Below, piece after piece: positions 1 to 64,000 of a stretch of 64,000 bases of DNA. The notes beneath the pieces are model-generated. The model saw only the letters and a list, made by a program, of their open reading frames with translations, did not search any database and had not been told where the DNA came from. Origin of the DNA: Polytrichum commune (taxonomy: Eukaryota > Streptophyta > Polytrichopsida > Polytrichales > Polytrichaceae); the NCBI GenBank assembly GCA_950295325.1, contig OX485803.1, forward strand, positions 28,646,001 to 28,710,000, given 5' to 3'. The stretch's first letter is position 1. The number at the start of each line of letters is the position of its first letter. The translations under genes were made by a program, and so were the position numbers.

Positions 1-1450
1 TAAGGGGGATGGAATGGTGCAGTGCTCGGATGGTGGCCATTGTAGAAGGAATGTAAATGCGAGTACACAAAAGGGAGTGGCCAAATGGGCAATGGACTTA
101 AGGATTAGCACAAAGTGGGGCGGTGTATATAGTGTTGTGATTAGAAGGCCATGGCAACATGGGATCTGTGAATGACGGCGGGGACTTGGATTAGTAGGGG
201 AATAATAAGCCGATTCATTATAGCAATGTGAATAAGAATTGAAAATGCACTGCAGCATTTACTTAAGTTAGTTATCATCATATGCCAATCCAAACCAGAT
301 ATATCAAAACCAAACAATGAGGTTGGATGCCGACTCGCGAACTTATTAATACACCAGACCACGTGAACCATTTAGTGGATGTAAGGGACACCCTAAAGGA
401 AAGTGTTTCTTTATTAGTGGGCAAGGGTAAAGCATTCACCTTTAAGCCAGAATAGGTTAGTTTAGTTGGAAGAGGATCGTCAATTTATGGCTATACAGAT
501 TATTTATTTCATTTAGTTTAGTTTGAAATATGTATTGTCATGTGTACTATCATTCATTATTTTTATAAAGCATGATGCTCCTTAAATTTAGATCTTACCT
601 GGATGATTTCAATACATGTTATTAAACATCGGTGTTCATTCTATAAGTGTTCCTTTTTATGATTCCATATATGTTTATAGCAACTAGACTGTAATCACCA
701 TACATCGAGATTATGTGAAGGAGGTTATGGGATGGAATATAAGTGTAGATGTAACCCAGGCGAGACACATACATTGATAGGGAGATGTTCACAAAGGAGG
801 GTAGTGTAGAATTTGTGAAGTCGGGTCAGTTACATGACAGGGTCTTCGCCGCTAGAGTTAGTGAAACCAAAGGCGAAGAGGAGGAGGAAGGCACTTTTCT
901 CAAACAGGAAGCAAATAAAGGCATCTAGGATGAGACAGCCAAAACAACCATATGATAACTTAAACATCACAGTGAAGGCATTGGAATTCTCCCTAGACCG
1001 CACACGGTCAAGGTCTCGTACACGGAGAAGCCAGACTCAGAGTGGTGAAGACATTGCTAGGAAGGGAGTTGGAGTGGGTACGACCAGACAAGTGGAGTTC
1101 CCAAAATCACATGATCTATCGAGAATTTGCGAGACCCAGGTATGAACCTCAAGTCGATGAAAACATATATGCACTAGAAATTAGGGGTAGTCATCGTGAG
1201 CTAGCGAAGGCAGCAAGTGCGGGCCTGTCGAAGCACTGACCATCCAAAGGGTGGTCACAATGACACCGTCAGAAGGGGAAGGGAACAAGACTGCCGCAGC
1301 ATTAACCTACCATCGTTCTTCGCATTACAACAAATCTCAGAACTAGGGTTTTCCTCCGCATACGAGGATTTCACTCTGCGGTCAGGGTTGCAGCCACGAG
1401 TTGGAGAGGGGGAGAGACTCGAGGGAAGGGCAGTGGTAGCCTAGTGGAGA
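1..1450. other. No gene recognised; low-confidence ORFs only
   Basis: I see no recognisable gene here. Short open frames lie around 834-1240 on the + strand. One is rich in Lys and Arg (an RRRK run and an RSRSRTRR stretch), but it has no family signature and no convincing splice context. If the repeat array that follows is an intron of the ParB-methyltransferase gene, a 5' exon could lie in this stretch, but nothing in the sequence proves it. Confidence 0.4.
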
Positions 1451-1598
1451 GGTCTGAGGTGAGGTCTAAAAGATTCATTTTGTGGTAATCTGATATGGGG
1501 GTCATCCTGTGAGAGTTTTCAAGTGCGGTATAAGAGGTAATTTTTGAGCCTATTTTGGGGTCCTCCTTACAGAGGTCCGAAGTGAGTGCCCTGGGGCT

Positions 1599-4335
1599 CT
1601 GTCGGATCCGACAGACCGTGGAGAGCCCACTAAAGAACCTCGCAAATGTTTATTATGTGGTATAAATTTAATTTGAGGGTGCCTTTGAGAGCGGTCTGAA
1701 GTGAGGTCTGAGAGGTTTTTTTTTTGTTTTTAAGTAGAGTGGTATAATGTGGTTGAATAAGATTTGAATGTGATATGTGGTTAGGGTGCTAGTTTGAGAG
1801 CTCCAAAGGGGGGCTTAGAGGTTGGCTATAGTTGAAATCCATTTGACTTTGCTTTCGGACAGGGCTGAAGTGAGGGCTAGTATGGTTGGATTTTATGAAT
1901 TTTCTGTTTAGGGTGCAAGTGGTAGAGCTCCAAAGGGAGGGCCCTTGGCCTCTGTCGGATCCGACAGCCCAAGGGTAGCCACCTTGGGGACCTCTCAAGT
2001 TTTTTTTTTTTGCTTCAATTTGGGCTGAGGTGAGGGCTGATGTGAGGGTTGGGATGGGTTTTTTTTTAAAATTTCTAGCTAATGTGCTTGTGGGAGAGGG
2101 CTTAAGGGGCCTTAGAGGTTGTCTTTTTGTTGAAATAGATTTGATTTTGATTATGGGCTCGGGCTGATGTGAGGGCTTGTATGGTTGTATTTTGTGAGAT
2201 TTCTAGTTAGGGTTCAAATGAAAGAGCTGTGAAGGGGGGCTTGAGAGGTTAGTTCATGTTGAAGAAGATTTGATTTTGATTATGGGTGAGGGCTGATGTG
2301 AGGGCTTGTATGGTTGTATTATGTGAAATTTTTGGTTAGGGTGCAAATGAGAGAGCTGTGAAGGGGGGTTGAGAGGTTAGTTCTGGTTGAAGAAGATTTG
2401 ATTTTGCTTATGGGTGAGGGCTGATGTGAGGGCTTGTATGGTTTTTTTTATGGAATTTCTGGTTAGTTGCTAATGAGAGAGCTTTGAAGGGGGGCTTGAG
2501 AGGTTAGATTTGGTTGAAATAGATTTGATTGTGCTTATGGGCTCGGGCTGATGTAAGGTCTTGTATGGTTGTATTCTGTGAGATTTCTAGTTAGGGTTCA
2601 AATGAGAGAGCTTTGAAGGGGGGCTTAGAGGCTTCGAATTTGTTGAAATTGATTTGATTTTGGTTACGGATGAGGGCTGAGGTGAGGGCTTGTATGGTTT
2701 AATTTTTGAATTTCAGGTTAAGGTGCTAGTGGGAGAGCTCCAAAGGGAGGGCCCTGGGCCTCTGTCGGATCCGACAGCCCCAGGGTAGCCACCTTGGGGA
2801 CCTCTCAAGATATTGTTTTTGCTTCAATTTGGGCTGAGGTGAGGGCTGACGTGAGGGCTGGGATGTTTTCTTTTTCAAATTTTCTAGCTAAGGTGCTTGT
2901 GGGGAAGGGGTTAGCGGGGGTTAGATGTATTCATTTTATTGAAATCGATTTGATTTTGCATATGGGCTCGGGCTGATGTGAGGGCTTGTATGGTTGTATA
3001 TTGTGAAATTTCTGGTTAGGGGGCTAATGAGAGAGGTTTGAAGGGGGGCTTAGAGGCTTGTCTTTTGTTGAAATTGATTTGATTTTGGATATGGATGAGG
3101 GCTGAGGTGAGGGCTTGTATGGTTTTAATTTTTGAATTTCTGGTTAGGGGGCTAATGAGAGAGGTTTGAAGGGGGGCTTAGAGGCTTGTTTTTAGTTGAA
3201 ATTGATTTGATTTTGGATATGGATGAGGGCTGAGGTGAAGGCTTGTATGGTTTTAATTTTTGAATTTCTGGTTAGGGGGCTAATGAGAGAGGTTTGAAGG
3301 GGGGCTTAGAGGCTTGTTTTTAGTTGAAATTGATTTGATTTTGGATATGGATGAGGGCTGAGGTGAAGGCTTGTATGGTTTTAATTTTTGAATTTCTGGT
3401 TAGGGGGCTAATGAGAGAAGTTTGAAGGGGGGTTTAGAGGCTTGTTTTTTGTTAAATTTGATTTGATTTTGCTTTGCAAAAGGGCTGATGCGTGGGCTCG
3501 TATGGTTTTAATTTTTGAATTTCTGGTTAAGGTGCTAGTGGGAGAGCTCCAAAGGGAGGGCCCTAGGCCTCTGTCGGATCCGACAGCCCATTGGTGGCCA
3601 CCTTGGGGACCTCTCAAGATATTTTTTTTTGCTTCAATTTGGTATGGATGAGGGCTGAGGTGAGGGCATGTATGGTTTTAATTTCTGAATTTTCTAGCTA
3701 AGGTGCTTGTGGGAGAGCTCCAAAGGGAGGGCCCTAGGCCTTTGTCGGATCCGACAGCCCATTGGAAGCCATCTTGGGGACCTCTCAATTTATTTATTTT
3801 GTTTCAATTTGGTCTCAGGTGAGGGCTGAGGTGAGGGCTTGTATGGTTTTAATTTCTGAATTTTCTAGCTAAGGTGCTTGTGGGAGAGCTCCAAAGGGAG
3901 GGCCCTAGGCCTCTGTCGGATCCGACAGCCCATTGGAAGCCATCTTGGGGACCCAGCAGCTTCAGACCATCATAACTTTCTTGTATGATGTCTGATTTGA
4001 ACAACCAACCACTCCATCTTCATCTACGCTTCACGTAGATGCCGATGGACTCCTCACTTGACCCATTCAGGTAAGTATTGACGACGTTATGCCTGTTTGA
4101 ACCTTGGCAGTCCCGGGAATCACTCCCAGGCACTGCTGGACCAGGGCTCTGTCGGATCCGACAGCCCATTGGAAGCCATCTTGGAGACCTCTCAAGATAT
4201 TTTTTTTTGCTTCAATTTGGTATGGATGAGGGCTGAGGTGAGGGCTTGTATGGTTTTAAATTCTGAATTTTCTAGCTAAGGTGCTTGTGGGAGAGCTCCA
4301 AAGGGAGGGCCCTAGGCCTTTGTCGGATCCGACAG
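1599..4335. repeat. Cluster of eight 16-bp BamHI-centred palindromes
   Basis: CTGTCGGATCCGACAG is perfectly self-complementary. It occurs at 1599, 1952, 2762, 3571, 3913 and 4149, and with a T at the first position at 3742 and 4320. A ninth copy is at 6815 in the intron array. Several copies have further complementary flanks, for example CCCTGGG on the left and CCAGGG on the right at 2762 and 6815. Each copy has a GATC at its centre. The palindrome lies in the long variant of the array unit. Confidence 0.85.
3955..4150 (+). repeat. Dispersed repeat segment, copy 1 (homologous to 10744-10935)
   Basis: This segment begins 'cagcagcttcagaccatc' and includes 'ttcatctacgcttcacgtag' and 'cagtcccgggaatcactccc'. 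It ends in 'accagggc' immediately before a palindrome. It interrupts the minisatellite and matches 10744-10935 with few differences. It could be part of a retrotransposon LTR or another mobile element; no coding region or terminal structure decides which. Confidence 0.8.
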
Positions 4336-5439
4336 CCCATTGGAAGCCATCTTGGGGACCTCTCAATTTATTTATTTTGTTTCAATTTGGTCTCAGGTGA
4401 GGGCTGAGGTGAGGGCTTGTATGGTTTTTTTTCCAAATTTTCTAGCTAATGTGCTTGTGGAAGAGGGCTTAGGGGGCTTAGAGGTTTGTTGTTTGTTGAA
4501 TTTGATTTGATTTTGCTTATGGTTGAGGGCTATTGTGAGGGCTTTTTGGGTTGTATTTTGTGAAATCTCGGGTTAGGGTGCTAATGAGAGAGGTTTGAAG
4601 AGGGCCTAAGAGGTTAGTTTTTAGTTGAAATTGATTTGATTTTGCTTTGAGAAAGGGCTTATGTGTGGGCTTGTTTTGTTTTATTTCGTGAATTTTCTGG
4701 TTAGGGGGCTAGTGGGAGAGGGGTTAGGGGGGCTTTGAGGTTTTCTTTTTGTTGAAATAGATTTGATTTAGCTTATGGGCTCGGGCAGATGTGAGGGCTT
4801 GGATGGTTTTTTTTCTGGAATTTCTGGTTAAGGTGCTAGTGGGAGAGCTTTGAAGGGGGGCTTAGAGGTTTTCTTTGGTTGAAATTGATTTGCCTTTGCT
4901 TATGGGTGAGGGCGGGTATGGTTTTTTTATAATTTTCTAGCTAGTGTGCTAGTGGGAGCGGGCTGAAGTGATGGCTTGAGAGGTTTGTTTTAGTTGCAAA
5001 TGATTTGACTTTGCTTTTGGGAGAGGTCAAATGGGTTCCCACTTCGGAACCTTTTAAAGTGGTCATTCTTATGCATATTTTGTTCATTTGGCTGGTCCTC
5101 ACCTTTGTAACTAATTGCTTCTCAGGAGATCATTGAGATGGTGGGGGATGGAGAGTCTTTGGATGTTGGGGTTCGCAATGGTGCTAAGTCATCCCTTAGT
5201 GTTGAGGAGCATAAGCAAGGGTCTCCGTTGTCACTTGCTGAAAATATTGGGCTTACACCAGGTAGTAGCGAACCCCATACACCCAGGATGCCACTCTGCG
5301 GCTCACCTGCAGAATCGGATGTCGGTGTTCGTGCAATGGAGTATCGAATTCGCCACAATTTAAAGAAAGATAGCTTCTCAGTTGTTGAGGGCATGAGGAT
5401 ACAACCGGTAGAAAAGTCCTCTATGAAAATCCCCCTCTG

Positions 5440-5862
5440 CAAGTTGATTCACATGCCATTGGTTCGCCCAATCCTCCGCAGCGACGTTACAAAGCTCATG
5501 GCGGCATTTCAATTTGGATACCGAGCTGGGTCTGCCACTTTGTACGTGTCTACTACAAATGAGTCTGGAGATAATCAATTCATTTCTGCGAAAGACAGGC
5601 GTGAATGGGAAGAGCTTTGGGTTGCAGAAAATGATAAGTTTGAGTCTTTTCTACGCGCGGATAAGGACTTGATGAGCCTCAGTGGATGTATGTTCTTCGT
5701 GTATGATGGTAACCATCGCTTGCTTGCTTGGAATGAGTGTATCGAATCATATTACAAGGACGATGCACTCTAGTATGAGAAGTATGGTTGCCCAGAATGT
5801 GTTGTCCTTGACACAACGGGTGGGCGTGGGGACGTCCTTAACGCAATGCACGATATCAACAA
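5440..5862 (+). other. ParB/sulfiredoxin-like domain region
   Basis: This part of exon 1 carries the ParB-like signature. It starts with 'IPLCKLIHMPLVRP', where ParB proteins have a conserved strand and NxR-type motif. A helix ending in 'FGYRAG' follows, and then the core 'DGNHRLLAWNE' at about 5704-5735. The last corresponds to the 'DGxHRxxA' motif of ParB and the phosphate-binding loop of sulfiredoxin. 'CPECVVLD', after the in-frame TAG at 5771, matches the strand that closes the fold. Confidence 0.6.
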
Positions 5863-6429
5863 GTAAGTATGTTAGTTTTTCAAATCGTTTTTTTCTTCAT
5901 TTTTTGATTGGCATCTAATGGCATTTGTCTCAACCGCAACAGGGCTAACCAGACCGCTCACGTTAAAACTAGCCTCGTACACACTCTACACCGCATTCAA
6001 AAATACGGTTCGTATGATCTTAGCTACTACCAGCCATTATTGACCAAGAAGCAATTCCAAGCATGCAAGAGCAGAGGCCCCAAGAGCCCTTGGTACCCGC
6101 TGACCCAGACCTTATGGTGTCCTTCATTTTCAATGTAAGTCAGTCCAAATTCCTCAACCTTCTACTTCGCATTCATTACTCTTAGTCATGATCTTACAAT
6201 TTCGAATATATGTTCAGCAAGAAATAGCCGATGCGGTAGATGAGGCAGCCCAAATATACAAGGAGGAAGTTCCTTCAGAGGAGCAATCTGGGAACCGGTT
6301 GGATGAGGTATTGGACGTTGTGATTAAGAAGACGACTAAGGAACTTGGTCACAAGTTTAACAAACAACAATCAATCGCAAACCCCGTCCTTGGAAAACAG
6401 TTCCTAGAGGAGGTACGTTTTGGTTGAAT

Positions 6430-7170
6430 TAAGTTTGAATGTCCTTATGGGAAAGGTCCTTATTGTTGAGGGCTATTGTGAGGGTTTGTATGGTTGTATT
6501 TTGTGGAATTTCAGGTTGGGGGGCTAATGAGAGAGCTTTGAAGGGGCGCTTAGAGGCTTCGAATTTGTTGCAATTGATTTGATTTTGGTTATGGATGAGG
6601 GTTGAGGTAAGGGCTTGTATGGTTTTAATTTTTGAATTTCTGGTTAGGGGGCTAATGAGAGAGGTTTGAAGGGGGGCTTAGAGGTTTGTTTTTTGTTAAA
6701 TTTGATTTGATTTTGCTTTGCGAAAGGGCTAATGCGTGGGCTCGTATGGTTTTAATTTTTGAATTTCTGGTTAAGGTGCTAGTGGGAGAGCTCCAAAGGG
6801 AGGGCCCTGGGCCTCTGTCGGATCCGACAGCCCCAGGGTAGCCACCTTGGGGACCTCTCATGTTATTTTTTTTTGCTTCAATTTGGTCTGAGGTGAGGGC
6901 TGCCGTGAGGGCTGGGATGGTTTTTTTTTTCGCATTTTCTAGCTAAGGTGCTTGTGGGGGAGGGCTTAGGGGGGCTTAGAGGTATTCATTTTGTTGAAAT
7001 CGATTTGATTTAGCTTATTGTTGAGGGCTATTGTGAGGGCTTGTATGGTTGTATTTTGAGAAATTTCTGGTTAGGGTGCTATTGAGAGAGGTTTGAAGGG
7101 GGCCTAAGAGGTTAGTTTTTAGTTGAAATAGATTTGATTTGAATGTGCTTATGGGAGAGGTCTCAAGTGA
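6430..7170. repeat. Minisatellite copy inside an intron of the ParB-methyltransferase gene
   Basis: This is the same repeat family as 1480-5045, including one full palindrome block at 6815-6830. It fills most of the intron bounded by the donor at 6413 and the acceptor at 7257-7258. Its position between two phase-0 exons shows that the gene model and the repeat are physically interleaved. Confidence 0.85.
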
Positions 7171-8539
7171 GGGCTTACTGCTAGCATTCTTTGCAGCACT
7201 TTCTGAGAATATATTCTCAAATTTACTTCGCCTTCTTTTTTGATTGCAAGTGTTTCAGATTACTAGGCATTATAGCACCCATCATTCTCAAAAGATTGAG
7301 ATGACATTGGAGAAATTGCAACTTATTGCCACAGCTGCAGTGGAGCCAGAGTATAAAGTCCGTTGGTTAAAGTGGTGGAACAGTGGAAGTTTCAATCGTG
7401 AAGCTATCCGGTTTCCCAAAAGTCCTGCAAACGAGGATACCTTGAAACCTTGCCTCAATAAAGTTGCGTTTTGGGCAGGGGTACGTCTATACTCCTTATC
7501 CATCCTTACCTTTCAGCTCTTCCTTTTGTGCCAATTCTTATCTTGGCCTTGAATTTATCCACAGCTAGAGGATGCCGCGGTCAAGGAGTTACCCGATATA
7601 CTTAATGCCTTGGGTGGGCTTGACGGAGACGTGGAAGTTGATTCATTGCCGGATTACTTGGAGAAGTGGCGAATCTGTCTATGGGATAAGGCGTTCATTG
7701 GTCACTTCTCAGGGTCAGATATATACGGAAAGGGGACGTGGTGGAAGGATGTCAAAGGCGCTAACAACATTGTCAAGCGCTTAATCTGTAGGTACGTTAG
7801 TTGGAAAATCTTGTGTTCACCTCATTTATTTCAAACCATTTGTTTTCTAAGTTGCTAATTGGCCTCGCTCCTTCGTTGTCAAGGTACATCAAGCACGAGC
7901 TCTTCAAGAAGAAGGCTTTGAAGAAGCTCCCTCCGTTTCTTGATGCATGGTCTGATTCCTCTTCACCTACCTTCATATTTTCCCCGGCTTAAAAGCGCAA
8001 CTTCTCCCTCCCCCATCTCCGCGAGTGTTGTTGGTACTTGGAATGTAAGAGGACGTGGCAACCGGATGAGGAGGCGGAGTTGAAGGTTCGGCTCTCCGGT
8101 GGAGAGCCTTCCCTGCCTCCTGCTCAAAGCGATGAGGTTGTTCTCCTTGACAATCAACTTCCGGAGGCGGATGAGGTTGTTGCGACTGTCGATGAGGCCA
8201 ACACACAGAAGTCCAAGAGGAGGAAGCGTGCAACTCAAGACGAATCATCACTCAAGAAGCGCGCGAGGAAGCTCAAGACTGTGGAGGATGATCCCCCTCC
8301 CCCTGCTTCACCTGAGGCGGCAGTTGCATCTACTCCATCTCTTAGTAAAGTTCCTACTCTATCCAGGCCACCTCCTCCGCCCATTCTTTCATCTGCTAGG
8401 CGTCCTCCCGTTGTTTTAGAATTCATCTTGAATGCCTCTAACCTTCATCAACGTCGTCATTTTCAGGAGGTTTCCAACTTCATTCTTTCTCTTCCACCCT
8501 CCTATCCGCGGAGAGCTCTAGGCGTTGCGAGGTCAGATG

Positions 8540-9330
8540 TGGGCATGGCTGATCTTGTCATTGCCGACATCCCGGAGAACCTGCCTGTACCCAATGTCTC
8601 CGATCCTTCCTATAGTGTACCTTCTTGGAATGCATTGGATACCGATTTTCTAGGTGAGCTCTTCGATTTTGCGGATGAGATCATGCATGACGATGGAGCT
8701 CTCCTCCTCTTTCATGCAGATGACAATGGTGACTTCAAGGAGAGCATTCAAGACCACTTCGCTGCTTTTGGGTTCACGATCTTTAAGGAATGGCTGGGAG
8801 TCAACCGTCTTCGCCTTCATTCAGCTAAACATGTGGACAAGACCACCAACCTCTTCCAGGTTGTCTTACTTGTTCGTGCCACCAAAACAATTGGATCCGA
8901 CCTTGATAAGCGGCCCCGGCACTCGTCATTCCGCCTTCGCGATGCCAATGAGCTCAAGGCTCTTGGCATTGAGCTCGATATGGATGATGCGATTATGAAT
9001 TATACCGTAACTCCTCTCATGGACGGCTCCAAAGCTTAGCGTGGTCCCCGGGAGAAAGATATTTCTTTCATGTCCTCCTTGATAATGGCCACTACGGACA
9101 TTGGACAGGTTGTGGTGGACGTTAATGCGGGCGTTGGTATGTCCTACTTCACTTGCCATCATATCCAAGTTTTCAATTTCTAAGTTTTTTTTTTTTTTTT
9201 CCTTTGCTAACATTTCCTCCGCAACAGGGACTTCTATCCATGCATGCAGGCAGCTTGGGCGCCATATCGTTGCTCTTGAGGAGGACGAGGACACCTTCAA
9301 CCGTGTCCTTAAGCCACTTAAGAGTGTTAA
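8540..9330 (+). other. DNA methyltransferase-like domain region
   Basis: The order 'DxP' (about 8548-8575), a helical and strand-rich segment ending 'FQVVLLVRA', 'RGPREK' (about 9040-9057), then 'DVNAGVGTS' split across the 9136/9228 splice junction, and 'GRHIVALEEDEDTF', follows the beta-class order: motif IV, then X, then I and II. The catalytic tetrapeptide is not a canonical DPPY; it reads D-I-P-E. Either the domain is divergent or its activity is lost. Confidence 0.6.
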
Positions 9331-10020
9331 GCCTGCGGTGAAGGCTCCATCCATTGTTGTTGCTTCCACGCAGGCTTCACAAGGCACGCAGAAGAGGCCG
9401 CCGGCCTTGAAGCGATCGAGGCCAAAGTCCTCGCAGTAAGTGAGTATGATGACCTTCTAAGTTGCTTCTTTTCCTTGTCCACTTAGCTTTTACATTTTCC
9501 ATCCTTTTTCTTACAATTTTCATGCTTGTTTTCAGACTTGGCCTTGGAGCGGATGTGTTTGGTACGCCTACCAAGGGATTCTCTTTGCCAATCTATGCCC
9601 ATGATATGGCGATGGTACTAGCGGCACAACCTTCTCCTAGCAAAGCTAGTACCCCGTCTCCACGTTATGACCCCCGTGCCTTAGACTTCTTCGATGTTCT
9701 TGCAGAGGTGGATAATGAATGCCATACCTTAGATTCCTCTTCAGATGAGGGCGGCCATGAGGGGAGTATCTTTGGAAGTAGGGAATCTAGTAGTGACAAC
9801 GTCATTGTTGATTGATTTTTGGTTTGATTGATTGGTATTTGGATTTATAAAGTGTGGTGTGGTTTTCAATATTCCAATTATCTTGTTGAATGCATCTTGT
9901 CGTTGTTCTCAAATAACACTACACTTTTGTGGTCGTCAACTAGTATACAATCTAAAGACAAGTAGCCAAACCAAATACACATAATATTTTGATTTCTCAA
10001 GCATATCCTACCCACAAAAA

Positions 10021-10345
10021 AGAGGCCTCGGATCCGAGGCCTCTTTCCAAACCTCCTCCTCATGCTAGAACATACAAGAAATGGCCAAATGCAAAGACAA
10101 GTAGCCAACTCAAATATACATAACATTTTGATTTTCAAGCATAACCTACCCACAACTAAGAGGCCTCGGTTCCGAGGCCTCTTCCTATAGGTCCTCCTCA
10201 TGCTAGAACATACAAGAAATGGCCAAATGCAAAGACAAGTAGCCAACTCAAATATACATAACATTTTGATTTTCAAGCATAACCTACCCACAACTAAGAG
10301 GCCTCGGATCTGAGGCCTCTTCCCATAGGTCCACCATCTTCTCAA
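10021..10345. repeat. Three tandem 138-bp repeats, each with a 24-bp palindrome
   Basis: Palindromes start at 10021, 10159 and 10297, exactly 138 bp apart. Each reads AGAGGCCTCGG, a two-base centre and then its complement. The first is perfect around GGATCC. The second has GGTTCC and the third GGATCT at the centre. Between them lies 'catgctagaacatacaagaa' and 'caaagacaagtagccaa'. The block starts about 200 bp after the stop codon of the ParB-methyltransferase gene and could be its 3' UTR or a separate repeat. Confidence 0.85.
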
Positions 10346-10743
10346 CCACACTGAATTTTCCCACGGCCATAGGGCCTCGTTGGTAATTTTTAGAAACTTT
10401 TGGTCCTAAAAATTAGGCACTCCATAAATAACGGCCTCATAATTCCAAAATTAAACTTGAAATATGTGCAAAATCCATGGTCATAGGGGTCCTAACTTTC
10501 GTTAAATGGAGTTTTAAATTTCGATTTTCTGCTCACGAGATCTGCTCACCGCTCACCGCTCACATCGTAGCATTCCTAGCCGTGCCGTTCGGCCTCGGGT
10601 GGGTGAGGCCACACCACCTCACCCATATAAGCCTCTAGGACTTCACGCGGGGCCCCTACCCCACCGTCAACCAACCTCTTGTCTCTCTACCAAGAGTTGG
10701 GGCCAAGTGGACATTTTCCTTTAGCTGCTGGGCCTAGAACCCC

Positions 10744-11250
10744 CCAGCAGCTTCAGACCATCATAACTTCCTTGTATGATGTCTGATCATAACAACCAAC
10801 CACTCCATCTTCATCTACGCTTCACGTAGATGCCGATGGACTCCTCACTTGCCCCATTCGGGCAAGTATTGAGGAAGTTATGCCTGTTTGAACCTTGGCA
10901 GTCCCGGGAATCACTCCCAGGCACTGCTGTACCAGGGCGCTGTCCCGGGACAGCGCCCCACTCAAATGGCCATAACTCCTAGCTCACACCTCCGATTGAG
11001 GTGTTCTTGAGCTTTCTAGAATCACCACGCCATGAGCTACGCATAACTCATGGCCTTACCCTTGTGCCTCCTAGTCTTCGTGGGTGGGAGGCGTTCCCAA
11101 CGCCCGGGGCCCTCACCCACACTAGGATCACTTGGGCCCTCTCACCAACGGCGCCACAAGTCCCGGGTGTCACTCCGGGGTCCCCCTTGTGCCCATGGTG
11201 TTTCGGGCACTCCTCATGGAGAGGTGCGCGACAACGAAGGCCAATGACAA
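10744..11250 (+). repeat. Dispersed repeat segment, copy 2, with a 24-bp palindrome
   Basis: 10744-10935 matches 3955-4150. At the point where copy 1 has the GGATCC-centred palindrome, this copy has a different but perfect palindrome at 10935-10958 (arms GGGCGCTGTCCC and its complement). GC-rich sequence continues to about 11250 ('cccgggtgtcactccggggt'). This resembles the edge of a larger retro-element, but I see no gag or pol frame. Confidence 0.75.
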
Positions 11251-11375
11251 CTGAAAGGGTAATGAGAATTTATATAAAATAAAGAGTTTTTTAAAACAAT
11301 TCCACCTAATGGGTCATTTTTATTGGTACGAATGATACAAACTCAAAAAGAACCTCATGACCCCAAGTCGGGCTT

Positions 11376-11505
11376 GACATAACATTATTCAGATCTATAA
11401 CAATGTTATGTGGGACTGACAGTATTCCACATAGTATTCCAGGATATTCCCCACATTCAGTCCCACATAACACTATTATGAATTTGAATAATGTTATGGA
11501 GAGAG
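11376..11505. repeat. Foldback inverted repeat of about 130 bp
   Basis: The left arm at about 11378-11421 contains 'cataacattattcag' and 'aatgttatgtgggactga'. The right arm at about 11459-11503 contains 'cagtcccacataacac' and 'gaataatgttatg'. The arms pair over roughly 40 bp around a loop of about 40 bp. A related arm, 'gacataacattattcag', recurs near 49719. It is probably a short foldback MITE; I found no clear target duplication. Confidence 0.65.
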
Positions 11506-11529
11506 AAGCCAAGAGAAGGACCCACACAA

Positions 11530-13146
11530 CAATAGGGTCCTAATGCCATTTTTTTGTTGTATTTTAATTTTTTGGAACATTGATTTCATTGGAGTAGTTG
11601 ATTTTGAACTCCTATAGGTTGTGGGATAGACCTTGTATCAAAGAAATGCTATAAAGAGCGACTTGGAAATCCAATTTGGGGTTGACAAACCAAAAAAGTT
11701 ACATAGGGTGATTTTCATACTACATGTGTAAAGTTCAAATCAAAATTATTGATAATTGTTCCCGCCAAGAGTGGCTTAAACCCAAGGCATTAACATGAAT
11801 CCCATGAAAACTTGGAGATAAAGCCACCTAAGGTTGGAGTGGCACCCGGAAGGGTGACCTTCCTAGCATTTGATTTCTAGTGTACCCTACCACCCAATGA
11901 TAATAGAGTATCCGGGTGAACAAGATACTTTCAACCAGCCGTGTGGGAACCTAAGAGTTTGTCTTTGGGGGAAATAGGTGCATGTGGTCTTGTCCATGCC
12001 AATTCAAAGCATTCACATTTGAAAAGAAGTAGTAGTTTTCGAGGTATGGTTCTCGTGATGCCCATTTGAGGATTACAAATAGATGTAAAACAACTTGAAA
12101 TTAAAGCAACAACATAGTCACTCCAGTGGCAACATTGGAGTCATTTATTTTATCTTTTATTTCAATTTGATTGATCTCATTAACTCAAATTATAATGTAT
12201 ATACACATTTTACATGTGTGATCAAAACCAATTGAAGTGGGGTTGGAGTGGTAATAACTTTGAACTTTATGATAGATTGGAGAATGGTAAACATGACTTT
12301 GCCAACAACTATGTTAATTATGTTCTTTTAACATATTTTGTAAGAAAGCGGAGTATTTAATGTTGGAGTACCTCAAAGTTTATGCAAGACTTGTGGTTAT
12401 AAATGAATCTTACAAACCCCTTGATAAAGGTGGTGTGAAATTTTAAGAGTTACTACAAATAAGGAAGAACACTACAAAGAAGGTGGGGGGTAAACAAATT
12501 AAAAAATCATTCATTATTCATCCAAGGTCCCATGAGAGGAGACAAAGTGGGTGAAGATCGTGACAAAAGCAATGTCAATTTGAACGACTATTACATTGCT
12601 AACATTAGTAATCCGAGCATTAAATTCAATCTTGTATGCCACTTAATAACTACATATTCACCAATTTTTTCTTTTTTGTCAACATTATTCAATATTGGAC
12701 ATGAGGAATTGGGCGTACTTAATGCATGAGATATCTTTGTAAGTTCCATTAAATATTGATTGTAACAACACCAACAATCCCCAAATCTCTCCAAACAATT
12801 GGGTTGTTAGATCGTTAGATTCAAAAAATGACACCATTGTGCATGTCACCATTTCTCCCACCAATCTCTTACCAAAGTATGGCAAATGAGCATTTCCCCC
12901 CTTCATAAGCCCTTCGTAGTATATATAGTGGAGCATCCTCCAACCAATGTTCATCTTCTACACTTACATATCCATACAACTTGCCATTGAAATGTTACTA
13001 TCACTACAACCTAATCATTGGGTCTTGGCTAAACCAAACCCTAAAAGACCCCTTTGTTAGGGTGAAAAGGAATTGACGATGTATATTTTTCTTTTCGTTC
13101 TCTTCCTTTGAACTCCAAGTGTCACCTTTGGAGCAAGGTATGAACT
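11530..13146. other. Non-coding stretch downstream of the receptor kinase gene
   Basis: AT-rich sequence with no recognisable gene. It includes the region 3' of the SPARK kinase gene, which reads leftward from 18.5 kb. Short open frames near 12.5-12.95 kb have no family features. Confidence 0.5.
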
Positions 13147-16100
13147 TCATCCATCAATAGATTCCACATTCATTGGAGCCAATTCAATTTCATCTCGTTC
13201 CGTGGTTAAAGTTAATTCATGTAAGTTGAAATGTCCCGAGAAGTTTGCTAACAAGCTAGTTTCCATGAAATCACTTGTTTCCAAGTCTTCAATTGTTCCA
13301 TCAAATTGATCACTTTGCAACATGGCCACTACTTGAGCCATGGTTGGTCTTCTCTCGTCCAATTGTTGCAAACATAACAAAGCAACATTGATGACTCGTT
13401 GCACTTCCATCTTCTTGTCCGCATCTAAAGTCAATTTGTGATCCACAATTTCCATGAGTTTGTCCTCTTGGTGTAATTTCCACACCTGCAAAAAATCACT
13501 CCTTAGGATTGAATGAAATTAGATATGAAAATTAGCTACTTGCTCCATCAAATGTAACCACTGCAACATGGTGAACTTCAAGTTCCACGATGTATATTTT
13601 TAATACATCTTACCCTTTAGTAATTTTACACCAAATTCTTTTGTGTGGATCACATGCAACATATATAACCAAACAAATGGAATAGTGGTAAATTATTTTC
13701 CCTTGGACAAAATACAAAACAAGATCCTTGGTTGCACACTCAAAAAAATGAACTCCATCCTATTATATGTCTACAAATAAACAATATCCCAAGCCCATCA
13801 CAAGGTAATGTTCCCAAAGGGCAGAGGCATAGAGGCAAGGTCTCTTGAGTGTTTTTGTGCCATGAACACTAGCTTCCAAAGTGATGTGTCATGGTCCTTG
13901 AACCCTAGATCTTCACAAAACCAACCCCATAAAGACCACTAGACGCACAACCTCAAGTTACCTTCATAGATCCCTTCAAGGTTTCAATTACTACAATAAT
14001 TGTCAAATAAAACCTTCATGGCCCTTGTTGTTTGAATTAAATTTGCTATTTTGATTTGGGTCATAAAGTACTCCATTGAAAGGTGGCAAAACCATTCAAG
14101 CGAGAAGGTTTTTCATTCTAAAGCCAACAATTACATCAATTTATCATTGGCCACCAAAACTTGTGATTATTGCTAACCAACTATATATTGTTGATTGTTG
14201 TGTTGAAAGCAAACCATTATTTATAGATTCAATATTTCAAGGCAATTGCATATTGAATGTATTTTTATTTAAGTGTAATGTGGGCTGGCCTTTGAAGTTT
14301 AAATTTAATATACTAAACATTTCCTACACGTTCAGTAATCTAGTTGGGGAACAACCACATGTGTTGGTAACATCTTACCCATTTGGTGAGATATGCTTGG
14401 TCCGTCATTACACTGCTATCAATGTTTTTTCTTCCACTAACAACCTCCAATAAAACAACCCCAAAACTAAAAACATCGGCCTTCTCGCTTAGTTGTCCCA
14501 AGGTGGCATATTCCGGGGCTAAATAACCTCTGCAAAACTCATGAAATGATCTTAAATGACTTTTTGTGCACATTGTAATTCTTGAATCAATATCTAGGCC
14601 ACCTTTACCTTGAACATGCTTGTATTTTATCAACAAAATTTAGTTGCAGGAATTGCTTGTATGAAATAGAACTTAACTAATTTAGGCAATACATGAATCG
14701 TGTATAGGAGATTTTTTAGATAGCGATTTACATAGTGTAAATCTTTTATAATATACCGTAGTATTCATGAAAATGTCACATTCACATGTGACTTTTTTAT
14801 TTAAAAGCCAACTTAATTTATAGTCTTGTAGAGTGCGTTTCATCTCTGGGGGGGGGAGTTTTTTTTAAATAAATTAAAAATTCAAGAAATTATTTTGAAA
14901 TTGATTTTGTATGGGCACCTATGGTACAAGTTCATAGAGTAAAGAAGAAGTTGTCTAATATCATGATTGTTATGTTTTGATTGCTATCAAGAGTGTTTGA
15001 AGCAACAATGAAGAACATACATTTCATGATATGAAAAAAGTTCGTCCCTCACCATCACTTGCACATGCGACTAGCATTTTGTAAATACATTCAGATTAGT
15101 TGGTAAAAGGTTGTCTCCAAAGACCAATTCAAGCCAACCATCCTTGTATTCGAGAAAACAACATTTGTGACATTTTCATGAATGCCATGTTGTATATTAT
15201 AAACTCGCATGAAAAGGTGAACAATCACGTCTTTCACGAAGGTCCCACCAAGGTTTGAATATTTTTGAAAGCCATGTCTCCATAATTGCATAGTCACTAC
15301 TATGTGAGCAATCTTTAGTAACTACTTTGAGGGTATGCTTTGATTAATTTCATGTTGAGAGAAGTTCATTGAATAAGTTAGATTATGCACGTTCTAGAAC
15401 TTGTATAGCACATGTTATTATATCATTGAATGAAATACATTTCCTATGTATTCATTGCAAGTGTATGTGACTCACCTAGTTCCCGCAACTTTCATAGTCA
15501 TGATGTGCGTCACATTATCCGGAAACAACAACACTAAGCCAAAGTCTCCAATCTTTGGTTGGAAATTATTATCCAGTAGGATGTTACTTGCTTTGATGTC
15601 CCGATGAATTAGCTTTGGCTCGGCAAGGGCATGTAAATAGTGGAGGCCGTGTGCAATCCCGAGACATATATTGAATCGTATAGGCCAATTCATAGATTCA
15701 ACACATTTTCCTTCTGTGTATAACACGATGCCATCCCACATCACATTATCAATGTCAAATCAATATACTTCATAATCAAGTCCAAAGAAAAATGAGCACA
15801 AAATCTAGATGAATTTGATGAATCCGGTATATGACGAGGACACATTACCCAGTAAAGCTTGTTGTAGATCATAATTTTCAACATACTCGTACACTAAAAA
15901 CCGTTGGGTTTCGTGGAGGCAACATCCTTTGAGTTTCACAAGGTTTCGATGTCTCATGCCAGTGATCAATACAACTTCGTTACAAAACTCAGCAAGTCCT
16001 TGCTCATTTTTGATAAATAATTGCTTCACTGCTATAGTACTACCATTTGGTAGTATTCCCTGCACATGAATCATGGCTTTGTTAAATAGACATATTGGTT

Positions 16101-18501
16101 GTAGAGTATTACAAAAATCAACTTTACATGTACTTGATTCAACTTGTTAGGATTGGCACGATTGTTAAAATGTTGTGAAATAATTAACATACTAATTCTT
16201 TCATTAACTTTGATTTATTTATATAACAAGAGCTTCAAACGTTAATATATTGTTCCTCTTATTGCGATCTAATTGTCTAAATGTGGACATGCATTCACTC
16301 TATAAAACAATGTAGAAAATCAAGTCAAAGGGGTATCTTCATAAATTGTTATCATGAAAACAATCTACAAAGTTAAAAGGCACATGAATCATTGTTGTGC
16401 TTTTATTGGCCACATGCATAATGATCTATAGTTTTATTGAAGAAAGTTGTTATAACTACCTTATAAACTGCTCCAAAACCTCCTTCACCAAGCTTCATAC
16501 TTGTGTGGAAACCTTGGGTTGCAACTCGCAATTCGTCATACTTAAAAAATGTAGGTTTCCTATCAAACTCTTGGAACCCTGAAATTGAAAACACATAAAT
16601 GAAAATCTAATAAACTCACATCCAATATAAATTGTTCTATGTGATTGAAATTGAAGAAGCCCACTAAAAATATGTGAGGGCTAGACTAAGTTTCAATATA
16701 TATGATTGTGAACTTTGCATCAGAATTGAAAAGAAAAAAACTTGTCAAAGTGCTTACTTTCTTGAAGATCATGTTCGAGTTGGAACACAAGATCTCTCTT
16801 GACCTTGCGAGAGACAAGGATTGTAATGATAATCACTAGAACCACCACTGATACACTTATAGATGTTGCAATTGCAATTGTCTTCTTGCCTACATGCACA
16901 AAGCAAAAGCATCTAGGCCATCAACAACAAGAGCCTCTTAGATGTAGATTCAATCCAATGGCTCGTGGAAGGCCAAAATTAGCTGCATAAAGTAGCTAGT
17001 GGGACTACCATAGTTTCCTAGCAACTTCGGCGAAAATAGATAAGAAATAGAAGGGTGCCTACATTGTAAAGAAATTCTTGACATTGCTTGCCTTTTCTTT
17101 TTCTTTTTATAAAAGATCATATTAATGTCCAAATCACATAAGCTCAACTCACATGTGTTTTAATTCAATAAATTAGCTTTTAGGTGTAAATAGGTTTAAA
17201 CACACATAGCATAGGTTTTTTTGTGAGTCTTTTGTCTCACCGTTCTAACACTTTAAACCCACAATCTTTCACAAATGCAACATATCTCTCACACATAACA
17301 AACCATGTCACATAAGAGTTCAAGATAACTAATGGGAGCCTCAGAGGTGAAGATAAGGGTTTCGGGTAAATTGGCCACCACTTGGTATCACTTTTGGGTG
17401 CTATTGAGTGAACCGTTTCGTGTGCATTCGTATGCAGAGTAGGATTTTTTAATGCTCACAGTAGAGATTCTCTACTACACAATTAGGAGGTTTGACTTAT
17501 TTACCTCTTTGAGAAGATATAACTAATTACTTACAGGGAATAGAATTACGAAACAACTTGCATTCCTCATCATTTCCTCTCATCCATCTCCGAAAAGATT
17601 TGGACAAATTTCAAGCCACTCTGTCTGGCCGGATCAGCTTATTCTTCACCATTTTACTCTTTTCTAGTTTAGCATCGTGCATCAAGCTTGAGCAGCAGTC
17701 AATAGACAAACCTGAGACTTCTCTGTCAGTGGCAACTCCGAGTATGCAGTATGCAGTTCCGGAATCCCACGGTCCCGCCGAATTGACGACGCCTGCCGAA
17801 TATAGTACAACGTAGTCGAAGCATTCCGACGACGTACTAACATTCAACTTGGTGAGCAGTCTGATAGCATTTTGTATTTTCTCGACACACAAGGTGCACT
17901 GACCGTCATTCCCGAGATCGCCCTCACAGGAGCTCAGATCAATGCCTAGATTCGTCCCCGCGACTCTCTGAAAGTCAGCCTTGGTCTGAATTCCTTGGCA
18001 CATCAAGGGGCCCCTAGTGAACAAGGAGGGGTTGTTCACGAAACATTCCTTTGCGACGTTGCGTGTCACACCCGTAGTTTTGAGCTGAGTTTGGAAGCTG
18101 GACAGGCAGGCGTTCACCATAGCCTGGTCCTGGAGCTCAAATAGCCCTTCGACTCTCAGATACTCCGCCAACGCGAGGCCCATCCCCGAAAGAGCCGCAA
18201 TGCAACATGAGCTTGAGGCGGTGGCATTACTCACTGCGGGCCTCAATCGGCACACATCTTTGATCCAAGTGTACTTGCTAAGAACTGAAAAATCAAGAGG
18301 ACACAACCCATCTGTCTGCACAAAAGTAGTAGTTCGTCCTCCATCTCTCCTAGAGGTTATGGCCGGTCCTCTCGTCGCACTCGCAGGCGTAGCAAGCACT
18401 AGACTGCAAATTAGCACCATAATCAGTATGAACCCCCTAACAGACTCCATTGTCTCCATCCGGAACAAATGCCACTTGCGTAAATCACGGTGTTGCTTCA
18501 T
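13147..18501 (-). CDS. SPARK-domain receptor-like kinase, seven exons, apparently intact
   Basis: Exons on the minus strand are 18501-17712, 16889-16758, 16578-16460, 16059-15849, 15713-15476, 14529-14379 and 13485-13147. They total 1980 nt, exactly 660 codons, with every phase matching. Exon 1 has a signal peptide (the Met at 18459 or 18450 is the likelier start) and a Cys-rich SPARK-type ectodomain ('CPLDFSVL', '[10 protein letters not shown]', '[10 protein letters not shown]', 'CTLCVEKIQ'). Exon 2 is the transmembrane helix followed by a basic stop-transfer. Exons 3-7 are a Ser/Thr kinase: '[12 protein letters not shown]', 'IAVKQL', '[12 protein letters not shown]', 'DFG', 'APEYA' and '[12 protein letters not shown]'. 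All catalytic residues are present. SPARK kinases include the ARK1 group that supports arbuscular mycorrhiza, but the ligand and role of this one are unknown. A transposon ends 132 bp upstream of the most upstream Met, so the promoter is largely transposon sequence. Confidence 0.88.
16758..16889 (-). other. Transmembrane exon of the SPARK kinase
   Basis: This 132-nt exon encodes '[20 protein letters not shown]' and continues through a hydrophobic run to '[18 protein letters not shown]', the juxtamembrane segment. The acceptor is AG at 16891-16890 and the donor GTAAGC at 16757-16752. It joins in phase to the SPARK exon at a CAG/GTTTGT donor. Confidence 0.85.
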
Positions 18502-19003
18502 CTTCGAGCTGTTCTATGAATACCACCTCCAGTCTCGCCTACAGGCCTTGACAGATGGAGCCAGGGCCAGCTTTGCGGCGACAAATAGGGCACGTGTGAA
18601 CACTGCAGGGCCTGTGCGCCATGCACCTGGTATAAGGGCCGGTTCACACTATGGCCGTCCAAGTCGAGAGGCCGTGGGATTGATGCCCCGATCACACCAA
18701 CTTTCCGTCAACATCCGGATGTGAAATAGTTGGGGATGTGATGACGGCCGGATGCCAAGTTGTTCACACCAACATCCCGGTTTGGTCAACATTTTGGCGG
18801 CCGGTGGCCACCATCATGACCGGTCAAACGAGTTGGCATAGACTTTTAAGGACAATTGTTCTATCTCCTATAAGGAGCCCACCTTGACTTTCAACACCAT
18901 GACTTTTGTGTCAAGTTCTTCATCATACTTAAGACTCTCTTGAAGTGTTCAATTCATCATTTGGGTTGGACACAAACTTGTTAGAAACGTAGTGCATGCT
19001 ACA

Positions 19004-20241
19004 ATGGATCCATTAGAGTTTCTTATGATGTCCCCTTTGTTCCAAAATGATGGAGATAGTTGTTCCGTTATTTTTTTGTTATTCACTATGATTAGTGTGA
19101 GTGAGGTTATTCAAAGAACAATTCACCGTGAGTGGTGGAAATTTCCACGTTCGAGTCATATGTGGAGGGTTATACACAAAGATGTTTGGAATTTTGACTC
19201 AGAAGTTCGTGATGCTTTATGGATTCAAGAATATAGAATGACCTACACATCTTTTTTGAAGCTAGTTGAATTTTTTAGGCCTTACGTAGAACATGAAACT
19301 ACCAACTATAGAGTAGCTATTGAGGTTGATCGTGCTATAGCTATGGTATTGAATAAGTTAGCATTTGGATTTTCCAATAGACATGTTGCCAACAATTATT
19401 GTGTTGGACAAAGTACGGTTTGGAAATATACTTTTATTGTTACAAAGGTTTTGGCTAATCCACAAAAGTTATATTCCCATTTCATTAGTATTCCTCAAGG
19501 TGTAAGATTGATATCGATTATAGCACACTTTAAAAATTTAACTGGGTTAGAAAATATGTGTGGGGCCATTGATGGCACCCACATTAGATTGGCTGAGAAA
19601 CCTCCTATGAGCTTAATTCCTGCTGATTATTGGAACCGGCATGATCATCATTCAGTATTATTGCAAGATGTTTGTGATGCTAATCTTTTGTTTTGGGATG
19701 TGTGTGTAAGGGCACCTGGAGGAACTCACGATGCAACTCACTTTCGGGATTCATTTTTGTGCAAGGATTTTTTGGAGAAAACTATTTTGCAAGAACCAAA
19801 CATTCAACTAGGCTCTCAATTAGTTCGACCTTACATTGCGGGTGATTCTGCCTATCTTTTGATGATCCACATTATGAAAGCATATTCTGATCGATGCAAT
19901 GGTGATATGTATAAGGATGCTTTTGATAGGGCATTTAGATCGGGAGGGTTAAAATCGAAAATGCTTTTGCCCATCTCAAGAATAGTTGGAGAGTTCTCAA
20001 GTGTCTCAATTTTACTGTCCCATATGCAGGCCAAATTATTATTGCGTGTTGTGTTTTACACAATTTCTGCAGGATGAATAATGAACAACTTGCAAGTGGA
20101 CAAGTAGTGGATCCCCACCCGAACCTTAATGATTTGAGGGTTCCAAGGAGACCAACTACTGAGAGAGCATCTAGACTTGCCGCAATTGCCATTCGACATG
20201 CTATCTATGACAAATGGTTACATTCCATTTTAAATGACTAG
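19004..20241 (+). pseudogene. PIF/Harbinger DDE transposase with one frameshift
   Basis: The protein starts at the ATG at 19004. The first catalytic Asp is in 'GAIDGTHIRLAEKPP' (about 19565) and the second in 'IAGDSAYLL' (about 19840). The reading frame then fails near 19935-19950, in a G-rich run. In the next frame the expected third motif continues as 'RVKIENAFAHLKNSWR', which supplies the catalytic Glu. After it comes 'CCVLHNFCRMNNE', typical of this family, and a stop at 20239-20241. One base change in length therefore separates this copy from a full transposase of about 412 residues. The frameshift could also be a sequencing error in the G run. Confidence 0.9.
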
Positions 20242-21514
20242 ACATATTATGTGGTTCATTCCACTATATTACGGCATGTATTTTGAAATTTACATATTTT
20301 ATTTAATACAAATGTGCATATATCAATTATATATATTTATTATTTATCTTTGTATGATAACTTATTTATATTGATATGCAATAATTGTGGGTGCATTGAA
20401 AGTTCTCTTAAGGGGTGAGATTGGAATCACCCAAAAAATTGAACCAATAACATAAAACTAATAGAATGTGAACATGTAACCGGTCTGACTTTGAATCACT
20501 AGGATATTGACCATTTTATGTAACAGTCTGACTTTGATAATGTAACACCATCCATTTCACCAAAAATGTGATATAAACAAGGTGTGACATATTCGATAAT
20601 GTCACATTTGGAAGATTTATGCATAATGTGATATTATCAAAGAAATAGGTAGAAAATAAAAATAAAAATGACAATGTTCAAAAGAAAATAACAAAGATGA
20701 GAATTCAATCTTTTTAAATATAATATCAAATTCAGAAGCTTGAATAACACAGATAGCACATCATAATGTGTCATTGAGATTTTGGTAAAGACCTCTCACC
20801 AGAGACACATAAGCTCCTAATGTCACATTGTTTTGCCGAAACGCGGGCGGAGATATAGACGTCATCCATAGATTTATTTGTCCATCCAGCATTTTTTCAT
20901 TCATATTACTTGTTATTATCACACTTACACCACAAATTTTGGGGAAAAAATAGTGACATTGTCAAGGTAATAGGGATAATTACGAGGGAGTTTTACAGTA
21001 GACAAATTGGTTTTGAAGTATTGGGTGACAATATCAAGGTGTTCTATAAACAAGGGTGACATTATCGAGGTTAAACTGTATTTGGATGTTATTTCATTTT
21101 TCTCTCGTAATCACCAATTTCTATTGGGTATATTACTTAACAAAGGTTGTGTTTCATTAGCAAATGTGTTGTGACACATGCATCAACCGGAATAGAAATT
21201 GGACCTCCTTTGATTTAGTTGTAACTATCAAAAGTGCATGTTTATTAAATTTTTAATTGGATACTTAGGTCCTCCTAATTGTATTTATTGTTGAGTGTAC
21301 AATCTTTATTGATGTTTGAATACACAGTCCAATCATTTATTTAAATACATCTTTATTTATAAATACATATATTACATGTACAAAGTTCATACCATCAATC
21401 AATATGTTCATAACATCAAACAATCTATGTTATATATATAACATAACATAACATAACATAACATATATAATATAAATATAATCTTCAACAAAATATATAA
21501 TCTACTACCCTAAT
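20242..21514. other. Non-coding centre of Harbinger element 1
   Basis: AT-rich spacer between the convergent transposase and Myb-like genes. It includes 'gtgaacatgtaaccggtctg' near 20470, a phrase that recurs near 23018 and, diverged, near 33900 and 38820. An 'acata' pentamer array lies at about 21440-21470. Confidence 0.5.
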
Positions 21515-22378
21515 TCAAACATCAAAAATATCATCGTCTTGTTGTCGTTTGCGCTTGGAAGAACTACCAAATTCCATTTTCATTTGGAACAACTGCATTT
21601 TTAGGTTCTCGGCTCGTTCTTTGGCTTTTGCATCTAACTCATGTAGTCGTAGTTGAAATGCTTGATTGTCCGAATGCATTTGGGCAGCCAATGCTAAGTG
21701 CTTTTCGGCTATTGACATTTTGGTTTCTTCTAATGACTTATAGACATCGACAAATTTATTCAAGGAATCTGTAATATGTTTGCTAGGAGTGTCATTACGT
21801 TTAGAATTCAATTTACCCTCCACATTGGGTAAATTGCAAGCTCGTTGCCGTAAAGATTCTGCAGGTATCTCTGAAGGTGTGGTATCTATACCCTCTGCTT
21901 CAGGATTTGTTGGAGTTATGTGCACTGGACTTACAGGAATATCTTTGTTCAAATCAGATGTCTCATATTGATCCAAATCAATATTTGTGCTCGTGTAAGG
22001 CACTTCACCTCGATCTTGCGATCCTGGTAGACCGGAACATTTCGGTGTAGTAGCCCACATTTGGTCACATTCTTCGTACCAAACCCAAGTTGAAGGTGTC
22101 CCCCCTGAAGTTTTGACAACCTCTGCACGTTCTTTTTTGTATTTTTTTTTCAAATTATCAATTTTAGATTTGAGTGTTTGTTTTGTCAATTGACACCCTG
22201 CTTCGGCATTAAATGAAGCGGTTAGTTTATCCCAGTGATGATCTTTTGCATTGCCTCGTCTCAAATGAAAGTATTGATCCCGGAAAAGAGTCAACAAAAT
22301 CATTATCCATGCATCCAGCCAATGAGTGGCAGGCCCCTTAGAACTTGACTCGGTTTCATTTACATTTGGTGGCGCCAT
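21515..22378 (-). CDS. Harbinger ORF2: Myb/SANT-trihelix-like DNA-binding protein
   Basis: The frame runs from the ATG at 22378, which follows a plausible splice acceptor (ACAG/GATGG), to a stop at 21515. The N-terminal part 'THWLDAWIMILLTLFRDQYF' with 'HWDKLTASFNAEAGCQLTKQ', then 'WYEECDQMW', fits the Myb/SANT-like (trihelix) domain of plant PIF/Harbinger second ORFs. The C-terminal third is a charged coiled coil ('RLHELDAKAKERAENLKMQL') and ends in the basic 'SSKRKRQQDDD', a possible nuclear signal. In this transposon class the second protein binds element ends and brings the transposase into the nucleus. The frame is open throughout, so this half may still be functional while the transposase is not. 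An upstream exon may exist. Confidence 0.82.
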   Translation of the reverse strand: MAPPNVNETESSSKGPATHWLDAWIMILLTLFRDQYFHLRRGNAKDHHWDKLTASFNAEAGCQLTKQTLKSKIDNLKKKYKKERAEVVKTSGGTPSTWVWYEECDQMWATTPKCSGLPGSQDRGEVPYTSTNIDLDQYETSDLNKDIPVSPVHITPTNPEAEGIDTTPSEIPAESLRQRACNLPNVEGKLNSKRNDTPSKHITDSLNKFVDVYKSLEETKMSIAEKHLALAAQMHSDNQAFQLRLHELDAKAKERAENLKMQLFQMKMEFGSSSKRKRQQDDDIFDV

Positions 22379-22408
22379 CCTGTAAAATATTTTCATAATA
22401 AGTCTCAT

Positions 22409-23895
22409 TTTCTGTACATTGCTATGATCAGGGAGAACCGACAGTTAGTTGCAAATGAATTTGATGAGTTAGAGAAATAATTGGTTGAGTTTGAAAAATA
22501 AACAGCTGGAATTTAAGACTGAATTACTGTGAAACAGAAATAGTGACCTCTTACTTGCAAGAACCTCTTACAAGCAAACTCGGACTAAATACGGCACACT
22601 GTGAAACTCCTAAAGCCCATAACATGTTTTCCGCTGGAAACTCTCAGTACAAGGTCAAGAATGTGGAATCTGGAGTACTATGAGATCTGCAAGAGAGGTT
22701 GGTTGGTGAATCCCCAAACCTATGATGCCTACAAGCAAGAACCTCTTACAAGCAAACTCGGACTTTAACTGATTACACCTACAAATCTCAACTGATCATA
22801 CATAAAAATCTCCCTGGTGACTGATTCATGGGCCTCTTATTTCCAGCTCTCTTTACATACTAATTTTTGCTATGTCAAACTATTCAAAGTAACTGTAGAT
22901 GTTATAATATGTTGTTTGCATCTAAGTTTCATGGCTTTACTTGTGCAGATCCCAGAATTAGGAGTGGCTAAATATGCTTCACAGGTACTAGATCCATACA
23001 GGGAAAGCGAGGGTTGCCAACATGTAACCGGACCGACTTGCAAACACTAAGATCTCAATTGGTTATACCTAAAAATCTCCATGATCACTGATTTAAACTG
23101 TTGTTAAACTGATTCTTACAAGCAAGTTGTGTTACGTATTCACAACTCTTTACAAACAAAGTAACAAATTCCAACAAACAAGGTTACAATCTTTGACAAG
23201 CAAAATCACCAATAAAAACAAACAAGAGTTGCACAAACATGAAGCTCAAGAATTGAAGAAACTAACCCGAAATTGTGTTCGATGTAGAGAGATCCACAAC
23301 ACAATGAGGAAGTGTCTTATGAGGAACTTCTCAATGTGTGGCAACCGGAATAGAGTGACCGGCAGAGGCTAATCTTGGAGGGGTTACCGTTTTGGGTGGT
23401 GGGACCCACACGGCCGACACATTTTTGTGGTGGGGCCCACACGTCCGACGCACATCCAAACGTGGATGTCAGATTATAGATGGTGGCCTTTTCCGGCGCC
23501 GTCATACATCATGGACGGCGATGGCCCACCATGGAAATCACTATTAGAGACATATTCCTCTACTGAAAATGAACTTTAAGTTTGGTGTGATCGGGGCATG
23601 AGTGGCCAAACTTTGTTGAGAGTCCAAAGAAATGTCCTGAAAATAGTCAATAAAATATAGTAAGTGGAGCCTTTGGCCGGGCATAGTGTGAAGCCTCCAA
23701 AGGTTAAGCCCAAAGTCCTAACCTTTGGCCATGAACTCCCACGGCCTCTCGACTTGGATGGCCATAGTGTGAAGCCTCCAAAGGCCGAGCCCAAAGTCCA
23801 AACCCAAAGGAGCATCCCACTTTATTCCTTGCTCAAAATAACCCCTCCAATCTAATGGTCAAGATCTTGTCAATGATTGATATTTTAATGAAAAA
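22409..23895. other. Non-coding right arm of Harbinger element 1
   Basis: No gene. It holds 'cagggagaaccgacagttag' near 22428 and 'aacatgtaaccggaccgact' near 23018, both related to segments at 33745-33975 and 38668-38890. A GC-rich subterminal part with repeated 'gaagcctccaaagg' begins near 23660. Confidence 0.5.
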
Positions 23896-23898
23896 AAA

Positions 23899-23967
23899 GT
23901 TCGGCCTCTCGACGGAAGTTTGGGTTGAGCATTTTGCTCGACCCAAACTTTGCTCGAGAGGCCGAAC
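23899..23967. repeat. Subterminal hairpin in Harbinger element 1
   Basis: Arms at 23899-23930 ('gttcggcctctcgacggaag...') and 23936-23967 ('...ctcgagaggccgaac') are complementary at all but a few of 32 positions around a 5-bp loop. Such subterminal hairpins are common in DNA transposons. Confidence 0.7.
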
Positions 23968-24143
23968 TCTTGGCGCCATAACTTCCTAAAAGTGTTGCCA
24001 CCTAGGCTCTTTTGGAGGCGACGTCCTTTGGACTTCGGCCTCTAGTGTGAAGGCCGAGAGGACGAACTTTGGACATTTCTGCGTTTTCATTGGTCCAAAC
24101 GCTTCTCCTCTCGAAGTTTGGCCATAGTGTGAACCGGCCCTAA

Positions 24144-24540
24144 GAGCATCTCCACCCTGCCACGTTAAAGGGACTTGGCAAGCCCTTTAACGCGGCCTTG
24201 GAGAAAAACCTGCCCCACCCCTCCCCAACACCGAGGCCTTGATTGCCAGGGCTCTTCAAACTTCCGGCTCCACTCACTATCCTCGCGGGTGAGCGTTGCT
24301 CTTGCTGCACCCACATTCCGGGGCCTCATCCACTTGCGATTCAGTGAATCGTGCCACTTTTGGGAATCAGGAGCGGTTTTGTACATTACAAGGAATATTC
24401 CTGACAATTTTTCGGCTTGAAGAGCCAGTATGCAAGTAACGGTGGAGGAGTGCCACCCTAAAAAAATTTAGTGCATGCTTCAAGGAGCCCTTCAAAGCGC
24501 ATTTCGAGAGCCTGCCTTTCTGCCCAAGGGTGGAGATGCT
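24144..24540. mobile_element. Tourist-like MITE, 397 bp (element 2)
   Basis: The ends read GAGCATCTCCACCCTG on the left and CAAGGGTGGAGATGCT on the right, an inverted repeat of about 14 bp with one terminal base missing on the right. TAA lies on both sides (24141-24143 and 24541-24543). The TAA on the left is also the right target site of element 1, and that on the right is the left target site of element 3. It has no coding capacity. Confidence 0.85.
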
Positions 24541-24713
24541 TAAGGGCCGCTTTACACTACGATGGAGAAGTCCTCCGGTCAAGAATTTTAGGGGAATTCT
24601 GAAATTTGATTGGTCGAGAGTGACACTCTTGTCCGATGGTGGTTTACACTACGATCAAGAGTCCTTTGGTGGAGAATTTTGTACATGGATGAAATAATGA
24701 CAGTTGGCAACGT

Positions 24714-25335
24714 GGCGACACCAGGGTTGTCTATCCCGATGTCATGATGTGTTGTGCCGTCATGATGTGTCGTGCCATCATGACGTGTCGTGCCGTCATG
24801 ATGTGTCGTGCTGTCATGACGTGTCGTGCCGTCACAGACCCCTCCGTCGCGACACAATAGGGTCCACGTAGGGTCAACCTAGGGGAAAGCTAGTAGGGTG
24901 GGTAAAATACTTACCTTCTTGCCAATGTGGCGTCCTATGTGGCAGAAAAGGCCGACATGGACGTGGATATGCCTAGCGCCAGGTAAACCATTTTGCCATT
25001 TTGTTTATCATTCTGTTAAAATCAAAGTAGTAAAATATGACTAAGAAGGGTGTGGGGCGGACGGGGGGAACGGGGCTAACGGGGGCAGGAACGGGGGGGG
25101 GGCGGACGGGCGCTAGTAATTTTTTCCCCACTTTACCTCTACTTTGTTGACATGTCATCACACGTGGACATCTTACATCCTACGTGTCCGAAATGGGGTA
25201 ATGTAATTACACACAGAATTCGGTAAAATTCAAGTCCATCAGGATAAAGACAGCATCCGGCAGAATGTCGTGACGGCACGACATTATGCCGAGATTAGCC
25301 TCCGTCACGACACAATAGACAACCCTGGGCGACAC
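24714..25335. mobile_element. hAT-type MITE nested in element 3
   Basis: The element spans 24722-25327 (606 bp). It starts CAGGGTTGTCTAT and ends ATAGACAACCCTG. Both sides carry the 8-bp duplication GGCGACAC (24714-24721 and 25328-25335), as expected for hAT. Near the left end lie imperfect tandem copies of 'gtgtcgtgccgtcatga', about 17-18 bp each (24745-24835). The right end has the related 'gtcgtgacggcacgac'. The middle holds a G-rich tract (about 25040-25110). No coding region. Confidence 0.88.
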
Positions 25336-27690
25336 TTTTCCCAAGGGAGTTCTCTGGAGGTCAAGTTTCTTGGGCAACCTCAAAGCCTCGGATAAATAGA
25401 TAGAAACTCCGGTCCTCTTGCGAGGCCGGCGTGAATAAAGTGTATGTTCGTCTTGACAATGAGCCAGTGCCCACCGGGCAAAGGAACATCAAAGCCTTGG
25501 ACAACAAACTTGGCCTCCGGAGAACTCCAACTTCAATAACATATTTCTTCCTTAGAGAAATCTCTCGAGGGGTGTGAGCTCAAATGCCCCTCACCCTTCG
25601 ATTGCGTCCTAGTCCGGGTGAGGGTTCATGAGCCACATTCGAGTTAGCAAATCACAAGTGCACACAAGGAATAGATTGGGAGAAGTGGTGTGTATAACAC
25701 CCTTTTCTTTTATTAAGAACCATCAAGCATTAACAAATACTTGGTTGCTACACAATGTCCATTAACAACTAACCTACTACATTCCCCCCAACACCCCCTA
25801 ACCGCTCTACTTTCTTGCCACAAGCTCAACCTCAGCTCTCGAGTCCCTCTGCTTCCCGGACACCCTTTTGTCTCCTTCGTGCAAGTGTCTCATTAGCCGT
25901 CGCTGGATTCCTCAAGAATTTCGGATGAATCAGCACACGGCCGTGGCCACCGCCACTGCATAGTCACCCCACTCGGCAGCAGTGAAGATGTCGCTTACCC
26001 AAACCGGTTGCTGCTGCGGCCTCCCTACGTAACCGAGGTTAGCATGTGGGCAGGCCACCTCCTCTATCCTTAGCAACGTTGTGCACACCCTGTCTGGGCA
26101 CCTGCACGCTCCTCCGTTCGGCCTGAAGAATGGATGTCACGCTGTCGTCGACTCAATCTCGTAATAACCAGACTTTTGATCGCCACCACCTTCCCTGGTG
26201 GCGCCTCACCTGATGTAGCACCGCAACCGTCCGCAAGATCTTCACTCTAAAAGCCACCACCCCCTGCTCTACCCGAAACGGGAACATCAATCTCTACGTC
26301 TACCTTGTCACCCCAACCCCCTCCAGCTGCCTCGATCCAGTAACGCCCCCGTCTAATTCCCTTGCGATGTCTCCTCTGCCCAGGTGATTGAGTATCCCCG
26401 TGGGGTGCGCTCTCCACCTTACCTCAGGGGGCCTTCAGAGGTCCGCAGATGATCAAGCGTACCCGCTGCTGCGATTGCAGCCCGGATTCCGAGTGTCGAA
26501 TTTTGGCAGGGTGGCATCAACTACAACGCAGTCACCCTTGAATGGTCCATGCTTCATCGGTGGTGCCCGCTCCCGTCGCTACCCAGCCACCTGCAGGTCC
26601 CCTTCCCTTTCACTTTCTGTGTGTTATGGCCGATCTCTACCCAACCGGTGCCGTCTTGGCGTAGCGTCTACTATGAAAGTTTAGACAGGGCCATCTACGC
26701 CCCTCCCGGTGTATTATGCAAATGTTGCTGCGGAGGCCCCTTTAACTGGCGTGAGTAGCCCCTTGCCACCACCTCGCTCTAACAGCCCACCTCCACCTCA
26801 AAGAACCCGAGGTGCTCGGTCGCCCGTTGCCTTTCCGGGGGGTAGTCCCTATCCATCCAGCGAGTAGATGGCATCGTCCCGCGGCAGCAGCTCACCCACA
26901 TTGATGATCAGCGGGTCCGCGGTTGTTATCCTTCGATTTGTTTTGTGGCCGTTTCATCTCCGAACCTCTCTGGCGATCCAACTTGACTGAGTACTTTCTC
27001 CAATCCGACCAAGCCGACACTTCTTCCTTCCCCTCGCATTCTTCCCGATCACACTTGTCTTTTTGGTCCCATTCTGCATCCTGGACCCGTTGTTGGTGCC
27101 ACCAGCATCCTGGTAGGTTAGAATCCCACACCCCACCAGAAGAATTTCACTACCCAACGATCGCCTAGATCCTAACCCCCCCAGGGTGCACTCTCAAAAC
27201 GACAGTGATCCCCCCCCTACACATTCTTTACCAGGGCCTTCTCTAGAAACTCCCCGAAGTGGCTTCAACATGTGATTTCGGAGCTGGTCAATGGAAACTG
27301 TCCTAGGTCTCGCGATTGCTCTGCTCTTCATTCCCTACTCCAATATTGCCCGACCAGCACGACTCCTACACAGATGCGTTGCCCAATGGCTTGAATCTTC
27401 CCCTTGCCGTTCACAATGCCCTCCCATGCACAATAATTTTTTTGCAGGGCTTCGCCCTCTTGCTACCTCTCTCCTCCACTCTACCTCTAAAAACATGCAT
27501 AATGAGCTCCCCTCCTCCTACCTCCCGAGACCCCTCCAACCTCTACCTTTTTTCCCGGGTTGCCCGGCATCTTTCGGGCCGCCCGAGAGAAAAACCGGGT
27601 TGAGACCTTTTCCCTTGGCCTCTCCCTCTTTCAAACCCACTTTCCCTTTTCTTCCATTGACTTCCTCTCCCCCTAGCCTCATAGATAAAT
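25336..27690. other. GC-rich unassigned interior of element 3
   Basis: Several open frames exist on both strands but none has a recognisable domain, and codon-like structure is weak. This stretch is distinctly richer in GC than its surroundings, which suggests captured host DNA or an older degraded insertion. At 27693-27724 it ends in a GATA microsatellite. Confidence 0.45.
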
Positions 27691-27779
27691 AAAACTCATA
27701 GATAGATAGATAGATAGATAGATAAGATAAAAGTAATCCACCATAGTTGTTACCAAGGAATCACGCTCATGTTATGGTA

Positions 27780-28030
27780 TAAGTTGTGAGTCGTTGTGGT
27801 TGTGGTCACCAAGTCATGTTTCCTCGGTTGGTTGAGGAAGGCTGTTAGTATTACACTTAGACGGTCCGAGTTCGATTCCCGTTGAGTTCGTCTGACCGTT
27901 TAGTGCCTTACACATGACTTGGCTAGTGATTTCTAGGCAGGAAATTAGTACCCAACCAACCGGCGCTTACCCATTCTCCTGAGCTATTCATGTAACTATC
28001 GTTCAATAAATAACGGTCATTATTATGACC
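27780..28030 (+). repeat. Possible tRNA-derived SINE
   Basis: 'ggtccgagttcgattcccgt' at about 27863 fits a pol III B box, and 'tcggttggttgagg' about 45 bp upstream could be a degenerate A box. A non-tRNA body of about 150 bp follows. No target duplication or poly-A tail was confirmed. Confidence 0.35.
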
Positions 28031-31000
28031 CCTCCTTTATTCTATTGGTTTTTCTTGGTTTTTCTAAGTACGTTTTTACTAGACTCTCCATTAAACGCTT
28101 ATGTCTTCACATCCCTTTTTTCCTCTAAGGTTAATTTCACTTTTAGCTCCTAATTACCTCTTAGCCTAATTTTACCAAGATATTCAACGCCTCACCTTTC
28201 TCATCACTTGATAATTCCATCAAGCGTGAAATCAACGTATTAGCCATGTTTTTGCGATTAAGGATCAATGTGAGTACGATTTTGGGCTCACAAGGGGTGC
28301 ACTCCATTGTCAAGTTGAACACCACATAATCTACTTTTTACATATAGCATCACCAAAATGGGTCAAAATTTTATCAATTGTTTTTCATGAGTAGATATAC
28401 ACGGTATTTATTACATAGCAAAAAATGATAACCAAATTTGATGATTTTTTTTTAAATAAAAATAAAACATACCGTTTCTAACTAGAATGACGCAAAATTG
28501 AATTGAAACAATTACTACAAAAATTAAGATGCCTAAAAATTTCAAATATTTTCAATGGTTATGCATATGCAGAAAAAATATCATAAATTTTAAAATTATA
28601 TGGCATATAATATAGGGTAGCAAACTTTTATCGCACGTGGTTATGAAACGTAAGGGGGTGTGATGGCCCGAGAGAAATCTTTGCATTATTTTTCTTCCTC
28701 TTTAGTATGACATTTTTGGGAAATACAAAAAAAAATTGTATTATTGAGTTGTCGTATTCTCATTAATACGAAAAATGACAAAAAGTTGTCATATTATTGA
28801 AGGAATATGAAAACATAAGTAATATGAGCTTAAAATATATACAATGAGTTTAAGCAATATAGATGGTATGAAATAATAACTTATAACTCCAAACAATTAC
28901 AAGTATTCTCAAGAACTCTTAAAACAAGAGTCCAAAGATCTTTGGTGTTGCCTACCCAAGTTAGCAACTGCCATCTTATCTAAATTCCCATCTAACTTTT
29001 GGAAACTAATAATTTCATTAACACCAAAATATAAAGAGTTCTCTAATAAGAAACTAGACAACAATGATGCATGACATTTAGCATGAAGATACTGGTGATA
29101 CTATATCACCCGTGTACAAGGCAACATACTAGGCAAGAGGTCACTCTCACCCTAACCATGTCCATTCTACACTAGTAACCCTGATTAACATTAAGTTCCC
29201 AACAATAAGTGAAGTTCCCAAGTGAAAATGGATGTATTTTAGATGTACATTATATAGATGAAGGAAATTCTAGCATTAACTACCTCTTTAATATGACAAA
29301 ATGGAGATTCTATATGTTGAATTATCGAGTGATGTAGTCGTATAAAAGAGGGAGTTTTGAACTAAAAAGTTTGGTCTCGTAAAAATGTGTCGTAATATTG
29401 AGGGTGTCATATTCACGAGGTTGGACTATACCAACATGTAGTTTCTTTAAAAATCAATAAGAAGATAATGTTACCCACTTATATACCTTAATTTGGATGT
29501 ATTATAGAGGTGGAACATTTTCAAATAAATTATTGTCATAAAAGAAGTTCTAAAACAATGCCATATACATTTTATTTTTTTTATCAATACAATGGTCATT
29601 TAGGGGGTAAGGTTTCTACTATGGCCGGCTTTGATAATTTTGTGAATTAGTCCGGTGGACTTCTCCTCTTGGTGAAGTTGTCCAATACACTTCTCCTTTA
29701 GGTGGTTACACTACGGCCGGTCAAGACTTCTTAAGGTATTATTTTATTGGCTCTGTCTGTAGGACAGAGGCTATGCATCAACTTCTTCGTTTCAAGAGCA
29801 AATTTCCTAACCACTTTGCGTTCACACTTGGATGTTACTTGTTCTTGTTATTTTTGGTCCACTTGATTTAATGTGGATGTTAACTATAGTTATATATGTA
29901 TATATATATATGTATATGTATATGTGGGGGCATTCACGGTTGAGGTACTACTTTTGGGACAAAGGACTTAAGGACTTTGTCGCATTGATTTTGGTTTTTA
30001 TCATGATCTACTATTATTTGATCAATAAATTTTACATAAATAAGTAGATAGTTCGTAAGTTTTATCAAAAAATATTATTATTATTATTCAATAACCACCC
30101 TAAACCCTAAACCCTAGGCCACATCAGTGGCATTTTTTTGTTATTTAGGTGTGCATTGGTGGTCAATTATTTCGTGTTATGTATCTTGGTACCTTGGTAA
30201 AAGTGTTATGTGTCCATTCATATAAATTTTTTTGTTCAATTCTAATACTAGACGTTCCTTTTACGTGTGGCCGTGAGTATATGTATATTTGGACATGTTT
30301 GGTGCCACATGTAAAGTTGGGCAATTGCTATTCAATACATATTTGGTTCTATTGGTACACACTTGAACGATGAGTGTGAGGAAAAAAATTGGGATCATTT
30401 CGATTGATTCTTGTTGTCATTTTCATTCCTTTATCCTAAGGTGAACAATTAAGACAACACTCTGAATGTCCTTTAAGGAATCAAAAGGATGTCTTAGATG
30501 ACCCTATTCCTTCTAAATTAACTTTGTCAGTGTACTGGATATGGAGTATGAAATGTAGGTATGATCCAAAATATGCTTCACAATACAAATCTAAGCATAC
30601 CAAGCATGTGAAGTTATCCAAAAAAATCCGTTTTCCGTTAGACGGCCAAAAGTAGTACCCCAACCGTGAATGGCCCCATGTATATGTATATGTATATGTA
30701 GAACTATAATTGCTCCCTAAAATGCATTGAAAGAAATCTCGTTAACTATAGTTATTTCGGCAGTTCTTGATTATTTATTCTAAAAATTTCGAGTGATATC
30801 AAAATCCTTGACCTGCATTTGAGAAGAAGGTGCACAAAATCCAAGAAAGGTTTGGTATAGTAAATAGCCATGGATTGGCATGAGCAAAGTGGACAACTAT
30901 AATTGTAGTCTTTCATAGTAAAGGACAGAGCCTCACGGTTCTACCGTTTTCTTGTTGTCTTTTCATCTTCTCCGGCGTACCATCCCTCGCCTCAAACAAC

Positions 31001-31063
31001 CATGTCTTGGGCAAAAATTCGTGACCAACCATTGCACTTCTCCACCATAGTGTAAAGCGGCCC
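28031..31063. other. Non-coding right part of element 3
   Basis: AT-rich sequence without a recognisable gene. It contains a TATATG run near 29895-29925, two and a half telomere-type CCCTAAA units at about 30098-30118, and 'ttacactacgg' subterminal motifs near 29705. Confidence 0.5.
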
Positions 31064-31066
31064 TAA

Positions 31067-32090
31067 TGCCCTGGGTAGTTTTATGGTGGTTTCAACATTT
31101 TACGACATGACCACATATTTTGATCTGACGGTCTTAGTCTGGGCTAGAGGATAGTTCATCTAGATCTTAGTCATTTTAAATCCAAACGGTTTTTCTTTAT
31201 TCATTAGAGGTATATTATATAGATTCCTCTAAAATGATAGGTAAATCTTTTATCGTCTCAAACTTCAACTGGTTATTTTTCAAACTCAATTGGTTCATCT
31301 TTAAGTAACTACCAGTTCTCTCTGAGGTTTGGTGTGGTAATTGGGGGTTCGGGTTTAAATTTAAGTGTTCCCGGTTAATATGATTATTTATGAATAGTAT
31401 TGGTGGTTCTTTAAACGGATTTAGGGTTTAAGATTTTAACAAATTGGTATGTAGAAGGGTAAAGGGTTTATATCTCAATGCAGTAATTTGGGTTTAAGGG
31501 TTATGGTTATATGAAGATATTTTTATTATGAAGTTGAAATCAAAACAATTGACAATGATTAATTTTGCGGCATTATCTTCTTCTAATGCATGGAGTGTCT
31601 AACTAAAACTTATGTGAATTCTACTTATGTGAATGATTCACTTAAGAACTATACTCAATCTACAAGTATATCTTAACCACACTTCTTGTTTCCAAAGTTA
31701 TTTACATCCTATTGTGAAACTGCTTGTAGTCCAAAATCTACAAATTGTTATAAACTAGTATTATGGTTATAATGTCAACGGCGTAGTCCTGGGTTTAGGA
31801 TACATATTTTGTACACATCTTATTTGGATTTAGGGGAATTTAAGGTTGTCACATTGATACAATGAAGCCTATTGTCATAGCTATGATGTTAATTTTTTTT
31901 TGTATATGTTTCAACATCTTCAGCCCCAACCGCATCCGCTATTCCAAAAGGTCTAGAAAAACGAGAGAGGTCCTTGTGATTGAAGACTCGTCATACCTCA
32001 CGCGCTCACTACCTATAATATTTGCAATAATGATGCATTTGACCACCAATCTTGGGTGCAACTAGTAGAAAGAGCTAAGGCACTACACGC
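31067..32090. other. No gene recognised between two Harbinger relics
   Basis: AT-rich DNA outside element 3. An open frame at 31862-32065 starts with a hydrophobic run but has no family features. Confidence 0.45.
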
Positions 32091-32094
32091 ATTA

Positions 32095-32750
32095 TGATGT
32101 CGTTGAAGGTGATGTTTGGCTTCATGATCATGCATTTAGAGACAAAATATACATAAAAGTTTATCGAATAAATTATGCTTCATTCCAATTTTTAGTTTCC
32201 GAAATAGATTCATATATTATTTTTAATGTTTTAATGTTTGTGAAAGAGCCTATCCATGTACACAAGGTTGTAGGTTTGGTTCTTTATAGGTCGGTACATA
32301 GATAAATTGCCACCTTTATGGCATACCGATTTTGTGTAGGTGCTTCTACAATTCGTAAATTATATATAGATATTTTATCTAATAAACAAAAAATATTTGC
32401 TCGGTATATTTCTACACCGCAAGGAGATAGGTTGCAACATATTATTGATCGTTTTCAATTCATATGTGGGTTGTCAAATATCGTTGGCACAATCGATGGC
32501 TTCCGTGTTTGATTGGCTGAAAAATCAAGCCGTAGTGTCACAAGTGTGTCTGCCAATTTTTATTGTACCCATAAGGGTTTGAACTAAGTGGTCCTACAAG
32601 CTGTTTGTGATATAATTTTTTTAAAAAAAACATTTGTTACAATATGAATAGCGACACAACTGATGATAGAGCATTAAATGAGCTCCTGATGTAAACCACG
32701 TACTTATGGATGATTTCATATCTAACAAATCAACATGAGTTTTAATGAAA
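32095..32750 (+). pseudogene. Decayed PIF/Harbinger transposase fragment
   Basis: The sequence aligns in order with the transposase in element 1: 'VYRINYASFQFLVSEIDSYI', 'YRFCVGASTIRKLY', 'YISTPQGDRLQHIIDRF', and 'GLSNIVGTIDG' holding the first catalytic Asp. It has in-frame stops at about 32302 (TAA) and 32511 (TGA), and further decay afterwards. A trace of the 'APxxxHxxxxDxF' segment may follow near 32690. Second and third catalytic motifs are not found. It is a separate, older copy than element 1, and no matching terminal repeats were seen. Confidence 0.82.
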
Positions 32751-32759
32751 TAATTATTA

Positions 32760-33600
32760 CTAAAATATAATTGACAAACATTTGTGAGACTTTCATCTAG
32801 GCCCACATATATATAATTTGTAGTTATTGCTTGTCGATGGAAATGGTGGTAAATTTTCTCACCGAATGTAAGCATTGCATTTTTCCACATGTTATTTGCA
32901 ATTTCGTCGCCGATATCCTTGAATGTTTTCTCTTTATGAAGTATATTTTTGATGAGTGATGTAGAATAATATTGCTATTAGCAATTTCCATTGGAGGAAT
33001 AACCATGACTAATATATTTATAAAATCCATGTTGTGGATTTTGGGCTTTCTTTTTATTTCTATTTCCATAAAGAGGAGCCCTTTTATAATAAACATTAGC
33101 CAATCTTGAAGTGCGGCTATATGTGCCTTCATCTAACACATTCGGAATATATATCAAAATAACATAATCTAATACTAAAGTCATCGTATTATGGTTATTT
33201 TCACACCATCAAATATGATAAGGGGTGATGATATGGTTGGTACCAAATGATTATCTTAAAATACGTCTTCCCATTGATACTCTTCACTGTTAAATTTTCC
33301 CAAAATCCAATATGATATGATATTAGTAATAATCTTATGTTGAATTGATATATTAAAATAAGCAATGTGCATTGTCATTCCCTTTGGTATTTTCAAAGCC
33401 TCGAGAGTAAACTTGTCTAAAGCAAAAGTGTGTTTGACCTCGCATTGTATAATTAATCCCAAAAAATAATTTTTTTTGTTACTGCCAATAAATTTCTTGG
33501 AGCCTTCTACACTTGCATTATAATTTGAAAGAATTTGAAATATGAAATCTCGAAATTTCCATAACTTTAACATAGGCTTACAACGCACTTTGTAATACGA
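32760..33600 (-). other. Cluster of broken minus-strand open frames, origin unknown
   Basis: Adjacent open frames on the minus strand (about 33588-33256, 33184-32978 and 32890-32760) look like pieces of a former coding region: phrases such as 'FALDKFTLEALKIPKGMTMH' and 'YSRTSRLANVYYKRAPLYGN' have protein-like composition. I do not recognise the family. They could be part of a mobile element or another integrated sequence. No intact gene is present. Confidence 0.3.
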
Positions 33601-33744
33601 TATAGGGTCTCTGACTATATTTCCAAAATCAATTTGCCTAAAATAATCATTTACATACTATAATATGATTCACTTTTGCAATGGAAGAGTATACATACAC
33701 ACCACAAATCCCTAGCCTTTGGACCTTTTGAGGGTTAAACCAAA

Positions 33745-33990
33745 GCAATGAACGGGGAGAATCGACTGCTATTTATGAATGAGCCGGTTGAGTTTGAGAA
33801 ATAAATGATCAAAGTTCAAGATCTTAGAAGAATCACTAACCATTTAAAAATATTCCATAGAATATACCTCAAATTAATGAAGAAAAACCGAGAAATCGTA
33901 ACGTGTAACCGGTTGGATTCGGGAAACACTAGGAACTTGACCGATTGTGCCCAAAAATCTCCCCGAACACTGACCAAAGATACAGTGGAA
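33745..33990 (+). repeat. Dispersed repeat, copy upstream of RPL3
   Basis: It begins 'caatgaacggggagaatcga' and contains 'ggttgagtttgagaaataaa', 'atacctcaaattaatga' and 'aaaaatctccccgaacactg'. The same phrases occur in order at 38668-38895, and partly inside Harbinger element 1 (22428-22510 and 23018-23095). Confidence 0.7.
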
Positions 33991-34099
33991 ATTGGTGAGG
34001 TGGAGGGGTTATGGTCTTGAGGACCGGCAGCGATGATGGACGGATGATTATCCGCTGCTTGGACGTCCATGAATTTCAACATCCATCGATTGGATGACG

Positions 34100-34108
34100 T
34101 TAGGGTTT
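34100..34108 (-). promoter_or_regulatory. Telo-box upstream of RPL3
   Basis: TTAGGGTTT is the complement of AAACCCTAA, the telo-box common in promoters of plant ribosomal protein genes. It lies 117 bp before the RPL3 start codon. Confidence 0.6.
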
Positions 34109-34224
34109 TAGGCGCAGGGCAGGCGGCTGTTTTGCTAGGTTAACTATATGGCCTGCTGTTGCTGAGGTCCTCTTCCTTTTTCGAGCTCCTCTTGCAGCTC
34201 CTCGGCATCGCTGAGGTCGTAACC

Positions 34225-35403
34225 ATGTCTCACAGGAAGTTCGAGCATCCCCGTCACGGTTCGCTCGGATTCTTGCCCCGCAAGAGGGCGAAACGTCATA
34301 GAGGAAAGGTGAAAACTTTCCCCGCTGATGACCCTAAGAAGGCATGCAGCCTGACCGCCTTCCTTGGCTACAAGGCTGGTATGACTCACATCGTGAGAGA
34401 GGTGGAGAAGCCCGGATCCAAGTTGCACAAGAAGGAGACATGCGAGGCCGTGACCATCGTTGAGACTCCTCCCATGGTTGTCGTCGGATTGGTGGCGTAC
34501 GTGAAGACTCCTCGTGGTTTGAGGTCTTTGAACACCGTCTGGGCTCAGCACTTGAGCGACGAGCTTAAGAGGAGGTTCTACAAGAACTGGTACAAGTCGA
34601 AGAAGAAAGCCTTCTCCAAGTACACGAAGAGGTATGAGACCGAGGAGGGCAAGAAGGACTTGGAGTCCGACTTGGAGAGGATGAAGAAGTACGCTAGCGT
34701 TATCCGTGTGTTGGCTCACACACAGGTGCGCAAGTTGAAGGGTATCAAGCAAAAGAAGGCTCATCTGGTTGAGATTCAGGTCAACGGTGGTACCATCGCT
34801 GACAAGGTGGACTTCGGTTACAAGCTGTTCGAGAAGAGCGTGCCCGTGGATACCGTCTTCAACAAGGATGAGATGATTGACATCATTGGAGTCACCAGGG
34901 GTCACGGTTATGAGGGCGTGGTTACACGTTGGGGTGTGACTCGTCTTCCCAGGAAGACTCACAGGGGTCTGCGTAAGGTTGCTTGTATTGGAGCATGGCA
35001 TCCTGCCCGTGTTTCTTTCACCGTTGCCAGGGCTGGACAGAACGGTTACCATCACCGTACCGAGATGAACAAGAAGGTGTACAAGATCGGTAAGGTCGCG
35101 GACAAGGCTTCGTTCGCTGCCTCCACCGAATTCGATGTGACTGAGAAGGAGATCACCCCAATGGGAGGATTTGCCCATTATGGTATTATTAGGGATGACT
35201 ACCTTGTGTTGAAGGGATGTGTCATGGGACCCAAGAAGAGAGTGATCACTCTTCGTCAATCCCTGTACAAGCAGACTTCCAGAAGCGCTTTGGAGGACAT
35301 CAAGCTCAAGTTCATCGATACCTCTTCGAAGTTCGGACATGGTCGCTTCCAGACAACATTGGAGAAGGCGAAGGTTTACGGAAGAGTGAAGCCCACCGCT
35401 TAA
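34225..35403 (+). CDS. RPL3: 60S ribosomal protein L3 (uL3)
   Basis: The protein is complete at 392 residues, close to the usual plant length of about 389. It starts with the conserved '[20 protein letters not shown]'. Further hallmarks are '[20 protein letters not shown]', '[19 protein letters not shown]', '[20 protein letters not shown]' and '[16 protein letters not shown]'. uL3 is a core protein of the large subunit near the peptidyl transferase centre. The Met at 34225 was chosen because it matches the universal start; the frame is open 66 bp further upstream. The whole coding sequence is one exon with high GC at third positions, unlike most plant RPL3 genes, which have introns. That suggests either loss of introns in this lineage or a retrocopy, but there are no disablements and a telo-box lies upstream, so it is probably expressed. 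Confidence 0.97.
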
Positions 35404-37060
35404 GTGGAATATGTAAGGTGAGTTATCGAAGAGATCTGCTAGATGAAGCGGAGGGTTTGCATTATGTGCAAATTATGGGCCGCTGGCATGTGCCTTTTTT
35501 TGCACTGGAAGCCATGAGGCTTCGGTGTTAGTGCACCTCTGCCATGCCCTCTCCTTCTAGCGGAGGTTACATGTATTGGCCTTGGCATATGACTTAATGA
35601 TGAATGGACTGATGATACACATTTTTGCACTGAAGATTGGGGTTTAGGGTTTCTGGCTTTGTGTTTTTGGCTGCCGATTATGATGTTTCTTTCAGGCTTC
35701 TCCTTCTCTCAAGCATGTTTTAGAATGTAAGGTTGGGGCGTTGTGACAATGCACATAGATAGTTGCTCTGATAGTTTGCCTTTTGAGCTGTTTCAGCGTT
35801 CCTCTTTCCTGAGATTTAGGGTTTCGCGTTCTCAGGTCGTACTGGTGATTGGACGTTTACGCATTAGAGGTTCTTGATATCGTGAATGTCTGGATATGCA
35901 TGATGTTGTGATGGCGCAAGTAAAGGTCTGTTTGTTCATGTATTCTTTCTTTTGACTTTGAGTGTAGGGTTTTGACTTCGAACAGGTTATGTCGCTCTTC
36001 CAAGCTCTTTGTTGCCTCCTCAATCCTGAATATGCAGTAGTACCCTTTAGTGACACCGTGTGTGTCAGTGATGCAGTTTGTGTTGTTCATATGGTGCCAA
36101 GGTGCCTTGTCGATTGACGTGTTTCTTATTATCATTCTTATGTACACATTATTATGACTGTAATTTGGAACTACTTTTAAAGGTTTAGTTATATTATTCC
36201 TTGTCCACCATATCAGCTACGGGTATCTTCACCATCATGTGGGTATGCAATCACGCTAATTACATCAAACCATAATGTATCATGTTTCTTAAGTCTAATA
36301 ATGGTGAGTCGCTGAGGGTATTCATCTGTGCACAGCGGCTGAACTGTTCAGATGCTGATTATATGCCCACAGTAACTGAAAGAGGTGTCGTAATTTCACA
36401 TGGGCTATATCGTCAAATTGCAACATCTGAAATGGTAACTTCAAACTTGCGTGCCTATCGTGGATCGAGGAAATGTGCAGTTGGAGATTTGGAACCTGGA
36501 TGTCAAGAAACCACCATCACAAATTCCCCGGAGAAGAGTGTGCCAATATATGTAATCCGGGTATGCTAAGGCAAATTGCATGGTTAACCTAATTCATAAA
36601 AAGTCTTTGTAGTCTTCCCTCGCTTCAACCAAATGCACACCACTCCTGTGATGAGAGAAGTGAATCCAGCCAACATGTATCAGATATCAGCTAATCTATC
36701 AGCTTCCAAAAGTACCACACATAGATCACGTAGAAGAGTTTATGAAGGTGCTGCATCATTGGAAAGATAATTAAAATTGAGGCATCTAAAACTAGTAGAA
36801 TACGACTGTTTGTATCTGTTTTGGAGTATTGGAGAAATATACTTCCTGCGAAGAAAAACAAATTCTAAGGACAATGCAGGGATGTTATAGACTTTTCATG
36901 AACAGTTGCTATGTATTTCGAAGCGGTAGAGTTAGGGTAATTCGTGGATGATCTATAGGTTATCATAACCGGTACTCGAAATGCGAATGCTTGATTATGA
37001 CAACTGATCAAGCTCTTAACCTAAAACGCCACCACGTAAACCTTTTAACTTCGTAAGCCC
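35404..37060. other. 3' flank of RPL3; no further gene recognised
   Basis: The first few hundred bases are probably the 3' UTR and flank of RPL3, including 'gggtttagggttt' near 35640. Open frames at 36.0-36.6 kb lack family features. Confidence 0.5.
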
Positions 37061-37069
37061 TAAACATAT

Positions 37070-37385
37070 GCAGTAGAGGGACCCATAATCCATCACTTCA
37101 GAGATTTTGCGCCAGAACCAGAGAAGTATATGGTGGTGCACATTTTTCGTGTGTAGAAAGATAGAAATCAGGACTGAAATTTTTTCAGTAACTTTCTTCC
37201 TTTCATTCAAATTACTGTGAATTTTTGAAGCAAAAAGTTGGTCCAAATTTATTACCAATGTCTTGAGTTTTCACAACCGCTTATTCCTCCTCACTCTAGC
37301 AGTCAAAACTAAGACATGTGTCATGGCACTATTGGTTCTGGCCTATCAAAATTCAATTTCAGCCTTAATAAACATTTTTGTTAGG
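37070..37385 (+). repeat. Dispersed MITE-like repeat, partial copy A
   Basis: Shares 'gacatgtgtcatggcact', 'ttggttctggcctatcaaaa' and 'cagagattttgcgcc' with the fuller copy at 59618-60020, in the same orientation. The right terminal repeat is missing here. Confidence 0.65.
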
Positions 37386-37599
37386 GTTTTGATCATGAAT
37401 CCGTGCCTCTATTATTGACCTTAAGTTTGTTTGCTTGAAATATATAAATCTCATCCATGTTGGCATTACATGACCCTAGTGAGTGGTAAAATAGATTAGG
37501 TCAATTATGGATGCCTCGACCTTACATGTTGTCTAATAGAAAAAATGCGTAGCCTACCCCTTACCCTCTTGCAATTCTTTCTCTCTATATTCATGCAAG

Positions 37600-38280
37600 C
37601 GAATGAGTATATTTGGACGGTTGTGTACATTTCCTTTCGAAACTGAACATGAAGTTGTAATCCTCAAGCTTGCAAGACATCGAGAAATTGGTTTTTCTAT
37701 TGAAGACCCTAACATACCATAGAGGGTGCTCTATTTTATCTTTACTAGTGTTGGAATGTAGTATCAACATGGGATTCAAGAGATCCCAACCAAAACATGA
37801 TAAGACACACATGAGAAAAGTGATTTTTTGTCGGAATAGAGAATCCTCTGTGGTAGTCTTCCCTATTGCTTATTTGTACCATAGTTGGTATGCAAACCAA
37901 AAATAAGAAGTAAATTCTTAGCATGTTTAGTTACATGTTCATATCCAAAATTCAAAGAAGCTTGAATCAAGTGGATGTGAGTGTAAGTGCATTCACCCAT
38001 AAGATGGATCCTCATGTATTGGTGGTAGATTTAGAAGCCTCTTATAGTGGATTTCACCATATGGATCATGACATCTTTGTAAGAGTTTTACGCAAAATTG
38101 CAAATGTCCATGTGTTCAAAAGCAGAAGATTATAACATACTCCGTATTTGTGTATGGTCGGGTAGAGGTGATTGCCCAGATAAAAAAATCCGCCTTGGTC
38201 TTTAGGGGTTAACGTGTAGGAATATATACTAGAGCCCACTTTGTAGACACCACAAAACTCCAAATAGTAGACTTAATAGG
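37600..38280. other. Segment partly homologous to 53260-53420
   Basis: 'agagggtgctc' followed by 'cctta/ctttact' and 'tggaatg' occurs here near 37717 and again near 53306, as part of a longer weak match. On the minus strand both read 'LHS', 'SKD' and 'EHPL' in line. A further minus frame at 38066-38263 ('YSYTLTPKDQGGFFYLGNHL') faintly recalls plant multicopper-oxidase-like proteins. No intact gene. Confidence 0.3.
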
Positions 38281-38667
38281 GAGTCTCTACAGCACTAGGA
38301 AGTGACTGCCACCGTAATATGACTTGTCATTATGATTCTAGTGGGCCTTTTAATTTGCCACAGCACCGAAATTTGTGAGCGCCTTACTCCAATGCTTTCA
38401 TTAAAGGACTTCAGCATTTGAAAATGTTTTGTTTCTTCCGGAGGACTGCCACAGTGTACTTAAGGTATTTGAGGCCTTAAAGTAACACCTTTCTTTTCAT
38501 GACGCTTATTTTCAATCCTTAAGCCGTCAACAAGTGAGTGCAATGGTGCCATCAAGTAAGTCATTGTTAAAAGAGATTAAACAAATGTGGCATTGAGTAT
38601 AAAGTAGCACCACATTGGCCATCCATAATAGCAGTGTAAGAAGGATGCAATAACGCTTTTAGAAGAG

Positions 38668-38895
38668 CCAATGAACGGGGAGAACCGAGCATTAATTATA
38701 CAGATGAATTGGTTCAGTTTGAAAAATAACCAGTTCAAGTTTAAGACTTTATGAAATCTACCTATAATTTTGGAAGAATCTATGGAGTATACCTCAAATT
38801 AATAGAGACTAAAAGATGTCAACATGTAACTTGTTGGACTTGGAAACACTACAATTTTAAATAATTATGCCCAAAAATCTCCTGAACACTGAGAA
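38668..38895 (+). repeat. Dispersed repeat, second copy of the 33745 family
   Basis: It begins 'caatgaacggggagaaccga' and follows the same order of phrases as 33745-33990, including 'agtatacctcaaattaata' and 'cccaaaaatctcctgaacac'. No coding capacity. Confidence 0.7.
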
Positions 38896-39454
38896 AAACA
38901 CCAACTTTGGCCAATCACAATGGCTACTCAGGATCTATCTGCTCAATGAGGCGATGTAAAAAGAGGGATAAAACTTTGATTTAATAGAAGACCCTCACTT
39001 CCAATAAGCCTGATTTTGTGGCAATTCTCACTTAACAATCCAACATCGATAGACCCCCCTAGTTGATAGTGAAAGACTATTTCCTCAAGACGACTTTGAG
39101 AATTTTTGTAGGTTGCATATGAATTTCTTATTTTTTGAAATTCATAGAGATTCGCTAATCTATGAATATTTCCAAAAAAAAATTCCAAGCTACTGAACCT
39201 TCCTGAAATAGCAAAGGTTTCTTAGAGTGTCACTTTAAGGCTTCAGTACCTTACTTATATTCTGCACAAAAGTGTCTTCAAGGAACAAATGCATACATAA
39301 CTGATCTCTAATTGCTCGACTTTAGCATTTTATTTCAAGAGAGTTTCTTCCTAAAGGATGAGATGTACACCATAGGCACATTTCACATTCAAGTGTTGTC
39401 AGGGATTCATTATAATATGTGCATTATCTGTCATTCAAAATGTTTGAGCTCTGA

Positions 39455-39775
39455 GGATAGTAGAGGCGCCTATTCTTGATCATAACCCCATCGGCAATAT
39501 ATAATAATTTCAATCAGGCTAGGACTCAATTTCGATCAGGTTGGAACCAATAGTGTCATGACACATGTCTTGGTTTTGAGTGTTAAACTGAGAAGGAGTG
39601 AGCGGTTTAAATGAGCGGTTATGGTAGACTCTAGACATCGGTAATATGTTCGGGCCAACTTTTGGCTTCAAAAATTTCTAATAATTTCAATTAAGTAAAT
39701 AAATTACTAAAAATATACAGTCTCTTGATTTCTATCTTCCTACATGGGAAAATTTACACTACCTTATACTTCTCT
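39455..39775 (-). repeat. Dispersed MITE-like repeat, inverted copy B
   Basis: Reverse-oriented relative to 37070-37385 and 59618-60020. The end 'gtagaggcgcctattcttga' is at about 39458. It contains 'gtgtcatgacacatgtcttg' and runs to 'ccttatacttctctcaaa', after which similarity ends. Confidence 0.65.
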
Positions 39776-39779
39776 CAAA

Positions 39780-41100
39780 GTGAACAATGTCTTTAAAAAT
39801 CTCAAGATTGCTTGTCACTTTTGATGCCATCATTCTTGAACAAGAATATCGCATTTTAAAATCCCACATCAAAATAACATGTCTTGCACACTACACTACT
39901 TTTTTTTTGGTTAATTTTTGTGTTCTACTATAATGTGCATCACATCAAATCAAACTAACTAAATTAGCTACAAAAGTTTTAAAATTGTAAAGTGTCATCA
40001 AAGACAATACTAAAGAGAGGAAAGACTGTAATAGAGTGCCCTCTGTGATACTATACAATATGTAGACTTGCGTTGTGAAAGCCCGTTAGTGGTCAATGTG
40101 TTACGTGCTCTTGGGGAGTTCACAAGCTATATACTTTTATAAATCACGTGCGGTCGGGGTTAATCAAAGATTGGCTATTTAACTAAATTTCTTGAATGAT
40201 TGGCACCCTATTAGTAGATAAGATAGTATTCTGAGGTATTTTTCAAGACCCTATGATTAAGTATAATTTACACCATGAACTTATTTTATAGACTCTATTT
40301 TGTTTGTAAATTGTATCATTTATCAAAATATTGGAATTGTGACATAAATTGACGTTAATCCACAACAAAACAACAACAATGCATTAATGGTACATGCAAA
40401 TGAAATTGAATGCTACATGTTTCCAACACTATCTTGAAACAATCCAACATAATTATGAAACTCTCAATGACCACCCTAAGTTTGCCAACATCTAAGTTTG
40501 ATGGCTTCTGATTAATTGAGGCAACTTCTCATCCAATCGGAAGACATTCATTGAACCTCACATAAATTATCCATTCCTCCAAACATAATAGACTCTAGTT
40601 TATTAATAAAATAAAAATACTGCATTTTTTTTTCACCTACCCTATTTTAGATATAACATTGTATGGGTCATTTCATCCAAGACATGGTGATTCTAATTTT
40701 TTTATAATTTGTTTCTCTCTTGAATAAAAAACACCCTATATTTTTTCTCACATGGTTTGATAAAATTTTGACAGTGACCTTCCTGTGTATGTGCTAAGTA
40801 ACTTAGATACTTAAACGAGCTCCGAAATATTAAACAAAAATAGCTACAACCATGATTTGGAATTGGTAATCATCTCACACAACTCATGTGTTCCTTTATC
40901 CTACAAGAAGTGGCGCATATTTAAAGTGTTTGTTTAAGGCCCTCTTACATGAGGTGTATTTTACAAATGACCAGGGGTTGCGAGGGTAGTAAGTAAATCA
41001 ATTCCACAACATAAATGTGTGTGGGGATGCGTGCCAATTTAGAGGCTATCGGAGGAGGAGTTTTTGTTATGAAAGGTAGACAACCTATGTTTGAGTGGTA
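39780..41100. other. AT-rich non-coding stretch
   Basis: No gene, RNA gene or clear terminal repeat seen. 'catgtgttcctttatcctac' and 'aagaagtgg' near 40885-40913 belong to the dispersed family also present at 41.3, 61.4 and 62.3 kb. Confidence 0.45.
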
Positions 41101-41390
41101 TATGGTCAGGGATGCTCTAAGAACGGATACCAGAAAAGACATGTGTTTGAAAGAGACTGGAGTACGTGTTCAAAATACGACGACCATTCTAAACTCTATA
41201 GCTGAAATAAACAAGGGGACCACCTATATGACCACGTGATGAGCACCATAATCTTCACTTTGCTAATGAATAAGATATTCATACGAACTCCCAAAACTAC
41301 GAGAAAAGTCGATTTGGCCTTGATTTGGATATGCTAAGCATCTCATCTCATTCTAATCATGTGTTTCGCATCCTAGGACAAGTGGGCTAA
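41100..41390 (+). repeat. Dispersed repeat family, copy 1
   Basis: Contains 'accacctatatgaccacgtg', 'ctttgctaatgaataagata' and 'gatttggatatgct', then 'gtgtttcgcatcctag'. A close relative is at 62140-62400 and partial copies are at 44705-44860 and 61320-61450. A GA-rich microsatellite follows at 41431-41458. Confidence 0.6.
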
Positions 41391-41845
41391 TCGGGAAAAG
41401 TAACCATTTAAGACCCATCTACCTTGGCCTAGAGAGAGAGAGATAGAGAGAGAGAGATGAAGATTTCACTGAAGTTCTGCCATGGAGGACAGAGAGGTGT
41501 CGGCCTTCCACAATAATAGCGGGCCCCCTCACCGTCGCCTTGCCACACAATAATAGCGGGCACCCTCCATTAGTCTGTCCCTTGCACCACGTTAAGCACA
41601 TCCATGATTGCCACCTCAGGTTTCGATCTCACAATTGCGCACAATGCATTGCAAATGCAATCGCCCATCGACCTCTGACTACACTTGCAATCTTGCGTTT
41701 GGGAGGGTTGTGGCTCTGCGTTTCATTTGAGCACTGCTGCCGCATTTGTATCCCGTTTGGAGCGGCGAAGTTGAGTTGAGTTCGGAGGCCGACATTTGGG
41801 CTGCATTGTCTAGTGGGAAGGAAGGAAGGAAGGAAGGTCGAGGCC

Positions 41846-44486
41846 ATGGCGGGGAGGAGAGGGGGTGCAGCGATGGTGGTGGTCTGCTGCTACTGGGGGG
41901 CGCTCCTCATGGGCACCGCCGTTGCGGATGGTAACTTTTTGTCACTCGCCCTGGATGATAATTTTAAGGTGCAGTAGTTTGTGGGAGTTTCCTCGATTCA
42001 GGGTCACCTTCGTTCGCTTCGATGTCATTGCATGGACTATCTCGGAGCCACAGTACTGCTGATGTGGTAGCTGGAGTTGGTTTCTTGAGCGTGTGGTGAG
42101 GATGAGTAGCCTCACTTCAGGCATCTGAATCAAGAATGATGTGCACTGTTTCCTTAGCTGGAGTCTGTGGTGGCGCTGCACGTAGTTCTAGGATTGGCCT
42201 ACCTTTTTCTACTCTGCTCCCTTCTGCACTCCCACAGATCGCCCGTCTGTTTGTGCGGGGGAGGAAGAGTCTCACGTCGCGACTCAAGTCTTGTCTGGCA
42301 CATGCAAGTGTGTCTTGTTTGGGACCTCGTGGTGATTTCCGCCATTCTAGTCGTCTCCCTTCGCACCTTGCCCATTGCCGGGCCTTCTTACCCTGACCGA
42401 GGAGGTTATAAGTACCAAAGGCAAATGTCGAGATGTGTACTTGTTCCTTCGACTGATAATCAGATGGTATATTTGTGCCACTCACCTTAGCTAGGCTTTG
42501 TAAGAGTATTCTCGATTCTCGGCCACCTGCGCTCGCATGGATCGATGTCATTGAAGGAACAACAGATGATGTTAAAAGTGGATTATGGTAAACCCACACA
42601 GCTGGTACAGTAGCTACAATTTTTCTTCTGAGCGTCTCTTGACGATCGTCTGCACTTTAGGGAAGTGCATTGTTTCCTCAGCCGCAGTCTCAGGTGTTCC
42701 CGGTTTTCATTTTGCCAAGGCAGTTGCACATAGTTCTAGGATTGACTATTTCTGTGACTGGCCAACCAGTTTTGCTCACCTCCCCTCTGCCCTGGCTCGG
42801 ATCGCCCATTGATTTTGCGGGGTATAAAGAAGCTAAAGTATAAACACAAAACTGTAGGTCTTGATGCCCTTGCCAACGCAACCGGCTCAGTTGTGGCACA
42901 TGCAAGCGCGTTCTGTTTAGCACCTCGTGGTTGTTTCCGCCATTCTCCTCTCCCTTCGCACCTAGCCCATTGCCGGACCTTTTCCCCCTGACCGAGGAGG
43001 TCGAGGAATAGGACAAAGGCAAATGTCTAAAAGACTACTTGTTCCTGATAGTCAGATGGTATGTCACTAAGCCTAGCTGCACTTGTAAGAGTTTCCTCAA
43101 TTCTGGGTCACCTTCGCTCGCATGGATGGCATTGAATGAGCAACAGATGATATATGCATGGACTATCTTAATGCTGCAGCACGAGGCAGATTGCAGTGGA
43201 GCAGAATAGGGACAGAGTCTCAGGGGAGCAAGTCCATCTTTTAGAACGGCTGTTTCTAAACCACTTCGAATGCCTCTAAGTAATGCGTTGATGATTGCTA
43301 TTTCACAAAGAGGACCAACATTCTTGGAAAGAGTAGGGCATTGAGAGGAACCCCATTGATACCCCTTGTCTGTGAATTAGAAAAGATTGACACCAGCAAA
43401 TCTGGTGTTTAGATCTACTTAGAAGATATCTTTTTCTTAAACAGGGGTCACCATTCAGGACCCCTAAGTATTTAATTTCTCTTGTGAATAAACCTCTAAT
43501 ATTTCTTAGAATCTATACTCTAAAACTGCTTACAATATGAAAGTATGCGGTTCCAAGAGTGCTTCTTAAACATGTTTTAGCAGTCCCAAGGCAGCTTCTA
43601 AAGACGCAGACCCCTCCAGGTGCTACAGATTGTTGCCCACCTGGGGAGATGACACAATTATGTTGATGAAACGTTCTGTAGCTCATGATCACGTGTCAAT
43701 TCTGGTAACATGTAATTCATGTCGACATGTGATCAAACTGCCCACTAATGTCCATACGACACGTTTGATGCTGTGATGGGCTGCTAATATTAACACTTCA
43801 AGCCTGACACGCCTTGTAGTGGCTGATGATGCTACCTTGTGGACAAAACCCGGTCAAAACTCTAGGTGGTAAATTGCCCAAGTAATAACACAAGATTTCA
43901 AAGCGTGTCATCTTGAGTTTGCGGATGGCTAACACATTTGTACATGTGTGCAGAAAAATCAGAGTTTCTGACTTACATCAACGAATACCGCACATCAAAC
44001 AGTCTACCGGCCTTCACATCAAATTCAGGTGCAGCTTGTGTGGCACAGAAAGTAGCCGACGATTACAAGGGCACTGCGTGCTCCAACTCGACCGGGACTG
44101 GCACTGTCGCGGGTGAAGAGCCGCAACTTGGGGAATCCGTCGTCAGCTCGTGCAACCTACAGATTGCCAATGTGAAGGATGGGTCCACACTCCCAACATG
44201 TGTTCCATCAGCAAAAATTACAACTACTACTGTCCCCAAAGTGGCTGCTGACAGCATCACAGAGTCCCAAGCTTACAACGTATCTGTCAGCGATCCCAAG
44301 TACGTATCTGCTGGTGTTGGCCGATCGAGTGATAGTGCATGGTATGTGCTTGTGCTTGCTACCAATTCAAGTGGAGGCAACTATATCAACCAAAACCTGG
44401 ATCCTAGTGGGGCATCTATGCTAAGTGCGTGTCTTTTGTTCACCACAATCACTGCGTACATGGTTTTGAGCATGACCCTTGGGTAA
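41846..44486 (+). CDS. GPI-anchored glycoprotein, At5g19230/At3g06035-like
   Basis: Two exons, 41846-41930 and 43954-44486, join in phase (G/AA, donor GTAACT, acceptor TGTGCAG) to give 205 residues. Exon 1 encodes only a signal peptide ('MVVVCCYWGALLMGTAVA'). Exon 2 starts 'EKSEFLTYINEYRTSNSLPA' and carries family-typical 'CVAQKVADDYKGTACSNST', 'GEEPQLGESVVSSC', 'DGSTLPTCVPS' and 'GVGRSSDSAWYVLVLATN'. The C-terminus has a small-residue patch followed by a hydrophobic tail ending the protein, the signal for GPI attachment. The family is plant-specific, extracellular and plasma-membrane-bound, of unknown molecular function. The Met at 41846 follows a short AGGA-type repeat (about 41820-41836) in the 5' leader. 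The intron is 2023 bp and contains a tandem duplication. Confidence 0.88.
41980..43170 (+). repeat. Tandem duplication inside the GPI-protein intron
   Basis: About 2.2 diverged copies of a 520-585 bp unit. The phrase 'cctcgattcagggtcacctt' at 41991 recurs near 42511 and 43096. 'cctcgtggtgatttccgcca' near 42330 recurs as 'cctcgtggttgtttccgcca' near 42926. 'gttctaggattg' recurs near 42188 and 42732. The unit has no coding capacity. Confidence 0.85.
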
Positions 44487-45240
44487 TGTATATCCTTGAC
44501 TACTACATAATTCTTTCCTCGACATTTTCAAGAATTTTAAAATAGGTCTGGAGCTTTAGCTTCGCATGAGTTTGTACGTCTACTGTAGCGGCGGTGTAAG
44601 CATGTAGCTATCTTGTCTAGTTTTGTCTGAGGTAAGCGGGCCTTATCTGGTCACTCTTCGTAAATGATCACCTATATTTTGAGTGGTGTGTGGCAAGGCT
44701 CATAGTTGAGAATGGATACCAAAAAGACGCGAGTTACAATGGGGATGGACTGCGTGCTTAGAATGTAGACACCATTCTAGGTTCAATTCTAGACACAATT
44801 GGGAGGGCCTATGTGACCTCTTGAAGAGAGAAAGAGATTCTTCACTTTGACCTCCTATAACTTTTGCAAACCAATTTCGATTCTGAAACTTGAAATGAAA
44901 TAATAATCTATGTGATTTGCAATTGCTAACTGGATAAGACAATTCCTGCTTTGATCCAACAGTCAAACTTATTATCTGTGGAGTTGCGAGTGGCTACATG
45001 AGGGCTACAGTCCACCCTTGAGAAGTGTTACCCTGATAAGTGTTAAAACTGCATGTGTTCAGGACAATTGCGCTCCCTAGAAAGCCTCCAAAAAATACAC
45101 TAGGAAGTGCTAACTGTTAACTGCTAAGAGCATTTAGAAAAATTACACTCCACTCTTCAATGAATTCACCTAAATAAGTGTTAACTTGGATGAAAGTGAG
45201 GCTACAAAATATTATAACTTGGATGAAATTATTATTATAT
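44487..45240. other. 3' flank of the GPI-protein gene with repeat traces
   Basis: Includes a diverged copy of the 41.1-kb dispersed repeat near 44705-44860 ('accattctaggttcaattct', 'gagattcttcactttgacct'). No gene. Confidence 0.5.
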
Positions 45241-45258
45241 GTACACAATCACTTCTAA

Positions 45259-45495
45259 ATGTATAGTTGGTTAAATTTTTGCTTGGAGCCCGATATTCTT
45301 GGAGTTATTGCATCAACAATCCCGAATTGTTGGAAATATAAATGTATTCTTTGGAGGTTTTTGGACAGTGTGGAATTAGAGGAGGCAATCCTGAGAGATA
45401 GAGAATCTTGGGAAGCAATACAAAAGAAAGAGTTGGAAGAAACTTCTACCTTATTGGAACAACTGGCATTGATAGATAAAGAGAGAGAAAGTTAA
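45259..45495 (+). other. Short coil-like open frame, unassigned
   Basis: The C-terminal half of this 78-residue frame is a charged helix ('ELEEAILRDRESWEAIQKKE') ending in a stop after 'LIDKERES'. It could be a leftover of a transposon-derived or captured exon. No domain, no splice evidence and no neighbour supports a gene. Confidence 0.2.
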
Positions 45496-45499
45496 CCCA

Positions 45500-48400
45500 T
45501 TATGAATGCACATGAGTTCATCAATTATGAATTGAAATTTGATCTAAACAATCTCTACATACTTATTGAGGAGGAAATAATAGGCATGCATGATCAGCGT
45601 TTTTATATCTGGCTATACAGATGTTTTTTGCTACACTAGTTAGGGCCATGCTATGTTTACACATGGTTTATTTTGAAAATGCCCGTTGGGTTAGCCTCAA
45701 ACCGGGTCGGGCGGCATGCATTGTAGCCAACCCGGCCCCGTTACCACGGTGTTAGAGGCCACCCCCCGGCTCAATCACGGCCGCCCGTATCGCCACCCCA
45801 AGCCCGTTGTGTGCTTCTCCGTCGCCGCTCTGCTCCTCTCCTGCCAACAAAAAGTCCCCACCGCCCTACGAGGCAAGCCCCGGCAAGTTTAGACTCCCTC
45901 CACACTAGGCGCCTAGGTTTCTACAGGTGGGCACTTTTTGTTTAAGTTTGGCTTGTTTCCAAGCCAAGCCAAGCCAAGCCAAGCCCCTTCTCTTTCCCCT
46001 TCTCTGTCTTTTTTTTCCTTTATTTGTGCTCATTGGGGTTTGGACAAGGGTTATGGGACATGTTCTTGTGGCCCTCTCCTTGTATTTGAGGAGGAATACC
46101 TCACATGTATAGGCTGTAGCCATATTTTTGAGCATTCTTCCCATGGGCCGTGGAACAAATATTTTTTGTACATTGAATCTTAGATGTAGCCAAATTTTGA
46201 TGTACTTTGGGTTGTATTAGCCACATTTACATCAACAACGTAGGAAGTGGGGGCCATATTTCAACTCTACGTTGGCAAAACATAGCCACATACACTCGCC
46301 CCCAAAAAATTATATATCGCCACATACTCAAACCTTCTATGAGATCTAGTCGCATTCGCCATATGTTAAGTCATCCCACGTGGCCAGCTAGGGCTCCTTC
46401 AAGCCAACTCAAATTGCCAAAGAAGCTAGGCAATGGATGGGCCAAGAGCCAATGTAGAGACCCATTTCTTTTGAAAAAAAAAACACTGTGCATGATGGAG
46501 GAGGTGATGCAGTTGACAATGAACCCATTGAAGTGTTGACAATGTGCAAATTAGTAATGTGGTGGTAGGTAGAGTAGGATTCAAGGATGTTGAAAGTGCA
46601 TTAATGACCTTGAAACAATGTTTGGAACAAAGACCAAATGATGTTACACCTTTCATTCAGAGCATTCGTACACTTCAAACAGGAAATAAGATCTTGGAGT
46701 GTATAAGAATCTCATCAAATCACTGTAGATTTGTTCTTGCATTATGCTTAGATGTATGATGCCATTTATATCTTATGTATTTTCACCTTTTATTAATATA
46801 AGTGTTATTTAAAAAAAATTCAAAGTCACATAAGTGTTATTTATGTAAGTGTTACAAATTGTTATTGCTACGCCCGATAAGTGTTAAAAGTGTTAACACG
46901 ACATAAGTGTCATAAGTTTCCTTGCTCCAAATTGTAAAGAGATATCGAGGGTGGACTGTACCTAGCTTAGGTTTACACTTCCTGAAGTTGATTCTCAATG
47001 TTGTCATTTAGTGCAGTGTTGCTCTCATTGGTCTTGCCTGCCTTGTTCAACTTTTGGAAAATTGTTAACAATGTTGATTCTCGTGCAATGACCTAGTGGG
47101 AATAGTACTTTTGCACTTTACAAACAATTGACGGCAATGCTTGATGTTGCGCAATTAATTCTAATCAATGAGGTCAATAACTCATGTTGTTGTGGGTAAC
47201 TCATTGTCCTGCTTGCAATCAATGTTATTGCATAAGGATATGCTAATATCAAACTCCAAACCTCTAGGAGGTTGAACTCGTGCATGATTTACATGAAGGT
47301 TTAGGGCAAAAGCCCAAGATCAAACTCAAGGGAGCCTCGTGTCAAGAGTGGAATTTAAGACTAAGTATGTCAAAATAAGATGATGATTATGTGACACCGT
47401 TTTAGACATTTTGTTCCATAGGCTCATGGATGAGGCTCGGAGAAATCCATGGGTTGGAAGATTACTATAACTTGGGATTGGCAATGTTTGAAGTCCATCA
47501 GACTAAGTTTGGTCATAAATTTATAGGAATATGTGAGCCCGCATGGTTGGTTGACCATGCCTCCCTAGAGGTTCATGCAACTTTGACCAATTAAGTTGTC
47601 ATAGTTTGAATTTTGTGGCTTTGACTATCACTTGCATTTGTATTATATGAAGTACCTTACTACTACTCAAAGTATCATGACAAACAAAAATGGTGCGAGA
47701 GAGATACAAATCTTCAAATTCAAAATGCGCATATAACTATCCAAAAATGCAATTCAATATATGAGAGAGTGTGATTGATAAAAAATTAAAAAATGGAAGA
47801 CAAATGCACAAAAATTCATGAAAGTCGGAGTTCATATGTATGAAGGATGTCATATTTTCCATCCATTGAAGTCAAATTGCCCCCATGCTTCAAAGTTTAG
47901 ATGGGTAGTTCAAAAAACTATTTGTGGGCGGTGCAATAATGACAAAAACTAAAACATTGCTAAATCAACTTACCCCATCACATCCTATAAATTAGGTCGC
48001 CTTTGAATCCGATTGTTGCAGTGATAGCATAATGGAGGGAACAACCCACAAGTGACCATCCCATCAAGAACTTGGTGGTGAATCCTATAGGTTGTCATTT
48101 TTGTGCCAGATAAGTGTCACCCATCTAAATTTTGGTTCGACTGCCTTGGGCATGAGGGCGTCACTCGTTGGTAGACCTAACATATGCAAAATAAATCTCA
48201 CAACAATGCAAGTGTTCTAAATTTTTCAAATTGGGCAAGCATGTGTTGCTCTATGGATATGAACATTGCACCAAAGAAGGGGTTGATTTTGGACTTACCC
48301 ATTTGTCATGTTCACAAATTGTGTACAAAGAATAAACAAATACGGTAGACTCCTTGTGCAGCTAGGCTCGTTTTGAATCCAATGAGCTATTTAGTGACTT

Positions 48401-50212
48401 TCTAAGATGCTTCCTAGTGGATGAAATGAGGCTTTGAAGGAGTAAAATTTGCAGTTTATGGGCTGAAGGAGTAACATTAGCAGTTAATCCTTAACTCCCC
48501 AAGCAACCCAATTTTGGTTGATGGATAATTTCTTCTCTACATTAACCCCACCTAACTCATTCATCCACAATCAAATAACTTTGAACATCAAGCCAATACA
48601 AATATCATAAACTTGTAACATGTACGATTTGCATATGATTAAAATGTGTAAAAAATCTCACAATGAGAAGTGGTATTTTTAATTTTTTTGACCTCATGTG
48701 AGGGTGTTGACTCCAATTAATATTTGCCACTTCAATGCATACTTTGCATGAACATCAAAGATGTTGAGGTTGGTAAAAGTGATTTATTTTTTTATTTTTT
48801 TATTTTTTTATGTTCATGTAGAAATGGCCTTTGTGCTCACGTCAACCATTCAATTTAACATTTGGACAATCTCAAATTTTTAAGGAATTCTTTGGATATG
48901 TGTGGTTTGAAATATGAGATGGTTTACATACTCCAAATGCAAGGTGGCTAGGTTATTGAGGTTTGCACAATTTGGCATGAGGATTTGTGAAGATGCTCAA
49001 CTATTGAGTTGTTCCTATCTAGTGGATCACACTAGCCTTCTGTTCATTTTCCAAGTGAATTGGATTGGTCGAAGATCTATAAAACATGGCATTTTCTCAT
49101 GCATCACTTCCTTCAATTGTTATAATCTGAATATACCAAGGGTCATTTGTGCCCATCCCCCCCCCCCCTTGAAATAGCTCATTTCCCATGTCTCAAGATC
49201 CTATAATAAATCCTTTTTTAACCTCAAAACTTGTCCATGAAAAATTCCATAACCAACATTGAGTGAAATTTGCTCAAAAACAACCTTTCATAAGCTTGGG
49301 AAGTTAAGAGTTAATTCAAGTATTCTCCATTTATGGGAAGCACTAAGACTGTATAATGTAAAGTTTTCGACAAACAACTATAATTTTTCAATCTTTAATT
49401 GCATTCTCTTTCTTTGGAAAGAGACGATCTCTATCCATTGCTTAGTACAATAATCTCCCGATTAAGTACGCATCCGAGTTAAGTGCTCAAATTTTTTTTG
49501 ACAAAAATCAGGGTTCATACTTTATCGTTTGAACATGTCATGCAGAGTCAGTAGCCGCCAATGCATGAATTTTTTACACTGGACATTCAATGTCAGCTTG
49601 TTAACATTTTGCTAAAATATCTCGTTTAACTGTCCTAGTAGTACGCATGAGGTAAGTTACCACCAAGGTTAGGCACTACTTGTGTTGTAGGATATAACAA
49701 TGATAACTTACCCTAGTGACATAACATTATTCAGCTCCATGGTTGTGTTCCATTCTATATTTAGCATCTGAAATGTGCCTCCACTATCTTAACCTTCATG
49801 GGAAGAAACTGACCTTGGTCGAATATGAATAGTGTAGGTTTGAATAGTAAGAATATTATGAATAATGTCCGTGTTTTCAACGAGAGTACTACTATGAATA
49901 ATATTTCTAGGGAACAATATTGGAATGAGTAGTAATTCATGCACATATTGCCGGGAACATAAGTGCACCCAAATTTTCAAGTTCAGCCTGAATATATGAA
50001 TAATAAATGAATATTCCTACCTTATCCAAAGGACCCACGGAATAAAATTGACAAATATTATGGTCATGGAACCGATCCACATGGCTTAAGAATGTTATGG
50101 ATGGTAACTTAATATATATGAGGTAAGTTAACAATAGGCCAAGTGTGAATGCGGATAAAGTAACCATGATGTTAAGAAAAGATACGCATGGGTGTGAACT
50201 ATGCCTAAGTAT
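45500..50212. other. Gene-poor stretch
   Basis: No recognisable gene. It holds a GC-rich patch at 45680-45900 (complementary 'ccgggtcgggcggc' and 'aacccggccccg' elements), an AAGCC pentamer run at about 45959-45983, an ATTTTTTT-type run near 48785-48810 and a C tract at about 49159-49170. Small open frames at 46.2-46.76 kb have no family signature. Confidence 0.45.
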
Positions 50213-50312
50213 GGGTAATGTGGAAAAGTCTATCTATCTTCCGAGTCATCGTCTTCACCAGACTTGATTGTATTCCGCACAGAACTCTGTTTTTGCAGAC
50301 GCGAGGCTGGCT

Positions 50313-50993
50313 ATGGCGGCCGCCCTCGCTGTCGGGCACGGGCCTTGCCTGCTCCTCGCCAATGCTAATACTCACCTTAAAGGAATTGGCAGCCTCCGTA
50401 GCACCGCTGTGCAATCATATTTTGCGCAAACAGCGTCTCCTTCGAGCCAAAATGGGACTCGCGGTTCGCGGATAAGGTTTCAAGGGGTTAGGAATAGTAC
50501 TGGTTCGGCCATTATCTGTGGCCGAGATGCCGTGGAGAATTCCGCACATGGAGAATTGGTGGTAAAGTCTCGGGAATTTGACGAAGATAATGTTATTGAG
50601 GATTCCTTGTTGCCAGGGAGGGCAGTAGGAGCCACTGCCGCGATTGCGGTTGCGTTGTTGAGTGCTGCGGGTGCTGCGGTAGCGGCAGATGACGTTGTAG
50701 GAGAAGTTGTTGGAGAAGTTGTTGCGAGTGGAACTGAAGCAGTGGATGATGCGTTGGCCAGCGGCACCATCCCGGCCCTCTTCATCGCCGCCACCGTGGG
50801 GCTTGTGGTGCTAACTGGCGGAGTGATTTACCTCAGTGTGCAAGAGTGGTTGGAGAAGAGAGCGCTGGAGGCGGAATCGAAAGCTGTTGCGCAGCAGAAG
50901 AAAGAGAAGAAGGGGAAGGAAGTCGTGAAAGCTTCGCGCGCGGGGCCGAAAGGATTTGGCGCGAAACGATCGAAGGACGATTCTGAGGAGTAG
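50313..50993 (+). CDS. Probable plastid membrane protein, family not recognised
   Basis: Single-exon frame of 226 residues from the ATG at 50313, which starts 'MAAALAVGHGPCLLLANANT'. The N-terminal 70 residues are rich in Ala, Ser and Arg and poor in acidic residues, as in chloroplast transit peptides. An acidic stretch follows (residues 89-98). Two hydrophobic segments lie at about residues 105-125 (Ala-rich) and 153-175 ('IPALFIAATVGLVVLTGGVI'). The C-terminus is a basic, Lys-rich tail containing 'GPKGFGAKRS'. Codon use is GC-rich like RPL3 and unlike the surrounding DNA, which supports a real gene. I infer a thylakoid or envelope protein with the tail exposed to the stroma. I cannot name its function. 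Confidence 0.7.
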   Translation: MAAALAVGHGPCLLLANANTHLKGIGSLRSTAVQSYFAQTASPSSQNGTRGSRIRFQGVRNSTGSAIICGRDAVENSAHGELVVKSREFDEDNVIEDSLLPGRAVGATAAIAVALLSAAGAAVAADDVVGEVVGEVVASGTEAVDDALASGTIPALFIAATVGLVVLTGGVIYLSVQEWLEKRALEAESKAVAQQKKEKKGKEVVKASRAGPKGFGAKRSKDDSEE

Positions 50994-53900
50994 AGATTGC
51001 GCGGGACGAGTATGTAAGGTGCATGTGAAGTTGATTGACAGCGATGATGATGTGGCTGCATTTGAAGCACTGGCAATTGTTCAAGAAGACACCCGCAAGC
51101 TTCATTGTAAGTGTGTCCAGCATGGGGGAACTTTCAACGTAGACACTGAAATGCTTTATTTACGATTGCATTGGAAGGTGCAGGCATACCTCAGTGTCAA
51201 AGTTTTGGCAGTTGTTGTTCGAAGACCACAATTGTCGTTCCAGGATGGCTGATTATGATGGAATAGGTCAAGGAGCTGGACACATGTGCTAGAGTACTGT
51301 TCTGAAGTACAGTGCTGTAGATGGTTTTCAAACGGAACGATTCTTCTCACATTTCTTTCTTTAGGCATGGCATGAAAGCATGCCACATTTAGAGGTCAAT
51401 GGAGCCTGTTACGATGAGATCGATAACCATTATTCTTGTATTTTTGTCTCATTTCTTAGTAAGTATGGCAAGCAGGCTTTCGATCAAAGCATGAGTTTAG
51501 AGTCGTCCTTCAGAACTGCACATAAGGGTGGACATTGACCACTGGCGGCAGAGAAATTAAAATCATATGCCTGTATCACAAGTAACAGAATTAAAGATGA
51601 AAATATGTGGTTGAATCCCACCATGCCATGTGATTTTGATTTTGGTTACTGAACTCCCTCTTAAAGTTGGCATGTCTGGACAATGTCAGACCATTCACCT
51701 TATCATACTAGAGCTTCTATACCAGGAATCTTATTCATTGTGTTGGAGAGCTTATCCTTGAGGTGATAACCTCTTCACTGTTCAGATGTCATGCATGGGT
51801 GAACCGCTAGGCTACTGATGTAATCATTGATTAATAGTGAACAAGGATCCACGATCTGTACAAAAGTGAACTTGAGAATACTTAAGAGGCGATTGTTTCT
51901 TCTCAATTTTTTTGTCAAAGCCGCCTGCATGAGCACTTGGGGACATATTTCTCAGACATTCAGAATATACACTTGCCTATGAATATTTCAGGAAAAGATA
52001 AGCGTGCCTAATTTGCATAACCTTGAGGAACGCAACTGCTCACAAGTGTAGAATTTGACCGACACCGTATCCATTTCCTTTTTACAGCACTAACACTTAA
52101 TATGACTGAAGCAGTTATTTACTCATACTCTGCTGAGTGCAGATCTTCAACTCCAATATCTGATTTAGTGTGGCATTACAATTGGCTTGCCATGTTACTA
52201 GAGTGGTCTTCACAACTCATTGTGCCACACATCTTGTAGTTGCCACCCGGTCATTGCAAGACAATTAATGTGGATCGATGATGAATAATGGTAGCCACAC
52301 TAGATCAAATTTATATTGGAGTGTCTGAACTATTTACCTCTCTAATAGAGATGACATGGCTGTGTGGAATTGCCATATCTTGCAACCCTTGAAAGAGTCC
52401 TCTAGGAATTTTATCCTGATTGAGATCAAACATCGTGGAAGTTGACACCGGGGTTGCCACAAATAGCAGAGGTAGGAGTGCTGACACCCACATGAGAAAA
52501 AGCAGAAATTTGTGAACAATCGGCAGATAGATGAAGCTAGAAAGAGGCCGTTTATATCTTGCATGAAAAGAAAGGTCTCATGTTTCATCAATAGAAACGA
52601 AACAAATGTGCCTGAATGTTGTGACAATGTGGGAATACATGAACTGTAGGGGATAGTGTAGTCAAGCCTCGCCCTGAAATGAAGAGTCTTGAATGGAGGA
52701 TAGGTTGGTTAGAGGTTTTAAAAGAAAGGTGATGGAACATACTATGTCCATGTGAAAAAAATCTACATTGCATAAATGCCCGGCCCTCATCTGGAAGCCA
52801 TCCTCAGAGCTTGCAAGGCCGTAGATGCAGGGATCCATCATGGAGGAGAGATTTGAAGACTAAAGGAAAAATTCTTGACACTTGTTTGGAATTGGAGTAA
52901 TTCTTGTAATTCGTTTTTCTCAGTAATCGATTTTCAAAGTTTCTTAGACCAATGCCTCATGCTCATCTCCCACATGAATTCTACATATATATATATCATA
53001 AATCTTCATCGTCCACCAATTATTGAGAGAGAGAGTGAGGGGGGCCAGAGAGAAGCTTAAAGTCCTTCGCCTCTCAAATTTGGTGGGCGGAATTGGGTAG
53101 GTCTTGGAAAAATCCATATGGTGAACATTTCTCACTGAGTTGAAAACTTTAAAACTAAAAGGGACTTCTATTTATATTTCTTTCACAAACTCTTGCAAAA
53201 TTCCATTATCGCATCAAGATGGGTACAAAATCTCCCCGGTTGTTCATTAATGACTTCAGGGAAACTTGATGAGACTGTCAACAAAATGATGAGCAGAGCT
53301 ACCCAGAGGGTGCTCCATTTCATCCTTACTGATGCTGGAATGCAGTTTCCACGATGGATTCATGTGTGCAGCAACCAACTTAGGAATGACATGTGGCAAA
53401 GCTTGAAGAGGAAACCATTATCTTCTCATCAGAGCTCTCCATGGCACTTCAGAAGTCTTTATTTCACTTCATCAGTACAAACGCCACGCAACTCTCATAA
53501 AACATTCTGTGGGCTCTCCTTAATTATCAAGCTCCGCCATCCCAATGAGGAGATGTTTGGGAATTGCACAATATTGACAGAAGAGATTGTCCTGGTTGAG
53601 TAACTATCCACTGTGGTACCTCTTATTTTGCAAATTTTCCAATATGAGCAGCTTAAAGGCTTCCAACTGTAGGCAGCCTGTCTAGGCGTACAGAATTGCA
53701 CAGATACTAAAAACTCCAGCTGGGTGTTATAACTCCAAACCGTGTGAAAGTACCGTTGACTTAAGACGCCGTCGCTTACAATTACACAGGGAATATCGTT
53801 TCTTAAATTGAAGTAATTGTGCAAATGTGCAAATGTACTGCTATGCTATCTGCCGGTACTCTGATAGACTGTGTCTAAGACGTAGTGAAGGTTCCATAGC

Positions 53901-56600
53901 CTTTAATTTCATATATTTAGCCAATTTATCTCCAAAAATGGCATAAAGAGACCGCAAACTAGTGTAGCATGGAATGAATTGGCCCTCAACTTCTAGGGGC
54001 TTTGTTTTCATCTGGGCTTGTTCTTACAAAGCCTTGAATGATGGATGAGTTTATATACATACCATGAAGTTCCAACTTCTTAATTGCATCTAAGGTAGAT
54101 GGTGCTAAAACCAAGACCCCACCCAAAGCCAACACTCTACTACCTTGAACCGTTCCCCATGGTGTAGGAGTGGCCAAGCTCACAAAGTGATGGTTTTAGG
54201 TACCCTTAGTGGTGCCATCTTATACCAGCCTCCACTACCTTCATATAGGGTAGGTGATGGGCTCCACTCTATCTTAGGTTTGTTCAAGGTGGGTTTTGGG
54301 TGGCTTGAAAGTGCCAATTCTAGCCATTCTATTCACGGGGCCAGGGGAGATGATTCTAGCCATTCTATTCACAAAGCCAAGGAGGTAGGCTCATAAAACA
54401 CAAAGGGGGTCGGTTCTAGGCATTAAGAGGGTCAATACCCAAGATGCAAGGGGGTTGGTACCCGGGATGCAAGGTGATAGTTTTGCAATTGAACTGGGTG
54501 GGATCATGGAGGTGGCCATGTGGCTTTGCGCACCGTTACTAATTGGGCTTTGATCTAGCTCGGGCTATAGTACCCAGCTATGTTGTTTTGGTTCTAAGCA
54601 ATGAAGGTGGGGGTACTCATCATATGCAAGGTTGTCATACACGGAGCCTAGGGATTGGTTTAAGGAAGCTACAATGTTAATGGTATTTAGTGTCACATAC
54701 ACTATTTGCGAACTAGATCCCTAGAGGTCTCAAAGTGTCACACTCGCTACTAGCCAATATGATTTCATTTGTCAACATAAGTAAATTCTTTAAGTGAAAA
54801 ATCTATATCATGACATTTAGAGTAGCACATTGGGATACTCTATATGATAGTCTTGCATTTTAATATGCAAGGTAAAAATGTTTTTGAGGGTACTAATGAC
54901 AAGTGTCATTTTTCTACACTTTAGCCAACTTGTAGATCATTATGTAACATAGGCATGTACCTCAGAAGCTTAACACTATTGAACTTACTCATGCCAAGAT
55001 ATTAGTAAGCGCACTTGAACACCAAGTGTCGTGAGATGACACTTATGGTGAAGTTGTTAATCATCAGTGTAACCTAGCATATGCGTCAAAATAGGGCAAA
55101 TGACACTATTACACATGTGACACTAAATACCATAAATGATGTAATGGTTTCGACTTTGAATATTCATCAAATATTTAATTGAGGCTAAAAATATTATTTC
55201 TTTCTTTACACTTATGTTTAGCCCAAACACTAATATGATTTTTTTTTAAATTTTAAATCAGCCACATAGCCATATGTATGTGCAATAGCTTAAAGTGTTG
55301 GTTTAAGCACCCTCTACCTCAATGATGTGTAGGTACTCGTGGCATTTGCTTTAAGGCAACTACAATGCACCCAAAACCAACACTTAGAAATCTTGTGCAA
55401 TAGGTACATATTGATTATAAAGATATAAACAACATGAACATCTGATATAGGTGTTGGATTTAGGTTGCCTACAACTTTAAACCCTTCTAACTTTTGCCTA
55501 CAATGTGCAAACAATGCGTTCTTTTTTACCTCAGAATTCTCTTGATCTTGAAAATAAGGAATATTAAAAACTTACAGACCCAACAATAGAGACTGTGTTC
55601 AGCGCTTGTTTTACCAGTTTTTATTGCTTTGTTACTTTATTTTATACTTACCTTAGTGAAATGGAATACCTGCTGTGGTTGTCTATCTGGCTCAACATGA
55701 ATTAATTTTGAAAGAAATTTGCCATATGTCATAGGTTCATTACTTGGAACATACATGTGTAAATTACATTTCAATTTGCATACTTGAAGTCTGTGTGAAT
55801 CAAGGTAGTCATCTACCTTTTGTGGAAGAGTCTAGTGCGCTAATACCTTAAAATGCGCACAAAGAACACTCTTCTTTAAAGGAATTGTTGGCAACCATTC
55901 AGTTTTTTATGATTCAAACAACTCCAGAGCTCACTACTATGTCAACGTTTTGTAACAAGTATTGAGGAAAATCACAAATACATACGACCAATTAACCCCA
56001 AGCAGATAAATTTTCTAGACAATTTAGCAGCATCACAGCGTGCAAAAGGAACAATACATTGATAATTTGATAATGAGATTGCAAGCATGATAATCTGCAA
56101 GACATGACATTCAACAATTCCCTGAGTAGGTGAAAGGCGAGGATAGGAACAGTGAATTTGTATTACATAGTAATTGTGACAGAACCAAGATTTCCCCAAA
56201 TGAAGGGGACAATATACAAAGGCCTCGCAGTAACCTAGTTCGAGATGTGGCGGCGTGCACTAAATGAAATCCTAATGCTTACGCCAAGACATCATAAGGA
56301 GGCAAAAATAATCGGGTATCGGGGCTCGAAACTGCTCGAATCCGGGTCCAATGAATGGAATTCGTTCTACAAGGGTAATGGCTGACATTCTTCTGAAAGC
56401 ACAATCCTCTTCTTCGTTCCTGCACATCTACAGAGTTACTGCCTTGCTGCGCGAGTTTTTTACGATGCGGCAGATGCTTGAAAAGCTATCATCAACGACC
56501 AGTACATGTGCAAAAACAGTGTTGCGTTGCAAGTTAACTTCATCTCGTGTCTCAATCCATAGAAACAAAACTCGCCTGGGCCGGAACATAATGAATCCTA
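50994..56600. other. Gene-poor stretch between two small genes
   Basis: The first few hundred bases are probably the 3' flank of the plastid-protein gene. A minus-strand frame at 52311-52493 begins with a signal-peptide-like 'MWVSALLPLLFVATPVSTS', but no further exon is identifiable. 53260-53420 is partly homologous to 37.7 kb. An AG microsatellite lies near 53022-53038. No other gene is supported. Confidence 0.45.
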
Positions 56601-56638
56601 AAAAGTACAATAATACCGGAAGACCACCACTGCATTGC

Positions 56639-57004
56639 TCAAAACTTTTTGAATTTAGGCTCGGGGACTGGCCGTGCACTAATAGTCATCTTGGCAGGTC
56701 CTCCGCTCATCGTTATCTGAGCCCGCAGCTGCTTTGGTGCTGCAATCTGTCTTGCGCGTTCCTCCAACTCCCAGTAGCCTTGCAAAGTAAGATACCGTCC
56801 CTCCGACCACGACGAAGGCTCCGCCAAGAAGTAATCCCACTCCACGACGGTGATCAGCCATGTGAGCACTAGGCCGAGCAAGTAGGTGTACCAGCCTGTC
56901 TTCAGGGACTGGAAGACATAGCCAGATACAAGTGATCCAGTGAGAGAAGAGAGCAAACAGTACTGCAATGCCTCCTGTTGACGCTTTTGCCCAGGAAACT
57001 CCAT
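56639..57004 (-). CDS. SPC1: Signal peptidase complex subunit 1 (SPC12-like)
   Basis: A single-exon frame of 121 residues from the ATG at 57004. It starts 'MEFPGQKRQQEALQYCLLSS', matching the 'D/E-F-x-G-Q-K' opening of SPC1/SPCS1. Two membrane helices follow (about residues 13-31 and 38-54) joined by 'FQSLKTG', and then 'EWDYFLAEPSSW', equivalent to the family's W-P-x-Y/F-x-x-x-P-x-x-W. SPC1 is a small non-catalytic ER membrane subunit of the signal peptidase complex, with both ends in the cytosol. Plant members are about 92 residues; this one has a C-terminal extension of some 30 residues that ends in the basic 'PEPKFKKF'. The frame is open upstream to 57061, but the chosen Met fits the family. 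No introns, whereas many plant copies have them. Confidence 0.8.
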   Translation of the reverse strand: MEFPGQKRQQEALQYCLLSSLTGSLVSGYVFQSLKTGWYTYLLGLVLTWLITVVEWDYFLAEPSSWSEGRYLTLQGYWELEERARQIAAPKQLRAQITMSGGPAKMTISARPVPEPKFKKF

Positions 57005-59610
57005 TGTCACACGGATTTTAGATGTACGAACGATGTGTGTTAGATCAAATGTACTCCGCAACTCGTCACAACGATGTCCGAAAAACTTTCAGGTGGGCAC
57101 CTCTCCAATGGCACAGTCCTTGTTGATTGACTCTCAGGCTGGAAACTTCAACTCCAGTATTGAGGCTCCACACTTCAGTTGCTTTTGTAGTGTTAAGCTG
57201 TGTGACCGCAGAACTGCAGTCGACCTCGCAATCAAACCTCCTCTAGATCAAAGTCAAAAGGCAACTATCCAAATGCTCCGAGAATAGGACTGCTTTATTT
57301 TAGGCTCGTTGACATCCACTCCACCGTCTCATAATCAGCTTCCAGGCCCGCGGATTTTATCACTCCAACAGCTACTATTTAAGTAATGTCCTCGAGAAAT
57401 GCCAAACTCCACTTGCAGGCTCTTCTCTGTTTGTAGGGAGTTTAATTAGGTAGCGACAATCAATCCGTCGTTCCAACAACCACCGTCTCGATTCCAGGGC
57501 CAATATCCTGACCTCGTTGACAAACCTTGGATACGAAACAAGAACCAGCTAAAGACTTCACTTTTGTGACTCTTTACCTACTCCAATCTCCCAACCACAG
57601 GCCTTAGCTCAAATCCCACAGCAATGCTCTCCAATTCCGCCTCCAACCTAACCTACAGCAGTTGCAACTTGCAACAATCCCTAACTTCCTATTCTCACCA
57701 CCTCACCGACTCCTCCCCTATATATCCAGGCCAATAAAGTGCAGTTCAAAACTTCAATGCCGCCAACTAGAACTCTACACCCTCCCACCGACTAGCTCAC
57801 CCTTCTATGCTCCTTTTAAGACACAAGTAGCCTTTTCCGCTCGCTCCTTTCCAGCAAAAATCTATCCTCCTGATCGCAAGCAAATCACCAAAAGTGTTGT
57901 AACTTTAGGTCTCTAGACCGGTAATAAGCATGTATGTATCCACCTCCCTGCAAAGAGCGCTTGGCTCCGACTTACTTACGTCGACGCTAACAATGAACTA
58001 CCAACCTTCACAGAATTGCAACGAATGATTCTCCAATCGCAGCTTGAAACTCCTCGAGCAAATTTAGCTTCGTGTGCCGGGCCCGCGGCTCTTTTCTAGC
58101 CGACGGCGGCACCGCCACAGCGAGGGCGAAGAACGTCGCAGGAAGCTTCTTTGGGGCCCGGGACAGAAAGCGGGCGACAGGGTGGACTGTCATCGAGGAC
58201 TGGGTGCTTCTAGGTCTTCTGTCGCCGTGTGCGACTGACACACATGGTGAAATTGATGAGCCTGGGAGTCGATCCTGCGACCCTCTTGCGCCCTTGCTCG
58301 GAAAGTCCAGCCTCTCACCGCCTTATCCGCCGCTCCGGACGATATGGGCCACACGTTTCCACTAGTGGACGACAACTTGCCCCTGACGCTGGATGAACCG
58401 CCTGCATCGGATGAACTCTGTGGATGGGCTCCAGCCCCCGTGTGTATGGAGTCTTTTAACAACTCAAGGCTGAGGCCAGCAATTTTGTCCCGGGCAGATG
58501 CGTGTCTGTTGCTCTGTAGGGCAGCCAGTCAGCGGCGAGCCTCCTGTCTCGCCAAAAAATTAAGGGAAGTGTGGAATGCTAAACCCCCACCCATGATATA
58601 GTCTAAAGTGTGTGGGCGTTATTCGGTTTTCATGTTCTCCGTCTTCTCCCGATTAGATTTATACAATGAAACTTGTGTTGTGTTAGTAAATCTACTATGA
58701 AGCATTGGCAAAAATCAGGTTGAAAATTTGACCTCCCCTTATTAAGTTATGGTTATTGGAACTTCAGGTATGTTGGTTCTTTAAATTGAATACATAGGTT
58801 TTCCCAATTTGCGTTCACTATTAAGTATGGAGTAATTAATAAAGTTTGATGACGTAGTCCAACCTCCTTTTAACATGTGTATGTATGGTGTTTGTTCTTT
58901 GATTCTCACCCAACCACCCACCAATCAAATATAGGTCTAAACCATGTATGTCGATTTGGACGAACCAACCCATACACTATTTCCTTGTTGGATGCCTAAA
59001 CCCTTGCCTCCAAGGAACCAGTGTACGGGTTGTTTCGCCCCAGCCCTTTATGTCCCTCCACCAAAGAATCAAAATTGAAGATCTATTCATATATATATAT
59101 ATATATGGACATGTCTACTTATTCATGAGACATGGACCTAAAAATGTACTACCTTGACAAAAGCCATGAAGATTGTATGACGAACGGCCTTCTACATGAT
59201 TGTCAATTTGTACCAAGTGTCAAATCCTCGTTCGGTAAGGTGTCAAGAAAGTGAGACTACTTGATTGATTAATCAAGAGGGGGGTAGGTGGGTAAGCCAC
59301 TATTGAAAAACCCATGGTTAGTTTAAAAGCATATACTTCATAGCAAGGCCCACCTCTGCAACTCTGTAGTTTGCAAGCATGACCATGTAAGGTGGAAGCA
59401 TCTATACCCAATAAAATAAGAGAGCTTGCATATGTTTAGGAGGAGTAATAACATAGAACTATCTTTCTTGCAAAGAGAAACAATTTCAAACAAATTATGC
59501 GGAGAATGCAAAAAAAAATAAAAAATCATGAATATGGAAATGCCTACGAATTTTGAGGTAGTAAAGGTAGGGTAACACATAGTTGATCTACAGATTAACA
59601 CATAATCGTT
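57005..59610. other. Non-coding stretch with a possible SINE
   Basis: 57.0-57.3 kb should contain the SPC1 promoter. 58.0-58.6 kb is GC-rich, with overlapping open frames on both strands but no recognisable protein. A TA microsatellite lies at about 59088-59106. Confidence 0.45.
58190..58345 (-). repeat. Possible tRNA-derived SINE head
   Basis: On the minus strand 'gataaggcggtgagaggctg' resembles a pol III A box, and 'gcaggatcgactcccaggct' about 45 bp later resembles a B box. The intervening sequence does not fold into a convincing functional tRNA by eye. No tail or target duplication confirmed. Confidence 0.3.
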
Positions 59611-59617
59611 CATCTAG

Positions 59618-60026
59618 AGTAGAGGCGCCCATAACCGATCACTTAAGAGATTTTGTGCCAAATTCGGAAAAGTATAAGGCAATGTAATTTTTTTTCCCAA
59701 TGTAGGTATATACAAATCAAGAGGACTGCAAATTTGTTGGTAATTTTATTTCTTATATTGAAATTATTGTGAACATTTGAAGCCAAAAATTGACCCAAAC
59801 ATATTACCAATGTCTAGAGTCTGCCATAACCGCTCATTTTAACCATTCATTCCTTCTCGCTTTAGCACTCAAAACCATGACATGTGTCATGGCACTGTTG
59901 GTTTTGACCTTATCAAAATTCAATCCTAACCTAATAGAAAATTCAATCCTTGCCTGACCAAAATTGCGGTACCCTATACATTATGATGAGTCTTGGTCGG
60001 GAATAGGCACCTCTAGTACGAATTCT
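59618..60026 (+). mobile_element. MITE with GAGGCGCC ends and TA flanks
   Basis: Left end 'gtagaggcgcccataaccga' and right end 'tcgggaataggcacctctag' are imperfect inverted repeats, bordered by TA on each side, which suggests a Tc1/mariner-type (Stowaway-like) duplication. Two partial relatives lie at 37070-37385 and, inverted, at 39455-39775. Confidence 0.6.
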
Positions 60027-60173
60027 AATGCTTGGATATGCCTCGACGTTATTGGTGTTGGAGTCAGTGTAGCAGCATGGCAGGTCAATTTTATTCAGAG
60101 CTTCGAAAACTTCAACGAAAGGCCTACGTTGTTTCAATTCCCTTTGGCAATGAAGTCTCTGCAATCGTGCTTT

Positions 60174-60205
<32 letters not shown>

Positions 60206-60218
60206 TACATATATAAAG
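60174..60218. repeat. TA microsatellite
   Basis: A run of alternating T and A of about 26 bp followed by 'catatatacatatata'. Confidence 0.9.
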
Positions 60219-60337
60219 GTAATAAATAAATCCTCTGCACTTGGCAAATTGATTCGTCAACATCATAGCTCATGCCGTGTTGCCTACAGAGAAATGTTGC
60301 TGTCGCTTAGTAAGCACCCATGAAAAACGAAGCTCAT

Positions 60338-60798
60338 GATACTACACCCTAAACTCCGTAATATCAACTTCCATAATGTCACTCACTCTCTAATATCTTG
60401 AAACCCAAGGGAATGGATGTTCATAGTTCAAATCTCACTCCTTACTGTCACATTTGTTTTCCTTATATCACAAATTTTGTGATGAATGCAAACCACCAAA
60501 GAAGTCAACCCACGCCCTCGCATTGCGTCACGTGTCAATATGTGGAGTGTCTTCTTCTTCTTCTTCTTCTTATGCTATTTGTTGAATGTTGGTGCATGCA
60601 TATGCCACATCGTCTGGGAAGGTCAAGTGGAGTGGACCACACCGCATCATTAAAATGTTGCCCTTTGTGTTATTCCATAATGTCACATGCTACATTAATT
60701 CTATAGTATCATGCATCCATGTTAATACTACAAAACTCCGTAATATCATGTGCACTTGGTTGCCATAGGTGTGATACTATGGAGTTTAGAGTGTACTA
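60338..60798. mobile_element. MITE of about 460 bp with ACTCC-type ends
   Basis: Left 'tactacaccctaaactccgt' continues 'aatatca'. The complement of the right end reads 'tagtacactctaaactccat' and continues 'agtatca'. The ends match at about 23 of 27 positions. Internal copies of 'aaaactccgtaatatcatg' occur near 60732. A CTT microsatellite lies at 60551-60571. No coding capacity. Confidence 0.6.
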
Positions 60799-60799
60799 C

Positions 60800-63700
60800 A
60801 CTAAACAATCCTATTAGTGTGGGTGCAAAATTAAACTGGAAATAATTAACGTGGGCCACTCTAACTATCTAGTAAGTGTGCAACTAATGTGGGTCGAAGA
60901 CCCCGGGTCCCTTCACTCTTCCTCAAGACTTTTGACGAACACCTTATTTTGAAATAAAATAGTCATCTTACCTCAATCTCGTAGAAAGTTAAATTAATCT
61001 GACCTAATTTAAAAGTAAAGATTTGTCATGGGCTAAAAATCAATATGGATTCTAGAGAAATATTGTGATCCACACTAATAAAACTATTTAGTGTAGTTGT
61101 CATTCTATATATACGATCCGGTCCTTGTGTACTTTCTTTCTCCCTCCCCCCCTCTCTCAAACCCAGCTTCAAGCCATTGAGATGTATTATGAGGTGTACG
61201 GAAGGTAGACATGCATGATTCCAACACAACAATAATCCAGACACCTACAGTTGATTCTTATGTGGTCAAGTAGGAATAATGTGTTTAAAGAGAGATTAGA
61301 CTACATGATGATAATGAACGAAATACTCTCATAAACTCAAAAAATCATAAAACAAATGGCTACATGCACAATTTGGAATTACGAATCATTTTACAATACT
61401 TACACGTTTCATATCCTACGAGAAGTGGGTAGAGAGAAACATTATCCAAATAACACACATATATAGACTTATATGCTTCTTATCAATTGGAAAAAGCACC
61501 ATTTGATGCAAAGTAAGAGAAGCCGAAGAAGAACCTCATGATGCAACTTGCCTACGTGGCAACACGACGAGGATGACGATGATGATGATGTAGAAGCTCA
61601 AGTGAAGTATCCACATGGGCAAAGGTGATAGGCTTCCGTGCAAAAGATTGCACATGTGGCAGGCAAATCGAGGGCCGTGATTGGGTGGAAAGCTTCTCGT
61701 GAGGCAGCTTGCCGATCCTTTTTACCAACACAAACACATGTCTACCTCCTCCTTGCATTCATATGCTTCGTTAGTTAACTAAACCGCATCATAGAAAGTG
61801 CAAAGCCCCCGGCCACATCATCACACACCAACCCTAATATTTCTCGGCCGTTATTTTTTACGGAACCGCATCATAACATACGGCAACCCCATCGGTTCGG
61901 TCTCTCAAGCCTTAGTGCTTGATCGCCACATTGCTAGGGGGCCAAAAACCATCATATAATTGGTGGCCTCGTAACTACCTTATGGGCAACGTGGCAATTC
62001 CTAGATTCTCTTGCTTTCACAATGACATGACACATGGCAACCGAAACCTTGGATCTAACGTAGACACAACAATAATTTGGAGACCTATATTCAAGTGCTA
62101 TGTGGGTAGGTGTGAATCTAAGAACAAACACTAAAAAGATAAGTATAGAAAAAAAATTGGATTGAGTGCTCAAAATATGTTGAATGTGTTAGGTTATAAA
62201 TTAACATGATTGGGGAGATCTATACGACCATGTAGACCATGTAATGAGAAAGAGAATTTTTTACTTTGACAATGAGTAAGACATTCATATGAGCACCGGA
62301 AATTTTGTAGCGAATTGTTGCAGGCACGATTTGGATTCGCTACTCATCTCGCACTAATTGAGTGTTTCATACCCTACAAGAAGTGGGTGCAGAGAGAAAA
62401 AAATATCTAAACAACACGTGCCTGTCTTAACCCCCTAAATGCATTCAATGTCTTTTGGGGGTCTTAGGATTTGTGCCCCTCGTGACTCAAGTAAGGGGGT
62501 TGATAACAAACTTCACCCCATAAAGGTTTATGGGTGATTCATTGTAACACAATGCCATTGCATTGATAAATGTTATTGGGTTGCCTCACACTAATTTAAC
62601 AACATTGCACATTAGTTTGGATATTTAGTGCTACAATATTACATACATAATTTATTTTCATATATGGTGGTTGCTGTCACGTAGAATGAGAACTCCGTAC
62701 TCTTAAGAGGTGGGAGTGAATAGAGTGTCTGATCGTAGAACATCCGTGGCCAAGTCCTAAGGGATAATGACATTAGATGTAAAACTACTTCACCCTTTGC
62801 ATTAAGTAGACACTACATTATTAGCTAACAACCATTAACAATAACCAATAGCATGTAATTGTTAACAATAACTAGTAGCATGTAACCTTGGCTAGTGAAT
62901 ACTGTTGCGAAACAATACCATTAGAATGTGCAATAGGGCGTGTGTTTGGTAGCGAGTGGTCATCAAGCCATTAGCTTTGTGTTGGTTGGGGGTGCTTGTT
63001 TTATTTCCTATATATGGTCCAAGTTTGATTCTTGTGGAGCTCATTTGAGAGAACATGGGTATAAAGTGACTTTGTGCTACTATGTGAATACATGCAAGAA
63101 ATGTGGTATCAACCAACTGCCTATCCCTAAGGAGTTGCTAAGTGAGCTAAGACAATGATTTTTTGTTAAATTTTCTTGTTGTGTTGTTCCATGGCAGGCA
63201 TTGGGGGTTTTGCAATGTATTATTTATTTCTAGGTGCTAAGAAAGGTTGATAGAATTGGTTTGTGTCACAGATGCTTTCCTCTTGATTTATTAATCTATG
63301 GCGGGTCTTAAGGTCTGCAATAGAGGGTTGATTTTCTCGTCTTCATTTGTGTACTAGTATGGAATGTGCATATTGTGTGGTGATTATGGTGATTTGTTTA
63401 AATAGACCCTTGATTTTTGTGATAAGGAGTTTTAGTATTGCTTCTAAGCTTTTCATTGGTGGGAAGTGTGTAGTGGCTTTTGGGCCTGCAACTAAGAACA
63501 TGAATAGGGCTAGGTTGCATCCTCATGTTGTGATGTTATTGATAAAAAATTGGCATTTAATGTTTTCTTTTGATAAATTTTGTGGCAAATATATCATTGT
63601 AGTATGTAAATTCTATGAATTGTATTGTGATTTATGGTGTAGGGGCTTCTAGTGGGGGCTGGTTGTATGGGTGACCAAAAACACAAAAGTATGTTGGGTT

Positions 63701-64000
63701 TGAGCCTAGCATTGCAATGACATTTTTGAGTGCCACAAGTGCACGGCAGTAGCCATGTTGATACTATGTTTTCTTGTGGTAGTCCATTATAAGTCTCTAC
63801 ATCCATAATTGTATAGTGTCGTAATGTTTTATTTGATATAAGAGGGTTTTGTAGTTCCCAAACAACTTTGTTGTGCCTTTTGGTTATTAGTGCATGAATG
63901 AGTTGTTGTTTACATTTAAGTAGTACATGTAGCCATGTAGCCATGCATTTGCATCTAGTGAGTTTCATATATGGCACGTATTTGATGAATAAGCTTCTAT
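60800..64000. other. Non-coding stretch with dispersed repeats to the window end
   Basis: Copies of the 41.1-kb repeat family lie at about 61206-61450 and 62130-62400 ('ctacaagaagtgggtgcaga', 'gatttggattcgctactcat'). No gene recognised; open frames at 62.9-63.65 kb are AT-rich and without family features. Confidence 0.45.

Follow-up and report, generated by a model that had tools for sequence, protein, structure and literature searches.

The window analysed here, a 64,000-nucleotide stretch of the Polytrichum commune genome, contains part of a large DNA transposon carrying an accessory gene with a ParB-like N-terminal region and a DNA methylase-like C-terminus. The explanation we consider probable is that the encoded protein binds the palindromic repeats of its own transposon and acts on the chromatin of the element. 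A phage-type ParB-methylase fusion would have become a transposon accessory protein, with the ParB-like region and the methylase fold kept and the catalytic motif lost. It would bind palindromes that flank its gene on both sides and also occur in one of the introns; once bound, it could change the chromatin of the element or the degree to which the element is silenced (anti-silencing, as for VANC of VANDAL elements), or alternatively build an element-wide nucleoprotein complex.

The transposon is 14,818 bp long (C1:28641761-28656578 of the genome), with inverted ends and 10-bp target duplications; the ends were set by comparison between copies together with the target duplications. Window positions 1..10578 (+ strand) belong to it, the left end lying 4,240 bp outside, at C1:28641761. 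The right terminal inverted repeat, of ~25 nt (10554..10578, - strand), is an imperfect match to the left end beyond the window, and is followed by the right 10-bp target-site duplication GCCGTGCCGT (10579..10588), whose left copy immediately precedes C1:28641761. The window copy is colinear with copy D, on C3, at 96-98%. Mutator-like elements have inverted ends and target duplications of 9-11 bp, and these are found here in six copies: the duplication is 9 bp in copies A, B, and C, and 10 bp in copies D, E, and the window copy. On the strand opposite to the accessory gene lies a gene that resembles a transposase and encodes a SWIM-like finger. Its first codons, divergently transcribed, are at 2..97 (- strand), with the remainder to the left of the window; this segment is a 100% tblastn match to the transposase of copy D, and the frame continues left of the window (L043). 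The gene is recognized by these features rather than by any significant match: a Pfam search gave SWIM at E 0.12 and no match to the MULE transposase domain. The Mutator label is based on duplication length and on the C2H/SWIM pattern, which we take to be a Mutator sign; the elements are large terminal-inverted-repeat DNA transposons of 14-18 kb, probably Mutator-like in type. Two other classifications were rejected. A 202-bp direct repeat (3952/10743) that might be read as LTRs is part of a dispersed repeat, with window positions 10579-11233 matching several places in the genome. As to CACTA/EnSpm elements, a scan of the window found no matching ends of CACTA type, and the real ends are of another type.

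The accessory gene (5138-9815, + strand) has eight exons and seven GT-AG introns. An earlier note on this DNA had proposed a spliced gene with a ParB-like N-terminal region and a beta-order methylase-like C-terminus; this is confirmed, with the exons found and the motifs placed. Exon 1 (5138..5862) carries the ParB-like region and exon 6 (7884..9136) the methylase-like region; between them, on the same strand, are exons 2 (5943..6134), 3 (6219..6412), 4 (7259..7480), and 5 (7565..7791). Exon 7 (9228..9434) supplies the remainder of the motif I region (TSIHACRQLGRHIVALEED), and exon 8 (9536..9815) an acidic C-terminal tail and the stop, both also on the + strand. Intron 3 (6413..7258, + strand) contains a copy of the repeat array found upstream of the gene, including one palindrome (6815-6830). 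The 3,300 exon bases correspond to a protein of ~1,100 residues. The best frame of exon 1 has one stop (shuffle mean 8.8) and that of exon 6 has two (shuffle mean 12.1), and in neither case did any of 400 dinucleotide shuffles go as low. The six small exons, each taken alone, are weaker, their stop counts being matched by 7 to 110 of 400 shuffles. The exon 8 tail is 48% identical over 54 residues to its counterpart in a diverged family, and this conservation indicates that it is a genuine part of the gene. The window copy itself is broken and decayed: it has in-frame stops in exon 1 (TAG, 5771-5773) and exon 6 (TAA, 7990-7992; TAG, 9037-9039), a frame change near 6090-6134 in exon 2, which is a single open frame in copy D, and an exon 7/exon 8 junction for which there is no in-frame model.

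The same note saw in this a gene of the plant's own; copy number and element ends identify it instead as a multi-copy transposon gene. In searches of the P. commune genome the methylase exon had at least 117 matches and the ParB-like exon at least 150, many of them without stops. At least 49 matches cover 300 or more of 348 residues, with identities of 87-100%, and 40 of the 49 are stop-free in that stretch. Nine of the listed matches tie at 711.1 bits, and copies A, B, and C are 98-99.6% alike in DNA outside the array, both pointing to recent movement of the elements. The intron-rich structure, such as host genes have, might suggest that a transposon captured a host gene on a single occasion, or that the protein is a domesticated one of the host, the window copy then being a host pseudogene. 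This is most improbable, as each of the three families examined has multiple copies of the gene and the window copy sits inside a complete element with a target duplication; the host-gene and domesticated-gene readings were rejected on copy number and element ends.

Both large exons are under purifying selection, with a dN/dS between copies A and D of 0.14 for the ParB-like exon and likewise 0.14 for the methylase exon; for the ParB-like exon of the window copy against copy D, dN is 0.032 and dS 0.069. The ParB-like exons of A and D are 93% identical at the amino acid level, whereas their transposases are ~51% identical with saturated synonymous sites (pS 0.77-0.78), and their terminal sequences differ. 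The contrast between the exon dN/dS and the saturated transposase sites shows that the accessory gene was exchanged between anciently diverged transposon backbones.

Descent of the C-terminus from DNA methylases is supported by several comparisons. It matches PF01555 in Pfam (E 1e-5, 26 bits, below the cut-off of 26.7) and PHROG methylases (E down to 1.4e-7); PDB matches also favor a methylase; and profile comparison (hhalign) with 11 phage ParB-methylase fusions gives a score of 65.3, reached by none of 100 shuffles. The motif I region (DVNAGVG/TS...GRHIVALEED) is in frame across the intron between exons 6 and 7, leaving the methylase alignment unbroken. Phage ParB-N6_N4 fusions (for example those of Streptococcus phage Javan575 and Porphyromonas phage026a) have the same domain order as the plant protein, and share with its methylase part the stretch GALLLFHADDNG / YVFHADTEG. 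The 11 aligned fusions are 404-503 aa long; the plant protein differs from them in its long central part and its tail. With the methylase part as query, viral contigs gave no match, phages gave 24 records (best E 0.02), and plasmids one matching stretch, which is unrelated; with an alignment of this part as query, at least one viral contig was confirmed among 600 stretches listed.

The catalytic motif is another matter. In the place of motif IV (DPPY) the window copy reads DIPE (8566..8577, + strand), a replacement already pointed out in the note and now found to be a family-wide feature rather than decay of this copy: 18 of 20 sampled stretches have DIPE, one has DLP followed by a stop, and one ALPK. 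Neither DPPY nor any other form of the N6_N4 methylase motif (D/N/S)PP(Y/F/W) occurs in the 20. Among the phage fusions, DPPY is present in 9 of 11 (the others are DLSY and DAPY), and the Y is kept in all 11. Because the gene is under purifying selection and yet its catalytic motif is replaced, the protein is probably a conserved pseudo-methylase, predicted to have lost catalysis. It could conceivably be an active but unusual methylase that marks its own element, with D[IL]PE a working variant of motif IV. The selection on the methylase exon would fit, as would the variant motif IV in two of the phage fusions and the GATC within the palindrome center, GGATCC; the domain order is also that of an Ectocarpus protein and the length is similar (~1,100 residues against 1104 aa), and marking has been suggested for algal proteins. 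With DPPY missing from every sampled stretch, however, and motif I eroded too in three families (DVNAGVG, DVAAATG, DCTAATD), we think this unlikely.

For the proposed ParB-methylase ancestry, then, the methylase half holds up, while the ParB half is plausible but weak. The N-terminal region includes DGNHRLLAW (5705..5731, + strand), a box II of the GxxR type, which is described as a motif of ParB-CTPases in PMC12704722. The pattern G-[ND]-H-R-x-x-A-W is found in 23 of 24 sequences compared, with box II as GNHR or GDHR; the exception, L063, reads SNHRRQAW. An hhalign comparison of four plant sequences to phage ParB scores 27.0, reached by none of 200 column shuffles; with 22 plant sequences the score is lower (23.5, over 13 columns). 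Of 12 members, two show a DUF1015 match over box II, with E values of 0.17-0.19. No ParB-family match to the region was obtained in Pfam, NCBIfam, or PDB, nor any match in viral contigs, phages, or plasmids with the ParB-like part as query; the ParB_N match of phage Javan575 (4.7e-5) is itself below cut-off. Folding exon 1 from its sequence alone gave a mean pLDDT of 35, and the model was set aside. These similarities hint at ParB homology, and a ParB fold may be present.

ParB-methylase transposon accessory proteins are known from algae; the plant form described here is new. Ectocarpus Sola1-1 has a ParB + N4C/N6A methylase accessory gene opposite its transposase, encoding a protein of 1104 aa, and similar proteins are cited from green and red algae (PMC12477816). 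The likeness, as far as described there, extends to a transposon-borne gene (here with ends and target duplication), its position opposite the transposase, a ParB-like N-terminus, an N6/N4-methylase-like C-terminus, and a length of ~1,100 aa. The comparison is by description, and the plant transposon differs in having 9-10 bp duplications and in being neither Sola nor EnSpm, as well as in its replaced catalytic motif, palindromic arrays, and exchange between backbones. No land-plant report of such a protein was noticed among the open-licence papers listed. An algal class of accessory proteins, recently noticed, is extended to a plant genome, and gains a candidate cis site, a candidate case of selected loss of catalysis, and evidence of exchange between transposons. 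How a phage-type ParB-methylase fusion may have come to serve a selfish element within eukaryotic chromatin becomes directly testable.

The candidate cis site is the palindrome. Upstream of the gene is a tandem array of 128/171-bp units (1571..5026, + strand) with eight TCGGATCCGA palindrome cores. The first CTGTCGGATCCGACAG-type palindrome is at 1598..1615, and others start at 1952, 2762, 3571, 3743, 3913, 4149, 4321, and 6815 (the one in intron 3); those at 3743 and 4321 are 14 nt long. To the right of the gene, 138-bp tandem repeats (9954..10335) contain TCGGATCCGA-centered palindromes, one of them a perfect 28-nt palindrome (10019-10046), with two more units diverged at the core. The exact 16-nt palindrome has 374 copies genome-wide, its reversed control none. 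It is conserved where its surroundings are not: in an ungapped comparison, the majority units of copies A and D are identical at 16/16 positions in the palindrome and 53/154 outside it. Counts of the core inside and outside five fetched elements are 20/0, 25/0, 17/0, 10/0, and 8/2.

Subterminal repeats bound by the transposase are common in DNA transposons, and the palindromes might be such sites, the accessory protein doing something unrelated. The shared accessory gene and exact palindrome of A and D, in elements whose transposases and termini differ, make this a minority possibility. Binding by the accessory protein, the reading preferred here, has a putative functional parallel in the VANC proteins of Arabidopsis VANDAL transposons, likewise accessory and transposon-encoded, whose targets often form tandem repeats and differ from one related TE to another (PMC5735166). 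More tentatively, and with rather less than even confidence, the whole could be a ParB/parS-like plant-transposon system, in which a conserved pseudo-methylase with a ParB-like clamp reads family-specific palindromes set in arrays around and within its gene, spreads across the element against silencing, and travels with its palindrome as an exchangeable module.

The palindromes could alternatively be by-products of the arrays, or transposase sites. In the F2 and F3 stretches, which are partial elements, the 16-mer is absent, with one GTCGGATCCGAC in L044; these stretches have other, shorter repeated palindromes, of a kind that a single tandem unit could yield by chance. For four of 50 palindrome sites listed, at C1:14.070-14.078 Mb, the closest ParB-like exon among those listed is 36-44 kb away.

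The gene lies on the forward strand in eight exons with GT-AG borders (5138-5862, 5943-6134, 6219-6412, 7259-7480, 7565-7791, 7884-9136, 9228-9434, and 9536-9815). Stop codons in the two large exons are far rarer than in shuffled sequence (0/400 shuffles as low, for each exon); for the six small exons, between 7 and 110 of the 400 shuffles do as well, and support for these exons comes mainly from their position and their conservation in relatives. The window copy is broken: it has in-frame stops at 5771 (TAG), 7990 (TAA), and 9037 (TAG) and a frame change in exon 2, and no in-frame model was obtained across the exon 7/8 junction. The exon 6/7 splice is supported, since the junction falls within the alignment to a profile built from 11 phage ParB-methylase fusions. 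The earlier note's joining of several exons into one gene is confirmed.

The C-terminus is methylase-like, as had been proposed. It matches PF01555 at 1e-5 (slightly below the family cut-off) and PHROG methylases with a best value of 1.4e-7. PDB searches gave DpnA and CcrM (1.3e-4 to 3e-4), and NCBIfam CcrM matches at 1e-6, yet far below cut-off. The phage-fusion profile gives 36.2 bits by hmmsearch, vs. 4.6 for the best of 1000 shuffles, and 65.3 by hhalign, reached by 0/100 shuffles. The catalytic motif IV, DPPY, is found in none of 20 methylase stretches fetched from the same genome: 18 have DIPE, one DLP followed by a stop (L071), and one ALPK (L085), although 16 belong to a single family (F3), so that independent changes must be far fewer than these counts. 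By copy, it is DLPE in transposon copy A and in L044 and L046, and DIPE in copy D, L045, and the window gene. The phage motif is itself variable, with DPPY in 9/11 fusions, DLSY in one, and DAPY in one, but none of the 11 has the E of D[IL]PE. Motif I is likewise eroded in the plant gene. The doubt first raised about activity stands, and we infer that the protein is probably a conserved pseudo-methylase.

The proposed N-terminal ParB domain fared less well. Single-sequence searches matched no ParB family, searches of the PDB with two plant alignments returned no ParB chain, and by hmmsearch with a phage ParB profile this part scored among shuffles; its single-sequence hhalign score was reached by 1/100 shuffles. 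In its favor, using four sequences from three families raised the profile-comparison score to 27.0 (0/200 column shuffles reach it), although with 22 stop-free sequences it gave 23.5 over just 13 columns, a score without shuffle control, and the box G-[ND]-H-R-x-x-A-W is conserved in 23/24 sequences. DUF1015, which we take to be a ParB relative itself, matched 2/12 members across this DGNHR box (E 0.17-0.19). PMC12704722 names “DU1015” as one of the domains to which the ParB fold is joined. The exon 1 region is best described as ParB-like, not proven ParB.

The gene belongs to a transposon. A search of the 407.8-Mb genome, in which the window lies at C1:28646001-28710000, with an exon 6 piece (348 aa; 116 of 1431 candidates scored) listed at least 117 matches, 49 of them spanning ≥300 residues at 87-100% identity (40 without a stop), and nine with an identical score of 711.1. 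Alignment of the 40-kb neighborhoods of five copies gave sharp boundaries: copies A (17.0 kb, CTTACGAAA), B (17.8 kb, TGGTACAGT), and C (16.4 kb, AGGTCCAAG) have 9-bp duplications, and D (14.7 kb, AAGTTATGAT) and E (14.2 kb, CTGTAGGGGC) 10-bp ones. The copy in the window measures 14,818 bp, its left end at C1:28641761 and its right end at window 10578, with GCCGTGCCGT at both sides. Its opposite strand carries two large transposase-like frames, the first beginning at window 97-2. Because the Pfam match is limited to a SWIM finger (E 0.12), the label “Mutator-like” is provisional and derives from the length of the duplications, the ends, and known motif patterns. A dispersed repeat flanking the element (10579-11233), which is likewise present next to or within copies A and D, contains a 24-nt palindrome, GGGCGCTGTCCCGGGACAGCGCCC; a 202-bp piece of it recurs at 3952-4153 in the tandem array upstream of the gene.

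Two further families, F2 (L044, L046) and F3 (L047 with L045), have exons matched in the same order, at mostly 38-56% identity over long stretches. A genome search with the ParB-like exon (150 of 1100 candidates scored) listed at least 150 matches; more diverged exons (L053, L055, L061, L064-L066; 39-49% identity to L055) put the number of families above three. The gene has been under purifying selection: comparing A with D gives a dN/dS of 0.14 in both the ParB-like and the methylase exon, and other pairs across sub-families give 0.07-0.34. Close pairs gave 0.43 (L055/L056) and 0.72 (L086/L087), and the window copy 0.19 against A and 0.43-0.47, from few changes, against D; in eight more pairs dS was saturated, giving no value. 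The accessory exons of A and D are close (pS 0.16-0.24), whereas their transposases are divergent (pS 0.77-0.78, saturated; ~51% amino acid identity) and their terminal sequences differ, so the accessory module was transferred between old transposon backbones.

Palindromes follow the element. All ten TCGGATCCGA cores in the window lie within 1602-10037, and counts inside/outside the element in five fetched 40-kb stretches are 20/0, 25/0, 17/0, 10/0, and 8/2. Positions 1-11300 hold 12 GC-containing palindromes of ≥14 nt, vs. a mean of 0.78 and at most three in 100 shuffles, and the remaining 52.7 kb hold five; copies within a single array are not independent. Between majority repeat units of A and D, the palindrome is identical at 16/16 positions, vs. 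53/154 elsewhere (ungapped; 87/180 columns overall when gapped). The genome has 374 copies of CTGTCGGATCCGACAG and none of its reversed control. The 50 listed sites all come from C1, and 46 of them are ≤10 kb from a listed ParB-like exon; the other four, at C1:14070221-14078033, are 36-44 kb from the nearest and perhaps mark an interrupted copy or an element from which the gene was lost. F2 (CATCCGGATG; five in L044, two in L046) and F3 (AAATCTAGATTT; six copies, two between exons) have short repeated sequences of their own that may be chance sequences fixed by tandem growth. One palindrome common to elements with the same accessory gene and different transposases favors the accessory protein as its candidate reader.

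The protein would then bind the palindromes of its element, and might affect silencing of that element, by analogy with the VANC anti-silencing proteins of Arabidopsis VANDAL transposons (PMC5735166). ParB-methylase accessory genes in algal transposons are already published, and the Ectocarpus authors suggested that the protein both binds and modifies its own sequence (PMC12477816). For the plant protein, modification looks unlikely and binding remains a candidate role. In the open-licence literature searched, we noticed no report of a plant member in which the catalytic motif is replaced and which has palindromic sites and an exchanged module.

Elsewhere in the window are a short inverted-repeat element (11378-11498; 42-nt arms, 88% complementary); a SPARK-domain receptor-like kinase gene in pieces (15808-18513, reverse strand; SPARK 1.3e-27 at 17614-18513, kinase 1.4e-9 at 15808-16146), which together with other genes points to a land plant; a PIF/Harbinger-like pair (18944-20238, forward, and 21518-22444, reverse) comprising a DDE_Tnp_4 transposase (1.3e-8) and a Myb/SANT-like protein (1.6e-10); and an intronless full-length ribosomal protein L3 frame (34144-35400; 8.5e-190), which may be either a retrocopy or a gene that lacks introns.
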